From the NCBI RefSeq assembly GCF_017980685.1, contig NZ_JACXXO010000019.1:1-64000 (forward strand): 64,000 nt of DNA, read 5' to 3'. A model generated the notes under the pieces. It was not told the origin of the DNA. It was given only the letters and a program-made list of their open reading frames with translations, and ran no database searches. Each line of letters opens with the position of its first letter. Position 1 is the first letter of the stretch. Origin of the DNA: Pseudomonas iridis. Lineage in GTDB: Bacteria; Pseudomonadota; Gammaproteobacteria; Pseudomonadales; Pseudomonadaceae. Shown here in pieces: positions 1-64,000 of the stretch. Position numbers and translations under genes: made by a program.

Positions 1-40
1 GTCTGACTCCACAAGCACCCACACGAATTGCTTGATTCAG

Positions 41-116
41 TTGTTAAAGAGCGGTTGGTTAAGATCTTTCGTCTCAACCGAGGCGCGCATTCTACAGCAG
101 CCTCATTTGCTGTCAA
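41..116 (-). promoter_or_regulatory. rRNA operon promoter and boxA leader (16S gene lies left of the window)
   Basis: On the minus strand a TTGACA -35 box (111-116) is followed after 16 bp by a TAGAAT -10 box (89-94) and, downstream, by GCTCTTTAACAA (41-52), the boxA antitermination element of rRNA leaders. The remaining bases to position 1 match the pre-16S leader of Pseudomonas. The 16S gene itself is outside the window. Confidence 0.85.
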
Positions 117-475
117 GTGATTATTTTTATTTAAAATCAATCACTTACACCCGCTAGAAGCAATCTGCTGTCTGGCGGGAGGTGAATAATACAGGACTGA
201 AACTTATGGTCAACCCCTCTTGGAAAATTCTTTTCCAGACAGAAATCAACCGGTTACAGCTCAGTCTGCACCAACCGCCATAATCCTGTTATCTGCGACT
301 GCTAACCTCCCCCGCCAAACGAAGGCCCCACCTCCAAGCGCCCCCGATCATGGAACGCCCCAAGGGGTTACCACCCCATCCGCACTGCCGGCACCATCAT
401 CGTCAACCACACCACCGAATCCATCGGCGTTTCGCAGATCGGGCTGGCGATCATGCGCCATTGGAGTGGAACGGG
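117..475. other. Intergenic stretch upstream of the rRNA promoter, possible gene remnant
   Basis: About 350 bases with no convincing gene. An AT-rich part (120-145) lies just upstream of the rRNA promoter, where UP elements and Fis sites usually sit. Around 381-455 one plus-strand frame reads TIIVNHTTESIGVSQIGLAI, which looks like protein sequence, but it has no start or ribosome site and I cannot name a family. It may be a worn gene fragment. Confidence 0.35.
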
Positions 476-531
476 GCTGCAATCTTTTGATCTTCTCCCC
501 AGCATGAGGATCCGGATCAACAGATCGCAGC
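476..531. repeat. Degenerate copy of the GCTGCGATCTTTTGATC inverted repeat
   Basis: The left arm GCTGCAATCTTTTGATC and right arm GATCAACAGATCGCAGC form an imperfect inverted repeat. The same arms recur, better preserved, at 51205-51296 and in related form at 38617-38678 and 58480-58568. It is probably a short intergenic repeat of the REP type rather than a terminator for either neighbour. Confidence 0.5.
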
Positions 532-558
532 GTTCCGCAGTTTCTATCGAGATTTGCG

Positions 559-792
559 TCAGTGATCAGCGATCACCTGAATATGTGTGATCCCCACCCG
601 CTCGGCCTGCTGCAGGATCTCCTGCGGCGTCGAGTCTGCGGTGGGCATGATCAGGCCGTTTTCGGCATCGCCCAGATGCAGTTCCAGCAGATGCATGGCC
701 GCCTCGTGATCGCCCAATCGAGGTTCCTTGAGCTCGAAGGTGTGAGTGCGAGGCTCGCCGTTGAACAGGTATTCCAGAAGATAAGTGTGCAT
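559..792 (-). CDS. Small conserved hypothetical protein
   Basis: A 77-residue acidic soluble protein with no signal peptide or membrane segment. It begins MHTYLLEYLFNGEPRTHTF and has a helical middle (DHEAAMHLLELHLGD), suggesting a small alpha/beta fold. I do not recognise a named family. The ATG at 792 is chosen as start. A TTG at 822 has a better-placed AGGA and would add ten residues, so the start is uncertain. It is divergent from the TspO gene, with a 183-bp AT-richer gap that should hold both promoters. Confidence 0.65.
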   Translation of the reverse strand: MHTYLLEYLFNGEPRTHTFELKEPRLGDHEAAMHLLELHLGDAENGLIMPTADSTPQEILQQAERVGITHIQVIADH

Positions 793-975
793 GGTTTCAT
801 CCAGGGTTGTAGGAAGAAGCAACTGATTATCCTGACTCAGCAGTCAATTTATAGTTCAACTGCATTTCGCCTCGCGCATGAACGGATAAATGTCTTCACT
901 CAATGCAAACTTTTCGCGCCACCGGGCGTCCTTTTCTTACACTCCCAAACAGCTGACCACAGCTAAGGACTGGCG

Positions 976-1416
976 ATGACCTTCTTTATATTCCTTCTGG
1001 CCTGCGCGGCGGCCGCGACCACTGGCATCATGTTCAAACCGGGCGAGTGGTATGAGTCACTGGTCAAACCCGGCTTTACGCCACCCAACTGGGCGTTCCC
1101 GGTGGCCTGGACTGTCATCTATGTGTTGCTCGCATGGGCGGGTTACCGCTTGAGCCTTATTCCCGGAAGTCAGACGGTGCTGGCTTTGTGGGCCGCGCAG
1201 ATAGCCCTGAATACACTGTGGACTCCGGTGTTCTTCGGCGCACATCAAGTTCTCGCCGCCATGGTGATCCTGACATTGCTCTGGCTAGTGGTTGCGACGA
1301 TGGTGGTACTGGCCGTGCAGCTTGATCTGATCACTGGTTTAATCCTGTTTCCTTACCTGGCGTGGCTATGCGTCGCCGCGGCGTTGAATTTCTCCATTCT
1401 GATCAAGAACCGCTGA
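976..1416 (+). CDS. TspO/MBR family tryptophan-rich sensory protein
   Basis: A 146-residue integral membrane protein with five hydrophobic helices, the usual length and topology of TspO/MBR (CrtK) proteins. The family hallmarks are visible: a first helix followed by WYESLVKPGFTPPNWAFPVAW, and the conserved LNTLWTPVFFG segment. Family members bind porphyrins and related ligands and take part in oxidative and tetrapyrrole stress responses in the membrane. AAGGA lies 7 bases before the ATG. The stop overlaps the start of the next gene (TGATG), so the two are probably translationally coupled. Confidence 0.9.
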   Translation: MTFFIFLLACAAAATTGIMFKPGEWYESLVKPGFTPPNWAFPVAWTVIYVLLAWAGYRLSLIPGSQTVLALWAAQIALNTLWTPVFFGAHQVLAAMVILTLLWLVVATMVVLAVQLDLITGLILFPYLAWLCVAAALNFSILIKNR

Positions 1417-2426
1417 TGAACACATTCACCCGAAAAGCGCCGTGGCCGGAGGGCGAGCGTGAGTTGGCGCAAGTGCACGCCTTCAACAGAAAACTTGCCT
1501 GGTTGCCGCGCTTTAAAATTCGCAATCGCGTGCTGCCGAGGATGATTCAAACGCTGCTGCGCGCCAGCCAGGTCGGCGGCGCGAGAAAATTGCTCAAGCA
1601 TGGCCTCACGGCTGAAAGCAGGGTGATTGATAGCGGCGGAGTACCGGTGGCCGTGCGGATCATTCGGCCCAAAGGTCGAGCAAAAGGCGTTGTGCTGGAT
1701 TATCACGGTGGCGGCTGGGTGATCGGCAATGCGCAGATGAATGACAACTTCAATGTCGCCATCGTTAATACGTGCGATGTGACTGTCGTCTCGGTGGATT
1801 ACCGGCTTGCGGTATCGACCCCCATTGAAGGGGTGATGCAAGACTGCCTGGCCGCGGCTCGATGGTTACTGACTGACGACGAGTTTGCCGATCTGCCGGT
1901 GATTGTCGTGGGCGAGTCGGCCGGCGGCCATCTGGCAGCAGCTACTTTGTTGGGGCTCAAGCAATCGCCCGATTTGCTGCAACGGGTAAGCGGCGCGCTG
2001 TTGTATTACGGCATATACGATTTGACCGGCACGGCGAGCGTCCGCACCGCGCCGCCGCAAACCCTGGTGCTGGACGGTCCCGGTATAGTTGAAGCGTTGC
2101 GCATGCTCACGCCAGACCTGAGTGACGAGGAACGCCGACAGCCTCCGTTGTCACCTCTATATGGCGACTTCAGTGATTTCCCGCCTGCGCTGATGTTTGC
2201 CGGCGAACTGGATCCGTTACGCGATGACACCCTCGACATCGCCGAGCGCTGGATGCAATCAGCGCCTGTTGAAATGCACCTGCTGCCCTCCTCGCCCCAC
2301 GGTTTCATTCATTTTCCAACGGCTATTGCTGAAAGCGTATTGACCTACAGCCGTGAATGGATTCGCGCTCGGGTCAGCGGGCAAATGAACGCTTCAACCT
2401 TGGAATTGGGCAACACGCCCTCATAA
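1416..2426 (+). CDS. Alpha/beta hydrolase, hormone-sensitive-lipase type esterase
   Basis: A 336-residue cytoplasmic carboxylesterase of the HSL (type IV) family. The oxyanion-hole motif HGGG is at residues 97-100, the nucleophile Ser168 lies in GESAGG, and Asp266 (GELDPLRDD) and His295 (SPHGF) complete the triad. It acts on esters of short to medium chains; the substrate cannot be read from the sequence. The ATG at 1416 overlaps the TspO stop by one base, which sets the start; upstream in-frame codons fall inside tspO. It is probably co-transcribed with tspO. Confidence 0.88.
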
Positions 2427-2467
2427 CAATGACTACACACATCATTTCCCGAGGGGAAGGACAGACC

Positions 2468-2974
2468 ATGACCAGCCAAACCGAAACTGCCATCCTCGCC
2501 GGCGGGTGCTTCTGGGGAATGCAGGACTTGCTGCGGCGCTACCCCGGTGTCTTGCAGACGCGGGTCGGCTATACCGGCGGCGATGTCCCCAATGCGACTT
2601 ATCGCAACCATGGCAATCATGCTGAAGCGATCGAAATCGTCTTTGATCCAGCCGTGATCAGTTACCGGCAGATCCTCGAGTTCTTCTTCCAGATACACGA
2701 TCCGAGCACACCTAATCGCCAGGGCAATGACCTGGGCCCCAGCTATCGCTCGGCGATCTACTACCTCAGCGAAGAGCAACGCGATGTTGCCGAAGACACT
2801 GCTGCTGACGTTGACGCTTCAAAGTTGTGGCCGGGCCGCGTGGTCACCGAAATCGAACCGGCCGGTCCCTTCTGGGAAGCAGAGCGTGAGCATCAGGATT
2901 ACCTGGAGCGAATTCCAAACGGCTACACCTGCCACTTTATTAGGCCTAACTGGAAGTTGCCCAAGCGCAACTGA
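2468..2974 (+). CDS. msrA: Peptide-methionine (S)-S-oxide reductase
   Basis: A 168-residue MsrA enzyme that reduces methionine-S-sulfoxide in oxidised proteins. The catalytic Cys14 lies in GCFWG. The downstream conserved GYTGG, the ...[21 protein letters not shown] segment and the ...[10 protein letters not shown] block are all present. The only other cysteine is Cys155 (GYTCHF), a possible resolving residue. The start is set by AGGGGAAGGA just upstream of ATG 2468. It is shorter than the long-form MsrA and is probably a second, minor copy in this genome. It follows the esterase by 41 bases and ends before a strong hairpin. Confidence 0.93.
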
Positions 2975-3006
2975 TAGCCAAAACAAGTTCGCGGCTCTCC
3001 GACATC

Positions 3007-3045
3007 AGCCCCCCGATACCTTTCTTTAAAAGGTATCGGGGGGCT
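3007..3045. terminator. Bidirectional hairpin terminator
   Basis: A 17-bp perfect stem (3007-3023 with 3029-3045) with a 5-base loop between the convergent msrA and ABM-domain genes. The stem carries T-rich and A-rich inner ends, so it can act on both strands, although no long T tract follows. Confidence 0.75.
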
Positions 3046-3060
3046 GTTCAGCTTTACGCG

Positions 3061-3363
3061 TCAGCCTTTAGCAAACTCCGGCCCCTCAACGTGATAGACC
3101 GTCGGCTCTTGCGAAAAGTAATCCTGCAAACCCAGCATGAACCTCTGATGGTCATCACTCGCTTCAAAAGCCGGCGTGTGATCCTCGAGTGTTTGCCATT
3201 GCACGATCAAGTTGAAGACCTCGGGACTTTCAATCCCCTGCGCGAGTGTGTGACCGCGGTAACCCTTTGCCCGAGCAAGTAAAGGCTCGACCTCGGCGAA
3301 CGCGTGGCGGAACTGCTCTATTTGTTCTTTATGGACGGGAAGCAAAGCGATTTCATAAATCAT
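3061..3363 (-). CDS. ABM-domain protein (putative antibiotic biosynthesis monooxygenase fold)
   Basis: A 100-residue dimeric alpha/beta-barrel type protein beginning MIYEIALLPV, with the usual layout of the ABM family (strand, helix HKEQIEQFRHAFAEVEPLL, strand, QWQTLEDHTPAFEASDDHQRF). Members include quinol and heme oxygenases and non-catalytic proteins; the substrate is unknown here. GGAG precedes the ATG. It lies 40 bp downstream of the ArsR-controlled oxidoreductase on the same strand and is probably in the same operon, which suggests a quinone- or electrophile-related role. Confidence 0.8.
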   Translation of the reverse strand: MIYEIALLPVHKEQIEQFRHAFAEVEPLLARAKGYRGHTLAQGIESPEVFNLIVQWQTLEDHTPAFEASDDHQRFMLGLQDYFSQEPTVYHVEGPEFAKG

Positions 3364-3403
3364 GGCGTGTCTCCAAATTGAGCTTCAACGGTTGAAAGTG
3401 CAC

Positions 3404-4378
3404 TCAGCCAATAAGGCTATCTTCGATGGCAATCGCAATTTTTCCCTGGATTCCATTGTTGGGACTCTCCAACCGGGCATGCGCGAGTGGAATGTCGGCA
3501 AGTGAATAGACGGCCCCCACGTGCGGACGCAGTTGACCGCGCTCAATCAACGCGCTCAGCTCATCGAGTTTGCCGCGGTTTTGTCGGGTGAAAACGAAGT
3601 GATAACTGGCGTTCTTGCCCCAGGCCTGGACGAGATTTTGTGGCAGCGCAATGTCGACAATCGAAACAACGCGACCCAGTTGAGCGAGCGCGTCGGGGCT
3701 GCGTGACAACGTGTTGCCGCCAATGGTGTCGAACACCACATCGACTCCGCGCCCAGCGGTTTCCCGCAGGATGGCGTCGACGTAATCCTCCTTTTCGTAA
3801 TCGATGACCACATCGGCCCCCATACTGCGTGCGAACTCACTGTTCGCCTCACGCACGGTCGTGAACACCCTGGCGCCGATGGCTTTTGCCAGTTGAATCG
3901 CCACATGCCCTACGCCCCCGGCACCACCGTGTATCAGAATGGTTTCGCCCACTCTGAGCGCCGCGCGCACGACCAACGCTTCCCACGCCGTCCCACCCAC
4001 CAACGTCACGCTTGCTGCCTCCAGATGGCTCAGCGCGGCAGGCTTCTTGCCGACGATGCTTTCGGCGGCAACGTGGTACTCGGCGTAACTGCCTTGGCCG
4101 TCAAATATCTGCGGGGTGTACCAGACCTCGTCTCCGGGAACGAAGCTCGTCACGCCCGGCCCCACCGCTTCGACGACGCCCGATACGTCATGCCCGGTTA
4201 TGGCCGGCAGTTGCACCAGGTCCGGATAATCGCCGCGTCGAACCTGGAAATCCAACGGGTTGATCGAAGTCGCGTGAACCCGGACCAGAACCTGTCCCGC
4301 TTGAGGCACGGGTTTGGACACTTCGCGAAGTTCGAATGCTTGCGGGCCGCCAAATGATTTAAGTATCAGAGCTTTCAT
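3404..4378 (-). CDS. NADP-dependent MDR-family oxidoreductase (quinone reductase-like)
   Basis: A 324-residue medium-chain dehydrogenase/reductase. It has the GroES-like N-terminus ([29 protein letters not shown]) and a Rossmann domain with [15 protein letters not shown] near residues 150-165. Zinc ligands are missing, as in zeta-crystallin/quinone reductases. AGGA lies 9 bases before the ATG. A perfect palindrome (4405-4426) just upstream matches a site in front of the adjacent arsR-type gene, so this is the likely target of that repressor. Confidence 0.9.
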
Positions 4379-4404
4379 CGTATATCCTCATTTCGATAAA
4401 AAGG

Positions 4405-4426
4405 GATATCGAGATTTCTCGATATC
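4405..4426. promoter_or_regulatory. Palindromic operator upstream of the MDR oxidoreductase
   Basis: GATATCGAGA-TT-TCTCGATATC is a perfect 22-bp inverted repeat, 27 bp upstream of the oxidoreductase start. Its core, ATATCGA-N6-TCGATAT, recurs with the same 6-bp spacing at 4763-4782, next to the arsR-type gene. It is probably the binding site of that regulator. Confidence 0.8.
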
Positions 4427-4450
4427 TTCAGGTAAAAAGACAGCTGAAAA

Positions 4451-4753
4451 CTACAGGTCCTTCCCGATGATCTCGGCAAGAACGCTGATGGTTGCTTCAT
4501 TGCGCTTGTAGTAGGTCCACTGACCGATACGCCTGACTTCAACCAAACCCACGCGTTGCAGCGTTGCGAGATAAGAAGACACCGTCGACTGCGACAGCCC
4601 GACACCTTCCTGGATACTGCTCACACACACGCCCACCGTATGAACGTCACCTTCGTCCTGTGGCGGGAAGTTCTTTTCGGGATCTTTCAAACCCTTGAGG
4701 ATTTCAAGTCGGGTCTGGTTTGAAAGTGCTTTGAATATTTCGAGTAAGTCCAT
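4451..4753 (-). CDS. ArsR-family winged-helix repressor
   Basis: A 100-residue winged-helix protein: helical MDLLEIFKALSNQTRLEIL, recognition region LSQSTVSSYLATLQRVGLV (about 53-71) and wing RRIGQWTYYKRNE. The ELCVCDL metal site of classical ArsR/SmtB is absent, so it may sense an organic or redox signal instead. An insertion rich in acidic and proline residues (PEKNFPPQDEGD) sits before the HTH. It lies upstream of the MDR oxidoreductase on the same strand, and matching palindromes precede both genes, which implies autoregulation. Confidence 0.9.
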   Translation of the reverse strand: MDLLEIFKALSNQTRLEILKGLKDPEKNFPPQDEGDVHTVGVCVSSIQEGVGLSQSTVSSYLATLQRVGLVEVRRIGQWTYYKRNEATISVLAEIIGKDL

Positions 4754-4762
4754 GCCGCGAGG

Positions 4763-4782
4763 ATATCGATATTTTTCGATAT
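4763..4782. promoter_or_regulatory. Palindromic operator upstream of the ArsR-type gene
   Basis: ATATCGA (4763-4769), six bases, then TCGATAT (4776-4782), directly upstream of the regulator start. It has the same half-sites and spacing as 4406-4425. It also lies in the 114-bp gap shared with the divergent DCC gene, so that gene could be affected too. Confidence 0.75.
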
Positions 4783-4867
4783 GTCAATACGGGAATCCAG
4801 GACTTTTCAGTCGACCGGGAGCATTGCGATATGATCCGCAGCAACCGATTCCGATGGACTCACGCTC

Positions 4868-5344
4868 ATGCCAACCGCGCAGACCCGCCCTACCCCCGCT
4901 CCATTGCTCAAACCCGGCGAAACCGTGGTGCTGTTCGACGGTGTGTGCAAGCTATGTAATGGCTGGGCGCGTTTTTTGATTCGGCATGATCATCAACGGC
5001 GCGTGCGACTGGCGGCAGTGCAGTCACCCGAAGGACAGGCGCTACTGGCGTGGGCGGGGTTGCCGATGGACCAGTTCGACACCATGGCGGTGATTCGCGA
5101 CCGAAATTACTGGGAGCGATCAGATGCGTTTTTCGAAGTCGTCGGTCAGTTGCCCGGCCGCTGGCAGCCCTTGCGCTTGTTGCGCGTTTTCCCGCGTGGG
5201 CTGCGGGACTGGGCTTATGACCGCATCGCGTTGAATCGCTATCGGCTGTTCGGCAAGTACGACAGCTGCCTGCTGCCAAACCCTGATCACGAGCAGCGAT
5301 TTCTGAAAATGCCTGCGCCATCGGTGGCCGGATCAGAAAGCTGA
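4868..5344 (+). CDS. DCC-family thiol-disulfide oxidoreductase-like protein (DUF393)
   Basis: A 158-residue protein of the DCC family, named for the Asp-x-x-Cys-x-x-Cys motif: FDGVCKLCN with Asp24, Cys27 and Cys30. The fold is thioredoxin-like and a redox role is predicted, but substrates are unknown. The C-terminal part (YDRIALNRYRLFGKYDSC) is the second conserved family block. The gene is divergent from the ArsR-type gene and its 3' end overlaps the convergent saccharopine-dehydrogenase-like gene by 12 bp. Confidence 0.88.
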   Translation: MPTAQTRPTPAPLLKPGETVVLFDGVCKLCNGWARFLIRHDHQRRVRLAAVQSPEGQALLAWAGLPMDQFDTMAVIRDRNYWERSDAFFEVVGQLPGRWQPLRLLRVFPRGLRDWAYDRIALNRYRLFGKYDSCLLPNPDHEQRFLKMPAPSVAGSES

Positions 5345-6472
5345 CCAGGACTGCCCGTCAGAAAACTGCACGGACAGGCTCAGGTTGGCCGGGTCGTTGA
5401 TCGCAGCCAGGTATTCGTCAACGCTGATTTCGCCGACGCAGGGCCGGGCACCTGGTTGCGGCACATAACCTCCGGCCATTTTCGCGGCCAGTGCGACGGC
5501 TGCGCAGCTGGGGATTTCCGGGCCTTTGTCGTTAAAAGCGGTCAGTTGTGCGGTCATGGTCAGCGGATGCCCTTCAACGCCTGCGCCCTGAACGTCGATG
5601 TACATCGCACTTTTGCCATCGCCGAATCGCTCGAATCGAGAGCCCAGCCAATGCAACCTGGCGGCCCAAGGGAGATGGTCGCGAACCAGTCCGATCTTGA
5701 CTGCCTGCGCTAACAAAGCGTTGGCAACACCGGCGAGTTTCAGCCCAGCACCTGCCTTGAAGCTCAGCGTGTACGCACCATAGCGTCCGGCGAAGATATC
5801 CATGTCCGGTACGTCGACATTGGCCAGCAAGCGAGTGCCCAGTTGCGGTATTTTGCGCATGGTCAGATCCTGCCAACCCGACACTTCATGCACCTTGCTG
5901 TTTTTCAGTTGTTTGATCGGCTTGCCGGCGTAGGCCAGCACACCTTCGATTGTCGACAATCCCGGCATTTTCGCCGAAGCGCTAACGCCATGTTCGATCA
6001 CGTCAATACGCGAGAATCGGTGACGCTGCTGATCGATGATCGCTGACGAAAGCGTCGGCACCGAACTGCAACCACTGAGGATCGCCACGCCTGCCGCTTT
6101 CGCCCGTGCATCGAGAATACCCACGCCGCTGACGAAGGTTCGGCAGTCCGCCAGATCGCAGTAGTTCACTTGGGCAGCGATGCAATTCTCGGCAACTGCA
6201 TAGGATTGCCCCTGAAACGGCCCGCCGGTGTGGATCACCAACCGGATATTCAGCGAGCGCAAAGCGGCGCTGAACGCAGGGCCCATGGCATCACCGCACC
6301 AACCTTGGACGACAGCAGCCGATAGGCTGTTCAGCTCATCGACCTTGCGCTGCAACTTATGCGGGTCGCGTCCCGAGAGCAGCAGCTCTACACCCGGCAT
6401 GGCCGCCAAATGCCCGCAAACGATGCTACCGAAATTACCGTAGCCACCGACCACCATCACCCTGAACGGCAT
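5333..6472 (-). CDS. Saccharopine dehydrogenase-like NAD(P)-binding protein
   Basis: A 379-residue protein with an N-terminal Rossmann motif GGYGNFG (residues 9-15) and the layout of the saccharopine dehydrogenase NADP-binding superfamily (SGRDPHKL, THTGGPFQG-like HTGGPFQG, YCDLADCR). It is probably an oxidoreductase, but true saccharopine metabolism is unlikely from context and no substrate can be assigned. It stands alone; a 113-bp gap separates it from the ABM gene upstream. The last four codons overlap the DCC gene on the other strand. Confidence 0.82.
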   Translation of the reverse strand: MPFRVMVVGGYGNFGSIVCGHLAAMPGVELLLSGRDPHKLQRKVDELNSLSAAVVQGWCGDAMGPAFSAALRSLNIRLVIHTGGPFQGQSYAVAENCIAAQVNYCDLADCRTFVSGVGILDARAKAAGVAILSGCSSVPTLSSAIIDQQRHRFSRIDVIEHGVSASAKMPGLSTIEGVLAYAGKPIKQLKNSKVHEVSGWQDLTMRKIPQLGTRLLANVDVPDMDIFAGRYGAYTLSFKAGAGLKLAGVANALLAQAVKIGLVRDHLPWAARLHWLGSRFERFGDGKSAMYIDVQGAGVEGHPLTMTAQLTAFNDKGPEIPSCAAVALAAKMAGGYVPQPGARPCVGEISVDEYLAAINDPANLSLSVQFSDGQSWSAF

Positions 6473-6585
6473 TCAATTCTTCCCTAATTGAAAGGCTGTT
6501 CTCAGCCACTATTCGACGCACATGAACAGCCGTGAAGAATATAGACCCGGGCACCCGCAAGCCACTCAACAATTGCGCGATGCGG

Positions 6586-6897
6586 TCAGTTCGATACCTG
6601 TTCAAGAAAGATCAGTTGCAAGGGCTCTTCAAGCAGGTCATCCGCCGTAGCGGCGAAACGCTGGAAGTACGGCATGGCGAAGTGCGCATCCAGTGCCGCT
6701 TGATCCTTGAACGCCTCGCGCATGTAGAACGTACCGCGCTCATCGCGCAGTTCAAACAACACATAATCGAGATTGCCCGGCTCTGCCCGGGTCGGTTCGA
6801 CCAGTGCCAGAAGCCCTTCTTTCAAGGCCTGTTCCTGACCCTTTTTGGCCTTGAGTACAGCAATCGAAACCAACACTTCTGTGGACGCATTCATCAT
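6586..6897 (-). CDS. ABM-domain monooxygenase-like protein (YgiN type)
   Basis: A 103-residue protein of the antibiotic biosynthesis monooxygenase family: VLVSIAVLKAKKGQEQALKEGL, FELRDERGTFYMREAFKDQAALDAHFAMPYFQRF. It resembles quinol monooxygenases of the YgiN type. It begins 25 bp downstream of the secreted lactonase-fold gene on the same strand and is probably its operon partner. It is only distantly similar to the ABM gene at 3061. Confidence 0.85.
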   Translation of the reverse strand: MMNASTEVLVSIAVLKAKKGQEQALKEGLLALVEPTRAEPGNLDYVLFELRDERGTFYMREAFKDQAALDAHFAMPYFQRFAATADDLLEEPLQLIFLEQVSN

Positions 6898-6922
6898 CAG
6901 TTCTCCGGAAAATAAACAGGTA

Positions 6923-8107
6923 TTAGCGCGTAGGCGCAGGCGCCGCGTCGATTTTCAGACGCAGCAGGCTGTAGGGTTTCTGTCGTTGATCCTGCCCGCC
7001 GCGAAACGCCGCCTGGCGGTGCAACTGGTTGGCGATGAAATACAGATAGCCGTCGGGGCCGATCGACAACGTGTCAGGCCAGAGCAACCGTGGGTCGTGC
7101 ACCAGCGTCTGCCATTGGCCATCCGGCAGCCGCTTGCGGATCGAGTTGTGTTCGTAGTCCCCGGCATAGACGGCGCCGTCGGCGTCAGCCTCCATGCCAT
7201 CGGAAGCCCCTTTCTCGCCCAGATCCTGCACGGCGGCAGCCAGTTGTTGCTCGCTGACGCTGGCATCGCGCAGCAGCGCAGTGGACACGGCATACAGGTG
7301 TCGACTGGACAGAGGCGTGAAATACAGCGTCTGGCCATCGGCTGACAGGGCAATACCGTCCGACGCCACACCCAGCGGTTTGGGTTTGCCGCCGACGCCT
7401 TCGACCATCACTGGCAAGCCTTCAACGACCGGGACGAAAGCCGGATCAACCGACGTTGCCGGCACGCCGCTCAAACGACGCATGGCACGCCCGCTGGCGA
7501 TGTCCATGACAATGATCGCGCCCGGGCCTCGCAGCGAGGAGTCGGTGAGGTACACGGTGCCCTCGGCGCCGTTGCGAAAGTCGAAACGCATGTCGTTGAC
7601 ATACGTGCTGGGCAACATCACGTTGGCCGGGAACACCAGCCGCTTGACGACTTTGTTGCTGGCAAGGTCTATCGCAACCAGTTTCGCTCCTCGCGGCTTG
7701 GGGTCGGCGAAGCCCGGCGCTGCGGTGTCGAGCAGCCAGACACGCCCCTGACCATCAGCCACCACGCTTTGCACACTGATTAACCCGTCGCTTGGGTCGT
7801 TGGGGTTTTCCTTGTTGATCGCGGCGTTCGGATAGGCCACCACTTTGCCGTCGCGGATCTCGCCCACGGTGAACGGCACGTTGTCGCCCCAGCGCGGAAA
7901 GTTGACGAAGATCCGCCCGGTCTCGCTGACGGTCACACCGGTGGGCATCGCATCGTAGAACGCATGCACTTGTTCAAGCTTACCGAAGGATCGATCGGCG
8001 GGTGCATCCGCCGGCAAGGCGACAGCGTTGATGGCGTGGGAGAACGGCGCACCAAACGCGGCAGCCGATAACAGGGCGATGACGGCGGGAAGGGTTTTCA
8101 TACGCAT
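6923..8107 (-). CDS. Exported SMP-30/MRJP-type beta-propeller protein
   Basis: A 394-residue protein with a signal peptide (MRMKTLPAVIALLSAAAFGAP, cleavage near SHA) and a six-bladed propeller of the SMP-30/gluconolactonase and major-royal-jelly-protein group (GRIFVNFPRWGDNVPFTVGEI, GRVWLLDTAAPGF, VYLTDSS, LYFTPLSSRHLYAV). It is predicted to act in the periplasm on a lactone or similar small molecule; bacterial relatives are often annotated L-dopachrome tautomerase-related. AGGAG six bases before the ATG fixes the start at 8107. It lies 56 bp after the MDR gene and is probably in one operon with it. Confidence 0.82.
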   Translation of the reverse strand: MRMKTLPAVIALLSAAAFGAPFSHAINAVALPADAPADRSFGKLEQVHAFYDAMPTGVTVSETGRIFVNFPRWGDNVPFTVGEIRDGKVVAYPNAAINKENPNDPSDGLISVQSVVADGQGRVWLLDTAAPGFADPKPRGAKLVAIDLASNKVVKRLVFPANVMLPSTYVNDMRFDFRNGAEGTVYLTDSSLRGPGAIIVMDIASGRAMRRLSGVPATSVDPAFVPVVEGLPVMVEGVGGKPKPLGVASDGIALSADGQTLYFTPLSSRHLYAVSTALLRDASVSEQQLAAAVQDLGEKGASDGMEADADGAVYAGDYEHNSIRKRLPDGQWQTLVHDPRLLWPDTLSIGPDGYLYFIANQLHRQAAFRGGQDQRQKPYSLLRLKIDAAPAPTR

Positions 8108-8163
8108 AAAGTGCTCCTGACGGGCCCTTTATGGCGCCCGTATGACGGTTCAAGTGACGGTTA

Positions 8164-9171
8164 TCAGAAGCCTTCGAGAACGATCTTGCCCCGAGCCTTG
8201 CCACTTTCGACCACTGCATGAGCGCGGCGCATGTTTGCGGCGTTGATCGCACCGAAGTGCTCGCCGACGGTGGTCTGCAAAACCCCCAGATCAATCAGGT
8301 CCGAGACCCGGTCAAGCAGGTGATGCTGCTCGATCATGTCCGCCGTTTCGTACAACGAACGCGTGAACATCAACTCCCAATGCAGCGACAACGACTTGCG
8401 CTTGAGCGGCATGACATCAAGGCTCTCGGGATCATCAATCACCGCTAGACGACCCTGCGGTCGCAGCACTTCGATCAGCTGTAAAAAGTGCTGTTCGGTG
8501 TGGGTCAGGCTGGCGACGTAATCGACCTCGGCAATACCGAGTGCCTGCAACTGAGCGAGCAGCGGCTGGCTGTGATCAATGACGTGATGGGCGCCCAACT
8601 GCTTCACCCAACCAGCGGTCTCCGGGCGCGAGGCGGTGCCAATCACCGTGAGTCGGGTCAACTGCCGAGCCAATTGCACCAGCATCGATCCGACGCCACC
8701 CGCCGCACCGGTAATCAACAGGCATTTACCCTCCCCGCTGGCCTCGGCGACACCGAGACGGTCGAACAATAATTCCCACGCCGTGATCGACGTTAACGGC
8801 AGTGCCGCCGCCTCGGCAGCACTCAACGAACGCGGCTTGTGCCCGACAATCCGCTCATCCACCAAATGCAATTCGCTGTAGCTACCGCTGCGAATAATCG
8901 AGCCGGCGTAAAACACTTCGTCGCCCGGTTGAAACAGCGTCACTTGCGAACCGACTTCGCGAACGATGCCGGCCGCATCCCAACCGAGAATTTTTGGTTC
9001 TTTGGTGAAAGTACCGGCGCGCACTTTGGTGTCGACCGGGTTGACTGAAACGGCCCGTACCTCGACCAGCAGATCACGCGGACCGGGCACTGGCGCAGGC
9101 ATCTCGATATCTTGCAAGGATTGCGGATCTTCAATGGGCAGGGCGTGTTGTACAAAGGTGATGGCTTTCAT
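8164..9171 (-). CDS. Zinc-binding-dehydrogenase-family (MDR) quinone oxidoreductase-like protein
   Basis: A 335-residue MDR protein: N-terminal GroES domain (SVNPVDTKVRAGTF, ILGWDAAGIVREVGSQV), then a cofactor domain with GAAGGVGSMLVQLARQ and the C-terminal GKARGKIVLEGF. It matches the zinc-binding alcohol dehydrogenase family often annotated YhdH/ZADH. The start MKAIT at 9171 is preferred as in homologues; an ATG at 9201 is also possible. It is divergent from a LysR gene, the typical arrangement in which the LysR protein controls the oxidoreductase. Confidence 0.88.
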   Translation of the reverse strand: MKAITFVQHALPIEDPQSLQDIEMPAPVPGPRDLLVEVRAVSVNPVDTKVRAGTFTKEPKILGWDAAGIVREVGSQVTLFQPGDEVFYAGSIIRSGSYSELHLVDERIVGHKPRSLSAAEAAALPLTSITAWELLFDRLGVAEASGEGKCLLITGAAGGVGSMLVQLARQLTRLTVIGTASRPETAGWVKQLGAHHVIDHSQPLLAQLQALGIAEVDYVASLTHTEQHFLQLIEVLRPQGRLAVIDDPESLDVMPLKRKSLSLHWELMFTRSLYETADMIEQHHLLDRVSDLIDLGVLQTTVGEHFGAINAANMRRAHAVVESGKARGKIVLEGF

Positions 9172-9281
9172 GGGGGCTCGCTGTCTGAAGGGTTGAAGCA
9201 TTCACTTGCCACCATCTTCGGCTTCCCACGGAGAAAGAAAAACCTGCAGAATGCGCCAACACTTTCACTGCAGAAGAGAAA

Positions 9282-10172
9282 ATGATCCGCATCGATGATC
9301 TCGCCCTGTTCACCCGCAGCGCAGCGCTGGGCAGCTTTACCGCCGCGGCGCTGGAGGCCGATTTGTTGCCGGGGCAGGTCGCCGCCGCCATCAAACGCCT
9401 GGAGCGCGAACTGGATGTGCGCCTGTTCGCGCGAACCACCCGCAGCCTGCGTTTGACTGCCGAAGGTGAGCAATACCTGCCCACCGCCCACGCCGTGCTC
9501 GAAACCCTGAAACAGGGCGAGGAAAACCTGCGGGGTGAAAACGCCACGCTACGCGGCGTGCTGCAAGTCACTGCGCCATCTGATCTGGGGCGCAACATTC
9601 TGCTGCCGTGGCTAACGATGTTCCGTCGTCAGCATCCGGAACTGACCCTGCGCTTTGTGCTGTCGGACCAGATGGCCGACCTGTTTCGCGACCCGGTCGA
9701 CGTCGCCATTCGATACGGTACCAACGAAGACGCCAACTACGTGGCTCTGCCACTCGCGCCTTGGAATAAACGGGTGCTGGTCGCATCGAAGGACTACGTG
9801 CAACGCCACGGGCAGCCAAAAACGCCGGAGGACTTGTTGAATCATCCATGTCTGCTCTACCTGCAGAATGGTCGGGTCTTCGATAAATGGTGCCTGGCCG
9901 GTCAAACGATTCAAGTCTCTGGCCCGCTGTTCAGCGACGACGCCGATGTGGTTCGGCGCTGGGCACTGGACGGTGAAGGTATCGCCAACAAATCCTGGCT
10001 GGATGTCAGCGCTGACGTGAGCGCAGGACGTCTGCTTGTGCTGCTGCCGGACTTTCCCGGAGAAGCCTCGCCGTTGAGTCTGGTGTGCCCGCATCGCAAA
10101 CAAATCTCCCCCGCGGTATCGCAACTGTATGCGTGGTTAAGCAATCAGTTTGCCGCCCTGCAGCCGGGCTGA
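9282..10172 (+). CDS. LysR-family transcriptional regulator
   Basis: A 296-residue LTTR. The N-terminal HTH covers about residues 1-60 (LALFTRSAALGSFTAAALEADLLPGQVAAAIKRLE is the helix-turn-helix region), followed by a linker and a periplasmic-binding-like effector domain (LRGVLQVTAPSDLGRNIL, VDVAIRYG). It belongs to the AaeR/DmlR-like subgroup. It probably controls the divergent MDR/propeller/ABM operon across the 110-bp shared promoter region. GAAGAGAAA precedes the ATG. Confidence 0.92.
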   Translation: MIRIDDLALFTRSAALGSFTAAALEADLLPGQVAAAIKRLERELDVRLFARTTRSLRLTAEGEQYLPTAHAVLETLKQGEENLRGENATLRGVLQVTAPSDLGRNILLPWLTMFRRQHPELTLRFVLSDQMADLFRDPVDVAIRYGTNEDANYVALPLAPWNKRVLVASKDYVQRHGQPKTPEDLLNHPCLLYLQNGRVFDKWCLAGQTIQVSGPLFSDDADVVRRWALDGEGIANKSWLDVSADVSAGRLLVLLPDFPGEASPLSLVCPHRKQISPAVSQLYAWLSNQFAALQPG

Positions 10173-10235
10173 ACTGAGCGCCCGATAATGGCTGCGGCGT
10201 TGACGAACGGTCTTTCGAGTGTTCAGATGCCGCCC

Positions 10236-10425
10236 AGTTTCAGGTGTCCCATGCCGCCGTGCATGGGGTGAAACGGGAAACCGGTACGTTCTTTTTGAAC
10301 AAGTCCGGTGCTGCCCCCGCAACGGTATGCGCGTGATGCTTTCGACACACCACTGTGGCCAGACGGCCATGGGAAGGTGAAAGCATCGATACGCGCGAGC
10401 CCGGAGACCGGCCCGAAATTTCTGT
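10236..10425 (+). promoter_or_regulatory. Cobalamin (B12) riboswitch
   Basis: The conserved blocks of the Cbl riboswitch occur in order: GGTGTCCC, TGAAACGGGAAACCGGT (10268-10285), CCCGCAACGGTA, CACCACTGTGG, GGGAAGGTGAAA, and the B12 box with GAGCCCGGAGACCGGCC (about 10397-10413). It lies 100 bp upstream of the TonB receptor start on the same strand. Bound adenosyl- or other cobalamin is expected to switch off the receptor operon. Confidence 0.93.
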
Positions 10426-10524
10426 TTGGCAAAATCCTGCGGTGGGCGGGCATGGGCCGGTGTCGGCGTGTGCGCGATGCCTTCTCCTGCATGCTCTTCT
10501 GCGAAGATCCTTTTCGAGAAGACA

Positions 10525-12462
10525 ATGATTCGACCTTTCAACTCCTCTGCTCCATCCCTGCTATTCGGTTGCCTGTTCAGTCCGCTGCTGCTGGCCGACG
10601 AAGCGCCTCTGGAACTCAATCAGCAAATCGTTTCGGCACCCTCGGTGGAGTCCACGACCGTCGCCGACATGGCGCATTACGGCAGCAAAGTGGACATCGT
10701 CAGCCGCGAACAGATCGAGCGCGCCGGCCCCGCGGCGGATGTCAGCCGCGTCATGCAGATGTTTATTCCCGGCCTCTATGTCGCCCCGAAAAACGGCCCA
10801 TTCGACTACGGCACTTATTCCCTGCTGGGCGGGCGCAACGACGATACGCTGATCCTGCTCGACGGTGTACGCCTGAACAACCGCTTGTACGACGGCTTGT
10901 ACCTGGACACCTTGCCGGCGAACGCCATCGAACGCATCGAAGTGCTCAAGGGTGGGCAAAGTCTGTTGTTCGGCACGCAAGCGGTGTCGGGGGTGATCAA
11001 CATCGTCACTCGCTCGCCACAGCGTCGAAAGGCCTCGGGCGAGGTGAACATGGGCCTCGATACCTTCGGCGGCACCACCGGCGATGCCCGGGTCGAGAAC
11101 ATCTTCAGCAACGGTTTCGGCGATCTGGGCCTGCTGGCGTATGTCAGCCACAACGTCTCCGACGGTTACCAGCCGTTTCGCAACCGCGACATGAAAAACG
11201 TCACAGAGAAAAAACGCGCTTATGAAGTCACCACGTTTGGTGGCAAGGCGATTCAGTCGTTCGGCGACGACTCGCGGCTGGAGCTGTTCTACCAATACGC
11301 TGACGCCAACCTCGATTTCGCCCGTCCGGTCGGCAACCACAAAACCACCAACGACCGTGTGCAACAGATCGCCACAGCGACCTTCGAGCAAAACCTCAAT
11401 GAGCGTCTGAGCTACTTCGTCAAAGGCCATGTCAACGATTGGGACACGCGCTACACACGCATCAATAACGTCGAGGACGGCGCCACCAGAGTCATCAACC
11501 ACAACGACTACTGGGGCTTCACCGACTGGGGCATACAGGCCGAAGGCAAGGCTGAATCGTCCGGCGGTCATGTGCTGGTGTTTGGCACTGACAACCAGTG
11601 GTTCAAGGGCCAGGACGATGTCCTGATCATCGACAACGACAAGGCTGAAGCCCACGCGATTTACACCCAGTTGCGTCCGCGAATCGACGCCCTGCCCGAC
11701 TGGCACCCGAGCGTCGGCGTTCGCCACGAAGCCATGGGCGGCGGCGACAGCGCCACGGTCGGCATGCTCACTTCGCTCTACGATCTCAACGACAACTGGG
11801 CCGTGCGCGGTCAGTACGGCAGTGCCTACAAACTGCCGAACGCCGAACAATTGTTCGTCAACGAACCGGGCGACGAGATCGGCAACCGCAACCTTAAACC
11901 TGAAAAAAGCCGCAACGCCGAACTGGGACTCGACTACAAGGGGCTACTGCTCGATCGCGCGTTCAGCGCCAGCGTCACCGTGTTCAAACGCAAAATCGAC
12001 GACCTGATCACCCTCGACGATAGTCGCTGGGTCAACGGCGAAGGCCAGGTGCGCATGCGCGGTTTCGAGGCCGACGCGACACTGGCGCTCAACGCGCAAT
12101 GGAGCCTGCAAGCGGACATGACCCGCAACCTCACCGAATCGCGCAGTGGCGTGACCATCAATGACATCCCGAGCTTCTTCGCCCGTTCGCGCATAGGCTT
12201 CGAGTCGGAAAACCGTCTGTGGGGTGCCGGCGGTGCGATCCGCTATATCCGCGATGTGACCAGCTCGAAACAGGTCGAATACGGTCACTATTCAGTGATC
12301 GATGCCGACGCTTATCGCTACCTCGACAATGCCCGCCAACACCGTGTCAGCCTGCTGGTAGAGAACCTGTTCGACCGCGATTACGTCACCAGCCGTGCCA
12401 GCAACGTCGACAACCTCGGACGGCCGTTCACCTCAGAAGTACGCTACACGTACCGCTTCTGA
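10525..12462 (+). CDS. btuB: TonB-dependent receptor, B12-controlled (BtuB-like)
   Basis: A 645-residue outer-membrane receptor. A signal peptide (MIRPFNSSAPSLLFGCLFSPLLLA) is followed by a TonB-box region, a plug domain (SKVDIVSREQIERAGPAADVSRVMQ, GRNDDTLILLDGVRLN, LKGGQSLLFGTQAVSGVINIVTR) and a 22-strand barrel ending in aromatic F (VRYTYRF). Together with the upstream B12 riboswitch this indicates corrinoid uptake. GAGAAG before ATG 10525 sets the start. It is coupled to the ferredoxin gene by a TGATG overlap. A ligand other than cobalamin is possible but less likely. Confidence 0.88.
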   Translation: MIRPFNSSAPSLLFGCLFSPLLLADEAPLELNQQIVSAPSVESTTVADMAHYGSKVDIVSREQIERAGPAADVSRVMQMFIPGLYVAPKNGPFDYGTYSLLGGRNDDTLILLDGVRLNNRLYDGLYLDTLPANAIERIEVLKGGQSLLFGTQAVSGVINIVTRSPQRRKASGEVNMGLDTFGGTTGDARVENIFSNGFGDLGLLAYVSHNVSDGYQPFRNRDMKNVTEKKRAYEVTTFGGKAIQSFGDDSRLELFYQYADANLDFARPVGNHKTTNDRVQQIATATFEQNLNERLSYFVKGHVNDWDTRYTRINNVEDGATRVINHNDYWGFTDWGIQAEGKAESSGGHVLVFGTDNQWFKGQDDVLIIDNDKAEAHAIYTQLRPRIDALPDWHPSVGVRHEAMGGGDSATVGMLTSLYDLNDNWAVRGQYGSAYKLPNAEQLFVNEPGDEIGNRNLKPEKSRNAELGLDYKGLLLDRAFSASVTVFKRKIDDLITLDDSRWVNGEGQVRMRGFEADATLALNAQWSLQADMTRNLTESRSGVTINDIPSFFARSRIGFESENRLWGAGGAIRYIRDVTSSKQVEYGHYSVIDADAYRYLDNARQHRVSLLVENLFDRDYVTSRASNVDNLGRPFTSEVRYTYRF

Positions 12463-12821
12463 TGGCTGAATTCAAAACGGTCGACGGCGTATACACGCAC
12501 CCGGACTGGTCGCACGTTCCCGAACATGCGCACCACGTGTTCCTCTGCACCGGCCCGCGCTGCACCCAGCGCGGCGCCTTGCAGTTATGGAAAACCCTGC
12601 GCCGGCACCTGCTGGCGCACGACCGCATCGAAACCCCGGGCGGCGTGTTACTGACACGCACGCATTGTCAGTTCCCGTGCAATCTGGGGCCGATTCTGAC
12701 GGTTTATCCCGAGACCTGCTGGTATGGCGTGCACAGCGACGCCGACGTGCAACGGCTGGTCGAGGTGCACCTGGTCGGTGGTGAGGTGGTTGAGGATTTG
12801 CTGATCAAGGAGCGCTCATGA
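12462..12821 (+). CDS. Thioredoxin-like [2Fe-2S] ferredoxin
   Basis: A 119-residue protein with four cysteines in the CX4C...CX3C pattern of thioredoxin-fold [2Fe-2S] ferredoxins (Cys29, Cys34, Cys69, Cys73: CTGPRC and CQFPC), as in NuoE and Aquifex Fd4. It probably supplies one electron to a corrinoid step, such as cobalt reduction, inferred only from its place in a B12-regulated operon. It starts at ATG 12462 overlapping the btuB stop, and its own stop overlaps the next start (ATGA). Confidence 0.85.
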   Translation: MAEFKTVDGVYTHPDWSHVPEHAHHVFLCTGPRCTQRGALQLWKTLRRHLLAHDRIETPGGVLLTRTHCQFPCNLGPILTVYPETCWYGVHSDADVQRLVEVHLVGGEVVEDLLIKERS

Positions 12822-13744
12822 GAACACTTGTGTTATGCCTGACGGCCCTGCTCTGCTCTGCACCGGCCCTCGCTGACAATTACCGAAACTGCGGCGAAAC
12901 CTGGAGCGCTGCACAATTGCCGCCATCGCGCATCGTCGCACTCAACCAACACGCGGCTGATCTGCTGATCGCCCTGGATGCAGGCCCGAGTCTGGTTGGC
13001 GTCGCCTATCTGGACGACACCCATGCCGGGGATCGAAAGACCGAGTACGCAGGCGTTCCGGTGATCGCGCCGCGCTACCCGTCCAGCGAAGTGCTGTACG
13101 CGCAGAAACCGGATCTGGTAGTCGGCGGCTTTGCCACGGCGTTCGGTGACGGCGTCACTTCACGCTCAGGTCTGGCGCGCAACGCCGTCGCTTCCTATTT
13201 ACTGGAGTCGGCCTGTGCGGGGCATTCGCTGGATTATTTCGGGCATGTGCGCAATGACCTGCTGACCCTCGGTGCCGTGCTGCACAAACAGCAAAAAGCG
13301 CAGCAACTGAGCGCCGCCATGGACGCCGATCTGGCCCGCGCCCGCGCACTGATCGGCAACGAAAAGCCGCTGTCGGTGTTCTATCTGGACAGCGAGGTCA
13401 ACGGTCTGGATTCAGAGGGCGGACGCGGTTTCGTGACCACCCTGCTCGCGGCTGCCGGGGCGCGCAATCCATTCGCCGACATCAACCAGTACCGCGTGAC
13501 GATAGATCGGGAAACCCTGCTGATCAGCGATCCCGACGTCATCTTGCTGGCCGATGCCGAATGGTCGCCGGCCTGGCGCAAACGTCAACTGCTAGAGAAT
13601 GATCCGGTGTTATCGCGCTTGCGCGCCGTGCGTGACAATCGCCTGATCGACATCCCCTTCACTCACCTGCTGCCGACGGTGGGCAGCGGCCGTGTCGCAC
13701 TTCACCTGGCGCAGCAACTCAAGGCGCTGCAGAAAAATAAATGA
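12818..13744 (+). CDS. Periplasmic cobalamin/iron-type substrate-binding protein (BtuF-like)
   Basis: A 308-residue exported binding protein with signal peptide MRTLVLCLTALLCSAPALA. It has the class III (BtuF/FhuD) layout: PSRIVALNQHAADLLIALDAG, YLDDTHAG, VLYAQKPDLVVGG, a long central helix and a C-terminal lobe (SDPDVILLADAEWSP). Its B12 operon implies corrinoid binding. No BtuC permease or BtuD ATPase is encoded next to it, so the ABC partners must lie elsewhere. The first four bases overlap the ferredoxin gene. Confidence 0.85.
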   Translation: MRTLVLCLTALLCSAPALADNYRNCGETWSAAQLPPSRIVALNQHAADLLIALDAGPSLVGVAYLDDTHAGDRKTEYAGVPVIAPRYPSSEVLYAQKPDLVVGGFATAFGDGVTSRSGLARNAVASYLLESACAGHSLDYFGHVRNDLLTLGAVLHKQQKAQQLSAAMDADLARARALIGNEKPLSVFYLDSEVNGLDSEGGRGFVTTLLAAAGARNPFADINQYRVTIDRETLLISDPDVILLADAEWSPAWRKRQLLENDPVLSRLRAVRDNRLIDIPFTHLLPTVGSGRVALHLAQQLKALQKNK

Positions 13745-13792
13745 ACCCGGCGCAACACAGGCCACCTAAGAAAGACCATCAGGAGGTAGCCA

Positions 13793-14008
13793 ATGCATAT
13801 CGAAACCGTGTGGATCGTACTGGCGGCAGTTCTTCTACTGATAGAACTGTGGGCCATCAATCGGGTGCGCAAGAGTGAGGGGAAATCGAACAACAAAGGA
13901 GTCTGGATTGTGTTGATCGTGTTTGTGCCGCTGTTCGGGCTCATCGCTTGGGCAATCGCCGGCCCTAAGCACATCAGCCCGAGCACCGCCGCGCGTCCTG
14001 GCCGTTAA
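13793..14008 (+). CDS. Small membrane protein, phospholipase-D-nuclease N-terminal domain
   Basis: A 71-residue protein with two membrane helices (HIETVWIVLAAVLLLIELWAI and KGVWIVLIVFVPLFGLIAWAIAGPK), the PLDc_N layout usually found ahead of phospholipase D domains but here free-standing. Function unknown. A strong AGGAGGT lies 8 bases before the ATG. The 3' end overlaps the convergent HhH gene by 4 bp. Confidence 0.82.
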   Translation: MHIETVWIVLAAVLLLIELWAINRVRKSEGKSNNKGVWIVLIVFVPLFGLIAWAIAGPKHISPSTAARPGR

Positions 14009-14442
14009 CCAAAAAGTACCGGCCCTGCTTCACGCATGAAAATCTCGACGGTTTTCGGACCGATCCCGTCAAATTCCGCCAGGCGTTTCTCGAACGCCTG
14101 GCGGACGGCACTCTCGGCCACGATATTGCCGACCTTCCCCGCGTATTCATCATTGAGCTTGTGTGCCAACGCCAGAAGGCGCGTGGCGGTGGTTTCGTCG
14201 TACCTCACGTAATGCGCTTCGCCGAGCATCATCACCAATTCACGATGGCTGCAGTTCGCCAACTTGCGCGGCGTGTCGCGTTGACGCTTTTCGATGATCA
14301 CCCGATAGGCTTGCGCAGCAATGTCAGCCTGAATGCGTTTGCCCATCAGGAAACTGGCGATCAACCATTTGAACAGCGCCACCTCATCTGACGCGTCGCC
14401 AAAGCTGATCTCCAGATCCTCTGCCGTGATGGTTTTACCCAT
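14005..14442 (-). CDS. Small HhH-type DNA-repair-like protein
   Basis: A 145-residue helical protein ending in a helix-hairpin-helix motif, FDGIGPKTVEIFMREAG (about 125-141), as in endonuclease III-type glycosylases. The earlier part (NCSHRELVMMLGEAHYVRYDETTATRLLALA) is helical like the glycosylase core but lacks an iron-sulfur cluster loop and an obvious catalytic Lys/Asp pair. Homologues are sometimes named DNA methylase, which I see no reason for. It may bind damaged DNA; enzymatic activity is uncertain. Confidence 0.7.
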   Translation of the reverse strand: MGKTITAEDLEISFGDASDEVALFKWLIASFLMGKRIQADIAAQAYRVIIEKRQRDTPRKLANCSHRELVMMLGEAHYVRYDETTATRLLALAHKLNDEYAGKVGNIVAESAVRQAFEKRLAEFDGIGPKTVEIFMREAGPVLFG

Positions 14443-14526
14443 GAATCCGCCTCACCAAATTGTAAAAAAGAATTTCAAAGGACTGCTGAGGTCTATGCCT
14501 TACCGTCCTCAAGAGCTTGTACAAAC

Positions 14527-14904
14527 ATGAAATTCGCGTCTTTCTGCCAGGCCCTCTCCAATTGGGCCGGCAGCTCCAAAACTTTTATCGCCGCCATTTT
14601 TCTGATCATCATCTGGGCGCTTACCGGCCCGTTCTTTCATTACAACGACACCTGGCAACTGATCATCAACACCTCGACCACGATCATCACGTTTCTGATG
14701 GTGTTCCTGATTCAAAACACGCAAAACCGCGACAACGATATCTTGCACCTGAAGATCGACGAGCTGATTCGCGCCACCAAGGATGCGCAGAACGCCACGC
14801 TGGGGCTGGACAAAATGGGCACCCGTGAACTGCGTAAATTGCGCAAGCACTACAGATCGCTCGGTGAAGCCGATGAGATCGACGTCGAGTCGAAAGTGGA
14901 GTGA
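14527..14904 (+). CDS. Low-affinity iron permease family protein
   Basis: A 125-residue inner-membrane protein of the low affinity Fe permease family (PF04120 type). It has two helices (KTFIAAIFLIIIWALTGP and LIINTSTTIITFLMVFLIQ), the family signature TQNRDNDILHLKIDELIRA, and a charged cytoplasmic tail. The family name comes from fungal Fet4, and iron transport by the short bacterial forms is unproven. It stands alone between convergent and divergent neighbours. Confidence 0.85.
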   Translation: MKFASFCQALSNWAGSSKTFIAAIFLIIIWALTGPFFHYNDTWQLIINTSTTIITFLMVFLIQNTQNRDNDILHLKIDELIRATKDAQNATLGLDKMGTRELRKLRKHYRSLGEADEIDVESKVE

Positions 14905-14953
14905 GTGTCAGACAATGGAGTGCCTGCGCACTCCACCGCCCATGAACAATGAC

Positions 14954-16180
14954 TCAGATCGCCGGCACTAACGCAGGCGTCTCAATCGTCTCCGCCAACG
15001 GCACGTCACTGCCTCCCGGCGTGAGAATGACCTTGCGGCAACTTTCCTCTTTCTTGTCGAAGATCTTGTAGCCCTCGGCGGCCTGCTCCAACGACATCCG
15101 ATGGGTGATGATCGCCTCCGGCTGCAAGCGTCCGGTCTCGATATGCCCGAGCAGTTCAGGCAGGAAGCGCTGGACATGGGTCTGGCCCATCTTGAATGTC
15201 AGGCCTTTGTCGAATGCATCGCCAAACAGGAAGCCGTGAATCGGACCGGAATACACCCCCGGTACACTCACCACGCCACCGCGACGCACAGCTGCGATGC
15301 ACTGGCGAAGCGCTTTGCCGCTGCCGCCTTCAAGCTTGAGCGTGGCCATGATGGTTTCCGTGGTGCTGCCCTTGGCTTCGAAACCCACCGCATCGACTAC
15401 CGCATCCACGCCGCGATTGCCCGGGGTCTGGCGAATGATGGTGTCCGCCGGGTCATCGTCGTCATCGAAATTGATCGGGATTACGCCGTAAGTGCTTTGC
15501 GCATATTCGAGTCGATAAGCATGGTGATCGACCATGAAAATGCGTTCGGCACCGAGCATTCTGGCGCATGCCGCGCTGAGCAGACCGACAGGGCCGGCGC
15601 CAAAAATTGCAATGCTCGACCCTTGGCCGATACCGGCATTGATCACCGCTTGCCAGGCCGTCGGCAGGATATCGGAGAGGAACAACACTTTCTCATCCGA
15701 CAAAGTCCCCGGCACCTTGAAGGGCCCGGTATTGGCCTTTGGCACTCTCACCAATTCCGCCTGTCCACCGGGAATGCCACCGTACAGGCGGCTGTAACCG
15801 AACAGCGCGGCCGGCGGTGGAATGACCTTTTTGTTCAACGCCCCGCCCGGGCCCGAGTTAGTGGTTTCACACGCGGCGTACTGTTCCAGTTGGCAGAAGA
15901 AACAATCACCACACGCAATCACGAAAGGAATCACCACGCGATCGCCACGCTGCACGGCCGTTACCGCAGAGCCCGTTTCTTCGACAATCCCCATGAACTC
16001 ATGGCCGAAGATATCGCCATGCTCAACGGTGGGAATCTTGCCGCGATACAGGTGCAGATCCGAGCCGCAAATCGCCGTGGCCGTGACGCGCAGGATAATG
16101 TCGTCAGGCGCTTCGATGATCGGGTCCGGTACGGTTTCGACTCTGACATCATGTGCGCCGTGGTAAGTCATTGCTCGCAT
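14954..16180 (-). CDS. Zinc-dependent alcohol/formaldehyde dehydrogenase (glutathione-independent type)
   Basis: A 408-residue zinc MDR enzyme. Catalytic zinc residues are visible in [14 protein letters not shown] and GHEFMG. The structural zinc loop has four cysteines in CGDCFFC-x7-C, and the cofactor domain has [18 protein letters not shown]. The long insert after the zinc loop ([20 protein letters not shown]) is typical of the formaldehyde dehydrogenase (PdhA-like) branch. It oxidises an aldehyde or alcohol with NAD. It is monocistronic, 105 bp downstream of cioB on the same strand. Confidence 0.88.
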
Positions 16181-16285
16181 GGTGGGTGTCCTCGTACTTT
16201 CTGATGAAAGGATTGCTGCTTCATTTTCGGAAGGATGAAAGCCGCCACGAGTTCATTGCGTTTTTGCTTATTCGGATAAGTGGAA

Positions 16286-17281
16286 TCATTCGCCAATGCG
16301 AACCTTGCCGCTGAAAACCTTGAAGCCATAGGTGTTGTAGATCAGTGTCACGGGGATCAACACGGCGAAACCGACCAGCATGAATACCTGACTCTTGGGG
16401 CTGGACGTAGCGGCTTGCAGAGTCAGGTCCGGTGGCACGATCAGCGGGTACAAAGCGATCAGCATCAGGGCAAAAGCCAGAATGAATACACCCAGCGCAG
16501 CGAACAGCGGCAAGCCATGAAAACGACTGCGAAAGCCCAAGTGAAAAACGACCAGCAAGGTGCCGAGCAACACGACCGACGTCAGCCACACGCGAACATC
16601 CGACAGGCGCTGTAGGTATTGCCCCTGCAACGTAGACGTCCAGCCCACCAGAATCAGCAACAACATTGCTGTCAGCAGCGCCAGCCACTTCGCCTGACGA
16701 GCCGAACGCCATTGCAGGTCATCGACGGTGCGCCAATACAGCCAGCACGTGCCCAGCCACGCATAGCCCAGCACCAGCACTCCCCCGCAAAACAACGGGA
16801 ATGGCGTCAGCCACTCGCCGCCGTCACCGCTGTATTGCCCGCCCTTGTGCGGCACGCCTTGTACCAGTGTCCCCAGAATGATGCCTTGTATCGCGCCGGT
16901 GCACAGTGAGCCGCCAAGCATCACGCCGTCGACCCATCGTTTGGCTGTTTCGCTGGGCGCATAGTCGCGAAACTCAAGAGCGACCGCCCGTAGAATCAAT
17001 GCCAGAAACATCACAATGAAAGGCAGATACAGCGCCGGCAAAAGCACGGCATACGCCAATGGAAACAATGCCAGCAGCCCGCCGCCACCGAGCACCAGCC
17101 ATGTCTCGTTGGCATCCCAGATCGGCAGAATGGTTACCGCCATGGCGCGGCGATCCTGGCTGGAAGTCGTCAGCCCCATCAGCATGCCGACGCCCAGGTC
17201 GGTGCCGTCGAGCAGCACATAGTTCATCACTGAAAACGCCAGAGCGGCAGCGCAGAGCAGCGTGATCCAATCGGTGTCCAT
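16286..17281 (-). CDS. cioB: Cyanide-insensitive-type quinol oxidase subunit II
   Basis: A 331-residue subunit of cytochrome bd-family quinol oxidase, with eight to nine membrane helices and the CydB N-terminus (LLCAAALAFSVMNYVLLDGTDLGVGML) plus ILPIWDANETWLVLGGGGLLALFP. It stabilises the heme-bearing subunit I in the inner membrane. It follows subunit I after only 12 bp. No small CydX-like reading frame was found downstream. Confidence 0.93.
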   Translation of the reverse strand: MDTDWITLLCAAALAFSVMNYVLLDGTDLGVGMLMGLTTSSQDRRAMAVTILPIWDANETWLVLGGGGLLALFPLAYAVLLPALYLPFIVMFLALILRAVALEFRDYAPSETAKRWVDGVMLGGSLCTGAIQGIILGTLVQGVPHKGGQYSGDGGEWLTPFPLFCGGVLVLGYAWLGTCWLYWRTVDDLQWRSARQAKWLALLTAMLLLILVGWTSTLQGQYLQRLSDVRVWLTSVVLLGTLLVVFHLGFRSRFHGLPLFAALGVFILAFALMLIALYPLIVPPDLTLQAATSSPKSQVFMLVGFAVLIPVTLIYNTYGFKVFSGKVRIGE

Positions 17282-17293
17282 GCCTTCAGATCC

Positions 17294-18670
17294 TCAGGAA
17301 TGCCCGGTTTCATCGGCCAGGGTCGGCTGTGGCCCGGGCTCGTCTTCGTGGGGTGGCTCGCGCAGGGTGCGTAGCAGCACCCACAGGCCGATGCCGAAGA
17401 TCAGCAGATAAAACAGCAGAATCAGCCACGTCGATCCGAGCACCTGCGCCCGCGACACCGACGACAGACTGTCAGCTGTGCGCATCAAACCGTAGACCGT
17501 GAACGGTTGCCGACCGACCTCGGTGACAATCCAGCCACTGAGCATCGCCAGCAAACCTGCCGGCGCCATCAGCACGCTTGTCCATAACCACCAGCGCGCG
17601 GTGTAGAGGCGTTGTCGACGGCGCAAAACAAGGCTGATGACGCCCTGCCCCAGCATCAACAATCCCAGGCCGACCATGGCGCGAAAGGCAAAAAACACCG
17701 GCGTGACTGGCGGAATATCCTGCGGCGCAAACTCATCCAGCGCAGCGATTGTCCCGCTCAAATCATGCGTCAGGTACAAGGAGCCAACGCGCGGAATTGC
17801 CACTTCCCAATGGTTGCGACGCTCGTTCATATCGGGCCAGGCCAACAGCCGCAGCGGTTCGCCCGCGCCTGTCGCCGGGCGTGTCCAGGAGCCTTCGATA
17901 GCCGCCACTTTCTGCGGCTGAAACTTCAGGCTGTTCTGACCATGCAGATCGCCGACCACAACCTGCACCGGGATCAGTACGGCAATCGCCCACAGCGTCA
18001 TGGAAAACGCCAGGCGTGCGCGTGGATTGTCTGGCGCCTTCAACAGTTGCCACGCACTGGCGCCAGCCACCACGGCTGCGGTGCCGAGCAACGCGGCCAG
18101 CGTCATATGGATCAACCGATAGGGAAACGACGGGTTGAAGATGATCGCCCACCAGTCTTCGGCGATAAAACGACCGTCTGCCGCAATCGAGTAACCGGCG
18201 GGTGTCTGCATCCACGAGTTGGCCGAAAGAATCCAGAACGCGCTGATCAACGAGCCCACGGCGACCGCACACGTGGCCAGGAAATGCAGACGCGGTCCGA
18301 CCTTCTTCAGACCGAACAGCATGATCCCGAGAAAACCGGCTTCCAGAAAAAACGCCGCGAGTATCTCGTAGAACATCAGCGGACCGAGAATATCCCCCGC
18401 CTGCACCGCCAGCCGTGACCAGTTGAGTCCGAACTGATATTCCAGAATCAGTCCCGACGCCACGCCTACTGCCACATTGAGGGCAAACACCTTGAGCCAG
18501 TAGCGGTAGACATCCAGATAAACCTTACGCCCGGTTTTCAGCCACAGCGCTTCGAGAATCATCAGAAAATTGGCCAGGCCGATGCTCAACGCCGCCAGCA
18601 CGATGTGGAAACTGATCGTGATCGCGAACTGCATTCGCGCCGCCATAAGGGCTGACTCAACGTTTTCCAT
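17294..18670 (-). CDS. cioA: Cyanide-insensitive-type quinol oxidase subunit I
   Basis: A 458-residue heme-bearing subunit of a bd-family oxidase that passes electrons from ubiquinol to O2. The N-terminal ARMQFAITISFHIVLAALSIG carries the heme b595 histidine, and the quinol-site GRQPFTVYGLMRT is present. It is shorter than E. coli CydA and lacks the long C-terminal Q-loop, as in the CIO branch. GRQPF replaces GRQPW. The start at 18670 (MENVESALMAARMQF) has GGAT upstream; an in-frame codon at 18757 is less likely. Confidence 0.93.
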   Translation of the reverse strand: MENVESALMAARMQFAITISFHIVLAALSIGLANFLMILEALWLKTGRKVYLDVYRYWLKVFALNVAVGVASGLILEYQFGLNWSRLAVQAGDILGPLMFYEILAAFFLEAGFLGIMLFGLKKVGPRLHFLATCAVAVGSLISAFWILSANSWMQTPAGYSIAADGRFIAEDWWAIIFNPSFPYRLIHMTLAALLGTAAVVAGASAWQLLKAPDNPRARLAFSMTLWAIAVLIPVQVVVGDLHGQNSLKFQPQKVAAIEGSWTRPATGAGEPLRLLAWPDMNERRNHWEVAIPRVGSLYLTHDLSGTIAALDEFAPQDIPPVTPVFFAFRAMVGLGLLMLGQGVISLVLRRRQRLYTARWWLWTSVLMAPAGLLAMLSGWIVTEVGRQPFTVYGLMRTADSLSSVSRAQVLGSTWLILLFYLLIFGIGLWVLLRTLREPPHEDEPGPQPTLADETGHS

Positions 18671-18969
18671 AAACGTATCCGGTTTGAAGTCCCATGGGCA
18701 TGTCGCCGTCCTTAATTTATCGCCTGATGAAGGTTCGACATCACCGCCAACCGGCAAATTCAGCGCAGGTAGCGATCTGCAATGCCTGCCGGGCGCTGTT
18801 CATGCAGCCTGCACGAAGGCTTTTTGCCGCATGCGGCGCAAACCATTGATCCAGCGCGGTTCAGGGTTGCGCTGCAAGTTGGCACAGCAAATGCGATAGC
18901 TACAGGCGAATCCCATAGCGCCGTGGCACAACGGCCTGTGTACAACCCGTGATAGCAGAGGCAACCACC
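18671..18969. other. Divergent promoter region between cioA and the hemerythrin gene
   Basis: A 299-bp gap between divergent genes. It holds an AT-rich patch (TTAATTTATCGCC, near 18713-18725) that could be part of a promoter. I did not find a convincing ANR/FNR box (TTGAT-N4-ATCAA). Confidence 0.4.
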
Positions 18970-19446
18970 ATGAACGCCATCGACCTTCTCAAAGCCGACC
19001 ATGAAAAAGTAAAAGGCATCCTCACCCAACTGAGCGAATCCACCGAACGCGCGTTGAAAAAACGCACCGAGTTGCTGGCCAAGCTGGAAATGGAAATCTC
19101 GATCCACACGCGTCTGGAAGAAGAAATCCTCTACCCCGCGTTTAAGGAAGCGGGCGGCAAGGAACAGGACATCATGTACTTCGAAGCCAAGGAAGAGCAC
19201 CGTACGGTGGACTCCCTGGTGCTGCCGGACCTGAAAATGACCGACCCGGGCACGCCGGAATTTGCCGGTCGGGTGAAAGTCGTCAAGGAGTTGCTGGAGC
19301 ACCACATCGAAGAGGAAGAAACAGAAATGTTCCCTCAGGCGAAAAAGCTGTTGGGTAAAGCGAAGCTCGATGAACTCGGAGCGCAAATGGAGGCCATGAA
19401 GGCCAGCTACAAGAAAGACATGGCGGCCGGCAATATGGCTGCGTAA
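18970..19446 (+). CDS. Hemerythrin HHE-domain protein
   Basis: A 158-residue four-helix protein with the iron ligands of the HHE family: His in LLKADHEKV, HTRLEEEILYP, KEEHRTVD and LLEHHIEEEETEMFPQ. It is expected to bind a di-iron centre and to sense or carry O2, NO or oxidants in the cytoplasm. The ATG at 18970 is chosen because the family starts MNAIDLLK. It is divergent from the cio oxidase and followed by a clear terminator. Confidence 0.92.
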   Translation: MNAIDLLKADHEKVKGILTQLSESTERALKKRTELLAKLEMEISIHTRLEEEILYPAFKEAGGKEQDIMYFEAKEEHRTVDSLVLPDLKMTDPGTPEFAGRVKVVKELLEHHIEEEETEMFPQAKKLLGKAKLDELGAQMEAMKASYKKDMAAGNMAA

Positions 19447-19464
19447 TGCTTTGAGCCGATCCAG

Positions 19465-19491
19465 AGCCCGGCGTACTGCCGGGCTTTTTTT
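19465..19491 (+). terminator. Rho-independent terminator after the hemerythrin gene
   Basis: The stem AGCCCGGC/GCCGGGCT with a 5-base loop is followed by seven T residues, 19 bp after the hemerythrin stop. Confidence 0.92.
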
Positions 19492-19559
19492 GCGGTCGAT
19501 GGCCTGCCCCAGGTCTTGGTGGCTTAGAATTGCCGGCTTTTGCCGCAAGGGATTTGCAT

Positions 19560-20132
19560 ATGCAACGCATCGTCATTCTGGGCAACGCCGGCAGTGGAAA
19601 GTCGACCTTGGCCCGGGAAATCGGCCAGCGTCTGGACGTGCCCGTTGTTCACCTTGATCCGCTGTTCTGGGAGCCTGGTTGGGTCGAGCCGGATGAGAAA
19701 GCTTTCCGTGAGCGGGTACGACAAGCCGTCGCCGGTGATGCATGGGTAAGTGAAGGCAATTATTCCCGACGCACCTTCGATCTGCGCCTGGCCCGTGCAG
19801 ACCTGATCATCTGGCTCGAAACCCCGCGACTGACCTGCCTGCGACGGGTCATCATGCGTAGCGCACTGAACCGGCCACGCGCGGATCTGCCGGCAGGATG
19901 TACCGAACGACTGGATAAAGCCTTTCTGGGCTTTCTGAAATATGTCTGGCACTTTGACCGAGTCAATCGCCCTGCCAGCGAGGCCAGGCGAATGACGATA
20001 GCACCGCAGATTCCGGTTGTTCACCTGAGCGGGACGCGGCAGATTTCGGCGTTTGTGGCGGGTCTGAACAAGCCTGCACGCACATCTCTTGGTCACAGCA
20101 TCGAGGGCTCGTCGAAAAAACCATGCATTTGA
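19560..20132 (+). CDS. P-loop kinase, adenylate-kinase-like (topology modulation protein type)
   Basis: A 190-residue small kinase with Walker A GNAGSGKS (residues 8-15), HLDPLFWEPGWV after the first strand, and the lid-like segment LTCLRRVIMRSALNRPR. This matches the FlaR-like/adenylate-kinase-related group; substrate unknown. AAGGGA precedes ATG 19560, and homologues start at MQRIVILG. The C-terminal tail after VHLSG is poorly conserved in character. Confidence 0.85.
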   Translation: MQRIVILGNAGSGKSTLAREIGQRLDVPVVHLDPLFWEPGWVEPDEKAFRERVRQAVAGDAWVSEGNYSRRTFDLRLARADLIIWLETPRLTCLRRVIMRSALNRPRADLPAGCTERLDKAFLGFLKYVWHFDRVNRPASEARRMTIAPQIPVVHLSGTRQISAFVAGLNKPARTSLGHSIEGSSKKPCI

Positions 20133-20272
20133 ATATTTGCAGGTGGGGTGCTTTTTCCGGGCGCCTGCCCATAGAGGCGGCACTGTTGAAGAAATGCTTA
20201 AGCGATTTGGACAATCGCCACATCCTCGCGCAAGCTCAAGCCGTGCAACACACTTAAGGAGCGTTAACCTTC

Positions 20273-20758
20273 ATGGACGACACCATCACCTACCGCATCG
20301 CAACCGCAGAAGATGCACTGACGATGTGCGAGCTCGGGCAATTACTCAACGCCTTACACCACGCTGCCCGTCCCGATATTTATGCTGCCGCCACCGAAGA
20401 CTTCTCCCGCGACCTGCCACATTGGTCGGGCATTTTCGAGAAGCCGGATCAGGTAGCTTTTATCGCGCACGTCGGCGATCAACCCGCCGCATTCATTACG
20501 GCCAGCCTGTCGGCCAGTTCGCCACCGCTTATGCAGCCGCAAAAGATTGTGCGCATCGGCTCGATATGTGTCGCCGAGCGGTTCTCCGGCAAAGGCATTG
20601 GTCGGGCGCTGATGCAACTCGTCAGGGATTGGGCGATTGAACATGACGCACAGGATTTGCGCCTGACAGTCTGGCCGTTCAATGAACGTGCGGCACGCAT
20701 GTATGCGGAGCTCGGTTTCGAGGATCGCGCAGTTGAAATGGGCATGCGTCTGGTATGA
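20273..20758 (+). CDS. GNAT-family N-acetyltransferase
   Basis: A 161-residue GNAT protein. The acetyl-CoA site is IGSICVAERFSGKGIGRALMQLVRDWA (motif A with GKGIG), followed by LRLTVWPFNERAARMYAELGFEDRAVEMGMRL, the usual motif B and C-terminal strand. The acceptor substrate is unknown. GGAG precedes the ATG. Its stop overlaps the next start by 4 bp (ATGA), so the two are coupled. Confidence 0.9.
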   Translation: MDDTITYRIATAEDALTMCELGQLLNALHHAARPDIYAAATEDFSRDLPHWSGIFEKPDQVAFIAHVGDQPAAFITASLSASSPPLMQPQKIVRIGSICVAERFSGKGIGRALMQLVRDWAIEHDAQDLRLTVWPFNERAARMYAELGFEDRAVEMGMRLV

Positions 20759-21306
20759 GCAGGCAACGCCGACTAGTGATGATCGTCCTCGGTTTGGTGG
20801 TGTTTTACATGGGACTGTGGGCGGCGTCTCAGTGGTGGGAAAAAGCGTTGGCGACCCCTTACGGCGACGCTGACATCAGCCCCGATGGCTGCGTCCGGGT
20901 CCAGGCATTCAGGCCTTATTGGGTGTTGCCAAACTCCTTTCATCCTCAGTTCCACCCGGACGATCCGCAAGATCTGTCCTGGTTCATCCGTTGGGAGAGC
21001 CCGGCGTTTTTCCGCTTATACGATAATCGTGACGGTCAGTTGCTCGGCGTAAGCAGGATTTACGACCTGGTGGCCAATGGGGCGCCGGTGTCCTGGGGCT
21101 CCAGAGACCACCCTTCCGTTATGGTCGGCCTGATCCAGATTGTGATCTCCCGCCCGACTGCGCGCGTAACCGGCCGTATTGATCGACGCTCAAATGCAGA
21201 TGCCAAAACGCGTCTACCCTCACTTGATTCCGGGTGCGGGGCATTCGTCCATGGAAGAAATGCCGGCCCGACGATCAAGGCTGTTCGGGACTTTATTGTG
21301 AGGTAA
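20755..21306 (+). CDS. Membrane-anchored hypothetical protein (DUF6201-like), probably frameshifted at its end
   Basis: A 183-residue reading frame with an N-terminal signal anchor (LVMIVLGLVVFYMGLWAAS) and an extracytoplasmic domain (TPYGDADISPDGCVRVQAFRPYWVLP, FFRLYDNRDGQLLGVSRIYDL) resembling DUF6201 proteins. After VGLIQI (about residue 129) the tail looks non-native. Adding one base near 21142 would give IGDLPPDCARNRPY and a stop at 21180-21182, a more typical ending. So the last 50 residues are probably an out-of-frame read-through caused by a one-base deletion or sequencing error. Confidence 0.6.
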   Translation: MSRQRRLVMIVLGLVVFYMGLWAASQWWEKALATPYGDADISPDGCVRVQAFRPYWVLPNSFHPQFHPDDPQDLSWFIRWESPAFFRLYDNRDGQLLGVSRIYDLVANGAPVSWGSRDHPSVMVGLIQIVISRPTARVTGRIDRRSNADAKTRLPSLDSGCGAFVHGRNAGPTIKAVRDFIVR

Positions 21307-21456
21307 GGAATTGATGTTGCCTGCACCCCGGCCATGCGTCAGGATGCCTGCCCTTTTGGGCCGGAGACAGCGACACTTGCTTATGCGACTCTCTGGTCAA
21401 GGCGAGCGAGAAACCCTTCGTTCGTCGATATTCAACAGACAACCCGAGTCATCAAC

Positions 21457-21615
21457 ATGAACCGCCAGAAAAAACTGAAGCAGTTGTTCAGGGAAAAAGC
21501 CAAAAAGGCCAGCGCGAAACTGGCCCCGAAAAAGGAAAAGTACATCAGCAAGGCTGACCGGCTGAAGATGGCTGAGGAAACTGCTGCCGAGCCGGTCGTT
21601 TCTACCGATAGCTGA
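21457..21615 (+). CDS. Small lysine-rich protein (DUF2986-like)
   Basis: A 52-residue basic protein, MNRQKKLKQLFREKAKKAS...PKKEKYISKADRLKMAEE, matching the short DUF2986 proteins (Mn-linker with YISKAERAK-like end). Function unknown; the lysine-rich helix suggests binding to nucleic acid or ribosomes. A longer in-frame start at 21334 is unlikely because that extension has no protein character. Confidence 0.7.
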   Translation: MNRQKKLKQLFREKAKKASAKLAPKKEKYISKADRLKMAEETAAEPVVSTDS

Positions 21616-21633
21616 GGCATCGCCCCAACGGCC

Positions 21634-21795
21634 TCAACCGATCTTGATCACCACCTTGCCGAACGCCCCTTTCGCCAGAGGCTCGTACGCTTGGCGGGCT
21701 TGCTCGAACGGATACACCTGATCGATAACCGGGCGGATCTTGTGTTCGTTTGAGCGCGGCAATCGGCAGCGTTGCCGCTTCTTCGTCGCTCATGT
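21634..21795 (-). pseudogene. Decayed zinc-type/quinone oxidoreductase gene with internal deletion
   Basis: The minus strand reads MSDEEAATLPIAAL (from 21793), a canonical MDR segment that should continue toward the Rossmann fold. After a frameshift near 21750 it instead reads directly into the family's C-terminus: NEHKIRPVIDQVYPFEQAR, then AYEPLAKGAFGKVVIKIG and a stop at 21634. About 150 residues, including the NAD(P)-binding motif, are missing, so the gene is dead. Confidence 0.8.
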
Positions 21796-22016
21796 TGGCG
21801 GGCGCGCCGACGGCGCTGTCGGGTATTTTTCGCCCAGCGTCTGCAGCGTACGCTCAACGCCTTCAGCGAATGCCGACTTCAAATCGCCCGACTAACGCGC
21901 CGCATCACCGCATAACGCCGCCAGGGTGCAACCCGTGGAGCGCCCATCGTGTGATCCCTGGATTTTGCACACGATCTGCGCGATTTCGCGCGTGGTATTG
22001 AAAAGCCTCGCAGATC
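21790..22016 (-). pseudogene. Decayed TetR-family regulator fragment with in-frame stop
   Basis: One minus-strand frame reads LFNTTREIAQIVCKIQGSHD, GRSTGCTLAALCGDAAR, a TAG stop, then SGDLKSAFAEGVERTLQTLG. This is the C-terminal half of a TetR protein of the kind ending in CTLAALCGDAAR...L..AF..GV. The DNA-binding part is absent. It overlaps the oxidoreductase remnant by ATGA, consistent with a former tetR-oxidoreductase pair. Confidence 0.72.
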
Positions 22017-22071
22017 AAAAGGCAAAGTCACCATTCAATAGGCGTACTGAAAAGAATGTCACTCGAACTCT

Positions 22072-22103
22072 CGCGAAAGCCTCAAGATTTTGAGGCTTTC
22101 GCG
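22072..22103. terminator. Hairpin terminator downstream of the hydrolase gene
   Basis: A 14-bp perfect stem, CGCGAAAGCCTCAA paired with TTGAGGCTTTCGCG, with a 4-base loop, 22 bp past the stop of the minus-strand hydrolase. No T tract is obvious. Confidence 0.65.
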
Positions 22104-22125
22104 GCAGGCAATCCCTGCTTGTTGG

Positions 22126-23154
22126 TTACTTCAGTTTGTTCTGAAAGAAGGTAGCCAACTTGTCGAAAGGAATCAGATTGACACGATCATAGAGGTCAAC
22201 ATGCCCAGCACCCGGGATGATAACCAGCTCCTTGGGTTGTCCGGCGAGCTTATAGGCCTCCTCGCTGAACTCCCTTGAGTGCGCATCAGCGCCGGCAATG
22301 AACAACATCGGGCGCGGAGAAATCGTCTCGATATCATTGAACGGGTAGAAGTTCATGAACTTGATGTTGCTCGTCAGAGTCGGGTGCGTCGTCAACTCTT
22401 TAGAGGAACTGGACGGTGTGTACTCGCCGCGGGGTGTGCGGTAGAAGTCATAGAACTCGCGTTGAATGGGATGAGTGTTTTCATCCAGTTGATGTACCGT
22501 GCCGCTGGTGTAAGCGGTTTTACCGCCAGCGAACTCGACATCACGCTGCTGTGCCGCTTGCGCAATGATCGCCTTTCGTTGCTCAAGCGTTTGCGAGTGC
22601 TTCAAACCATTGCGATTGGCTGCGCCCATGTCATACATGCTGACCGTTGCGATGGCTTTCATGCGCGGGTCGATCTTGGCCGCGCTGATGACGAAACTGC
22701 CGCTGCCACAGATGCCGATTGCGCCAATGCGCTCCTTGTTGACGAATGGCTGTGCACCGAGAAAGTCCACTGCCGCACTGAAGTCTTCGGCGTAGATGTC
22801 CGGCGAAACAGCATTGCGCGTACGCCCCTCGCTTTCACCCCAGAACGACAGATCCAGTGACAGAGTCACGAAGCCCTTCTCGGCCATTTTCGTGGCATAG
22901 AGGTTAGCGCTCTGCTCCTTGACCGCGCCCATCGGGTGGCCGATAACAATTGCCGGGGTCTTTGATTTTGCGTCGAGGTTTTTCGGGATGAACAGATTCC
23001 CCGCCACATTCATTTGATATTGGTTTTTGAAGGTGACCTTCTGCACCGTCACTTTTTCGCTGGTGTAAAAATTATCTGCGCCGTTGGACATATCGGCTCC
23101 TGTTGCTGAGAGTGAACTGACAAGAAGCGTTAATAGAACAATGAGTTTTTTCAT
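22126..23154 (-). CDS. Exported alpha/beta hydrolase (dienelactone-hydrolase-like)
   Basis: A 342-residue protein with a signal peptide (MKKLIVLLTLLVSSLSATGA) and an alpha/beta hydrolase fold: PAIVIGHPMGAVKEQ, LSLDLSFWGESEGR, then the nucleophile region GAIGICGSGSFVIS, where Cys or Ser of G-I-C-G-S-G occupies the elbow, and the C-terminal GADAHSREFSEEAY and GAGHVDLYD with acid and His. It resembles YcjY/DLH-like proteins. It is third in an operon with the MFS pump and cyclophilin-like gene. The substrate is unknown. Confidence 0.82.
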   Translation of the reverse strand: MKKLIVLLTLLVSSLSATGADMSNGADNFYTSEKVTVQKVTFKNQYQMNVAGNLFIPKNLDAKSKTPAIVIGHPMGAVKEQSANLYATKMAEKGFVTLSLDLSFWGESEGRTRNAVSPDIYAEDFSAAVDFLGAQPFVNKERIGAIGICGSGSFVISAAKIDPRMKAIATVSMYDMGAANRNGLKHSQTLEQRKAIIAQAAQQRDVEFAGGKTAYTSGTVHQLDENTHPIQREFYDFYRTPRGEYTPSSSSKELTTHPTLTSNIKFMNFYPFNDIETISPRPMLFIAGADAHSREFSEEAYKLAGQPKELVIIPGAGHVDLYDRVNLIPFDKLATFFQNKLK

Positions 23155-23179
23155 TGGAATCCCTGTTGATTCGGATTGA

Positions 23180-23629
23180 TCAGTCTTTAGAGAACATCAC
23201 GCGCACATCCCCTCGCCCTAGCGCCTGAGCCATGTCAGCGATGTCATCCACACGCCCGACCCGGGTGTAGGCGTACGTTGAGTTAAAGGTTGAATAAAAA
23301 ACCACCAGCGTATCCGCGCCATACAACATCAAGTCACCGCTGTGGATTGTTCCTGGTTTGCTCGCGTTGGCAGGTAAAGTTTCTGGAAGGCTGGCGTGCT
23401 TCTCATTGCCGTTGAGATCACTCATCTCAATTGTTAACGGCAGTAGCCTGGCAAACGCGCCAGCGGCGGCGTTGTCGGCCAAAGTGATGGCGAAGCGTTG
23501 TTCCCCGACGGTCATCCACATGCGAGATCTCTCCGGTTTTAAAGACGCCGACGCGGCATCACCTACAGCGACGTAACCGCCCAGCACGAGCATTGCAGAC
23601 AGCAAACCAAGCCAGCGAAGTGCTCTCAT
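23180..23629 (-). CDS. Exported cyclophilin-like-fold protein
   Basis: A 149-residue exported protein with signal MRALRWLGLLSAMLVLGGYVAVGDA. The mature part (RMWMTVGEQRFAITLADNAAAGAFARLLPLTIEMSDLNGNEKHASLP, then GDLMLYGADTLVVFYSTFNSTYAYTRVGRVDD) matches the cyclophilin_like group, which shares the barrel fold without clear prolyl-isomerase residues. GGGAG precedes the ATG. It sits between the MFS and hydrolase genes, 27 and 25 bp away. Confidence 0.8.
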   Translation of the reverse strand: MRALRWLGLLSAMLVLGGYVAVGDAASASLKPERSRMWMTVGEQRFAITLADNAAAGAFARLLPLTIEMSDLNGNEKHASLPETLPANASKPGTIHSGDLMLYGADTLVVFYSTFNSTYAYTRVGRVDDIADMAQALGRGDVRVMFSKD

Positions 23630-23656
23630 TGCCCATCTCCCGTAAAGTTGTATGTC

Positions 23657-24871
23657 TCAAGCGGATTGCGATATTGGGGAGCGTGATGTCAGCAACGTCA
23701 CGAATGCGGCAAGCAGCAGCACGCCTGCGCTAAACACGAAAGTGCTCTGATAGCCGCCATGATCGAAAAGCAGTCCGCCGATGTTTGAGCCCAGGGCGAT
23801 GGCCAGTTGAATCACCGCCACCATCAAACCTCCCCCGGCCTCGGCATTGTTGGGTAAGGCCTGCGCGATCCAGCTCCACCATCCGACTGGCGCCGCGGTG
23901 GCCAACAACCCCCAAAAGCCAAGCAGTGCGGCAACGACTACGACCGAGGCGCCAAGCGGAATCAATGCCAAAGCAATCAACGCCATCAGCACCGGTATGG
24001 CTATCAATGTCCGGAAGAGACCGCGTTTTAAAAACCGCCCAATGATCAGAGTGCCGATAAAGCCTGCTACTCCGATCACCAACAGGATCAGCGACAGTGT
24101 GGATACATCGACACGCGTCACCGTTTCGAGGAAAGGTCGCAGGTAGGTAAACAGGGCGAACTGCCCCATGAAAAAGGCGCCGCACCCGGCCATGCCGATT
24201 GCGACAGATCGGTTCTTCAACAGCTTCAAGGCATTGCCCGTTCCCGACGTGCGCGGCGCTACCTTCATGGTCGGCAGGCTGATCCACAGCCAGATGAAGG
24301 CAATCGTCGCTACGGGCACCAGACAAAAAAACGCCCCGCGCCAACCGATGATCGAGCCCAGATAGCTGCCCAGCGGCGCGGCGATCACGGTAGCCAACGC
24401 ATTGCCGCCATTGAAGATGGCCAAGGCTTTGGGCACCTGCGAGGCGGGCACCAGTCGCATCGCGGTCGCAGCGGACATCGACCAAAAACCACCAATGACC
24501 ACACCGATCAAGGCACGACCGACCATGTACGTCAGGTAGTTGGGGGCCAGTGCGACGATCGCGCCGGAAGCGGCCATCAACGCTGCCAATGCCATCAGCA
24601 AAATCTTGCGGTTGAGGGTTCCAGCCATCCAGGAGAGGGTCAGGCTGCTTAAAACGGCAAATGCTCCGGAGATCGCAATGCCCTGCCCGACCATCCCTTG
24701 CGTCACCTGAAGATCATCGGCCATCGGCGTCAGCAGACTGACCGGCATGAACTCCGACGCGATCAGCGCGAAGACACAAAGCGTCATTGCAAAGACGCCG
24801 CTCCAATGAGCAGGCGCGTTCTGGGGAGCGGAGACAGCGACCATTGGGGCCTCATTAGCATTCATATTCAT
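23657..24871 (-). CDS. MFS efflux transporter (AraJ/NepI type)
   Basis: A 404-residue transporter with 12 predicted helices of the drug:H+ antiporter-1 branch. Typical marks are FALIASEFMPVSLLTPMADDL in the first helix, GRALIGVVIGGFWSMSAATAMRLVP (motif C region) and LAIFNGGNALATVIAAPLGSYLG. It probably exports a small hydrophilic compound such as a purine or sugar analogue. It is first gene of the minus-strand operon divergent from the LysR gene. Confidence 0.88.
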   Translation of the reverse strand: MNMNANEAPMVAVSAPQNAPAHWSGVFAMTLCVFALIASEFMPVSLLTPMADDLQVTQGMVGQGIAISGAFAVLSSLTLSWMAGTLNRKILLMALAALMAASGAIVALAPNYLTYMVGRALIGVVIGGFWSMSAATAMRLVPASQVPKALAIFNGGNALATVIAAPLGSYLGSIIGWRGAFFCLVPVATIAFIWLWISLPTMKVAPRTSGTGNALKLLKNRSVAIGMAGCGAFFMGQFALFTYLRPFLETVTRVDVSTLSLILLVIGVAGFIGTLIIGRFLKRGLFRTLIAIPVLMALIALALIPLGASVVVVAALLGFWGLLATAAPVGWWSWIAQALPNNAEAGGGLMVAVIQLAIALGSNIGGLLFDHGGYQSTFVFSAGVLLLAAFVTLLTSRSPISQSA

Positions 24872-24971
24872 GCCGACAATGGTGACGAGTGAACGCGAGC
24901 GCGACTAGCTAATGAATACTTAACAAGGTTATAAGCTCAGCTAATCAATCGACTGTGACGGCGTTTACAAA

Positions 24972-25865
24972 ATGGTCAGAAGAAATCTCAACGATCTGCT
25001 GTCGTTCGTAACGGTGGCGCGCGAAGGCAGTTTTACGCGCGCGGCAGGCGTACTGGGCGTCACGCAGTCTGCCCTGAGTCAGGCCGTCAGCGGTCTGGAA
25101 GCACGTCTGCAAATCAGGTTGTTGACGCGAACCACACGCAGCGTTTCGCCGACCGCTGCCGGCGAAAGGCTGTTGCAGGCGATCGGCCACCGCTTCGATG
25201 AAATCGAAACGGAACTGGATATCCTGACGGACCTGCGCGACAAGCCGGCCGGCACGGTACGCATCACCTGCGGCGATCACGTTTTGCGGACAACACTCCT
25301 TCCAAAACTCACCGCATTGCTACACGAATACCCCGATATCAATGTCGAATTCGACGTCAATTACGGGTTCAGAGACATCGTGGCGGATCGTTTTGATGCG
25401 GGTGTGCGTCTTGGGGATACCATCGACAAAGACATGGTCGCCGTTCCGATAGGGCCGCCCTTACGCATGGCCGTCGTAGCCTCGCCAGCGTACTTCACCG
25501 CGCACGAGCGCCCGAAAAATCCACGAGACCTGATGAACCACAACTGCATCAATCAGCGTATGCAGACATCAGGCGGGCTCTATGTGTGGGATTTCGAGCG
25601 GCGCGGTAAACAAGTGAACGTGCGCGTAGACGGCCAGCTCATTTTCAACACGTCCACCCACATCGTCTATGCCGCTTTGGCCGGGCTGGGCATTGCCTAC
25701 CTCCCCGAAGAGGAGTTTGAACCGCATCTTCAGGAAGGCCGGCTCGTGCGGGTTCTGGAAGACTGGTGCTTACCATTTTCTGGATATTACTTGTACTACC
25801 CCAACCGTCGGCAACCTTCGCCTGCATTTACATTGGTTGCGAATGCGCTGCGCGAAGGGGTTTAG
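24972..25865 (+). CDS. LysR-family transcriptional regulator
   Basis: A 297-residue LTTR with the HTH at about residues 5-60 (LLSFVTVAREGSFTRAAGVLGVTQSALSQAVSGLE) and the effector domain after LRDKPAGTVRITCGDHV. It probably controls the divergent MFS/cyclophilin-like/hydrolase operon from the 100-bp shared region, where an AT-rich interrupted dyad around AGCTAATGAATACTTAACAA could serve as site. The ribosome site is weak. Confidence 0.92.
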   Translation: MVRRNLNDLLSFVTVAREGSFTRAAGVLGVTQSALSQAVSGLEARLQIRLLTRTTRSVSPTAAGERLLQAIGHRFDEIETELDILTDLRDKPAGTVRITCGDHVLRTTLLPKLTALLHEYPDINVEFDVNYGFRDIVADRFDAGVRLGDTIDKDMVAVPIGPPLRMAVVASPAYFTAHERPKNPRDLMNHNCINQRMQTSGGLYVWDFERRGKQVNVRVDGQLIFNTSTHIVYAALAGLGIAYLPEEEFEPHLQEGRLVRVLEDWCLPFSGYYLYYPNRRQPSPAFTLVANALREGV

Positions 25866-25975
25866 TGGGCGAGCCTATGCTCTGATATTTGTTATTTTGA
25901 CCGTGCCCCGGGGATTCATGCTCTTCAAACATCAGCCAAGCGCGGCGGCAGGAGGGTAGCACCGACAGCTTGCGT

Positions 25976-26692
25976 TCAGACCGTTCGACAGGTTAACCAC
26001 GCCCCCCAGAACAGGCTGCTAAAAAACCGCGTAGCCTCGCCGAACCCCGCCTCATGCAGCAACGCCTGAACCGCCGCCTCGGAATGTGGCGGGTCCGCGC
26101 CCTGAAGAATCTTGCCAAGCTTTGCCCTCACCTCCTCCGCATTGGCGCCCTGTTGCCGCCAGCGTTGACCCCACGCTTCCAGCAACAACGGTTGACTGGC
26201 GTAAGCGTAATGATTGCCTGCCACGATCAACGGCGCGCCCGGTTTCAAGCGAGCCTTGATCGATTGCAGGATGGCGTGTTTTTGCTCGTCGCCATTCAGG
26301 TGATGGAGTACGCCGATCAGGGTCGCTGCGTCGAATGACTCGTCCGCTGGCAAGTCGTCGACGTGCCCCAGATGCACCTTCGTTGTGTGCAGCAAGTTGT
26401 TGGCCTGCAAGTGCTGCGTCGCGGCTTCCAGCATTGGCTCGGAAGGATCAACTGCGGTGAAGCGCCAGTTCGGCTCCAGCGTGGCCATTGCGATGATTTC
26501 CTGCGCCGTACCGCCAGCTCCGACGACCAGCACTTTAGCCGACCGCGAGTGACCGAGACTGGCGGCCAACATGCACGCCGCAAGATCGTGACAGGCATCG
26601 TAACCGGCCAATGCGATGCGGCTTTGCCTGGCGTATTCACTGGCGCGGGAGGTATCGAATTTATCGGCGGGATTGGCAGTGGATGAGTTCAA
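25976..26692 (-). CDS. Class I SAM-dependent methyltransferase
   Basis: A 238-residue methyltransferase with motif I VLVVGAGGTAQEI, the acidic end of beta 2 (FTAVDPSEPMLEAA), GHVDDLPADESFDAATLIGVLHHL, and the downstream LIVAGNHYAY. The TTG at 26692 is chosen as start because GGAGAT lies seven bases before it and the upstream extension has no protein character. It is divergent from the fecI-type sigma gene; the substrate is unknown. Confidence 0.8.
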   Translation of the reverse strand: MNSSTANPADKFDTSRASEYARQSRIALAGYDACHDLAACMLAASLGHSRSAKVLVVGAGGTAQEIIAMATLEPNWRFTAVDPSEPMLEAATQHLQANNLLHTTKVHLGHVDDLPADESFDAATLIGVLHHLNGDEQKHAILQSIKARLKPGAPLIVAGNHYAYASQPLLLEAWGQRWRQQGANAEEVRAKLGKILQGADPPHSEAAVQALLHEAGFGEATRFFSSLFWGAWLTCRTV

Positions 26693-26864
26693 TAGGCGAT
26701 CTCCTTGTCTTTGCAGCAAGGTACGCCGAGAAACCGAATAAAAAAAATGCATAGATTTTATGCGGTGCATTCCTGCGGGGAATGCATGCCTGGAGCGGCG
26801 CTCAGCGGTCGGCAAAAGCAGACACTGAACGCCACGTATTTACCTAAGGCCTATCGCGTGAGTA

Positions 26865-26885
26865 GAATGCGATTAATTATCAATC
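26865..26885 (+). promoter_or_regulatory. Possible Fur box upstream of the ECF sigma gene
   Basis: GAATGCGATTAATTATCAAT resembles the GATAATGATAATCATTATC Fur consensus, and it lies 20 bp before the sigma factor start, as expected for a FecI-type system. Several positions deviate, so this is a tentative site. Confidence 0.5.
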
Positions 26886-26905
26886 ATGTACTTGCTGGGA
26901 TTCCA

Positions 26906-27421
26906 ATGCGCAGCGACGAAACACTAGGTACTGCAGATCTAGGGCTGCTCTATCGCACCCACCACTCGTGGTTGCACGGCTGGCTGATCCGACGCATTGG
27001 ATGTCGCGATAACGCAGCAGATTTGGCGCAGGACACCTTCGTACGTCTGCTCAAATCCCGTCAGTCCAGCCCCTTGCGCGAACCACGCGCCTATCTGAGC
27101 AGTATCGCCCGCGGACTGATGATTGATCAGTACCGTCGTCGCGAACTCGAACGTGCCTACCTGGAAAGCGTCACGTTGCTGCCTCAACACGAGGTTCCCT
27201 CGGAAGAAAGCCGGCTGATGATTCTTGATGCGCTCGAGCGCATTGACCGCATGCTCGGTACGCTAAAACCGAGAGTTCGCCAGGCGTTTTTATTTGCCCG
27301 ACTCGACGGTCTGACCTGCGCGCAAATAGCCGAGAAGCTGGGTGTCTCCCGCGCGACGGTGGAACGCGACCTGGCCACGGCCCTGCAACACTGCTATCGC
27401 TTGCGTTATGTCGAGGCGTGA
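26906..27421 (+). CDS. FecI-family ECF sigma factor
   Basis: A 171-residue extracytoplasmic-function sigma factor. Region 2 covers LYRTHHSWLHGWLIRRIGCRDNAADLAQDTFVRLL and region 4 covers LGTLKPRVRQAFLFARLDGLTCAQIAEKLGVSRATVERDL. It directs transcription of the adjacent TonB receptor when its FecR partner is signalled. The ATG at 26906 gives the normal length. It overlaps the next gene by 14 bp. Confidence 0.92.
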   Translation: MRSDETLGTADLGLLYRTHHSWLHGWLIRRIGCRDNAADLAQDTFVRLLKSRQSSPLREPRAYLSSIARGLMIDQYRRRELERAYLESVTLLPQHEVPSEESRLMILDALERIDRMLGTLKPRVRQAFLFARLDGLTCAQIAEKLGVSRATVERDLATALQHCYRLRYVEA

Positions 27422-28388
27422 GCCGCAGGCGCTGGATCCGGCGATTGTCGAGCAGGCGATTCAATGGCAGGTGCGCCTTCGCTTCAATCAAGCCGATGAA
27501 CAAACACAGCGCACTTTCGAGCACTGGCTGCAGGAACGCCCAGAGCATGTGTTGGCGTGGCAGCGTGTGGAAACGCTTGGGGATGAACTCACAGGCGTGC
27601 CAGCTCAACTGGCCCGACAAACCCTTGATGGCACCGATCATGGATTGCGTCGGCGGGAAAGCCTGAAGCTACTGGGCATATTGGCGACTGTTGGCACGGC
27701 AGCCTGGCTCGGCCGGGACTACACACCCGTACCCGCCATGCTTGCGCAGCAACGCAGCAGCACCGGCGAGCAACGACGCTTCCAACTCGATGATGGCAGC
27801 CTTATCCAGCTCAATAGCGATAGCGCCGTCGACAACGATTTCGACGCCCAGCGACGCCTGCTCATTCTGCGACGCGGTGAAATCATCGTGAATGTCGGCG
27901 CGGATCAACACTCGCCTCAAGCGCGACCGTTCTGGGTGCAATCACGGGACGGGATCATGCGCGCTCATAGCTCCCGTTTTCTGGCACGCGAGCTTGACGA
28001 TGGCACTCTGGTCGCGGCTAAGGAAGGATCAGTCACGGTATTCCCCGGTTCCAGTCAAACTTCTGCAAGCCGCAGCGTCCAGGCCGGACATCAGCTGCTG
28101 TTCACATCAAGTGGCGCCCAAATGGTCAGGGACAACGGTCTTGATCTATGGAGCTGGGGTGACGGGGTGATCAGTGCGCGCAATATGCGCCTTAGTGATT
28201 TCATCGGGGAGTTGTCGCGTTATCGCTCCGGGGTATTGCGCTGCGCCGAAGAGGTCGCTGATCGTCGCGTTTCCGGCACCTTCCAGCTCGCCGACAACGA
28301 TCAGGTCCTGGCTTTGATCGCGCAGTCACTGCACTTGCACATTGATTATCGAACCCGTTACTGGGTGACCGTGACCGCTGCCACCTGA
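27408..28388 (+). CDS. FecR-family anti-sigma/signal-transducing protein
   Basis: A 326-residue inner-membrane regulator. It has an N-terminal cytoplasmic DUF4880 segment (PAIVEQAIQWQVRLRF, RTFEHWLQERPEHVLAWQRVE), one membrane helix (LLGILATVGTAAWLG), the periplasmic FecR domain (LDDGSLIQLNSDSAVDNDF, RRGEIIVNVGAD) and a C-terminal STN-contacting part. It passes the receptor signal to the sigma factor. The ATG at 27408 overlaps the sigma gene, implying coupled translation. Confidence 0.92.
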   Translation: MSRREPQALDPAIVEQAIQWQVRLRFNQADEQTQRTFEHWLQERPEHVLAWQRVETLGDELTGVPAQLARQTLDGTDHGLRRRESLKLLGILATVGTAAWLGRDYTPVPAMLAQQRSSTGEQRRFQLDDGSLIQLNSDSAVDNDFDAQRRLLILRRGEIIVNVGADQHSPQARPFWVQSRDGIMRAHSSRFLARELDDGTLVAAKEGSVTVFPGSSQTSASRSVQAGHQLLFTSSGAQMVRDNGLDLWSWGDGVISARNMRLSDFIGELSRYRSGVLRCAEEVADRRVSGTFQLADNDQVLALIAQSLHLHIDYRTRYWVTVTAAT

Positions 28389-28506
28389 ATCCATCAGAAC
28401 TTTATATAACCTGAAAAATAATGAGGTGGTTTCTCATTCTCGTTCGACTACTAAGGAAGGCCGGAATACAGGCCAGTCTGCCGATGTCCTTTCTTGGAGC
28501 GAGAAA

Positions 28507-30894
28507 ATGAGTTCGTCCCCGGTTTCACAGCGCCATCCATTAAATCGTGCCTTGCACGGTGCGATCCTGGGTTTGATCGTAAGCAGCTACGCATTGCCAT
28601 CGCTGGCGCAAACGTCGAGCGCTGACCACAGCAATCAAGTCAAGCAGTGGAACATCGCTGCGGGCCCACTGGCACCGGCGCTTGATCGTTTCGCGCGCGA
28701 GGCTGGCATCAGTCTTTCCTTCGACGCGTCGAGTGTAGTGAACCGCACCACTGCTGGCGTGAATGGCACGCTCGATACGTCGGCAGCGCTGTCATCGTTG
28801 CTGCAGGGGAGCGAATTGCAAATCCAACAGCAAGGCCCGAACGCCTACCTGCTGCTCCCTCAGGCAAAGCCCGCCGGCCCGCTGGAGCTGGACGCAACGG
28901 ACGTCGAGGACTACCGCCTTGCCCCCCTCATCATCAATGCCAAGGTCAGGGTCAGTGCCGACGACGCCAACTCGGTGGTCGCCAAGGAGCTCTGGGTTGG
29001 CGGCAAGGTGGCAACCAGCATTCTCAATACACCGGCATCGGTGTCGGTTGTTACCAACAAGGAAATGGAGCAACGCAGCGTCAGCACCACGGAAGAGGCG
29101 CTGCAATACACGCCGGGCGTGGTCAGTGACTTCTATGGTACGGATGACCGCAACGACTATTTCCAGATCCGGGGCTTCCAGGCCACTACCTACCGTGACG
29201 GCTTGACCCTGAGTTCGATGCGCGGCGTACGCGAAGATCCATTCGCTTATGAGCGCATCGAGATTCTGCGTGGCGCCAACTCCACGTTGTTTGGCCCCGC
29301 GGACCCCGGCGGTTCGGTGAATTTCGTGACCAAACAGCCGCGCTTCGAGCAGTTTGGCCAAGGCTATGTGACTTATGGTTCGTTTGACCATGTCGAGACA
29401 GGCATCGATGTGGGGGATGCGCTGAACGACGAGAAAACCCTGGCTGGCCGCTTTACTGCCAAAGGCCAGAACAGCGACCGCGAGTACGATCACTCACAGG
29501 ACGACAACCAGTTGTTTATGGGTGGCCTCACTTGGGCACCGACGGATTACACGTCGGCCACGATGATTCTGGACTACCTGAAAACCGAAAGTTCGCCCAA
29601 CAGTGGTGGCTATCCGCTGGACAAGGAATACGACCGCAGCAAGTTTTATGGCGAGCCCAGCTACAACTTCCACGATGTCGAGCGCACCAGCCTCAGCGGT
29701 AACGTCACCCATGACTTCGATAACGGCTTCGTACTGCGCAGCAATCTGCGTTACAGCAAGTTGACCGATGATTTTGGCTACGTTTACCTCAGCGACAGCG
29801 CCGCACGTGTCGGTACTACCGTTGACCGCTATATGTTTGGAACGGACAGTGAGGCCGACCAGTTCAACGGCAATCTGATGCTGCAATACGATGCCCGATT
29901 CGAGAACATCGACAGCAGCAGCCTGGTGGGCGTGGAGTACCTCGATTCGACCACCAAGGAAAGCTCGATCTACGCCCTGACGACCCCGATTGACATTGCA
30001 AACCCCGTGTTTACTGGCGTTTCACGCTCAATCGCGCCGTATGCCGTAAATAAGCGAGACGCGACCACCAAGGCCGTATTCCTTCAGCAGAACCTGTCGT
30101 TCTACGAACGTTTCATCGTCACCGGCGGTGTGCGTAACGACTCGATGGACCTGACCAGCAAAGGCTTGCAATCCACTGAGAAAGACACCTTCTCCGAAAC
30201 CTCCTACCGAGGTGCGTTGACCTATATCGTCAACGATGAGGTGTCCACCTATGTGAGCATGGTGGAATCCGTCTCGCCCCCGCAGGTTGGCGTTACACCG
30301 CAGACGGGCAGGCAGTACGAAGTGGGCGTGAAATATGCGCCGATGGGGATGGACGCACTGTTTTCCGCTGCCGTTTATGACCTGACCCAGGAAAACGTCA
30401 CCATCGCTGTGGTGCTGCCGAGCGGCATCATTGAACAACAGACGGTAGGCGAGTCGCGGGCGCGTGGCCTCGACCTGGAAGCCAAGGCGCAGGTGACGCA
30501 GAACCTCAGCCTGATCGGTGGCTATTCCTACATGGAGTCCGAGGTACTGCGCGGTTCGTTGTACGACGGCAGCTCCCTGAAGGGTAATGAGTTCTCGACG
30601 GCACCCAAGCATTCCGCTTCGCTCTGGAGTTATTACGACGTCCCCGCCACTGATGTCAGCGTTGGCTTGGGTGCGCGCTACGTCGGCTCTTATTACTTCG
30701 ATGCCGCCAACTCCGGCAAAAGCGATGGCACCACGCTGTTCGACGCCGCCTTCAACTACAAGATCGCCAAGGGCACCGACCTTGCGGTGAACGTCAGCAA
30801 CCTGCTGGATGAACAGCACGTGGTCGGCTCCGGCACAGCGAACTTCTACAACCCGGGTCGCGAGATTACCGCCAAAGTGAGTTACAACTGGTAA
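28507..30894 (+). CDS. TonB-dependent siderophore receptor with signalling domain
   Basis: A 795-residue outer-membrane transducer. The signal peptide ends at LAQT; an STN domain follows (WNIAAGPLAPALDRFAREAGISLSF), then the plug (EEALQYTPGVVSDFYGTDDRNDYFQIRGF, ERIEILRGANSTLFGPADPGGSVNFVTKQP) and a barrel ending ITAKVSYNW. It is the third partner of the FecI/FecR system and imports a ferric siderophore, type unknown. GGAGCGAGAAA before ATG 28507 sets the start, not the GTG at 28426. Confidence 0.92.
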   Translation: MSSSPVSQRHPLNRALHGAILGLIVSSYALPSLAQTSSADHSNQVKQWNIAAGPLAPALDRFAREAGISLSFDASSVVNRTTAGVNGTLDTSAALSSLLQGSELQIQQQGPNAYLLLPQAKPAGPLELDATDVEDYRLAPLIINAKVRVSADDANSVVAKELWVGGKVATSILNTPASVSVVTNKEMEQRSVSTTEEALQYTPGVVSDFYGTDDRNDYFQIRGFQATTYRDGLTLSSMRGVREDPFAYERIEILRGANSTLFGPADPGGSVNFVTKQPRFEQFGQGYVTYGSFDHVETGIDVGDALNDEKTLAGRFTAKGQNSDREYDHSQDDNQLFMGGLTWAPTDYTSATMILDYLKTESSPNSGGYPLDKEYDRSKFYGEPSYNFHDVERTSLSGNVTHDFDNGFVLRSNLRYSKLTDDFGYVYLSDSAARVGTTVDRYMFGTDSEADQFNGNLMLQYDARFENIDSSSLVGVEYLDSTTKESSIYALTTPIDIANPVFTGVSRSIAPYAVNKRDATTKAVFLQQNLSFYERFIVTGGVRNDSMDLTSKGLQSTEKDTFSETSYRGALTYIVNDEVSTYVSMVESVSPPQVGVTPQTGRQYEVGVKYAPMGMDALFSAAVYDLTQENVTIAVVLPSGIIEQQTVGESRARGLDLEAKAQVTQNLSLIGGYSYMESEVLRGSLYDGSSLKGNEFSTAPKHSASLWSYYDVPATDVSVGLGARYVGSYYFDAANSGKSDGTTLFDAAFNYKIAKGTDLAVNVSNLLDEQHVVGSGTANFYNPGREITAKVSYNW

Positions 30895-31105
30895 GCAGGC
30901 GTGTAAGCCTTTTTTCCCTATAGGAAGCGGTGCCCGCTTTACCGCGGGCATCGTCGACTTGGCCATCAGTCGGCAAGGTGAAAGCAAGGGCGTTCGATCT
31001 TCATCGTTACGTGCCAGCTGTTAATTACGTGCCATTAGCGCGAGATGACATCGTATCGCTGACTAAGAACGTGACCCGGCAGGCACCTGGTGTGAGCCCA
31101 ATCGC

Positions 31106-31516
31106 TTAAGTCGTCAGTTGGCAAACACTCTCCAGATTCACCCCATCAGGACCCAGTACGTAGGCCGCGTAATAATCGGAGTGGTACTGAGGCCTGATCC
31201 CGGGTGCACCGTTGTCCTGTCCGCCAGCGGCGATGGCAGCCGCATGGAATGCGTCGACGGCCTTATGACTCTGCGCCATCAGCGCGATATGAGCCCCGTA
31301 ACTGGGAACGGGAGCGTCGTGCAGCCACAGGAATGGCTTGCCTGCGGAGCCGAACCCCAATCTCCGAGGCGTCGATTGCGGTGGTTCCGTCTCGATGCTC
31401 ATTATCAATGTAATCCCCAAAGGCTCGAGCGCCTGCTCGTAGAAGGCGCGAGCATGCAAAATGTCCGAAACACCGATGCCCACATGATCGATTACTGATC
31501 CAGCAAATTTACTCAT
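31106..31516 (-). CDS. VOC-family (glyoxalase/bleomycin-resistance fold) protein
   Basis: A 136-residue metal-fold protein: IDHVGIGVSDILHARAFYEQALEPLGI, FLWLHDAPVPSYGAHIALMAQSHKAVDAFHAAAIAAGGQDNGAPGIRP, YYAAYVLGPDGVNLESVCQ. The His of DHVGI, the His of AHIAL and the Glu near the end fit the VOC metal-site pattern. The reaction is unknown. GAGGAG lies 10 bases before ATG 31516. It is on the same strand and 169 bp downstream of the SDR gene. Confidence 0.88.
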   Translation of the reverse strand: MSKFAGSVIDHVGIGVSDILHARAFYEQALEPLGITLIMSIETEPPQSTPRRLGFGSAGKPFLWLHDAPVPSYGAHIALMAQSHKAVDAFHAAAIAAGGQDNGAPGIRPQYHSDYYAAYVLGPDGVNLESVCQLTT

Positions 31517-31685
31517 TAGGTAACTCCTCAAATGCCCGATTCGCTCGGCATGTTGGTAAGGCTCGCCATCCATAGACGAACGATGTTTCCGGTTGGGGCG
31601 GGTGAATCGCATCAGGAGCCGGCTAAGGCATTGTCGGAGTTCAGAGGAAGGTGAGCGTGGGACGAATCGGCCGCCCCATGTAACC

Positions 31686-32426
31686 TCAGACCTGAGAAGC
31701 TCCACCGTCAGCGAACAGCTCGGCGCCATTGACATAGCTCGAGGCATCGCTCGCCAGGAAGAGCGCAGCCTGGCCGATCTCGTGTGCCTGGCCGATCCGG
31801 CCAAGCGTGCTCTTCTCGTTGAGCAAACCGATCACCTGCTGCGCGTTTTCACCAAGCACGTCGCGTAGGGACGGGGTGTCCACCGGCCCGGGGCTGAGTA
31901 AGTTAATACGTACACCCGATCCTCTGATGTCGAGAATCCAGCTCCTCACCAACGCGCGTAATGCCGCCTTGGTTGCTCCATAAACGCTCATACCAGGTCC
32001 AGGGTTGATCGAAGAGGTCGAGCCGATGATGACAACGCTGCTCCCCTCGCCCATCAACGGCAACGCCCCCTGAACGGTAAAGGTGGTGCCTTTGACGTTG
32101 GTCGCGAAAACCCGATCGAAGCCCGCTTCAGTGATTGCACCCATAGGCTCGATTTCACCCATCCCGGCGTTAGCGATCAATACATCGATACGACCGTGGA
32201 CCGCACCGATATGCCTGAACAGTTCCCCTAAAGAGGCAGGGTCCGAGATATCAGTCCGCACTGTAGAAACATTACCACCGAGGCGACTTGCAGCTTCATC
32301 GAGCTGTGGCTGGCGGCGCCCGGTGATGATCAGATCCGCGCCTTGGCTGACGAATGCTTCGGCGATTGCAAAGCCGAGGCCCGAGGAGCCGCCAGTGACC
32401 AGCACAACCTTGTTTTTGAATTGCAT
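31686..32426 (-). CDS. SDR-family oxidoreductase
   Basis: A 246-residue short-chain dehydrogenase with TGGSSGLGF at the cofactor site, NAG (IANAGMG), the Ser-Tyr-Lys catalytic set (IGSTSSINPGPGMSVYGATKAAL) and the C-terminal NGAELFADGGASQV. It is NAD(P)-dependent; the substrate is unknown. The ATG at 32426 gives the canonical SDR N-terminus MQFKNKVVLVTGG. It is divergent from a TetR gene with three matching palindromes between, so it is the likely TetR target. Confidence 0.9.
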   Translation of the reverse strand: MQFKNKVVLVTGGSSGLGFAIAEAFVSQGADLIITGRRQPQLDEAASRLGGNVSTVRTDISDPASLGELFRHIGAVHGRIDVLIANAGMGEIEPMGAITEAGFDRVFATNVKGTTFTVQGALPLMGEGSSVVIIGSTSSINPGPGMSVYGATKAALRALVRSWILDIRGSGVRINLLSPGPVDTPSLRDVLGENAQQVIGLLNEKSTLGRIGQAHEIGQAALFLASDASSYVNGAELFADGGASQV

Positions 32427-32450
32427 GGGAAAAACCTCAACAGTCGAAGA

Positions 32451-32466
32451 TGTAGCGAACACTACA
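32451..32466. promoter_or_regulatory. TetR-type operator 1 (SDR/TetR divergent promoter)
   Basis: TGTAG-CGAACA-CTACA, an inverted repeat with 6-bp spacer, 25 bp upstream of the SDR start. Confidence 0.7.
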
Positions 32467-32490
32467 TAATAAGAAAACCGCCTGCAAGTT

Positions 32491-32508
32491 ATTTAGCAAC
32501 CACTAAAT
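32491..32508. promoter_or_regulatory. TetR-type operator 2 (SDR/TetR divergent promoter)
   Basis: ATTTAG-CAACCA-CTAAAT, the same architecture as the other two, centred 41 bp from operator 1. Confidence 0.7.
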
Positions 32509-32542
32509 AAAAGCACGCAGGCAAAGCGTATTTGAACTTGCA

Positions 32543-32558
32543 TGTAGCGATCGCTAAA
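32543..32558. promoter_or_regulatory. TetR-type operator 3 (SDR/TetR divergent promoter)
   Basis: TGTAG-CGATCG-CTAAA, containing the perfect 12-bp palindrome TAGCGATCGCTA, centred 51 bp from operator 2 and about 27 bp before the tetR start. Confidence 0.7.
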
Positions 32559-32585
32559 GTGGCGTACCAACTTGAGAGATAAGCC

Positions 32586-33218
32586 ATGAACGAAAAACCC
32601 AGGCAGCGCCGTCCCGCCTTTGACCGAGAGCAAGGAATAGCCATCGCACAAGCACTGTTTCACCAGCGTGGATTCGACGCCGTCAGCCTCACCGACCTGA
32701 CCGAGGCCATGAATATCAAACCGCCGAGCTTTTACGCAGCGTATGGCAGCAAGGCCGAACTGTTCGAACGAGCGATGAATCGCTACGCCGCAGAAAACGC
32801 GCTGCCGATGGACAGGCTGCTGGCACCGGATCGACCTCCCGCCGAAGCGCTAACCGCACTGCTAATTGCCGCTGCGCAGCAGTACGGACGAGACAGCGCT
32901 TTGCGTGGTTGTCTGATTACCGAAGGCCTACGCGCGGACGATCCGATCGCTCGAAACATGGCCGAGAAATTTGGCGATGCCGGAATCCAGGCGATCCGCC
33001 GTTATCTGGACCACGTCCGCCCGGACGCTTCGCAGACGCTGACCGACTACATCCTGATCACCCTGCGGGGGCTATCTGCGGCGGCATGCAGTGGAATGTC
33101 CAGCGAGCGCCTGGAGAACGCCGCACGGATTGCCGGCAGGTTGCTTGCCCATGAGCTCAAGTCGGGCGACAGCGCGGTGGAATCCGGAGCAAACATCTCG
33201 ACCGTGGTATCCAGATGA
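32586..33218 (+). CDS. TetR-family transcriptional regulator
   Basis: A 210-residue TetR protein with the N-terminal HTH (ALFHQRGFDAVSLTDLTEAMNIKPPSFYAAYGSKAELFERAM) and an all-helical ligand domain (GCLITEGLRADDPIARNMAEKF). It is divergent from the SDR and probably represses both genes through the three operators. The gene ends where an IS256 remnant begins on the other strand, so its last residues (ISTVVSR) may have been altered by that insertion. Confidence 0.9.
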   Translation: MNEKPRQRRPAFDREQGIAIAQALFHQRGFDAVSLTDLTEAMNIKPPSFYAAYGSKAELFERAMNRYAAENALPMDRLLAPDRPPAEALTALLIAAAQQYGRDSALRGCLITEGLRADDPIARNMAEKFGDAGIQAIRRYLDHVRPDASQTLTDYILITLRGLSAAACSGMSSERLENAARIAGRLLAHELKSGDSAVESGANISTVVSR

Positions 33219-33345
33219 AATCATGCGACACATCGGTTCCATACTGCTCCGGCAGGAAAGCGCGGATCTCACGCACCGTCACGCCACGGGCGTACATGGC
33301 AATGACCTGGTCATCGAAGCCTGTAATACGACGTTCATGCTCTTG
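33214..33345 (-). mobile_element. IS256-family transposase remnant
   Basis: The minus strand reads QEHERRITGFDDQVIAMYAR, GVTVREIRAFLPEQYGTDVS and HDFI, a conserved N-terminal stretch of IS256-type transposases. The 44 codons are intact but the rest of the gene and both terminal repeats are missing. It sits directly after the tetR stop and is a dead fragment. Confidence 0.85.
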
Positions 33346-33399
33346 ACCGGGTGATTCCACAGCCGAAACCACCCATCCATTCCCTGCTAATCTCCCCCC

Positions 33400-33858
33400 A
33401 TGAAAACCGCCATCATCTCCGACACCCACGGCCTCCTGCGTCCCGAAGCCCTGACCGCCATCCAAGGCTGCGACCTCATCCTCCACGCTGGCGACATCGG
33501 CAGTCCCGAAATCCTTGATCAGCTATCCCAAATAGCCCCCGTCCAAGCCGTGCGCGGCAACAATGACCTCAACCTCCCATGGGCTGCCAACATCCCCGAC
33601 CACCTCAGCCTCGATCTCAACGGTTGGCCAACCCTGTTGATTCACGACATCGCAGACGTCCCTGCCCTCCTCGCCGCCAATACCCGACTCATCATCACCG
33701 GCCATTCCCACAAGCCGTTAATCGAATGGCGCGACAACTGCCTCTATCTGAACCCCGGCAGCGCCGGTCGCCGTCGTTTCAAACTCCCCGTGACGCTGGC
33801 CCTGCTCGACGTGCGTGCAGACGCACTGGAACCGCAGCTGATCCACCTCCTGCCCTGA
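33400..33858 (+). CDS. Metallophosphoesterase (YfcE/MJ0936 type)
   Basis: A 152-residue phosphodiesterase with the full metal set: Asp8 and His10 in SDTHG, Asp32 in HAGDIG, Asn55 in GNND, a His in LLIHD, and GHSH near residue 106. It hydrolyses phosphodiesters in the cytoplasm; the physiological substrate of the small YfcE-type enzymes is unknown. It stands alone, 72 bp before the MscS gene on the same strand. Confidence 0.92.
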   Translation: MKTAIISDTHGLLRPEALTAIQGCDLILHAGDIGSPEILDQLSQIAPVQAVRGNNDLNLPWAANIPDHLSLDLNGWPTLLIHDIADVPALLAANTRLIITGHSHKPLIEWRDNCLYLNPGSAGRRRFKLPVTLALLDVRADALEPQLIHLLP

Positions 33859-33930
33859 AACTTTTCCGCCCCATCCGGCCCGATCACCTAACCTCATAGA
33901 CTGTGTGTTCCCTTCGAGCCCGTCCTACCC

Positions 33931-36312
33931 ATGCGTAACACGATGAAGTCGTTGTTTCTGGTCGCTTTCATGCTGCTCGTTTCCGGCAGTTTTTCGCTGC
34001 GGGCTGCGGATCTGCCGGCGCCTTCCGCGACGGCTGAGGCGCCGTTGCCGGCGATTAATCAAAGTGATCTGCAAGCGCTGCAACAACGTCTCGATGCGCT
34101 CAAGCAGCAGATCTCGTCGGCGAACAATTTCAATCAGCTCGAAGGGCCGCAGGATCGGGTTCAGGCTTTTATGCTGGATGTCGATCGGTTGTCGGCGTCG
34201 TTGTTGCCGCAGCAGGCACAGTTGGCGGTGCAGTTGGGGGTGTTGGGCGCGGCACCGGATGTCGAGGCGGCGGCGGAGCAGGCAGACATCGTCGCGCAGC
34301 GGGCGGCGCTGACGGAGCAGAAGAACAAGGTCGATGGCACGCTGAAGAGTCTGGCGGCGTTGAAACAGAGTGCCGCGGATTTGATCACACAGATCGCCGG
34401 TATCCGCCGCACGTTGCTTGAGAGCGAATTGACGCTGCGCACACTGAGTGTGCTGAATCCGGATTTCTGGGCGCCGCTGGTCAGTCCTTCAGAGAGTGAT
34501 GCCCAGCGTTTCAATTATTTCTCCGACCAGATCCGCAAAACCTGGGCGACGGTATGGGCGCCGGGTGAGTACTTTTTCACGCTGGTGCTGATGCTGATCG
34601 CATGGCTGGTGTGGACGCTCGGACGGCGGCTGGCCGAGCGAGGGCTGACGTGGGTGTGCATTCACCGCATGCCGGAGGGACGCTTGCGGCGCAGTGCGCT
34701 GGCGTTTGCATCGGCGCTGGCGACAATTGCCACCACCGCCCTCGCCTTGCATTTGCTGTTCTACGCCCTCACTCGGCAAGCTCCATTGACGCCCCTGCTG
34801 CTGACGTTCTCCGAAGAGTTCGAGAAAGTCGTCTATGCCTGCGTCCTGATCACAGGTTTGAGCCGCGCGCTGTTGGCGACGGAGCATCCGTCGTGGCGTT
34901 TGCCAGCGATTGCCGATGAAGTGGCGCTGGCCCTCAAGCCTTATCCGCGCATCTTGTCCTGCACATTGCTGGTGTTGGTGACACTGGTGCAGGTCAGCAA
35001 TGCGACGGCAATGAGCAGCAAGATTGTGCTGGCCGGCCGTGGCGTGGTCGCCATGGTGGTCATGGCGATCATCGTGACGATGCTGCTGCGTGTTGGCAAA
35101 GTGCGCAAGGCGTTGGCTGCGACTCATGACCCGCAGACGAGCAGCACCTTCGCCGGAGTGATTTTCACCGTCGCCAGCATTTCAATGGTTGTTTCGACGG
35201 TCGCGCTGCTGACCGGTTACGTGTCGCTGGCACGCTTCGTCACGTATGAACTGGTGTGGGCGTACATCGTGCTTGCAGGGTTCTACCTGTTGATTCAGGT
35301 AGTCAAGGACGGTTGCGAGTTCGCGTTTTCGCCCAGGTATTCAAGCGGCAAGGCGCTTGAGCATCTGTTCGGGATTGGTGATCGACGGCTGGATCAGATA
35401 GCCATCCTGATATCCGGCATCAGCCGCTCCGTGCTGTTGCTGTGCGCGGTGATCACGCTGTTTGTCGGCGGCATCGGCACCACGCTCGGGCAGTTGACAA
35501 GCAACATCCTGGCGATTCTCGGCGGCGCCGGGTTACGCAAGCTGAACATTGTTCCCGCTCATCTGCTCAACGCGGTGTTGGCGTTGCTGATCGGCATCTG
35601 GTTGATCCGCGCCCTGCGCCGCTGGCTGGACAACGAGTTCCTGCCCAAGACCGACATGGACCCGGGCATGTGCGCGTCGCTGAGCACGCTGTTTTCCAAT
35701 ATCGGTTACGCGCTGGTGATCTTGCTGACACTGTCGTCGCTCGGCGTGCAGTGGACCAATCTGGCGTGGATCGTCAGCGCACTGTCGGTGGGCATCGGTT
35801 TCGGTTTGCAGGAGATTGTGAAGAACTTCGTCTCAGGCCTGATTCTGCTCACCGAGCGCCCGGTGAAGGTCGGCGATCTGATCAGCATCAGCGGCGTCGA
35901 GGGTGACATCCGCCGGATCAATGTGCGCGCCACGGAAATCCAGCTCAGCGACCGCTCGATCGTGATCGTGCCCAACTCGCAACTGATCTCGCAGAACCTG
36001 CGCAACGTCACCCTCGGCGGCAGTGCCCAGGGCGTGGCGTCGCTGGAGTTGATGTTCCCGCTGGATATCGATCCCGAGGAGGTCAAAGAGCTTCTCCTCA
36101 ACACCTACGGCGAGAACGAAAACATCCTCGACAAGCCGGCGCCGTTTGTGCGTTTCAGCCATTTGTCGCCGGACGGGATTACGTTGACGGTGACGGGGTA
36201 TGTCGGCAGCCCGAGGATTGTCGGGGTGACCAAGAGTGATTTGCTGTTCGAGGTGCTCAAGCGGTTGGGCGCGGCAGGGATAGCGTTGGCGAAGCCGGCG
36301 TCGAGTGCTTGA
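33931..36312 (+). CDS. Large MscS-family mechanosensitive channel with DUF3772 domain
   Basis: A 793-residue channel. It has a signal peptide (MKSLFLVAFMLLVSGSFSLRAA), a periplasmic coiled-coil DUF3772 region (about 40-200) that includes the FWAPLVSPSESDAQRFNYF block, about ten membrane helices, and the C-terminal MscS pore/beta module (GIGFGLQEIVKNFVSGLILLTERPVKVGD, VVPNSQLISQNLRNVT). It opens under hypo-osmotic membrane tension. The N-terminal coding is low in complexity (CTG/GCG-rich). Confidence 0.92.
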   Translation: MRNTMKSLFLVAFMLLVSGSFSLRAADLPAPSATAEAPLPAINQSDLQALQQRLDALKQQISSANNFNQLEGPQDRVQAFMLDVDRLSASLLPQQAQLAVQLGVLGAAPDVEAAAEQADIVAQRAALTEQKNKVDGTLKSLAALKQSAADLITQIAGIRRTLLESELTLRTLSVLNPDFWAPLVSPSESDAQRFNYFSDQIRKTWATVWAPGEYFFTLVLMLIAWLVWTLGRRLAERGLTWVCIHRMPEGRLRRSALAFASALATIATTALALHLLFYALTRQAPLTPLLLTFSEEFEKVVYACVLITGLSRALLATEHPSWRLPAIADEVALALKPYPRILSCTLLVLVTLVQVSNATAMSSKIVLAGRGVVAMVVMAIIVTMLLRVGKVRKALAATHDPQTSSTFAGVIFTVASISMVVSTVALLTGYVSLARFVTYELVWAYIVLAGFYLLIQVVKDGCEFAFSPRYSSGKALEHLFGIGDRRLDQIAILISGISRSVLLLCAVITLFVGGIGTTLGQLTSNILAILGGAGLRKLNIVPAHLLNAVLALLIGIWLIRALRRWLDNEFLPKTDMDPGMCASLSTLFSNIGYALVILLTLSSLGVQWTNLAWIVSALSVGIGFGLQEIVKNFVSGLILLTERPVKVGDLISISGVEGDIRRINVRATEIQLSDRSIVIVPNSQLISQNLRNVTLGGSAQGVASLELMFPLDIDPEEVKELLLNTYGENENILDKPAPFVRFSHLSPDGITLTVTGYVGSPRIVGVTKSDLLFEVLKRLGAAGIALAKPASSA

Positions 36313-36348
36313 TCAGGTTCGATATTTTCGCTGGCTGATGCGCCGCTA

Positions 36349-36371
36349 TCGCTGGCAAGCCAGCTCCCACA
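36349..36371. repeat. REP-type palindrome
   Basis: TCGCTGGCAAGCCAGCTCCCACA, a common Pseudomonas REP form, in the 289-bp gap after the MscS gene. That gap otherwise holds a second REP and no gene. Confidence 0.7.
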
Positions 36372-36413
36372 AGTTGCCGGGTGTTTAAAGAATCTTTACC
36401 TGACGCCGATCAC

Positions 36414-36440
36414 TGTAGGAGTGAGCCTGCTCGCGATGAG
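36414..36440. repeat. REP-type palindrome
   Basis: TGTAGGAGTGAGCCTGCTCG and following CGATGAG, a REP with GAGC/GCTC arms, oriented opposite to the one at 36349. Confidence 0.7.
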
Positions 36441-36601
36441 GCCATTTAGAGACTGGAGCCTGCTCCGCAGTCCATTGGGGGATGAATCCTCGCCACAATG
36501 CGGACACGAATAGAAATACTCACGCGCATTTTGTCCTTGTGGCCCGTAATCACCAGCCCTTATAAACCAGCCTTTCAGTCACGAAATATTAGGAAACGAA
36601 C

Positions 36602-38146
36602 ATGAGCGACACCTGGAACGAAGGGTATTTCACCGACGAAGGCTACACCTACAGCTATAGCCGGGAAATCAATCCTGTCTTCCAGCGTTATTGCTTGTTG
36701 CTGCGCGGCTTTGCCAGCCTGGAATCGAGCGAAAGCTATCATTGCGAACTGGGCTTCGGCCAAGGCGTATCGATCAATATCCATGCCGCCGCCAACCCCG
36801 GTTCCTATGTGGGTACAGACTTCACACCGTCTCAGGCCGCCTTTGCCAGTACGCTGGCCAGCGACTGGAACAGCGATGCCCGGCTGTATGACGACAGCTT
36901 CGCGCAACTGCTGGCCCGTGATGACTTGCCGCAATTCGACAGCATCAGCCTGCATGGCATCTGGACCTGGGTCAGTCGCGACAACCAGCAACTGATCGTC
37001 GAGTTTGCCCGTCGCCATCTGAAACCGGGTGGAATGCTGTACGTCAGCTACAACTGCTTCCCCGGATGGTCGCCCGCAGCGCCACTGCGCAACCTGTTCA
37101 GCCTGCATGATCGTTTCACCAAGTCGGCGTCTTCCGGCCCGGATCAGCGTATTGACGCTGCTCTGCAATTCTCTGAAGCGCTGTTGGCCGCTAATCCCAA
37201 CTACGCCAGCGCAGCGCCGAACCTGGATGCCAAACTTCAGAGCATCAAGGGGCAGAATCGCCAGTACGTCGCCCATGAATACTTCAATCGTAGCTGGGAT
37301 TGCATGTATTTCACTGACGTGGTCGACGCCATGGCCCCCGCAAAACTCGACTACGTCACCACCGCTGTGCCGCTGGACTCGGTCGACCCGCTCAACCTCA
37401 GGCCAGAGGGTATGGATTTCCTGGAAGGGATCGAGCATCCGATCATGCGCGAACAAGCGCGTGACTATTTCGTCAATCAAAGTTTCCGACGTGACCTCTA
37501 CGTGCGCGGCGCCACCCGGCTGTCGACCGCAGAGCAGCGCCAGGCATTGTTCAATACCCGATTCATCCTGCTGCAAGCGCCAGAGAGCGTGCCTGTCCAC
37601 GTTCGCGGGCCTGCGGGTGAAGCCTCGCTGCAGACGGAGATCTACGGCCCGGTACTTGAAGCGCTGGCAGCCAACGACTATGCCCCGAAAACCTTGCGCC
37701 AGTTGTCAGCCGCCGCGTCCTCACTGGCTTCTGACGATGTGCTGCAAGCGCTCAACGTGCTGATCGGCATGAATGCCGTGGCACCGTGCCAGAGCGAAGC
37801 TGCAGAGAAAGGCGTGCAGGCGCGTTGCAACGACCTGAACCTGGAACTGTGCAAACGCTCGCTGCTGAACGACAAGATCCAGGTGTTGGCCAGCCCGGTG
37901 ACCGGCGGCGGCATCACCGTCAGTCGTTTCGAACAGCTGTTCCTGATATCGATCAAGCATGGCCAGGAACAACCCGCCGAATGGGCACAACTGGCGTGGG
38001 CCATCCTCGGCGAACAAGGCGAAGTCCTCGTCAGGGACGGCGCGCCGCTGGCGACCGCCGAAGAGAACGTCGCAGAGCTGACGCTGAGTGCCCAGGTATT
38101 TGCCAGTAACAAACTGGTGATTCTCAGAGCGTTGAACATCGTCTGA
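36602..38146 (+). CDS. Methyltransferase with regulatory domain (protein-lysine-methyltransferase-like)
   Basis: A 514-residue protein. The N-terminal class I SAM fold carries ELGFGQG (residues 49-55), VGTDFTPSQA, ISLHGIWTWVSRDNQQLIVEF and LKPGGMLYVSYNCFPGW. Then follow the methyltransferase regulatory domain (PF10119 type, FNRSWDCMYFTDVVDAM, FRRDLYVRGA) and a C-terminal domain. Similar rickettsial PKMT proteins methylate lysines of outer-membrane proteins; the target here is unknown. A single gene followed by a strong terminator. Confidence 0.85.
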   Translation: MSDTWNEGYFTDEGYTYSYSREINPVFQRYCLLLRGFASLESSESYHCELGFGQGVSINIHAAANPGSYVGTDFTPSQAAFASTLASDWNSDARLYDDSFAQLLARDDLPQFDSISLHGIWTWVSRDNQQLIVEFARRHLKPGGMLYVSYNCFPGWSPAAPLRNLFSLHDRFTKSASSGPDQRIDAALQFSEALLAANPNYASAAPNLDAKLQSIKGQNRQYVAHEYFNRSWDCMYFTDVVDAMAPAKLDYVTTAVPLDSVDPLNLRPEGMDFLEGIEHPIMREQARDYFVNQSFRRDLYVRGATRLSTAEQRQALFNTRFILLQAPESVPVHVRGPAGEASLQTEIYGPVLEALAANDYAPKTLRQLSAAASSLASDDVLQALNVLIGMNAVAPCQSEAAEKGVQARCNDLNLELCKRSLLNDKIQVLASPVTGGGITVSRFEQLFLISIKHGQEQPAEWAQLAWAILGEQGEVLVRDGAPLATAEENVAELTLSAQVFASNKLVILRALNIV

Positions 38147-38177
38147 CAGGCACACACACGCAAAAGCATCGCGCATG

Positions 38178-38207
38178 AAAAAACCGGCTGAAGAGGCCGG
38201 TTTTTTT
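38178..38207 (+). terminator. Rho-independent terminator after the methyltransferase gene
   Basis: The stem AAAACCGGC/GCCGGTTTT with a 7-base loop is followed by T residues; an A tract on the other side makes it usable by the minus-strand lipoprotein gene too. Confidence 0.92.
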
Positions 38208-38264
38208 GTCACTACAGGGTCGGTTTCGTCCGCGGCAAGCGCATTAGCTCCCTCGCAGCTCAGA

Positions 38265-38552
38265 TCATTTGCACTTGGCCAACACCACCTGACAAGTATT
38301 CGGCGTGCCGCCTGAGCGCCCGGCATAACGAATACAGTTGTTCATGGATTTCTGCCGCGCCATGTTCAGGCTGGAGCCCCAGGCCAGACCGCCCTCGCCC
38401 ACCGTCGGCAACGCCTTGGCGTAACAACTGTCGCCTACGCCGGAGGGCGGATAGTGTTTGCGGTTCGAGCAGCCGGCGCTCAGCGTCAGGCTGAAAACGA
38501 TGAGCGCAGGCAAGAGCCACTGCGAGCATCGGTGCCGAGGTGTTCCGATCAT
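38265..38552 (-). CDS. Small lipoprotein of unknown function
   Basis: A 95-residue protein with a signal sequence and lipobox LSAGC (acylated Cys28). The mature part has four cysteines (CYAKAL, NNCIRY, TCQVVLAKC), suggesting two disulfides, and a motif NMARQKSMNNCIRYAG. I do not recognise a named family. AGGAG eight bases before the ATG supports the start. It is convergent with the methyltransferase gene, sharing the terminator. Confidence 0.75.
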   Translation of the reverse strand: MIGTPRHRCSQWLLPALIVFSLTLSAGCSNRKHYPPSGVGDSCYAKALPTVGEGGLAWGSSLNMARQKSMNNCIRYAGRSGGTPNTCQVVLAKCK

Positions 38553-38616
38553 CGCGTCGCTCCTGTCGCATGAGGGTTGTGACTCATTCAGTCTAGCTGC
38601 ACTGAACGCGCCCCTT

Positions 38617-38678
38617 TGTAGGAGCTGTCGAAGGCTGCAATCAAAATCTAAAGATCGCAGCCTTCGGCAGCTCCTACA
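38617..38678. repeat. Long inverted repeat (Pseudomonas intergenic repeat)
   Basis: TGTAGGAGCTGTCGAAGGCTGC at one end pairs almost perfectly with GCAGCCTTCGGCAGCTCCTACA at the other, with an 18-base loop. Related copies occur at 51205-51296 and 58480-58568. It directly abuts a fragment of an oxidoreductase gene. Confidence 0.8.
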
Positions 38679-38680
38679 GG

Positions 38681-38807
38681 GAGGTCGTGGCCTGGCGATA
38701 CTGGCGCGGGGTGAAACCGGTCGAAGCCGCGCCGCAACTCAGCGAGCAGATTCGGGGCGGTTTGTTCTTTCCGCGCACCGGGCACTTCATTGATCCTTAT
38801 CGCGTGG
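38681..38807 (+). pseudogene. Fragment of a DAO-type FAD oxidoreductase gene
   Basis: The plus strand reads EVVAWRYWRGVKPVEAAPQL, SEQIRGGLFFPRTGHFIDPYRV, protein-like sequence resembling the middle of FAD-dependent (DAO family) amine oxidoreductases. It has no start and runs at once into a REP element. The fragment is sandwiched between the inverted repeat at 38617-38678 and the REP at 38821-38845. The family assignment is tentative; that it is a gene fragment is more certain. Confidence 0.6.
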
Positions 38808-38820
38808 ACCGCGTTCCAAT

Positions 38821-38845
38821 GTGGGAGCGAGCCTGCTCGCGAAAG
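38821..38845. repeat. REP-type palindrome
   Basis: GTGGGAGCGAGCCTGCTCGC, the classic P. fluorescens REP core, at the right end of the oxidoreductase fragment. Confidence 0.8.
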
Positions 38846-38876
38846 CTGACGAATAAGCAACGCAGTGTCATCAGGC

Positions 38877-38917
38877 AAAAAAACCGCCGTCCCGATCAAC
38901 CAGGACGGCGGTTTTTT
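38877..38917. terminator. Terminator downstream of the galactose dehydrogenase gene
   Basis: AACCGCCGTCC pairs with GGACGGCGGTT around a 10-base loop, with A and T tracts on either side; it serves the minus-strand gene ending at 38933. Confidence 0.9.
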
Positions 38918-38932
38918 GTGACCGCATTGGGA

Positions 38933-39862
38933 TTATGCGTCGTAAAACGGGGCGACTGAGACGCGACTGCCGACGAAGAAACTATCCGCCACCAGCCGCA
39001 ACGGCTGAAGGTCGAGGTCGCTGGCCTTGTCACCAATCAACTGCTGAAAGTGCCGATAGACCGCCGCATATTCACCCTCCCGCGAAACGGTCTGGCGCAC
39101 ACCGTCGATGCTCAACAACGCGCCACCGTTGTCCAGTCGCAACACCCCTTCGGCGCAACGAATTTCGATGCTCCAGAGTTCGTCGTGGCCGTGGTCGAAG
39201 TCGAACTCGGCACGTACATCGAGGTGGCGTGCGTCTGACATTTTGATCGACGCGGCAATCGGTGACTGGCAGTTTTCGGGAACGCGCAGTTCGGCGGACT
39301 CGACAAACAACGGCAGCGCCAGCAAGTGCGTGACAATCGACAAGGCATTGATGCCCGGATCGAAAACGCCGAGACCGCCCGGCTGCCAGATCCAGGTCTG
39401 GCCGGGGTGCCATTTGCGCACGTCTTCCTTCCAGTCGATCTGCACGCTTTGCAGGGTGCGCGTGGCGAGCCAGTCGCGGGCGGCGGCAATGCCGGGGGCG
39501 TAGCGCGAATGCCAGGCGAACAACGCGCTGACGCCTTGCTGCCCGGCCAGGCTGACCAACGCCATGGCCTCACCTAATGTGGCGCACGGCGGCTTTTCCA
39601 CCAGCACATGTTTGCCGGCAGCCAGCCCCTCTTGCACCAAAGCAAAGCGCCCTTGCGGTGGTGTGCAGAACGCGATCGCATCAACCTGCGGGCCGTTGGC
39701 GAGCAGCTCGCTCAGGGACTGAAAGTTTTCAACGCCGGCGCAAGGCTTGCCCTGTGTGGCGACAGACACCAACTGGAATGCGGGATTGGCGTTGATCGCC
39801 GGAACGTGTTGATCCTGGGCAATCTTGCCGTAGCCCACCAGACCGAGACGGATCGGTTGCAT
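38933..39862 (-). CDS. gal: D-galactose 1-dehydrogenase (Gfo/Idh/MocA family)
   Basis: A 309-residue NAD(P)-dependent dehydrogenase that closely resembles the P. fluorescens galactose dehydrogenase as I recall it, starting MQPIRLGLVGYGKIAQDQHV. It has GYGKIA for the dinucleotide, EKPPCA for the conserved Lys-Pro, and DPGINALSIVTHLL in the sugar-binding part. It oxidises D-galactose (and arabinose-like sugars) to the lactone. AGGAG before ATG 39862 decides against the in-frame TTG one codon upstream. No galactonate genes lie next to it. Confidence 0.85.
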   Translation of the reverse strand: MQPIRLGLVGYGKIAQDQHVPAINANPAFQLVSVATQGKPCAGVENFQSLSELLANGPQVDAIAFCTPPQGRFALVQEGLAAGKHVLVEKPPCATLGEAMALVSLAGQQGVSALFAWHSRYAPGIAAARDWLATRTLQSVQIDWKEDVRKWHPGQTWIWQPGGLGVFDPGINALSIVTHLLALPLFVESAELRVPENCQSPIAASIKMSDARHLDVRAEFDFDHGHDELWSIEIRCAEGVLRLDNGGALLSIDGVRQTVSREGEYAAVYRHFQQLIGDKASDLDLQPLRLVADSFFVGSRVSVAPFYDA

Positions 39863-40115
39863 CAATGACTCCTGTTTTTATCTTGTTTTAGTCAGCGAGC
39901 CGGCAGATTACCCGCAATCACCGCGTTCGTCTGTCGGTGCAACGTCACAACGACGCACAGGATCAGGCAAGCATTGCACAGGAATTCAACACTTCACGCC
40001 CGGATCACAACGCGGCCCTTGTCGCCGGGATTTGACAGGCAACGCATAGCTCGACAAAGTCGCACCCCTTTTGCGGCCACCAGTGCCGCAAGTCAGTGTT
40101 GAACAGGGGTTGTCG

Positions 40116-40811
40116 TTGAACGAACACACATTGTCCATGCGCCTGGAGCGCGTAGCGGCGCACGTGCCGGCCGGCGCGCGACTGGCCGATATCGGCTCCG
40201 ATCACGGCTATCTGCCGGTGGCGCTGATGCGCCGTGGCGTGATTGCAGCGGCAGTGGCTGGCGAAGTGGCGTTGACGCCGTTCCGCTCGGCTGAACGCAC
40301 GGTGCGCGAGAACGATCTTGAACAGCACATCACCGTGCGTCATGCCAGCGGTCTGGCGGCAATCGAGCCTGGCGACGCAATCACCGCGATCAGCATTTGC
40401 GGCATGGGCGGCGAGACGATCCGCGACATTCTTGAAAGCGGCAAAGCAAAGCTTGGCGGCGCCGAACGCCTGATCCTGCAACCCAACGGCGGCGAACAAC
40501 CCCTGCGCCAATGGCTGATGGATAACGGCTACTGCATCCTCTGTGAAGAACTGCTGTGGGAGAACCGTTTCTACTACGAAATCATCGTGGCCGAGCGTGC
40601 AGATTCCGTCGCCTACACGGGTCCGGAGTTGTACTTCGGGCCACTGCAGATGCAAGCGCGCAGCCCGGCGTTTCTGAGCAAGTGGCAGCGCATCCTTCGC
40701 GAGAAACAAAAGACGCTTGGCCAGTTCGCCCGAGCGCGGCAGGCGTTGCCCGAAGCCAAAGTGCAAGAGATCACGCAACAAGCGCAATGGATCACCGATT
40801 TATTGGCTTGA
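40116..40811 (+). CDS. trmK: tRNA (adenine(22)-N1)-methyltransferase TrmK-like
   Basis: A 231-residue methyltransferase that should modify A22 of tRNA. It has motif I VAAHVPAGARLADIGSDHGYLPVAL, then GEVALTPFRSAERTV, ITAISICGMGGETIRDILE, and LILQPNGGEQPLRQWL with the family NGGE motif, plus a C-terminal coiled helix. The start is uncertain: TTG 40116 (AGGGG upstream) is chosen, and ATG 40137 is the alternative. The 253 bp after the stop (40812-41064) hold nothing recognisable. Confidence 0.85.
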   Translation: MNEHTLSMRLERVAAHVPAGARLADIGSDHGYLPVALMRRGVIAAAVAGEVALTPFRSAERTVRENDLEQHITVRHASGLAAIEPGDAITAISICGMGGETIRDILESGKAKLGGAERLILQPNGGEQPLRQWLMDNGYCILCEELLWENRFYYEIIVAERADSVAYTGPELYFGPLQMQARSPAFLSKWQRILREKQKTLGQFARARQALPEAKVQEITQQAQWITDLLA

Positions 40812-41064
40812 GTGGCGTACGCCTGATCGTAATGACCGCTTCGCTTCAATCCTCGGCGCACATCCGTTGCGACCTAGGCTCCTGAACAACTCCCCCGCCA
40901 AGACCCTCAGTGGAAGGATCCCGCAGGGTTCGCCCCTCTCGATTTGATACACCGCATCACAAATGAAGTACCTCAAGGCGTATTTATCAATCGCGCGCCA
41001 CTTCTTAAAGTTCACTCCAACAGCAGCCCATCATCCCGACAGGCTGGCTAGTGGAGTTACTCCA

Positions 41065-41280
41065 ATGCCTTTCATCAGCGTACGCATCACCCGTGACGGC
41101 GTCACTCGCGAGCAAAAAGCCCAGGTGATCAAAGAGATCACCGAGACGATGGAGCGAGTACTCAACAAAGACCCAAAACTCACGCACATCGTGATTGAAG
41201 AAGTCGACACGGATAACTGGGGTTATGCCGGTATCACCACCACCGAGTACCGCCAGCAGCTAGCGGACGAACAGTCATGA
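41065..41280 (+). CDS. 4-oxalocrotonate tautomerase family protein
   Basis: A 71-residue tautomerase. After Met removal the catalytic Pro1 is exposed (M-PFISVRITRDGVTREQKAQVIKEI), with the strand KLTHIVIEEVDTDNWGYAG typical of 4-OT family members. It forms small oligomers and acts on enol/keto substrates. GGAG lies nine bases before the ATG. It is the first gene of a three-gene run with FrnE and an SDR; its stop overlaps the next start (ATGA). Confidence 0.9.
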   Translation: MPFISVRITRDGVTREQKAQVIKEITETMERVLNKDPKLTHIVIEEVDTDNWGYAGITTTEYRQQLADEQS

Positions 41281-41933
41281 GCCGCAAGGTGAAAATCGAC
41301 TTTGTCTCGGATGTGGTCTGCCCGTGGTGCGCCTTGGGCGCTACGGCACTTGAGCAAGCGATTGCGAATCTGGCCGGTGAGATCGATGTTGAACTGACCT
41401 ACAAACCGTTCGAACTGAACCCGGATATGCCGGCCGTCGGTGAACACGCCGTCGAGCACATGATGCGCAAATATGGCCGTAGCGCTCAGCAAGTGGCGGA
41501 GCGCAACGCGATGATCATTCAACGCGGCAAAGACATCGGCTTTAGCTTCGACCTGGAAAAACGCAGTCACTTCTTCAACACGTTCAATGCACATCGCCTG
41601 TTGTTTTGGGCGCACATCGAAGGCCGGCAACGTGAACTCAAGCAAGCCTTGTTACGTGCTTACTTCACCGACGGCAAGAACCCGGATGACGCGCAAACGC
41701 TGGTGAATCTGGCGGGCGAAGTCGGCCTCGACACCGGACGTGCGCAAGAAGTGTTGGCGAGCGGCGAGTTCAGTCAGGAGGTCCGCGAACTTCAGCAGTT
41801 TTATCAGGCGCGGGGCATCAATTCGGTCCCGGCGATGGTGCTCAATGACCGAGAACTGATGTCCGGATCGCACTCGGTCGCCGAATACCAGCAAGCGCTT
41901 CGGCAGGCGGCACGAGAGACCTCTCACGCCTGA
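41277..41933 (+). CDS. DsbA-family oxidoreductase (FrnE type)
   Basis: A 218-residue cytoplasmic thioredoxin-fold protein of the FrnE/2-hydroxychromene isomerase group. The active site is Cys15-Pro-Trp-Cys18 (DVVCPWCALG), followed by LTYKPFELNPDMP, the helical insert (FNAHRLLFWAHIEGRQRELKQAL) and INSVPAMVLNDR with the cis-Pro. It has no signal peptide, unlike periplasmic DsbA. It is coupled by ATGA to the tautomerase gene. Confidence 0.92.
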   Translation: MSRKVKIDFVSDVVCPWCALGATALEQAIANLAGEIDVELTYKPFELNPDMPAVGEHAVEHMMRKYGRSAQQVAERNAMIIQRGKDIGFSFDLEKRSHFFNTFNAHRLLFWAHIEGRQRELKQALLRAYFTDGKNPDDAQTLVNLAGEVGLDTGRAQEVLASGEFSQEVRELQQFYQARGINSVPAMVLNDRELMSGSHSVAEYQQALRQAARETSHA

Positions 41934-41982
41934 TTTGCAGATTTTTCTACTCAATCTCTATCGATTCAATGAGGAATTCATC

Positions 41983-42693
41983 ATGAGCACTTCCAATAAA
42001 GTTGTAGTGGTCACCGGCGCCTCGCAAGGCATTGGCGCAGGCCTGGTCAAGGGTTTTCGCGATCGCGGGTATCAGGTTGTCGCGACGTCTCGCTCCGTCA
42101 AACCGTCGTCAGACCCGGATATTCTGACCGTCGCAGGCGACATCGCTGATCCGCAAACCGCCGAGCGGGTGATCCGTGAAGCCGTTGCACGCTTTGGTCG
42201 CATCGACACACTGGTCAACAACGCGGGCATCTTCGTCGCCAAGCCGTTCACCGATTACAGCAAAGAAGATTACGCCCAGGTCGTGGCGACCAACATGGGC
42301 GGCTTCTTCTACATCACCCAACTGGCCATTGCCGAGATGGAAAAAAACCGTAGCGGCCACGTCGTCAGCGTTACCACCAGCCTGGTCGACCACGCGATTG
42401 ACGGCGTGCCTTCGGTGCTGGCTTCGCTGACCAAGGGTGGCATCAACGCGGCAACCAAATCGCTGGCCATCGAGTACGCCAAACGCGGCATTCGGGTCAA
42501 CGCGGTTTCGCCAGGCATCATCAAGACGCCAATGCACGGCGTGGAAACCCACGAAGCGCTGGGCAATCTCCACCCGGTTGGCCATATGGGCGAGATTGAT
42601 GACATCGTGCAAGCGATCCTCTATCTGGATAACGCGAACTTTGTCACGGGCGAGATCCTGCACGTCGACGGTGGCCAGAGCGCAGGTCATTGA
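41983..42693 (+). CDS. SDR-family protein lacking the catalytic tyrosine
   Basis: A 236-residue SDR with TGASQGIG (residues 11-18), NNAG (79-82) and DGG near the end. The usual YxxxK catalytic pair is altered: Lys151 is present in LASLTKGG, but the position four residues before it is Ala147, not Tyr. Either it uses another residue or it has lost classical activity. GAGGAATTC precedes ATG 41983. Third in the tautomerase/FrnE run; a perfect hairpin follows it. Confidence 0.85.
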   Translation: MSTSNKVVVVTGASQGIGAGLVKGFRDRGYQVVATSRSVKPSSDPDILTVAGDIADPQTAERVIREAVARFGRIDTLVNNAGIFVAKPFTDYSKEDYAQVVATNMGGFFYITQLAIAEMEKNRSGHVVSVTTSLVDHAIDGVPSVLASLTKGGINAATKSLAIEYAKRGIRVNAVSPGIIKTPMHGVETHEALGNLHPVGHMGEIDDIVQAILYLDNANFVTGEILHVDGGQSAGH

Positions 42694-42710
42694 TCCAGCC
42701 GCTGTCCTTG

Positions 42711-42760
42711 CCACAACAAACGGCACCGTCGGTCTATACCGGCGGTGCCGTTTGTTGTGG
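42711..42760 (+). terminator. Long perfect hairpin after the SDR gene
   Basis: An 18-bp stem, CCACAACAAACGGCACCG with its complement, and a 14-base loop, 17 bp past the SDR stop. No T tract is adjacent; it probably terminates the operon before the LysR gene. Confidence 0.75.
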
Positions 42761-42805
42761 TAAATACCGGAATGAAAGATCCGTTGAGCCTCGGTGTAAT
42801 CGATT

Positions 42806-43729
42806 ATGAAGCGCCACTTTGAAGACTTGCAGCTGGGCAGTATCGAACTCTTTTGCCTCGCCGCCGAAGCGGGCAGCTTCACCGCGGCCGCGCAACTCGC
42901 CGGGGTGACACCGGCAGCGGTGAGCCGGTCGATTCTGCGGCTTGAGCAACGGTTCGGTGCTCGGCTCTTTGCGCGAACCACGCGCAGCATTCGCTTGACC
43001 GAGGCCGGTAACAACTTCTTCGTCCAGTGCAACCAGGCGCTGACCCAACTGGTTGAAGCTCAACAAGAGGTCATGGGCGCACAGACAAGTGCGTCAGGAA
43101 GATTGCGCATCAGCCTGCCCACCACTTACGGGCATCACCGCATCCTGCCGCTGCTGCCAAAGTTTCGCGCGCTGTACCCCGCCGTCACCGTCGATATCCA
43201 CTTGGGGAATCGCAACATCGACTTCGTCGCGGAGGGCTACGACTTGGCAATCCGCGTCCGCGCCCAACCGGACTCAACGATGATTGCGCGGCTTTTAGAG
43301 GACGCCAAACTGGTGGTGGTCGCCTCGCCCGGGTATCTGCGCAAGGCCGGTACGCCGCAGACGCTGGAGGATCTGGTGGACCACGAGTGCATCCAGTTCG
43401 AACTGCCCAGCAGCGGACGGCGGATTTCATGGCTGTTTCAGGAAAATGGCGGCGATCGCGAGATTATTTCGGACGGCGGTTATTCCTGCTCCGACGATGT
43501 GCTCGGTGGCGTGACCCTGGCCAAGCACGGCGCCGGGGTGTTCCAGACCTACAAATTCATTGTCGAACAGGAATTGGCGGATGGCCGTCTCGTCGAAGTC
43601 CTGCAGCCCTATAAAGGTCGCTCCAGACCTTACACCTTGCTGTATCCGCACGGCCGCTACGTGCCGCAACACGTGCGGGCCTTCGTTGATTTTCTGCTGC
43701 AATATCGGGATCAATGGGCGGCGCTTTAG
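42806..43729 (+). CDS. LysR-family transcriptional regulator
   Basis: A 307-residue LTTR with the HTH at about residues 10-65 (LFCLAAEAGSFTAAAQLAGVTPAAVSRSILRLE) and a substrate-binding-like domain (GRLRISLPTTYGHHRILPLLPKF, GYDLAIRV). It lies downstream of the SDR run in the same direction, after a hairpin, so it may be separately transcribed; it could control that run. Confidence 0.92.
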   Translation: MKRHFEDLQLGSIELFCLAAEAGSFTAAAQLAGVTPAAVSRSILRLEQRFGARLFARTTRSIRLTEAGNNFFVQCNQALTQLVEAQQEVMGAQTSASGRLRISLPTTYGHHRILPLLPKFRALYPAVTVDIHLGNRNIDFVAEGYDLAIRVRAQPDSTMIARLLEDAKLVVVASPGYLRKAGTPQTLEDLVDHECIQFELPSSGRRISWLFQENGGDREIISDGGYSCSDDVLGGVTLAKHGAGVFQTYKFIVEQELADGRLVEVLQPYKGRSRPYTLLYPHGRYVPQHVRAFVDFLLQYRDQWAAL

Positions 43730-43742
43730 CCGACCGTCGAAC

Positions 43743-44327
43743 TCAAACGCTGAGCAGTTGCCGGGTGGTCGCCATCGACGTATTCAGCGACTGCCCGGTG
43801 CGCTGCAACTTGTTCAGCAGGCTGGCGCCCAACCACATCTGGTACAGGGTTTCCGCCAACCGCCGGGCATTGCCCTGAGGAAGGCTGTTTTCAGCCTGGC
43901 CCTGCTCGATGCACAGGGTAATGCGCGACACCACTTGTTCGGCGCCATCACGCAAGGTGAGGCGCATCGACTCGGACAGGTCGGCGACTTCGGCGCTGAG
44001 TTTCACCACCAGACACTCATCGCCATGCCCTTCGAGCGTGCAGCGGTTCTGCCAGCCCAGCCAGTAATCCATCAATCGCTCATAAGCGGTCAGCCCCGGC
44101 AACGTCAGGCGTCGCTCCATGTCGGCGAGGTAGCCGACAAAGTAATCCTCGAGCAAGGCCTGGCCATAGAGCTCTTTGGATTTGAAATAGTGATAGAACG
44201 AGCCCTTGGGCACGCCAGCGGTTTGCAGGATTTCATTGAGGCCGACACTGGTGAAGCCCTTCTCGGCCATCATTCGGTGGCCGGTATCGAGCAAGTGTTG
44301 GCGGGTGTCGTCGTAGGTCGGTTTCAT
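43743..44327 (-). CDS. TetR-family repressor (NemR-like)
   Basis: A 194-residue TetR protein with the HTH (HRMMAEKGFTSVGLNEILQTAGVPKGSFYHYFKSKELYGQAL) and a ligand domain with a single cysteine pair region (NRCTLEGHGDECLVVKL). It resembles NemR, the electrophile- and chlorine-sensing repressor of OYE reductase genes. The matching operator lies just upstream and again before the two genes that follow on the other strand. The start MKPTYDD at 44327 is preferred to an upstream in-frame codon at 44348. Confidence 0.9.
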   Translation of the reverse strand: MKPTYDDTRQHLLDTGHRMMAEKGFTSVGLNEILQTAGVPKGSFYHYFKSKELYGQALLEDYFVGYLADMERRLTLPGLTAYERLMDYWLGWQNRCTLEGHGDECLVVKLSAEVADLSESMRLTLRDGAEQVVSRITLCIEQGQAENSLPQGNARRLAETLYQMWLGASLLNKLQRTGQSLNTSMATTRQLLSV

Positions 44328-44348
44328 GGGGCGCAAATTACCAGACAA

Positions 44349-44363
44349 TAGACCAGTCGTATA
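44349..44363. promoter_or_regulatory. NemR-type operator, repressor promoter
   Basis: TAGACCAGTCGTATA, an imperfect palindrome (TAGAC-N5-GTATA). Its first 12 bases, TAGACCAGTCGT, occur in reverse complement at 44427-44438. Confidence 0.75.
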
Positions 44364-44423
44364 TTTCCAGGGAACGGGAGTTTGCCATACCTGTCAGTGA
44401 AAAACCTGCGCAGAAAAAATTAC

Positions 44424-44438
44424 TAGACGACTGGTCTA
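44424..44438. promoter_or_regulatory. NemR-type operator, DJ-1 family gene promoter
   Basis: TAGAC-GACTG-GTCTA is a perfect inverted repeat with a 5-bp spacer, about 100 bp upstream of the DJ-1 family start. Confidence 0.8.
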
Positions 44439-44536
44439 ATTGGAATCTATGCTGCGCTCCGACAACTCATCTCCCGGTGTCGGCGTTTCGCAAATCCGTT
44501 GCGCAGCGACGCCACCTGATCAACCAAGGGTGCTTT

Positions 44537-45214
44537 ATGAAAATCTTGATGGTTCTGACTTCGCACGATCAACTTGGCGACACCGGCAAGAAAACCGGCT
44601 TCTGGCTCGAAGAGTTCGCCGCTCCTTACTACGCCTTCAAGGACGCCGGCGCCGACGTCACGCTGGTGTCCCCGGCCGGTGGCCAGCCACCGCTCGATCC
44701 GAAAAGCGACGAACCCGACGCACAGACCACCGAGACCGATCGCTTTCGCAATGATCCGGCCGCCCAACAGGCATTGGCCAACACCGGGCGTCTGGCGGAT
44801 GTTCGGGCGGATGATTTCGATGCGGTGTTCTACCCGGGTGGCCACGGTCCATTGTGGGATCTGGCCGAAGACAAGCAGTCGATCGCTTTGATCGAAGCCT
44901 TCGACCGCAGCAACAAGCCGCACGGTTTCGTTTGCCACGCACCGGGCGTACTGCGCCACGTTTTGAATGCCGAGGGCAAGCCGCTGATCCAGCATCGCCA
45001 GGTCACCGGTTTCACTAACGCCGAAGAGGCCGCGGTCGGTTTGACCGATGTCGTGCCGTTCCTGATCGAAGACGAGTTCCAGCGTCTTGGCGGTTACTAC
45101 TCCAAGGTCGCCGACTGGCAAGTTCATGTGGTGGCCGACGGGCAATTGGTCACTGGCCAGAACCCTGCCAGCTCCGCAGCGGTCGCCGAAAAATTGCTGA
45201 AGATGCTCGGCTGA
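44537..45214 (+). CDS. DJ-1/PfpI family protein (glyoxalase III-like)
   Basis: A 225-residue type-1 glutamine-amidotransferase-domain protein. It has Glu25 in FWLEEF and the nucleophile Cys133 followed by His134 in GFVCHAPG, with YPGGHGPLWDL. This set matches the Hsp31/glyoxalase III-like branch, which detoxifies methylglyoxal or repairs glycated molecules. AAGGGTG precedes ATG 44537. The operator upstream and the divergent NemR-like repressor place it in an electrophile-stress regulon. Confidence 0.92.
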   Translation: MKILMVLTSHDQLGDTGKKTGFWLEEFAAPYYAFKDAGADVTLVSPAGGQPPLDPKSDEPDAQTTETDRFRNDPAAQQALANTGRLADVRADDFDAVFYPGGHGPLWDLAEDKQSIALIEAFDRSNKPHGFVCHAPGVLRHVLNAEGKPLIQHRQVTGFTNAEEAAVGLTDVVPFLIEDEFQRLGGYYSKVADWQVHVVADGQLVTGQNPASSAAVAEKLLKMLG

Positions 45215-45250
45215 TTTTTCACGCCAAGCCTCACGCGGGAATAACACCCG

Positions 45251-45282
45251 AACGCCGTGCGCGTCATGCACGGCGTTTTTTT
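45251..45282 (+). terminator. Rho-independent terminator after the DJ-1 family gene
   Basis: The stem AACGCCGTGC/GCACGGCGTT with a 7-base loop and T7, separating the DJ-1 gene from the reductase gene, which has its own operator. Confidence 0.93.
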
Positions 45283-45294
45283 ACGCTCACTCAA

Positions 45295-45309
45295 TAGTTG
45301 ACTGGTCTA
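45295..45309. promoter_or_regulatory. NemR-type operator, OYE reductase promoter
   Basis: TAGTT-GACTG-GTCTA, sharing GACTGGTCTA with the site at 44424, 25 bp before the reductase start. Confidence 0.75.
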
Positions 45310-45333
45310 ATAAACCAGTAAAAAAGGTCATTC

Positions 45334-46458
45334 ATGAACAACAGTAGTTTCTTCACCCCCACCCGATTGGGCCTGCATACCCTGAAAAACCGCATCGTGC
45401 TGCCGCCCCTCACCCGCCAGCGCAGTACCCAACCGGGCAACATCGCCAATGAATTGATGGCCGAGTATTACCAGCAGCGCGCCGGCGCGGGTTTGCTGGT
45501 GACCGAAGGCACGCAGATCGAGCCACGGGGCCAGGGTTATGCCTGGACGCCGGGCATTCACACCCCCGAGCAAATTGCCGGATGGCGCAAAGTCACCGAT
45601 GCCGTGCATGCCGTCGACGGGGTGATTTTCGCCCAGCTCTGGCACGTGGGCCGTGTGTCGCACAGCGCGTTGCAACCTGGCGGTGCGGCGCCGGTATCGG
45701 CTTCCGCGGTGGCGACCGATCGGGTCAGTGTGTTCATCGAAACCGCGCCAGGCAAAGGCGAGTTGGTGCCGCCGTCCGCACCGCGCGCGTTGAGCGCTGA
45801 TGAAGTTCAGGAGCTGATCCAGCTCTACATCCAGGCAGCACGCAACGCGATGGACGCCGGTTTCGACGGCATCGAACTGCACTGCGCCAATGGCTATCTG
45901 GTCAACCAGTTCATCTCCGCCCACAGCAATCTGCGCACCGATCAATACGGTGGTTCGCTGCACAATCGCCTGCGTTTTCTGCGCGAAGTGGTGGCGGGCG
46001 TCGCCGAGTGCATTGGCAAGGAGAAGGTCGGCGTGCGCTTCGCACCGCTGTTCACCACCACCGATGAGGCGCGCACGTACCTGGGCCTGGTCGAGGAAGA
46101 TCCGCACAACACCTATATAGAAGCGATCAAGGTGCTGGAGGACGTCGGCATTGCTTATCTGTCCATCGCCGAAGCCGATTGGGACGACGCGCCAGCGATG
46201 CCGCAAACCTTCCGCCAAGCGGTGCGCGATACCTTCAGCGGCGCGATCATCTATGCCGGGCGCTACAACGCCGAATCCGGTGCGCAGTTGCTCGACTCCG
46301 GTCTCGCCGATTTTGTCGCTTTCGGTCGGCCGTTCATGGCCAACCCGGATCTGCCTGCGCGAATCGCCAATGGCTGGCCGCTGAATGCACTGAACCCGGC
46401 CACGGTGTATGGCGGCAGCGCTGAAGGTTATATCGATTACCCGGCGTACCCCGGCTAG
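45334..46458 (+). CDS. Alkene reductase, Old Yellow Enzyme family (NemA-like)
   Basis: A 374-residue FMN enzyme that reduces the C=C bond of enones, maleimides and nitro compounds with NADPH. It has the OYE start LGLHTLKNRIVLPPLTRQRS, IFAQLWHVGRVS, GIELHCANGYLVNQF with the His-Asn substrate pair, and the FMN-binding C-terminal VAFGRPFMANPDLP. Its operator matches that of the adjacent repressor, as in the E. coli nemRA operon, though here the repressor is on the other strand. Confidence 0.93.
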   Translation: MNNSSFFTPTRLGLHTLKNRIVLPPLTRQRSTQPGNIANELMAEYYQQRAGAGLLVTEGTQIEPRGQGYAWTPGIHTPEQIAGWRKVTDAVHAVDGVIFAQLWHVGRVSHSALQPGGAAPVSASAVATDRVSVFIETAPGKGELVPPSAPRALSADEVQELIQLYIQAARNAMDAGFDGIELHCANGYLVNQFISAHSNLRTDQYGGSLHNRLRFLREVVAGVAECIGKEKVGVRFAPLFTTTDEARTYLGLVEEDPHNTYIEAIKVLEDVGIAYLSIAEADWDDAPAMPQTFRQAVRDTFSGAIIYAGRYNAESGAQLLDSGLADFVAFGRPFMANPDLPARIANGWPLNALNPATVYGGSAEGYIDYPAYPG

Positions 46459-46561
46459 CAAAAAAACCTATACAAAATCAACTTTTCGTACAACTATCTG
46501 AGTAAGGACTTTCCCACCACTGGCTACCTCTATTGCCTCTCATCAGGCTGATTGCGTTCGA

Positions 46562-48100
46562 ATGAAGACTGTTAACCGCTTGTGCCTGGTCCTCGGTGAC
46601 CAGTTATCTTTCGATCTCGCCTCGTTGCAAGGGCTTGATCGCGAACGCGACACCGTCCTGCTGGTCGAGGTGATGGAGGAAGCCAGCCATGTTCCTCACC
46701 ATCCGCAAAAAATCGTTCTGGTGTTCAGCGCCATGCGTCATTTTGCTCAGGCGTTGCAGGAGCAAGGCTTTCGGGTGCAGTACGTCAGGCTCGACGATCC
46801 GCAAAACACCGGCGCTGTGCCGAGTGAGTTGCAGCGCTGGCATGCGCTTCTAAAGCCGGACGAGTTGCACCTGACCGAATGTGGCGACTGGCGTTTGGAG
46901 CATTCGCTGCGCGATTGTGGTTTGCCCATCCATTGGCACAGTGACAGCCGTTTTCTATGCACCCGCGCCGAGTTCGCCGATTGGGCGGCTGGTAAAAAGC
47001 AGCTGCGCATGGAGTACTTCTATCGCGAGATGCGCCGCAAAAGCAGGCTGTTGCTCAATGGCGACGGTACTCCGGTGGGTGGCGCGTGGAATTTCGATGC
47101 CGACAACCGCAAGTCGCTGCCCAAAGGCGTGAAGCCGCCCTACCCGCTCAACTTCAGCGCGGACCCTGTCACTCAGCAAGTCCTCGCTTTGGTGCGCGAG
47201 CGTTTCGCCAGTCACTACGGCGCTGTGGACGACTTCAACTACCCGGTGACCCACGCCGACGCCCAAGCGCTGTGGCAATACTTTCTGGATTTCGGTCTGG
47301 CCGGTTTTGGTGATTATCAGGACGCCATGGCCAGCGACGAGCCGTTTCTGTTCCATGCGCGCATCAGTGCCGCGCTCAACATCGGCTTGCTCGATCTGCG
47401 GCAACTGTGCAGCGACGTCGAGTCGGCCTATTGGGCGGGCAGCGTTGCCCTGAACGCCGCCGAAGGCTTCATTCGGCAACTGATCGGCTGGCGTGAATAT
47501 GTGCGCGGGGTCTACTGGCTGAAAATGCCTGACTACGCCGAAGGCAACTCATTCGGTAACACCCGGCCATTGCCGGAGTTCTACTGGACCGGCGAAACAC
47601 AGATGAACTGCATGCGCCAGGCCATCGGGCAAAGTCTCGAACATGCCTATGCACACCACATCCAGCGGCTCATGGTCACGGGCAATTTCGCCTTGCTGGC
47701 CGGCATCGCGCCGAGTGAGATATGCGAGTGGTATCTGGCCATTTACATGGACGCGTTCGACTGGGTCGAGCTGCCCAACACCCTGGGCATGGTGATGCAC
47801 GCCGATGGCGGATACCTGGGCTCCAAGCCCTACTGCGCCAGCGGCCAGTACATCAAGCGAATGTCCGATTACTGTCGCGACTGTGCCTACAAGGTAAGTG
47901 AAAGCACCACCGACAATGCCTGTCCATTCAATGCGTTGTACTGGCATTTTCTGATGCGCCACGGCAACCTGCTGCGCAGCAATCAGCGCATGGGCATGCT
48001 CTATAAGAACCTCGACCGCATGCCCGAAGCCAAACAGCAGGCTCTTTGGCAACGCGGGCAAATGCTGCTCGACACGCTGGATAACGGGCAGTCGTTGTAG
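46562..48100 (+). CDS. FeS-type (PhrB/CryPro) photolyase-cryptochrome family protein
   Basis: A 512-residue deoxyribodipyrimidine photolyase-related protein. It has the N-terminal alpha/beta domain (LCLVLGDQLSFDL) and the helical FAD domain (HARISAALNIGLLDLRQL, FIRQLIGWREYVRGVYW, HIQRLMVTGNFALLAGI). The iron-sulfur ligands are cysteines in KPYCASG, YCRDCAYK and ACPFNALYW. In the family it repairs (6-4) photoproducts. No classical ribosome site is visible before the ATG. Confidence 0.93.
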   Translation: MKTVNRLCLVLGDQLSFDLASLQGLDRERDTVLLVEVMEEASHVPHHPQKIVLVFSAMRHFAQALQEQGFRVQYVRLDDPQNTGAVPSELQRWHALLKPDELHLTECGDWRLEHSLRDCGLPIHWHSDSRFLCTRAEFADWAAGKKQLRMEYFYREMRRKSRLLLNGDGTPVGGAWNFDADNRKSLPKGVKPPYPLNFSADPVTQQVLALVRERFASHYGAVDDFNYPVTHADAQALWQYFLDFGLAGFGDYQDAMASDEPFLFHARISAALNIGLLDLRQLCSDVESAYWAGSVALNAAEGFIRQLIGWREYVRGVYWLKMPDYAEGNSFGNTRPLPEFYWTGETQMNCMRQAIGQSLEHAYAHHIQRLMVTGNFALLAGIAPSEICEWYLAIYMDAFDWVELPNTLGMVMHADGGYLGSKPYCASGQYIKRMSDYCRDCAYKVSESTTDNACPFNALYWHFLMRHGNLLRSNQRMGMLYKNLDRMPEAKQQALWQRGQMLLDTLDNGQSL

Positions 48101-48223
48101 ATCCGCAAGCGCCGCCCTTCAAGGCTGCAACTTATGTAAGGCGCGCCGTGTCAATGGGTCACCCGTAGTGTTCGTTTGCAACGCGTTGAACGAGCCCGGA
48201 CCACAATAATCAACCAGGCGTGA

Positions 48224-51190
48224 GTGGTGAAAATCCTGAAACATCTAACCCGCGAAGCGCTTGAATCCGAAGTCATGCGTCTGCGCCAGGCGCTGGAAAC
48301 CAGCGCAGGACAAACACTCGTCAGCGGCGCACAGCGCGATATCGCCGCGCAACTGGCCGCCAGCCGTGCGGCGCTCGCCGCCAGTGAAGCGCGCCAGCGG
48401 GCGATCTTGGAGTGCGCGATCGATTTCGCCATGGTCGCCACCGACCCGCGCGGCAACATTACCGAAGGGAACGCCGGCGCCGTCAATGTCATGGGCTGGA
48501 GCGCCGAAGAAGTACTCGGCCAGAGCGCCGCGATTTTTTTCACGCCGACGGATCGCGCCACGGGTCGCGTTGAATTGGAAATGCAACGCGCTTTGCTTGA
48601 AGGGCGCGCCTCCGATGAGCGTTGGCACCTGCGCAAGGACGGCCAATTGTTCTGGGCGTCGGGCGAACTGATGCCGCTCTATGCTGACGATCAATCCCAC
48701 TTGGGCTTCGTGAAAATACTTCGTGACCGCACCCAGGAGCATCTCGCTGGCCGTGCACTATTCGAATCGCAAGAGCGTTATCGCCTGGCGCTCAAGGCCA
48801 CACGCGATGCGGTCTGGGACTGGGATCTGCAGACCCGGCAGATTGTCTGGAACGAAGCCCTGCAACAGGCTTATGGATTCCCGTGTGCGGCCATCGGCTC
48901 GACGAGTGAATGGCGTTTTGCCCAGATCCATCCGCAGGATCGCGAACGCGTCGAGGAATCGATACGCTCGGCCATCGACGGCAGCGGATCGACCTGGAGC
49001 GCCGAGTACCGCTTCCGCTGCCAGGACGGTTCCTACGCCGAAGTGCTTGACCGCGGCCACTTGATCCGTGACGCCGACGGCCGCGCCGAACGCATCATCG
49101 GCGCGATGCTTGATCTGACGCGCTCGCGCAGTGCCGAAACGGCGCTGCGCCTGAGCGAAGAACGCTTCAGCACCATTCTGGAAACCATCGAAGCCGCATT
49201 CGCCATCGTCAAGGTCAAATTCGACGCCGACGATCGTCCGGTGGATTACTACTTCGTCGAGGCTAATCCGGCGTTCGAACGTCAATGCGGGGTCAATCTG
49301 CGGGGTAAATGGGTGACCGAGTTTGCACCCAATCTGGAAAAGTTCTGGTTCGAGACCTACGGGCACGTGGCCAAGACTGGCGAACCGGCGAACTTCGAAA
49401 GTTACGCCAACACCTTTGAGCGATGGTTCGACGTGCGTGCCGTACGAGTCGGCGATCCGGCCGACCGGCAAATCGCGATCCTCTTTAATGACGTCACCGA
49501 ACGACGCGACGTCGAAGAGCGCCTGCGCGTCAGCGAAGCACTCGCGCGTGAAAACGTCGAGCGTGTACAACTTGCCCTCGCCGCCGGCGCCATTATCGGC
49601 ACATGGCACTGGGACCTGCCGACCGATAGCTTTACCGTGGATGAAGCCTTCGCCAAGGTGTTCAATCTCGACCCGGCTCTGGGCCGCACCGGTCTGAGCC
49701 TGGAACAAGTGGTGACGACCGTTCACCCTGACGACCGGGACGGACTCATCGGTGCGATTAACGAAGCGATTGCCCGCGGCGGCGCCTATTCACATCAGTA
49801 TCGGGTGCGCGACGCCGATGGAAAATACAACTGGCTCGAGGCCAACGGGCGCGTCGAGTGCGCCGACGACGGTACGGCGCTGCGCTTTCCCGGCGTGCTG
49901 ATCGATGTGGAAGAGCGGCGCAGTGTCGAGGCCGAGCGCGATCGGGCCAACGCGGCACTGCGCGCGCTCAACGACACCCTGGAACAACGTGTAATCGCGC
50001 GCACTGCCGATCTCATGCAAGCCGAGGAAAAGCTGCGGCAATCTCAGAAAATGGAAGCCGTCGGGCAACTCACCGGAGGCCTGGCCCATGACTTCAACAA
50101 TCTGCTGGCCGGCATTTCCGCCGCCCTGGAGCTGATGCAAAAACGCATCGCTCAGGACCGCTTCAAGGACGTCGACAAGTATTTGGCCACCGCCCAAGGC
50201 GCGACCAAACGTGCGGCGGCGCTCACCCATCGACTGCTGGCGTTCTCCCGGCGCCAGACTCTCGATCCGCGGCCAACGGACGTCAACACACTGATTGTCG
50301 GCATGACCGAGTTGATCCAGCGCACCGTCGGCCCGAGCATTCGCTTGAAGACGTTGGTGGCACCCGATCTGTGGCCGGCGCTGGTCGATGCCAGCCAGTT
50401 GGAAAACGCTCTGCTGAATCTGTGCATCAACGCCCGCGATGCCATGCCGGATGGCGGCAGCATCACGGTGGAAACCGCCAATCGCGCCGTGGCCGTCGAG
50501 TCGGTTCGCACGCTGGACATTCCCGAGGGCGAGTACCTTTGCCTCTGCGTGACCGACACCGGCACCGGCATGAGCACTGAAGTTATCGCCAAGGCCTTCG
50601 ACCCGTTTTTCACCACCAAACCGCTCGGACAGGGCACAGGCCTTGGGCTGTCGATGATCTACGGCTTCACCAAACAATCCGGTGGCCATGTGCGTGTGCA
50701 TTCACAAGTTGGCCAAGGCACCACGATGTGCATCTACCTGCCACGCTATCGCGGCGAAGCAAAACAAAATCACGACGCCACCCGCAGCACGACAACACCG
50801 CTGGTTAAAGCAGGCGAGACCATTCTTATCGTCGACGACGAACCCACGGTGCGCATACTGCTCAAAGACGTGCTCAGCGAACTCGGCTATACCGTGCTGG
50901 ATGCGACTGACAGCATCGAAGGCCTTGATACGTTGCGCTCCAACGCGCAGATCGACCTGCTCATCACCGATGTCGGCTTACCGGGCGGCATGAACGGCCG
51001 GCAAATGGCCGACGCGGGCCGGGAAATCCGCCCGAAACTCAAGACCCTGTTCATCACCGGCTACGCAGAAAACGCCGTCATCGGCAGCGCTCAACTAGGG
51101 CCGGGGATGCAAGTGCTGACCAAGCCTTTTGCGGTCGACACGCTGGTGTCGCGGGTCAGTGATTTGCTGTACGAAGCGACAAAGCCGTAA
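48224..51190 (+). CDS. Soluble hybrid sensor histidine kinase with four PAS domains and a receiver
   Basis: A 988-residue signalling protein without membrane segments. A short coiled coil precedes PAS domains at about 60-180, 180-310, 310-440 and 440-560. Then come a coiled coil, HisKA with the phospho-acceptor His in GGLAHDFNNLLAGI (near 620), the ATPase lobe (LCINARDAMPDGG, GTGMS, GQGTGLGLSMIYGF) and a C-terminal receiver (ILIVDDEPTVR, LLITDVGLPGGMNG). GTG at 48224 or 48227 is the start. The receiver suggests intramolecular relay. No partner regulator is adjacent, and the signal is unknown. Confidence 0.9.
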   Translation: MVKILKHLTREALESEVMRLRQALETSAGQTLVSGAQRDIAAQLAASRAALAASEARQRAILECAIDFAMVATDPRGNITEGNAGAVNVMGWSAEEVLGQSAAIFFTPTDRATGRVELEMQRALLEGRASDERWHLRKDGQLFWASGELMPLYADDQSHLGFVKILRDRTQEHLAGRALFESQERYRLALKATRDAVWDWDLQTRQIVWNEALQQAYGFPCAAIGSTSEWRFAQIHPQDRERVEESIRSAIDGSGSTWSAEYRFRCQDGSYAEVLDRGHLIRDADGRAERIIGAMLDLTRSRSAETALRLSEERFSTILETIEAAFAIVKVKFDADDRPVDYYFVEANPAFERQCGVNLRGKWVTEFAPNLEKFWFETYGHVAKTGEPANFESYANTFERWFDVRAVRVGDPADRQIAILFNDVTERRDVEERLRVSEALARENVERVQLALAAGAIIGTWHWDLPTDSFTVDEAFAKVFNLDPALGRTGLSLEQVVTTVHPDDRDGLIGAINEAIARGGAYSHQYRVRDADGKYNWLEANGRVECADDGTALRFPGVLIDVEERRSVEAERDRANAALRALNDTLEQRVIARTADLMQAEEKLRQSQKMEAVGQLTGGLAHDFNNLLAGISAALELMQKRIAQDRFKDVDKYLATAQGATKRAAALTHRLLAFSRRQTLDPRPTDVNTLIVGMTELIQRTVGPSIRLKTLVAPDLWPALVDASQLENALLNLCINARDAMPDGGSITVETANRAVAVESVRTLDIPEGEYLCLCVTDTGTGMSTEVIAKAFDPFFTTKPLGQGTGLGLSMIYGFTKQSGGHVRVHSQVGQGTTMCIYLPRYRGEAKQNHDATRSTTTPLVKAGETILIVDDEPTVRILLKDVLSELGYTVLDATDSIEGLDTLRSNAQIDLLITDVGLPGGMNGRQMADAGREIRPKLKTLFITGYAENAVIGSAQLGPGMQVLTKPFAVDTLVSRVSDLLYEATKP

Positions 51191-51204
51191 CCCGCAACCG
51201 CCCC

Positions 51205-51296
51205 CTGTAGCTGCGGCACGCTGCGATCTTTTGATCTTGATTGTAAAAATCACAATCAAAAGATCGCAGCCTCGTTTCACTCGAATGCTCCTACAG
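51205..51296. repeat. Long inverted repeat (Pseudomonas intergenic repeat)
   Basis: It starts CTGTAGCTGCGGCACGCTGC and includes GCTGCGATCTTTTGATC with its complement; it ends CTCCTACAG. Same family as 58480-58568, with different loop length. Confidence 0.8.
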
Positions 51297-51338
51297 GTTT
51301 GTGTGCTGGCCGAAGATCTGTGAGCGACGCACAAACCT

Positions 51339-51365
51339 GTGGGAGCGAGCTTGCTCGCGAAGGGG
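51339..51365. repeat. REP-type palindrome
   Basis: TGTGGGAGCGAGCTTGCTCG plus GCGAAGG, standard REP, in the 280-bp gap between the kinase and the Fic antitoxin gene. Confidence 0.8.
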
Positions 51366-51469
51366 CCGTGTCAGTCGACAGACATGCTGAATGACACGGT
51401 GCACCTGCACTGCACGCCGACAGAAACGACACCATGCTATGCTTCAAAGGAGAAAATGAGGGTTTCCAA

Positions 51470-51733
51470 ATGACCAGATCAACCACTGACAGCGTTGCGG
51501 CCGAAGTTCGCCAGCTCGCCAAAGAACACCAGGTTACCGCCGACCGAGATAGCCTGAGCCGTATGGCAGTTACGATCACACGCTTGGCTGGCGATGTCGT
51601 GGAGCTGGACGGCGTTGAGCAATTGCTCGTCAACCTCAAAAGAAAAGGTGTTTTAAGCAAAACAGAGATCATGGCCCTGCAAGGACGCTACCTGCAGGAA
51701 AAAAGGCGCTGCAAAAAACAACTCAGCGCATGA
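51470..51733 (+). CDS. Probable antitoxin of the Fic toxin
   Basis: An 87-residue helical protein (STTDSVAAEVRQLAKEHQV, LAGDVVELDGVEQLLVNLKRKGVLSKTEIMALQGRYLQEK). I do not see the S/TxxxE(G/N) inhibitory motif of classical Fic antitoxins; the nearest is SVAAEV. Its role is inferred from the 4-bp overlap with the Fic gene. GAGGG precedes ATG 51470. P. fluorescens is known to have a Fic-1/AntF pair, and this could be a relative, which I cannot verify. Confidence 0.7.
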   Translation: MTRSTTDSVAAEVRQLAKEHQVTADRDSLSRMAVTITRLAGDVVELDGVEQLLVNLKRKGVLSKTEIMALQGRYLQEKRRCKKQLSA

Positions 51734-52467
51734 CCTTCGACCCCTTCGGCGATTTCGATACAGCAGGTTATCTTCAAAACTCGCTCAAACTCAAAGACCC
51801 CATCGAAGTAAAGGAGTCTGAGCACCTCTCATTCGAAGCCAGTATCGATGAGGCTCTTGCCTATCTAGCCAAGAAAAAGCCCATCGACTACAAAACCATC
51901 CTCAAAACCCACGAAATCCTATTCTCCGGTTTTTACCCTTGGGCGGGGAAAGACAGGAATGAGCTGGTTCCCCATCTGGCAGTTTTCAAGGGATCGAAAG
52001 ACGATCCTCATCACACGATATTTGAGCGTCCGGAGCTGATCAAAAGGTCAGTCGAATACGCGCTTGAACTCGCAGCCAACAAGAAACGCTTCCGGACCCG
52101 ACCGGGTGAGGTAATGGGCCAACTGGCTTCTGCTCACCCCTTTCTGGATGGCAATGGACGCACAATCCTGCTGGTTTACATGGAACTGTGTTTTCGGACC
52201 AAATTCGCCATCGACTGGTCAAAGACAAGCAAGGACGACTACTTGCGAGCGCTCAGCGAAGAAATTCGAGATCCTTTCCAAGGCCATCTGGATGATTACC
52301 TGGCGCCTTTCATCGTCAACATCTCCAGCCGAGAAGAATGGCCAGAAATGATTGGCCGTATAACGGGACTGGATGGTCTGGACAAGGAAGGCATTACGTA
52401 CCAGAGTCTTGATGATCCAGAGGTTCAGCAGCTCTACAAAACGTACCGGGCGCGGCCTTTCGAATGA
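51730..52467 (+). CDS. Fic-domain protein (probable AMPylating toxin)
   Basis: A 245-residue Fic protein. The active-site motif is HPFLDGNGRTIL (His136 to Leu147); canonical Fic is HPFx[D/E]GNGRxxR, so the last Arg, which grips the ATP phosphates, is Leu here. The flap ENELVPHLAVFKG-like (NELVPHLAVF) and the FSGFYPWAGKDRNEL segment are typical. Family members transfer AMP to targets such as gyrase. It overlaps the antitoxin gene by ATGA. Activity may be reduced or altered. Confidence 0.88.
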   Translation: MTFDPFGDFDTAGYLQNSLKLKDPIEVKESEHLSFEASIDEALAYLAKKKPIDYKTILKTHEILFSGFYPWAGKDRNELVPHLAVFKGSKDDPHHTIFERPELIKRSVEYALELAANKKRFRTRPGEVMGQLASAHPFLDGNGRTILLVYMELCFRTKFAIDWSKTSKDDYLRALSEEIRDPFQGHLDDYLAPFIVNISSREEWPEMIGRITGLDGLDKEGITYQSLDDPEVQQLYKTYRARPFE

Positions 52468-52506
52468 TGGTCATCTGGGAATTCTGATTTTGTACCGCAG
52501 AAGAAC

Positions 52507-52534
52507 CAAAAGCCTGCTTTTCAGGGCAGGCTTT
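52507..52534. terminator. Terminator of ycaC-like copy A, left end of direct repeat A
   Basis: AAAAGCCTGC pairs with GCAGGCTTTT around an 8-base loop, with flanking A and T tracts; it serves the minus-strand hydrolase and also lies after the Fic gene. Confidence 0.9.
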
Positions 52535-52552
52535 TCGTCAGTCGCCGTCGAC

Positions 52553-53185
52553 TTACTTTTGCTGCGCCGTCAGCGCCGCATAACCATTCATCAAGTTGCG
52601 ATAGTTCGGGATCCGCTGCGACAGCAGATTACCCAGTCCTTCGATGTCGTTGCGCCAGTCGCGGTGCAGCTCACAGGCTACCGAGAACCAGTTCATCATC
52701 TGTGCGCCGGCCTGAGTCATGCGGATCCATGCGGCTTGTTGCACGGTGGTGTTGAAAGTGCCGGAGGCATCGGTGACCACGAACACATCAAACCCTTCGG
52801 CCAAGGCTGACAGTGTCGGGAATGCCACACAAACATCGGTGACCACGCCAGCAATGATGATCTGCTTGCGGCCGGTGGCTTTGATCGCCTTGACGAAGTC
52901 TTCGTTGTCCCAGGCATTGATCTGGCCTGGACGGGCGATGTAGGGCGCATCCGGGAACATCTCTTTCAGTTCCGGTACCAGTGGGCCGTTCGGGCCTTGT
53001 TCGAAACTGGTGGTGAGGATGGTCGGCAATTCGAAGAACTTCGCCAGATCGGCCAACGCCAGAACGTTGTTCTTGAATTCGTTCGGCGAGAAGTCCTGCA
53101 CCAGAGAAATCAAACCGGTCTGGTGGTCAACCAGCAGTACTACGGCGTCGTCTTTGTTGAGGCGGTTGTAGGTTGGCGTGTTCAT
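52553..53185 (-). CDS. Isochorismatase-family hydrolase, YcaC type (copy A)
   Basis: A 210-residue cysteine hydrolase of the isochorismatase superfamily, YcaC branch. Asp20 (LLVDHQTG) and Cys119 (VVTDVCVAF) of the catalytic set are visible, with conserved TTSFEQGPNGP. YcaC has an unknown substrate. AAGGA lies 8 bases before the ATG. A nearly identical copy is at 58640; the only protein difference is Ile154 here versus Ser there. Its upstream region is duplicated as well, so both should be under similar control. Confidence 0.9.
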   Translation of the reverse strand: MNTPTYNRLNKDDAVVLLVDHQTGLISLVQDFSPNEFKNNVLALADLAKFFELPTILTTSFEQGPNGPLVPELKEMFPDAPYIARPGQINAWDNEDFVKAIKATGRKQIIIAGVVTDVCVAFPTLSALAEGFDVFVVTDASGTFNTTVQQAAWIRMTQAGAQMMNWFSVACELHRDWRNDIEGLGNLLSQRIPNYRNLMNGYAALTAQQK

Positions 53186-53384
53186 CTGTGCAGTCCTTTT
53201 TAGTTGGGGAAGTTCTTGTTGCGTTCAAGATGGGCTCAGATTACTGACACTCCAGCGCTGGATAAATCGGCTGAAAAGCGTTTGACCGTCAACCCAAAAA
53301 GGACAATCCAAAACATCGATCTGAATCCCCTCGCGCCTTCGGGGTCGATGGGTAAGGCAGGTTCGCTGACAGAGGAATAAACAG

Positions 53385-53708
53385 ATGCACCCAACCACGC
53401 CTGACGGCCGTTATTTCGTGGTCAAAGAACGGCTTTGGCGATGCAGCAACCCGTCTTTGGACCCGCAACAACGCCAGCATCTCGTCGACGACTTGATGAC
53501 TGCGCGACGCGAAATCAAAGCGGCGAAGTCGCTGGGTGACCCGCAAGAATTGAAAACAGCCAGGGCGCATGTGCAAGCCGCCAAAGTGGCACTGGGCGAA
53601 CGTGGCCCGGTCTGGTGGGAGGACGGCAGTGCGGATTACAACCGATACAAAGTGAGCAACACGCCGTATGCCGAGTGGTATCAAACGCTGAAGCCGCAAA
53701 GCGATTAA
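53385..53708 (+). CDS. Conserved hypothetical protein
   Basis: A 107-residue soluble protein starting MHPTTPDGRYFVVKERLWRCSNPSL. A helical middle (QQRQHLVDDLMTARREIKAAKSL, ELKTARAHVQAAKVALGERG) is followed by GPVWWEDGSADYNRYKVSNTPYAEWYQTL. The sequence has the feel of a conserved family of unknown function. GAGG precedes the ATG. It lies immediately inside the left direct repeat. Confidence 0.75.
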   Translation: MHPTTPDGRYFVVKERLWRCSNPSLDPQQRQHLVDDLMTARREIKAAKSLGDPQELKTARAHVQAAKVALGERGPVWWEDGSADYNRYKVSNTPYAEWYQTLKPQSD

Positions 53709-53746
53709 AGCGTTCGCTACCTGCGCAATGAGTGCTGACAGATGAG

Positions 53747-54745
53747 TCAGTCAAGTCGAGCCGTGCTGTCACGTGGCGTCAGCTGGAACGGCAACACCAC
53801 ATGTCGGGCAGGCAACGGCTGCTTCTCGATCAGCGCAATCAGCATTTCGACGGCTTTCTCGCCGAACATTTCCGCCGGTTGGGAGATGGTTGTCAGCGGC
53901 GGATCGCAATAAGCCGCCATCGGAATGTCATCGAATCCCGCCAGCGAAATATCCTCCGGGACGCGCAACCCCTGCTCCTTGATGCGCTTCAACGCACCAA
54001 TCGCCATCTCGTCATTTTCACAAAACAGCGCACTCGGCCGGTCAGCGAGCGCAAGCATTTTTCCGGCGCCGGCATAGCCCGCAGCCAGACTGAAATCCCC
54101 GTGACAAACAAGCGCATCGTCCAGCGCAAGGCCCGCCTGGCGTATCGCCTGCTCGTACCCCGCCAGACGATCTCGCGTCAGCGGACTGCCTTTCGACCCT
54201 TTGATCAGGCCTATGCGCCGATGCCCAAGCGCAATCAAATGCTCGGTCATCGCCTTGGCGGCCGCGACGTTGTCGAGGCTGATTGTCGGATGACGCCCTT
54301 GCTGGATCACTTCGCAGGCATTGACGATCGGCGGCAGATCCTTCCCCGCCATTGAGCCTTCGAAGGGATCGAAGGCGCGCAGTTGAATCACGCCATCCGC
54401 TTGATGGGCGTACACCAGATCGGCGAACTGGCGTTCCAGTGCTTCGCGGCCCTGAGTGTCGCAGAGCAACAATCTGTAGCCGGCGGCGTGCGCAGCCTTT
54501 TGCGCACCGCTGATGACCCGGGCGAAAAACGTGTTGGCAATGGTCGGGACCAGAATCACCAGGTTCCCGGTTTTGCGTGAGCGAAACTGCACCGCCATCA
54601 GGTTCGGCCTATACCCGGCCTGTTCGACGGCAGCCATGACCCGATCGCGGGTGTCGGGCAGTACGCGCTCCGGCGACTTCAGCGTTCTTGACACTGTTGC
54701 CACCGAAACGCCCGCCAGCCGTGCCACTTCGCGGATATTGGACAA
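53747..54745 (-). CDS. LacI-family transcriptional regulator
   Basis: A 332-residue repressor with the LacI HTH (NIREVARLAGVSVATVSRTL, residues 3-22), the hinge (YRPNLMAVQFRSRKTGNLV) and a two-lobed sugar-binding domain (AGFDDIPMAAYCDPPLTTISQP). It is divergent from the Gfo/Idh-epimerase-permease operon. A perfect palindrome, ATGTAACCGGTTACAT, lies between and is the likely operator, so it probably represses the operon and itself, with a sugar-derived inducer. Confidence 0.93.
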   Translation of the reverse strand: MSNIREVARLAGVSVATVSRTLKSPERVLPDTRDRVMAAVEQAGYRPNLMAVQFRSRKTGNLVILVPTIANTFFARVISGAQKAAHAAGYRLLLCDTQGREALERQFADLVYAHQADGVIQLRAFDPFEGSMAGKDLPPIVNACEVIQQGRHPTISLDNVAAAKAMTEHLIALGHRRIGLIKGSKGSPLTRDRLAGYEQAIRQAGLALDDALVCHGDFSLAAGYAGAGKMLALADRPSALFCENDEMAIGALKRIKEQGLRVPEDISLAGFDDIPMAAYCDPPLTTISQPAEMFGEKAVEMLIALIEKQPLPARHVVLPFQLTPRDSTARLD

Positions 54746-54869
54746 ATCTGGCTCGCTCTTTCAATCAAATCGGCCGCCGAGCTTACCGCACAGCGGCGCG
54801 CGCCGAAACGCCGACATTCGTCAGGCGAGGTTTGACAGCGGTGCATTTCAAGCCTAGATTTCGCCTGCG

Positions 54870-54885
54870 ATGTAACCGGTTACAT
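54870..54885. promoter_or_regulatory. LacI-type operator between lacI-like gene and sugar operon
   Basis: ATGTAACCGGTTACAT is a perfect 16-bp palindrome with the central CG typical of LacI/GalR sites, 39 bp before the Gfo/Idh start. Confidence 0.85.
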
Positions 54886-54923
54886 AATAGACAACTTATG
54901 CACTCTCCACAGAGACAATTGCC

Positions 54924-56114
54924 ATGATTGCTGCTGCTCGAAGAATAAGAATGGGCTTCGTCGGTGGGGGTGAAGGCGCCTTCATCGCTCAGGCACACCG
55001 GCAGGCCGCCGGCCTCGATGGTCGCTTCGAACTGGTCTGCGGTGCGTTCAGCCGAGACGTGCAAAACAATCAGCGCAGCGGCGCCGCACTCGGGCTGCCC
55101 GCGCAACGCTGTTATGACACCTGGCAAGACATGCTCGCCGCCGAATCCATGCTGTCGCCCGCTCAGCGCATGGAACTGCTGGTGATCGTCACGCCTAATC
55201 ACTTGCACGCGCCTGTTGCCAGCGCAGCGTTGAGCGCCGGTTTCCATGTTTTCAGCGAGAAGCCTGCTGCGCTCAATCTGGCCGAAGTGCAGGCGCTCGA
55301 ACGCGTCGTCCGCAGCAGCCAGCGAATCTACGCGCTGGCGCACACGTATCTGGGTTACGCGATGGTCTGGCAGGCCCGGGAAATGGTCGCCAGCGGCGTT
55401 ATTGGTCGCCTGCGCAAAGTCCTCGTCGAATACCCGCAAGGCTGGCTCAGCACCGACGTCGCCGGCCAAGGCAACAAGCAGGCCGACTGGCGCGACAACC
55501 CAGAGCAATCGGGCATCGGCGGCTGCATCGGTGACATCGGCACTCACGCGTTTTCCCTGGCTGAGTTTGTCGCCGGTCAGCCCATCGAGTTCATCAGCGC
55601 GATGCTCGGCTCGCATTTCAGCAGCCGTCAACTGGATGACGACGCCGCCATGTTGTTCAAAATGGCCGACGGCGCCAGCGGCGTGTTGATCGCCAGTCAG
55701 GTCTGCGCCGGTGAAGAGAATCCGCTGAAAATTCGTCTGTATGGTGACAAGGGAGGCCTTGAGTGGCGTCAGGAAGAGCCCGCCAGTCTGACCCACCGAC
55801 CATTGAACGAACCCATGCGCGTGCTGCGATCCGGTCTCGGCCAAGCGTGGTTATGTGAAGCTGCAACCCGACGCATGCGCCTGCCCGCCGGGCACCCGGA
55901 AGGTTATCTGGAGGCCATGGCCAATCTGTATGGCGACCTCGCGCAGGCGATTCTTGCGGGCACGAGCGGCCCTGATGCGCCAGGCGTACCCGGCATAGAG
56001 ACCGGCCTGCGCGGCATGGCCTTCATCGAAACGGCTATCGCCAACCATCGCGGTGATGCCAAGTGGAGCGAAATACCTCGCCAGTCAATCGGAGCATCCG
56101 CCAATGAAAACTGA
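54924..56114 (+). CDS. Gfo/Idh/MocA-family sugar dehydrogenase
   Basis: A 396-residue NAD(P)-dependent sugar oxidoreductase: GFVGGGEGAFIAQAHRQAA at the cofactor site, TPNHLHAPVASAALSAGFHVFSEKPAAL with the EKP motif, and GGCIGDIGTHAFSLAEF with the catalytic-type Asp and His. It probably oxidises a sugar or glycoside, perhaps at C3. First gene of a LacI-controlled operon; it overlaps the epimerase gene by 11 bp. Confidence 0.88.
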   Translation: MIAAARRIRMGFVGGGEGAFIAQAHRQAAGLDGRFELVCGAFSRDVQNNQRSGAALGLPAQRCYDTWQDMLAAESMLSPAQRMELLVIVTPNHLHAPVASAALSAGFHVFSEKPAALNLAEVQALERVVRSSQRIYALAHTYLGYAMVWQAREMVASGVIGRLRKVLVEYPQGWLSTDVAGQGNKQADWRDNPEQSGIGGCIGDIGTHAFSLAEFVAGQPIEFISAMLGSHFSSRQLDDDAAMLFKMADGASGVLIASQVCAGEENPLKIRLYGDKGGLEWRQEEPASLTHRPLNEPMRVLRSGLGQAWLCEAATRRMRLPAGHPEGYLEAMANLYGDLAQAILAGTSGPDAPGVPGIETGLRGMAFIETAIANHRGDAKWSEIPRQSIGASANEN

Positions 56115-57186
56115 TCAAACAAACCCTGGCGGCATGCGCGGCCCGGGCATCTTTCTCGCGCAATTCATCTCGGACGAAGCGCCCTTTGACTCCCTCGCCA
56201 ACATTGCACAGTGGGCGGCCTCGCAAGGCTACAAGGCCATCCAGTTGCCGACCCTTGGCACGCGTTTCATTGATCTTGAGCGCGCCGCCGACAGTCAGGA
56301 TTACTGCGACGAACTCATCGCAATCTGCGCCAAGGCCGGTGTGGTGATCAGCGAATTGTCGACGCATCTGCAAGGCCAACTGGTCGCGGTGCATCCGGCG
56401 TTCGACAGCCTCTTCGACGACTTCGCCCCACAGGATGTGCGCGGCAAGCCGCAAGCGCGCACCGAGTGGGCGATCAACCAGATGAAGCTCGCGGCGCGCG
56501 CCAGTCAGCGCCTGGGGCTGACAGCCCATGCAACCTTTTCCGGCGCCCTGCTCTGGCCGTATGTCTACCCGTGGCCGCAACGACCTGCCGGTCTGGTCGA
56601 GCAAGGTTTTGCTGAACTGGCCAAGCGCTGGCTACCCATACTCGACTGTTTCGACGAGGCCGGTGTCGACCTGTGTTACGAAATCCATCCCGGCGAAGAC
56701 CTGCACGACGGCGCCTCTTTCGAACGCTTTCTTGAGGCGGTGAATCATCATCCGCGCGCGGCGATTCTGTATGACCCGAGCCACTTGTTGTTACAGCAGA
56801 TGGATTATCTGGGCTTCATTGATCGCTATCACGAGCGCATCCGCATGTTTCATGTGAAAGACGCAGAGTTCCGTCCCGATGCACGCTCCGGTGTCTACGG
56901 CGGCTATCAAGGCTGGGTTGATCGTCCGGGCAGATTCCGCTCGCTGGGCGATGGCCAGATCGACTTCAAATCGATCTTCAGCAAGTTGACCCAATACGAC
57001 TTCAACGGCTGGGCCGTGCTCGAGTGGGAATGCTGTCTGAAAGATGCTGCGCAAGGCGCTGCCGAAGGCGCCGCATTCATTGAACAACACATGATCACCA
57101 AGACCCGCAAGGCGTTCGACGACTTCGCCAGCGTGAGCGCTGACGCGCAATCGAATCGACGTCTTTTGGGGCTCCAAGACCACTGA
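56104..57186 (+). CDS. TIM-barrel sugar phosphate isomerase/epimerase
   Basis: A 360-residue AP-endonuclease-2-fold protein of the xylose-isomerase-like superfamily. Metal and substrate residues are visible in CYEIHPGEDLHDG, LYDPSHLLLQ, MFHVKDAEFRPD and VLEWEC. It isomerises or epimerises, or in some relatives eliminates, a keto-sugar made by the Gfo/Idh partner. GGAG lies 9 bases before ATG 56104; the upstream in-frame codon at 56053 would overlap more. Confidence 0.9.
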   Translation: MKTDQTNPGGMRGPGIFLAQFISDEAPFDSLANIAQWAASQGYKAIQLPTLGTRFIDLERAADSQDYCDELIAICAKAGVVISELSTHLQGQLVAVHPAFDSLFDDFAPQDVRGKPQARTEWAINQMKLAARASQRLGLTAHATFSGALLWPYVYPWPQRPAGLVEQGFAELAKRWLPILDCFDEAGVDLCYEIHPGEDLHDGASFERFLEAVNHHPRAAILYDPSHLLLQQMDYLGFIDRYHERIRMFHVKDAEFRPDARSGVYGGYQGWVDRPGRFRSLGDGQIDFKSIFSKLTQYDFNGWAVLEWECCLKDAAQGAAEGAAFIEQHMITKTRKAFDDFASVSADAQSNRRLLGLQDH

Positions 57187-57227
57187 TTTACCGCTGTTAC
57201 CGACATAAAAATAATACGGTGATTGAA

Positions 57228-58466
57228 ATGAACGTAATGAATGCGCGACTCAGCGTCATGATGTTTTTGCAGTTTTTTATCTGGGGTGGCTGGTTCGTCA
57301 CCCTCGGCACCTTCCTCACCACAACGCTGGCGGCCAGCGGTGGGCAGGTGGGGATGGCGTTTTCGACCCAGTCCTGGGGAGCGATCATTGCGCCCTTCGT
57401 CATTGGCCTGATTGCCGATCGATTCTTCAACGCCGAACGCATCCTGGCGGTGCTGCACCTGATCGGCGCAGTGCTGCTGTTCCAGCTCTATCGGGCGGCG
57501 GATTTCAGCGATTTTTATCCCTATGTGCTGGCCTACATGATGGTCTACATGCCGACGCTGGCCCTGGTCAATGCGGTGGCGTTCCGCCAAATCAAAGACC
57601 CCGCCCTGGAGTTTTCGCGCATACGGGTCTGGGGCACCGTCGGCTGGATTGTCGCCGGCATCGTCATCAGCTTCGGCTTTGCCTGGGACTCCCAACAGGC
57701 CATCGCGGCGGGCGGCCTGCGCAACACTTTCCTGATGTCTGCCGTTGCGTCGCTGGTATTGGGGCTTTACAGCTTCAGCCTGCCGAACACCGCCCCGCTG
57801 AAATCCACTGAAGGGTCGGCAAGCCTGAAGCAGATGCTGGGTGTGGATGCGTTGAGTCTGCTCAAGGATCGCAGCTATCTGGTGTTCTTCCTCGCGTCCA
57901 TTCTGATCTGCATTCCCCTGGCGTTTTATTACCAGAATGCCAACCCGTTCCTCGCCGAAATCGGCGTCACCAATCCGACGGCGAAGATGGCCATCGGGCA
58001 AGTGTCCGAAGTGCTGTTCATGCTGCTTCTGCCGCTGTTCATTCAGCGCTTCGGCATCAAGATTGCGTTGCTGGTCGGCATGCTGGCCTGGGCGCTGCGA
58101 TACGTGCTGTTTGCCTTCGGCGATAACGGTGATCAGGCGTTCATGCTGCTCATCGGTATTGCCCTGCACGGCGTTTGCTACGACTTTTTCTTCGTCTGCG
58201 GGCAGATCTACACCGACGCCAAGGCCCCAGAGCGCTTTCGCAGCTCGGCTCAGGGCCTGATTACCCTGGCGACTTACGGTTTGGGCATGCTCGTCGGCTT
58301 CTGGATCGCCGGCCAGATTACCGACCACTTTGCCTCACCAAACGGGCATGACTGGCGCAGCATCTGGCTGTTTCCGGCCGGTTTCTCGGTCGCGGTGCTG
58401 CTGCTTTTCTGGCTGACGTTCAAGGGGCGGGACAGCGACAAGGCGGTGGTCCCCTCACCCGTTTAG
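57228..58466 (+). CDS. MFS permease of the nucleoside:H+ symporter (NHS) type
   Basis: A 412-residue 12-helix transporter with the NupG-like start LSVMMFLQFFIWGGWFVTLGTFL, the central SRIRVWGTVGWIVAGIV and GIALHGVCYDFFFVCGQIYTD. It probably imports the nucleoside or glycoside degraded by the operon. The ATG at 57228 with GGTGA upstream is preferred to the GTG at 57219. Third gene of the operon; 41 bp after the epimerase. Confidence 0.9.
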   Translation: MNVMNARLSVMMFLQFFIWGGWFVTLGTFLTTTLAASGGQVGMAFSTQSWGAIIAPFVIGLIADRFFNAERILAVLHLIGAVLLFQLYRAADFSDFYPYVLAYMMVYMPTLALVNAVAFRQIKDPALEFSRIRVWGTVGWIVAGIVISFGFAWDSQQAIAAGGLRNTFLMSAVASLVLGLYSFSLPNTAPLKSTEGSASLKQMLGVDALSLLKDRSYLVFFLASILICIPLAFYYQNANPFLAEIGVTNPTAKMAIGQVSEVLFMLLLPLFIQRFGIKIALLVGMLAWALRYVLFAFGDNGDQAFMLLIGIALHGVCYDFFFVCGQIYTDAKAPERFRSSAQGLITLATYGLGMLVGFWIAGQITDHFASPNGHDWRSIWLFPAGFSVAVLLLFWLTFKGRDSDKAVVPSPV

Positions 58467-58479
58467 ACACTATCGTCCC

Positions 58480-58568
58480 CTGTAGGAGCTGCGGCACGCT
58501 GCGATGTTTTGATCCTGATTTAAAGATCAGAATAATCGCAGCCCCGCTGCACTCGAATGCGCCTACAG
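58480..58568. repeat. Long inverted repeat (Pseudomonas intergenic repeat)
   Basis: CTGTAGGAGCTGCGGCACGC ... GCCTACAG, with an internal GATC-rich hairpin, very like 51205-51296. It sits between the permease gene and direct repeat B. Confidence 0.8.
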
Positions 58569-58595
58569 GATGTTGTGTGTTCAGTTGAACGAACT

Positions 58596-58622
58596 AAAGC
58601 CTGCTTTTCAGGGCAGGCTTTT
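58596..58622. terminator. Terminator of ycaC-like copy B
   Basis: AAAGCCTGC/GCAGGCTTT with an 8-base loop, the same hairpin as at 52507; serves the minus-strand hydrolase. Confidence 0.88.
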
Positions 58623-58639
58623 AGTCAGTCAGCGTCGAC

Positions 58640-59272
58640 TTATTTTTGCTGCGCCGTCAGCGCCGCATAACCATTCATCAAGTTGCGATAGTTCGGAATC
58701 CGCTGCGACAGCAGATTGCCCAGTCCTTCGATGTCGTTGCGCCAGTCGCGGTGCAGCTCACAGGCTACCGAGAACCAGTTCATCATTTGTGCGCCGGCCT
58801 GAGTCATGCGGCTCCATGCGGCTTGTTGCACGGTGGTGTTGAAGGTGCCGGAGGCGTCGGTGACCACGAACACATCAAACCCTTCGGCCAGTGCCGACAA
58901 TGTCGGGAACGCCACACAAACATCAGTCACCACGCCGGCAATGATGATCTGCTTGCGGCCAGTAGCCTTGATCGCCTTGACGAAGTCTTCGTTGTCCCAG
59001 GCGTTGATCTGGCCTGGACGGGCGATGTAGGGCGCGTCCGGGAACATCTCTTTCAGTTCCGGTACCAATGGGCCGTTCGGGCCTTGTTCGAAACTGGTGG
59101 TGAGGATGGTCGGCAGTTCGAAGAATTTCGCCAGATCGGCCAGGGCTAAAACGTTGTTCTTGAACTCGTTTGGCGAGAAGTCCTGCACCAGAGAAATCAA
59201 ACCGGTCTGGTGGTCAACCAGCAGTACTACGGCGTCGTCTTTGTTGAGGCGGTTGTAGGTTGGAGTATTCAT
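58640..59272 (-). CDS. Isochorismatase-family hydrolase, YcaC type (copy B)
   Basis: A 210-residue paralogue of copy A with the same catalytic Asp20 and Cys119 and the single change Ser154. By eye the two genes differ at about 31 nucleotides, all but one silent, so the duplication is not fresh and both proteins are under strong purifying selection or occasional gene conversion. The upstream AAGGA and start are as in copy A. Confidence 0.9.
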   Translation of the reverse strand: MNTPTYNRLNKDDAVVLLVDHQTGLISLVQDFSPNEFKNNVLALADLAKFFELPTILTTSFEQGPNGPLVPELKEMFPDAPYIARPGQINAWDNEDFVKAIKATGRKQIIIAGVVTDVCVAFPTLSALAEGFDVFVVTDASGTFNTTVQQAAWSRMTQAGAQMMNWFSVACELHRDWRNDIEGLGNLLSQRIPNYRNLMNGYAALTAQQK

Positions 59273-59496
59273 CTGTGCAGTCCTTTTTAGTTGGGTAAGT
59301 TCTTGTTGCGTTCAAGATGGGCACAGATTACTGACACTCCAGCGCTGGATAAACCGGCTGAAAAGCGTTTCACCGTCAACCCAAAAAGGACAATCACGCG
59401 ACGCTGATCACGGATTTAGCTGCGATCCCGAACTTCGCGGCGATCCTTGTCATACTGTTACCCGCTTCACGTGTGCAATAAACCAAGGAGATGTTC

Positions 59497-61056
59497 ATGC
59501 TCGGACGCCCCTCGCCAGAGCCGAACACAGACAACCCCGCATCCCTGAAAGCCGTGCGCGCCGGATCGACGTTCCGCCTGACGGTGAGTTTCATGCTGGT
59601 AGTGGTCATGGCCTTCCTGGCGGTCGAGAGCTGGCGAACCTGGCGCGACTACCGTGCAGCCTTCGATTCTGCGCGCAACTCGGTGACCAATCTCGCCCGC
59701 GCCACGGCCCAGCATGCCGAAGACACCATCCGCCAGATGGACGTGCTGACTGCCGCCCTGAGTGAGCGGATCGAAGGTGATGGCCTGCAAAACCTCGATG
59801 TCCCGCGCATCCATAAGTTGTTGGTGCAGCAATCGACAATCATGCCGCAGCTGCACGGTTTGTTTATCTACGGCCCTGATGGACAGTGGATCGTCACCGA
59901 CAAGGAGGTGACGCCCGAGACCGCGAACAACGCCGATCGCGATTATTTCCAGTACCACCGCACCCATGAAGATCGCCATGTGCGCATCGGCGATGTGGTC
60001 CAGAGCCGCTCCACGAAAGACCTGATCATTCCCATATCACGCCGGCTGAACAATGCCGATGGCTCGTTCGCCGGCGTGTTGCTGGGCACGGTCAAGGTCA
60101 GCTACTTCGTCGATTACTACGGTGACTTTCGCATTGATGACAAAGGCGCGCTGGTGCTGGCCAGGCGCGACGGCACCATCCTCGTGCGCCGCCCGTTCAT
60201 CGCCTCGGTGATCGGCAAAAGCCTGGCCAACAGCGAGATCTTCAAGACCTATTTACCCATCTCCAACTCAGGCATCGCGCAAGTGCGCGCCGTCGTCGAC
60301 GACACCGAGCGCTTGTATGGCTATCGCGCCCTCACGACCTATCCAGTGGTGGTCGAGGCGGGTCTGTCGCGTGATTCAATCATCGAACCCTGGCAGCAGG
60401 ATTTGCTGAAGAACGGCTTCGTGCTGGTGTTTCTGATTCTGGTGCTGAGCTGTTTCGGGCTCATCGTCCTGAGCCAGTTGCGCCAGCGTATGGCGATGGA
60501 ACGACAAATCCGCCACGCCCATCAGACCATGCGCGACATGGCATTGACTGACGCCCTGACCGGGCTCGGCAACCGTCGACGCCTGGACAATTCGCTGGCC
60601 GATGAAATTCGATTGACCCGTCGCCAAGGCTCGGCGCTGTCGTTGATCATGCTCGATGTCGACCACTTCAAACGCTACAACGACCAATACGGGCATGCGG
60701 CGGGTGATGATTGCCTGAGCGCGGTCGGGCAGGCGATCCAGCAAGCGGTCAAACGCCCGGGTGACCTGGCCGTACGCTATGGCGGCGAAGAGTTCACCGT
60801 GTTATTGCCCAATACCGACAGCGCCGGGGCGATTCAGGTCACCGAGGACATTTTGCAGAGTATTCGTGCGCTGAAGCTGGAACATGCCGGACATCCTCTG
60901 GGGTATGTCACAGCCAGTGCCGGCATAACCACACGTCATCCCGTCGACGACACGGTCACGTCGGCCTCGTTGTTGAAAGCGGCCGACACTTGTCTCTACG
61001 AGGCCAAGCAACAGGGGCGCAACCGTTGGTGTTTAAGTTCGACGGTGATGAGCTGA
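59497..61056 (+). CDS. Membrane diguanylate cyclase with dCache sensor
   Basis: A 519-residue protein that makes cyclic di-GMP. N-terminal membrane helix (FRLTVSFMLVVVMAFLAVESW), a periplasmic double-Cache domain (about 60-300; LFIYGPDGQWIVTDK, DYFQYHRTHEDRHVRIGDVVQSRST), a second helix (LVFLILVLSCFGLIVL) and a GGDEF domain with GGEEF at 429-433 and an RxxD inhibitory site (RPGD 420-423). ATG 59497 has GGAG at the right distance; ATG 59491 would be too close. Confidence 0.93.
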   Translation: MLGRPSPEPNTDNPASLKAVRAGSTFRLTVSFMLVVVMAFLAVESWRTWRDYRAAFDSARNSVTNLARATAQHAEDTIRQMDVLTAALSERIEGDGLQNLDVPRIHKLLVQQSTIMPQLHGLFIYGPDGQWIVTDKEVTPETANNADRDYFQYHRTHEDRHVRIGDVVQSRSTKDLIIPISRRLNNADGSFAGVLLGTVKVSYFVDYYGDFRIDDKGALVLARRDGTILVRRPFIASVIGKSLANSEIFKTYLPISNSGIAQVRAVVDDTERLYGYRALTTYPVVVEAGLSRDSIIEPWQQDLLKNGFVLVFLILVLSCFGLIVLSQLRQRMAMERQIRHAHQTMRDMALTDALTGLGNRRRLDNSLADEIRLTRRQGSALSLIMLDVDHFKRYNDQYGHAAGDDCLSAVGQAIQQAVKRPGDLAVRYGGEEFTVLLPNTDSAGAIQVTEDILQSIRALKLEHAGHPLGYVTASAGITTRHPVDDTVTSASLLKAADTCLYEAKQQGRNRWCLSSTVMS

Positions 61057-61231
61057 TAGCGCCTTCCTCGCTCGGACGCGTCACTTTTTCTTACACCTTT
61101 TGTCGCCCTGCGACACCCTGTCAGCCGATCGAAAACCGACTCGCCGGTTCAGTTTGGTATCATGCGCCGCTTTTACGGTTAACCCACCCCGCCGGTCCTG
61201 CCGACTGACGGGCTGCAAAAGGCGGTATTAG

Positions 61232-61837
61232 ATGACGGCTTTGTTGACTCGCCGCAAGGTACTTGCGGGAATGGGCGTACTCGGGCTCGGCCTGCTCGCC
61301 GGCTGCGACACCCGCGGCCAACTGTCGTACAAGTACGGCAAGGATCTGAGCAACAAGATCATGGGCCGCACCTTCAAACTGAAGGACACCGACGGCGATA
61401 CCATGACCCTGTCGAGCTTCCGCGGCCTGATGCCGATGGTGTTCTTCGGCTTCACCCAGTGCCCGGCGGTCTGCCCGACCACCCTGGCCCGCGCGGCAAA
61501 AATCAAAAAACTGATGGGCAGGGACGGCGATCGCTTGCAGGTGATCTTCATCACCCTCGACCCCGAGCGCGACACGCCGCAAATCCTCGACGCCTACGTC
61601 AAAGCCTTCGACCCGACGTTCGTCGCGCTGTACGGCACGCTTGAGGAAACCAAGGCCACGGCCAAGGAATTCGACGTGTTTTTCGAGAAGGTGCCGGCCG
61701 GCGACACCTACACCATCTCGCACACTTCCACCAGTTACGTCTTCGACTCGCGCGGCGAACTGCGCCTGGGTCTGTCCACCTCGCTTTCGGCAGAAGAATG
61801 CACGGAAGATTTGCTTACTGTTATGGAGGTTTGCTAA
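61232..61837 (+). CDS. SCO-family copper/thiol protein
   Basis: A 201-residue lipoprotein (LLAGC lipobox) with the thioredoxin-like SCO fold. Copper ligands Cys77 and Cys81 lie in QCPAVCP and His164 in TISHTS. SCO proteins deliver copper to, or keep reduced, the CuA site of cytochrome oxidase. AAGGCGG precedes the ATG. It is coupled to the PCuAC gene (stop overlaps start). Confidence 0.93.
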   Translation: MTALLTRRKVLAGMGVLGLGLLAGCDTRGQLSYKYGKDLSNKIMGRTFKLKDTDGDTMTLSSFRGLMPMVFFGFTQCPAVCPTTLARAAKIKKLMGRDGDRLQVIFITLDPERDTPQILDAYVKAFDPTFVALYGTLEETKATAKEFDVFFEKVPAGDTYTISHTSTSYVFDSRGELRLGLSTSLSAEECTEDLLTVMEVC

Positions 61838-62316
61838 TGCAACCGGTTCTGAACAACATCAAACGCGCGGTACTCGGTCTGTCCCTGCTGGGCCTGGCCT
61901 TTCAGGTTTCGGCGCAGACCAAGGTCGACGATGCGTGGGTGCGTGCAACCGTGCCGTCCCAATCCGCCAGCGGCGCGTTCATGACCCTGACCGCCGACAG
62001 CGACAGCAAGTTGCTCAGCGTCGCGACCCCAGTGGCCAAGGACGTGCAGATCCACGAAATGAGCATGAAGAACGACGTCATGAGCATGGGCCCGGTCAAA
62101 TCGGTCGACCTGCCGGCTGGTAAAGCCGTCAAGCTTGATCCGAACGGTTACCACGTCATGCTGATGGGCCTGACCGGTCAGTTGAAAGAAGGCGAATCCG
62201 TGCCGCTGACCCTGACCGTGGAAAACGCCAAGGGCGAAAAAGAAACCGTTGAAGTGAAGGCCAGCGTGCGTTCGCTGACCAACATGGAAGGTCACGATCA
62301 CAGCAAAATGCATTGA
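61837..62316 (+). CDS. Periplasmic copper chaperone PCu(A)C
   Basis: A 159-residue exported chaperone (signal ending VSAQT). The copper site fits the H-x-M...M...H-x-M pattern: IHEMSMKNDVMSMGPV and later YHVMLMGL. It passes Cu(I) to the CuA site with SCO. TGGAGG lies ahead of the ATG, and the gene overlaps the SCO stop by one base. A strong terminator follows. Confidence 0.93.
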   Translation: MQPVLNNIKRAVLGLSLLGLAFQVSAQTKVDDAWVRATVPSQSASGAFMTLTADSDSKLLSVATPVAKDVQIHEMSMKNDVMSMGPVKSVDLPAGKAVKLDPNGYHVMLMGLTGQLKEGESVPLTLTVENAKGEKETVEVKASVRSLTNMEGHDHSKMH

Positions 62317-62333
62317 TCTGACTAAGCGGTAAC

Positions 62334-62378
62334 AAAAAAAGGGGCGGCCTGATCGTTGATCAGTCCGCCCCTTTTTTT
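62334..62378. terminator. Bidirectional terminator between the copper pair and the membrane protein gene
   Basis: AAAAAAAGGGGCGG pairs with CCGCCCCTTTTTTT around a self-paired inner loop (TGATC/GATCA). It serves genes from both sides. Confidence 0.95.
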
Positions 62379-62397
62379 GCTTTTGCTGTGCACCGCA

Positions 62398-62889
62398 TCA
62401 ACGCTTGCGGGCCAATGCGTTGCGCACGCTCTCTCGTGACATCCCCGATCCGGAACGGGGCACGGCTGGAGCTGCGCTTACCTGAGCCAGCTGTTCCTTG
62501 CGCTTTGCCACTTGGCGCCACTGGTAACCGAAATATCCGGCTGCAACGAAAAACCCCAGCCAACCGAAAACCGACCCGACGAAGAACCACAGCCCGAGGG
62601 TGATCAGCACGGTTTTCCAGGTGAACAACTTCAAGCTGTCATCGGCAGGCACTGGTTCAACCGGCGTCTGGTGCGCCACAGGTATTTTCTGCACCTCGTT
62701 CAGATCAAAGCGCAGCGCGAAGTCCGCGCCGGGAACATGGGCGTCAAGTCGATCGCCTACAGCGGAATGCACACGCACCTCGCCATTAACGACCGACACC
62801 GAGCTGAAACTGATCTGCCTTTCGTAGTGAATCTCGCCGTTGACCAGCGTCACGACCGTCCGTTGTTCGGCCTTTGAGGTTTCGCGCAT
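62398..62889 (-). CDS. Hypothetical membrane protein
   Basis: A 163-residue protein: N-terminal beta-rich soluble part (TVVTLVNGEIHYERQISFSSVSVVNGEVRVHSAVGDRLDAHVPGADF), one or two membrane helices (WKTVLITLGLWFFVGSVFGWLGFFVAAGYFGYQW) and a basic C-terminus. I do not recognise a family. AAGGAA before ATG 62889 sets the start. It is divergent from the membrane/Xre pair with a 207-bp gap. Confidence 0.75.
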   Translation of the reverse strand: MRETSKAEQRTVVTLVNGEIHYERQISFSSVSVVNGEVRVHSAVGDRLDAHVPGADFALRFDLNEVQKIPVAHQTPVEPVPADDSLKLFTWKTVLITLGLWFFVGSVFGWLGFFVAAGYFGYQWRQVAKRKEQLAQVSAAPAVPRSGSGMSRESVRNALARKR

Positions 62890-63064
62890 GTCGATTCCTT
62901 GAGAGTTGCACGTCGAAGATGTGCACAGGGAAAGTCCGTTGAGCGCAAATGCTACTGAGTGGCCATTACCCTGTCCAGAAAGCAAGACGTTAAATGCCAA
63001 GGATGAAGGGCTGTAGCCAAGCTGATGGAAAGCCTACTTTACATCGGGAGAAAATTCAGCAAGC

Positions 63065-63084
63065 ATGTAAAGGGTCTTTTACAT
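63065..63084. promoter_or_regulatory. Palindromic operator ahead of the membrane/Xre pair
   Basis: ATGTAAA-N6-TTTACAT (63065-63071 and 63078-63084), just before the start at 63097, with an extra TTTACAT half-site at 63048-63054. A likely binding site of the Xre-type protein. Confidence 0.65.
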
Positions 63085-63096
63085 AGGAAGTAAAGC

Positions 63097-63471
63097 ATGA
63101 AGCGGTATTACCTCGAAATGGGCGCGGCGTTGACTCTCTACGTGTTGGTGCTGATCGCGTCATTGATCGTCTCGCAGTACCTGATGGAGGCCAACATTGC
63201 GCTGCGTTCAGCCGTCGCCCTGACGCCGATCCTCCCGGCAGGTTTAATGTGCTGGGCCATCGTGCGCAACATGCGCCGCATGGATGAAATGCATCTGCGC
63301 ATCCAGTTCGAAGCACTGGGCTTCGCCTTCGCCGCCTCGGCACTGCTGACCTTCAGCTACGGCTTTTTGGAAAACGTCGGTGCCCCGCATATTCCATGGA
63401 CCTGCGTCTGGCCGGTGATGGGCTTGATGTGGATCCTCGGCCTGCAGATCGCCCGGCGCCGCTACCAATGA
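63097..63471 (+). CDS. Small membrane protein paired with an Xre regulator
   Basis: A 124-residue integral membrane protein with four predicted helices (AALTLYVLVLIASLIVSQYL, AVALTPILPAGLMCWAIV, FAFAASALLTFSYGFL, WPVMGLMWILGLQIA) and the cytoplasmic loop NMRRMDEMHLRIQFEALG. Such proteins often accompany a small HTH regulator as sensors. Its stop overlaps the Xre gene start (ATGA). GGAAG precedes the ATG. Confidence 0.82.
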   Translation: MKRYYLEMGAALTLYVLVLIASLIVSQYLMEANIALRSAVALTPILPAGLMCWAIVRNMRRMDEMHLRIQFEALGFAFAASALLTFSYGFLENVGAPHIPWTCVWPVMGLMWILGLQIARRRYQ

Positions 63472-63665
63472 AAAACCGCCTCAAGGCACTGCGCGCCGAG
63501 CGCAAATGGTCTCAGGTCGATCTGGCTGAACGCCTGAACGTGTCGCGCCAGACCATCAATGCCATCGAAAACGAACGCTACGATCCAAGCCTGCCGCTGG
63601 CCTTCCAGATTGCCCGGGCGTTTGAGCTGTCGATTGAAAGCATTTTTGATGATGGCTTGAACTGA
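63468..63665 (+). CDS. Small Xre-family HTH regulator
   Basis: A 65-residue Cro/C1-type HTH protein: MKNRLKALRAERKWSQVDLAERLNVSRQTINAIENERYDPSLPLAFQIARAFELSIESIFD. It resembles the YozG/HTH-type regulators that occur next to membrane proteins. It probably binds the operator at 63065-63084 and represses its own operon. Confidence 0.92.
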   Translation: MKNRLKALRAERKWSQVDLAERLNVSRQTINAIENERYDPSLPLAFQIARAFELSIESIFDDGLN

Positions 63666-63752
63666 GCAAAAGTCGGTGCATGCGGATTCCAGTTTCGGTT
63701 AAACAGCCTGAAACAAAAAAACACCTGCACCGATTCGCCTGCCGTATCCCGG

Positions 63753-63881
63753 TTAATTGTCAGACACCCGACCCTGACTGGGCTCCAGGCCGGCGCCCAC
63801 GCTTACAAGTTCTCCCGACATCGGATCAACTTCAAGTTTTAAAAGGCGATCAGACAGCTGACCCTTGGTATCATCGTTCAC
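63753..63881 (-). CDS. Possible small ORF (weak)
   Basis: A 42-residue frame from GTG 63881 reads MNDDTKGQLSDRLLKLEVDP then MSGELVSVGAGLEPSQGRVS and DN. It has protein-like composition but no ribosome site and no known family. It lies in the 255-bp gap before the gene at the right edge; I regard it as unproven. Confidence 0.25.
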   Translation of the reverse strand: MNDDTKGQLSDRLLKLEVDPMSGELVSVGAGLEPSQGRVSDN

Positions 63882-63920
63882 ACTTTTTTGACGATTTAAT
63901 GACTGGAAGGTCTTTTTTTT

Positions 63921-64000
63921 GTGAGCGCTCTTTTTCGCTGGTTGCGGCAACCACATGCCCGCCTGTTCTCTCTGATTCTGCTGGTACTGATCGTGCCGGT
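63921..64000 (+). CDS. N-terminus of an unidentified membrane protein (runs off the window)
   Basis: The last 80 bases read from GTG 63921: MSALFRWLRQPHARLFSLIL then LVLIVP, an N-terminal basic stretch followed by one membrane helix. GGAAGG lies 11-16 bases upstream, a slightly long spacing. The family cannot be told from this fragment. Confidence 0.6.
   Translation, partial: MSALFRWLRQPHARLFSLILLVLIVP

Follow-up and report, generated by a model that had tools for sequence, protein, structure and literature searches.

Two nearly identical ycaC genes stand on either side of a metabolic cassette, with an operon for sugar use, in Pseudomonas iridis. Why are the copies so alike, and can recombination between such repeats move the cassette? 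We addressed both questions using a window of 64,000 nucleotides from this genome (46 contigs, estimated 100% complete) and equivalent loci in related species.

Direct ycaC units flank a cassette in P. iridis

Self-BLAST of the window identified two units, at positions 52500–53308 and 58587–59395. The units have the same orientation, start 6087 bp apart and are 94.9% identical (810 columns, E value 0). No third match was found in the P. iridis genome at E ≤ 0.001. Unit copy 1 comprises ycaC, about 120 bp of sequence upstream of the gene and a terminator-like hairpin. The hairpin (52508–52535, minus strand) immediately follows ycaC copy 1 (52553–53185, minus strand) and occupies the unit's left edge. 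Its stem letters align with copy 2, yet a hairpin scan of copy 2 gave no listing. By reading frame and alignment, ycaC copy 2 occupies 58640–59272 (minus strand). The two genes differ at 31 of 633 bases, 24 of them at third codon positions. Perfect runs of 92, 68 and 53 bp are common to the copies. Each gene encodes 210 residues, and the only difference is I154 in copy 1 versus S154 in copy 2. Hence, a preliminary description of this DNA was correct to report direct repeats of about 800 bp with near-identical YcaC proteins.

Copy 1 scores 400.4 bits against NF041461 (curated cut-off 310), matches PF00857 and has the solved relatives 4wgf and 1yac. Copy 2 is one residue different. The active site of P. 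aeruginosa YcaC comprises Asp19, Arg84 and Cys118, according to PMC4519933. Both P. iridis copies have equivalents: Asp20, Cys119 and, counted by eye in the translation, Arg85. By model score and active-site residues, both genes encode putative YcaC hydrolases of the isochorismatase-family cysteine hydrolase type. The same paper gives the function of YcaC as unknown and describes the protein as unusually conserved.

The intervening cassette (53309–58586) begins with a 107-residue ORF (53385–53708, plus strand). This had no Pfam or NCBIfam match but has relatives in genome G207 (71%) and Pseudomonas anatoliensis (90%). There follow genes for a LacI-family regulator (53747–54745, minus strand; PF00356, PF13377), a Gfo/Idh/MocA oxidoreductase (54924–56114, plus strand; PF01408, PF22725), a xylose-isomerase-like (sugar-isomerase-like) TIM barrel protein (56053–57186, plus strand; PF01261) and a nucleoside/H+ symporter-type MFS transporter (57219–58466, plus strand; PF03825, 399 bits). 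A REP-type repeat (58487–58579), related to positions 51209–51305, adjoins the left end of unit copy 2. Its 19-base core occurs at 35 sites in the genome. Directly left of copy 1 are a 99-residue ORF and a VbhT-like Fic protein (51434–52467, plus strand; PF02661, VbhT structures 3zcb and 3shg). No recombinase, transposase or integrase family was detected among the 10 proteins scanned between 48224 and 61056, two of which had no Pfam match. These proteins represent the cargo of this window and its neighbours. A plasmid origin was rejected; 6 of 72,556 records matched, each partially, over at most 16% of the query and at no more than 81% identity.

The duplication is old and shared with relatives

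The preliminary description proposed computing dN/dS and argued that silent divergence rules out a recent copying error. We obtained a dS of 0.239 and a dN of 0.0021 for the two copies, a ratio of 0.009 (NG86). This dS is about that of neighbouring genes compared between P. iridis and its nearest relative P. anatoliensis (0.16–0.25 for six genes, 0.06 for SCO), in agreement with the argument. The duplication is therefore not recent. We read the two units as a self-contained gene, complete with hairpin, frame and upstream region, that was duplicated long ago in direct orientation. An assembly artefact is unlikely given the 5% difference between the copies and the presence of comparable pairs in single-contig genomes (such as G207, G062, G036, G034 and G121). 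Unit ends are sharp: among 55 units at other loci, 41 align over the stretch from unit position 1–11 to 808–809.

Relatives were taken as the best-matching 60 of 298 genomes, with one genome per species. At least 17 of the 60, P. iridis included, carry two or three direct units within 27 kb, so the ycaC anchors are not single-copy. More than one unit is present at 20 of 45 loci, and an opposite-strand unit was reported in none of the 45. That all strains might carry two ancient copies had been named as evidence against the initial proposal; we found between one and three units per locus. Copies are spaced 2.6–30 kb apart and, judged from gene-order strings, the gene content between them varies.

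The order Fic, ycaC, LacI, Gfo, TIM barrel, symporter, ycaC recurs in P. chlororaphis EA105 (G454) and in sp. Irchel 3H7 (G456). Both have a third direct ycaC 20–28 kb further on. The distance of P. iridis from these two genomes and G062 is considerable (flanking-gene dS 0.72–1.02). P. anatoliensis has one unit at the locus and lacks the block equivalent to 51360–53381, which holds the 99-residue ORF, the Fic gene and ycaC copy 1. Exchange between copies 1 and 2 leaves this absence unexplained. P. anatoliensis also carries a stretch of roughly 180 bp four times in tandem, with a REP and the terminator-like end of the unit in it. The next genome in the unit tree, G105, has a single unit. We rejected the left-edge letters as a mark of position: the match starts at unit position 1 for the position-1 copies of G454, G456, L092 and G055, but also for the position-2 copy of G111.

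Probable homogenisation of ycaC copies is patchy

Between P. iridis and G454, G456 or G062, ycaC dS is 0.53–0.78, compared with 0.24 between the P. iridis copies. The corresponding value for copies 1 and 2 is 0.06 in G454 and 0.51, about the between-genome level, in G456. AU tests rejected trees that hold position-1 copies together, both with four genomes (p-AU 0.0002) and with P. iridis and G454 (3e-6); these groups were defined once a tree was already in view, in a set without the P. anatoliensis copy. The P. iridis copies are thus kin of each other, and not of their positional counterparts. Since this kinship exists despite an arrangement common to distant species, the copies have probably been homogenised; separate duplication is less likely.

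Among relatives, homogenisation is patchy. In 9 of 17 genomes with pairs, each of the two units was more similar to its partner than to its best match in another genome. Copies formed an exclusive supported clade at 7 of 20 multi-copy loci and no such clade at 11; in G454 just two of three copies cluster. The P. anatoliensis copy falls between P. iridis copies 1 and 2. In a tree of 68 units it groups with copy 1, leaving copy 2 outside (support 100/94), and the three units lie at almost the same distance from one another (38, 41 and 42 differences of 809). The gene-conversion test suggested at the outset gave a divided answer: the within-genome kinship seen by AU test and dS speaks for conversion, while the test for a mosaic of the two P. 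iridis copies, set against the unit of P. anatoliensis, gave p = 0.065. Codon constraint may account for part of the likeness, because ycaC dS is below that of its neighbours in distant pairs (ratio 0.60–0.65).

As a separate observation, the combination of a pair common to distant species with homogenisation in P. iridis had not been foreseen in the preliminary description, and neither had the absence of the Fic–ycaC copy 1 block from P. anatoliensis.

An empty site and an exchanged cassette

In genomes G055 and G097, a single ycaC stands between a Fic gene and a gene that by eye is TetR-like. To its left these loci are collinear with the left of copy 1 in G454, and to its right with the right of copy 2. 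For G055, positions 9000–10927 align to G454 9532–11459 (93.8%) and 10127–13000 to 16294–19169 (92.5%); G097 is alike. We consider this the predicted empty site, consistent equally with loss and with an older state. In chimera tests of the empty-site units, one of five fell below 0.05 (0.023; others 0.088–0.219). The earlier claim that recombination would delete or circularise the module is thus partly upheld: the one-copy arrangement exists in other species, but no such junction was seen in this strain or a close one.

G454 and G062 differ at 100 of 4919 positions between the units (2.0%) and at 45 of 721 and 91 of 1445 outside (6.2–6.3%). The best breakpoints, 11360 and 16325, each lie inside a ycaC unit. 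In the control pairs G454–G456 and G062–G456, differences were 4.9 and 4.7% inside versus 5.8–7.5% outside. The G454–G062 pair was picked as the most extreme, and provides one clear case of interspecies cassette replacement bounded by both units. Hence, the empty site in relatives and this exchange support movement of the cassette, across species, by probable recombination at ycaC.

Test of ycaC as a general breakpoint

The jump in dS was larger at ycaC than at other genes (p = 0.005; 33 against 944 comparisons), also against non-co-directional controls (33 versus 427, p = 0.014). Under stricter controls the difference lost significance, with p = 0.13 per genome pair (28 pairs, ycaC larger in 14) and p = 0.26 per junction type (11 versus 65), and we do not claim ycaC as a general preferred breakpoint. 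We also discarded the idea of a recombining pool, in which ycaC would be more diverged than its neighbours in close pairs. That idea had rested on few pairs and failed over 280 genome pairs, with a median ratio of 0.97–1.11 in the close pairs and 0.60–0.65 in the distant ones (313 pairs had at least four common single-copy families; 33 without a ycaC comparison were dropped). The 65 ycaC copies have 27 and 28 different neighbours, a diversity that is biased because loci were fetched by ycaC. Among 23 loci with family 4 or 17, ycaC ranked first of 25 families (rarefied values 6.0 and 5.8), closely followed by the next (6.3 and 3.6). Given the fetch bias and this runner-up, neighbour diversity was set aside as evidence.

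Interpretation of the ycaC locus

We favour, with a probability of roughly 0.65, an old duplicated ycaC whose copies are homogenised by homologous recombination and whose units also act as homology anchors for cassette gain, loss and replacement. Homologous recombination would keep the P. iridis copies alike, and the same repeats would double as anchors. A crossover between copies in one chromosome would remove the cassette and one ycaC. Incoming DNA with ycaC units could recombine so that a cassette is gained, or swapped for the version of another lineage. Either route would leave one intact ycaC. The agent is presumably RecA-type recombination, and it would act at ycaC in the P. iridis strain itself. 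We infer the direction of cassette change, be it gain or loss, and that selection probably cares about keeping an intact YcaC. Tentatively, ycaC could serve across fluorescens-type Pseudomonas as an integrase-free docking site, at once an enzyme gene and a reusable connector, with duplicated, intermittently homogenised copies and cassettes inserted, lost and replaced across species through ordinary homologous recombination, each time leaving an intact ycaC behind.

Independent, lineage-specific duplications of ycaC, with like neighbourhoods arising via cassette transfer or chance, would account for the grouping of copies by genome in several genomes and for the single units of P. anatoliensis and G105. 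We think this unlikely, since G454 and G456 both repeat these neighbours, with the Fic gene to the left of copy 1 and the symporter to the left of copy 2. The 68-unit tree also places the duplication before the P. anatoliensis split, because copy 1 groups with P. anatoliensis and copy 2 lies outside; near equidistance of the three units makes this a weak argument. Alternatively, two copies might be kept for YcaC dosage, their likeness reflecting protein and codon constraint and the cassette being incidental. The low dN/dS, the unusual conservation described in PMC4519933 and the reduced ycaC dS in distant pairs all fit. Even so, constraint cannot make silent divergence lower within genomes than between them, and dosage predicts neither an empty site nor an exchange tract ending inside the units. 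We regard this explanation as improbable.

The sharp unit ends, the REP repeats adjoining both blocks and the tandem REP-bearing copies in P. anatoliensis raise the idea of an unrecognised mobile element, bounded by the unit ends or acting via the adjacent REP repeats. However, the scanned window proteins include no recombinase, multi-copy units lie close together in direct orientation, a conserved promoter and terminator would also give sharp ends, and the REP core is common in the genome. Such an element is very improbable.

Bacterial repeats such as rRNA operons undergo concerted evolution by gene conversion. Similarly, the P. iridis copies are closer to each other at silent sites than to positional counterparts in distant species. 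Unlike rRNA operons, ycaC is a protein gene bounding a metabolic cassette, and its homogenisation is incomplete as well as patchy. Composite transposons and integrase-driven genomic islands have direct repeats around cargo, as does the ycaC locus, which also has an empty site. Unlike in those systems, the repeat here is a whole 0.8-kb gene unit, 5% diverged, and neither transposase nor integrase was found in the 10 proteins.

The closest known kind is the integrase-free hotspot with recombination at flanking genes. According to a 2017 study (PMC5635113), the content of many bacterial hotspots changes although no mobile element can be recognised, and homologous recombination in the flanking genes is a proposed cause. 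Like those hotspots, the ycaC locus has an accessory content that varies between conserved genes, its scanned cargo lacks mobility genes and, in one case, both ends of an exchange tract fall in the flanking gene. The hotspots described there are flanked by core genes that are two neighbours of the interval, whereas at ycaC the flanking gene itself is duplicated, one gene in two or three direct copies. Because these copies are direct, one crossover within a chromosome could excise the cassette as well. Homogenised anchors, present in some of the genomes, are a further difference from those hotspots. As to raised recombination at anchors, we found one clear exchange, no significant excess per pair or junction and no raised dS in close pairs.

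Titles and abstract openings among the matches listed contained no report of a duplicated ycaC or of cassettes flanked by it. The ycaC locus alone presents states with one, two and three units, an exact empty site and an exchange tract whose two ends fall inside the anchor gene. Both losing and acquiring the cassette would lend themselves to a direct test in a laboratory strain. If true, our reading would provide a concrete case in which duplication of a protein gene is useful as DNA homology, beyond dosage.

Six genomes outside the 60 relatives (G024, G045, G057, G076, G077 and G081) have two same-strand ycaC-like matches, 4–16 kb apart. Five of these pairs look unhomogenised, since one match is 85–87% and the other 79–80% like the P. 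iridis unit.

Paired ycaC units in P. iridis

The window lies within contig C12 of a 5.9-Mb genome, to which the closest named match is P. anatoliensis. Two direct repeats, 94.9% identical, occupy positions 52500–53308 (copy 1) and 58587–59395 (copy 2), 6087 bp apart. A complete minus-strand ycaC sits in each unit. Between the two genes, 31 of 633 bases differ, 24 of them at third positions, and the products differ at one residue (dS 0.239, dN 0.0021; NG86). The YcaC model gave copy 1 a score of 400 bits (cut-off 310), and the active-site Asp and Cys are present in both proteins. Among 67 YcaC copies, 55 have Ser, 11 Asn and one Ile at residue 154; the sole Ile is that of copy 1. YcaC is described as a known enzyme whose function is not known (PMC4519933).

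Five genes lie between the units. One is a 107-aa ORF that matches no family; the others encode a LacI regulator, a Gfo/Idh/MocA dehydrogenase, a TIM-barrel protein and a nucleoside/H+ symporter-type transporter. Left of copy 1 lie a 99-aa ORF, a VbhT-like Fic protein and a PAS histidine kinase. A GGDEF protein and SCO-like and copper-chaperone-like genes, the latter two named by eye, lie right of copy 2. A scan of ten window proteins, two of them without any match, revealed no recombinase or transposase family. The 99-aa ORF and Fic gene (51434–52467; HPFLDGNGR in the Fic translation) directly adjoin copy 1, and this pair adjoins ycaC in several relatives too. The kinase (48224–51190) has 988 aa; its family median is 820 aa in the loci compared. 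REP-type or palindromic repeats occur at 42708–42763, 51209–51305, 58487–58579 and 62333–62379. The second and third share a 19-base core with 35 sites genome-wide, some in close inverted pairs.

Units across the genus

Unit matches were found in 260 of 298 genomes of the genus. In a second search, of 60 of the best-scoring genomes, at least 17 carried more than one unit on the same contig and strand within 27 kb. One relative, G062, has three at the locus. When named genomes are included, 20 of 45 loci have more than one unit, spaced 2.6 to 30 kb apart; this set was partly selected for having pairs and so gives no prevalence figure. No opposite-strand unit was reported in the 45 loci. Irrespective of neighbours, 41 of the 55 matches to the unit in other genomes span unit position 1–11 to 808–809. 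The other 14 are shorter, mostly stopping near 744 or 715.

Empty sites and shared pairs

In two relatives, G055 and G097, one unit has Fic to its left and family 45, TetR-like by eye, to its right. The flanks are collinear with P. chlororaphis EA105 (G454): on the left until copy 1 ends, on the right from where copy 2 starts. This empty site is 5643 bp shorter than in G454, the length of one ycaC plus the sugar cassette. It may reflect a loss or be the older arrangement. G055 and G097 each carry a further unit beyond it, and their Fic match is split or partial. The gene content of G105 (histidine kinase-ycaC-SCO) is empty-site-like, except that Fic and GGDEF are missing as well. No empty site was found in the lineage of this genome itself.

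The order Fic-ycaC-LacI-Gfo-TIM-symporter-ycaC, as here minus the 107-aa ORF, occurs in G454 and Pseudomonas sp. Irchel 3H7 (G456), both with a third ycaC further on. Between this genome and G454, G456 or G062, dS is 0.72–1.02 for flanking genes and 0.53–0.78 for ycaC. For a shared pair evolving without exchange, copies left of the cassette should group together. With groups named after tree inspection and the P. anatoliensis copy omitted, such a tree was rejected by 132.65 log units (p-AU 0.0002); grouping this genome and G454 alone gave p 3e-6. In 9 of 17 genomes, each of the two units is more similar to the other than to its best match elsewhere.

We read the pairs among relatives as old, with intermittent conversion. 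Independent duplication of ycaC is an alternative, and we consider it unlikely. Unhomogenised or mixed cases among relatives raise its weight somewhat and lower that of the main explanation. Seven of the 20 multi-copy loci (G009, G036, G067, G121, G199, G207, G294) show an exclusive, supported clade of their copies, and 11 show none. Of the remaining two, G454 has two of three copies clustered and, in this genome, the P. anatoliensis copy falls between. Positional grouping is partly kept in the unit tree for G033/G098/G034 and G231/G019, and dS between copies 1 and 2 of G456 is 0.51. Six genomes (G024, G045, G057, G076, G077, G081) have two same-strand ycaC-like matches 4–16 kb apart; likeness to the unit is unequal in five, so these seem not homogenised.

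Perfect matches between copies 1 and 2 reach 92, 68 and 53 bp, long enough for RecA-type recombination. The units most likely serve as substrates of ordinary homologous recombination, of which we infer the agent, rate and direction; we give this whole explanation a probability of about 0.65. Conversion between units would make copies alike from time to time. Crossover within one chromosome would remove the cassette; its insertion or replacement would come from incoming DNA that shares ycaC homology. Unlike integrase-free hotspots with recombination at flanking genes (PMC5635113), the anchor here would be one duplicated gene. We found no report of ycaC-flanked cassettes among the literature matches listed, in a library that leaves out most subscription papers.

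In another Pseudomonas clade, G067 and G121 have two alike ycaC genes (dS 0.05 and 0.01) around a single called gene, of a different family in each. On G230 contig 72, a five-gene block (families 1, 2, 3, 6 and histidine kinase) is present on either side of ycaC and families 57, 89 and 37. This is either a larger segmental duplication at the ycaC locus or an assembly effect.

Exchange between species

We compared G454 with G062, chosen as the most extreme pair. The four cassette genes have dS 0.06–0.09; the nearest shared outside genes have 0.29 and 0.31. Base differences number 100/4919 inside, 45/721 in the left unit and 91/1445 in the right unit and beyond. The two best breakpoints, 11360 and 16325 in G454 locus coordinates, fall within the units (10652–11459 and 16295–17096; likelihood ratio 80.6). 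Control pairs had only a mild contrast, 4.9 and 4.7% inside versus 5.8–7.5% outside. Hence, the cassette is not merely slow-evolving. A second tract, between G097 and G456, takes in the third-position ycaC, which has the smallest ycaC dS (0.03). It starts left of the unit and extends well past it, which places both ends outside ycaC. Raised ycaC divergence in close genome pairs, a general breakpoint preference for ycaC and mosaics between ycaC copies were not established.

Comparison with P. anatoliensis

P. anatoliensis P141 has a matching neighbourhood at 94–95% DNA identity. The segment equivalent to 51360–53381 (99-aa ORF, Fic and ycaC copy 1) is absent, with about 307 other bases in its place; the cassette and copy 2 are retained. 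Neighbouring genes have dS 0.16–0.25 (SCO 0.06), near the 0.24 between copies 1 and 2. In a 68-unit tree, copy 1 and the P. anatoliensis copy, which is right of the cassette, group together, with copy 2 outside (100/94). Counting differences directly puts the three at nearly equal distances (38, 41 and 42 of 809). Just before ycaC in P. anatoliensis (L089, 13540–14270), a segment of about 180 bp, made up of a REP-type repeat and a ycaC terminator-like end, stands four times in tandem. The unit edge there is amplified together with the REP.
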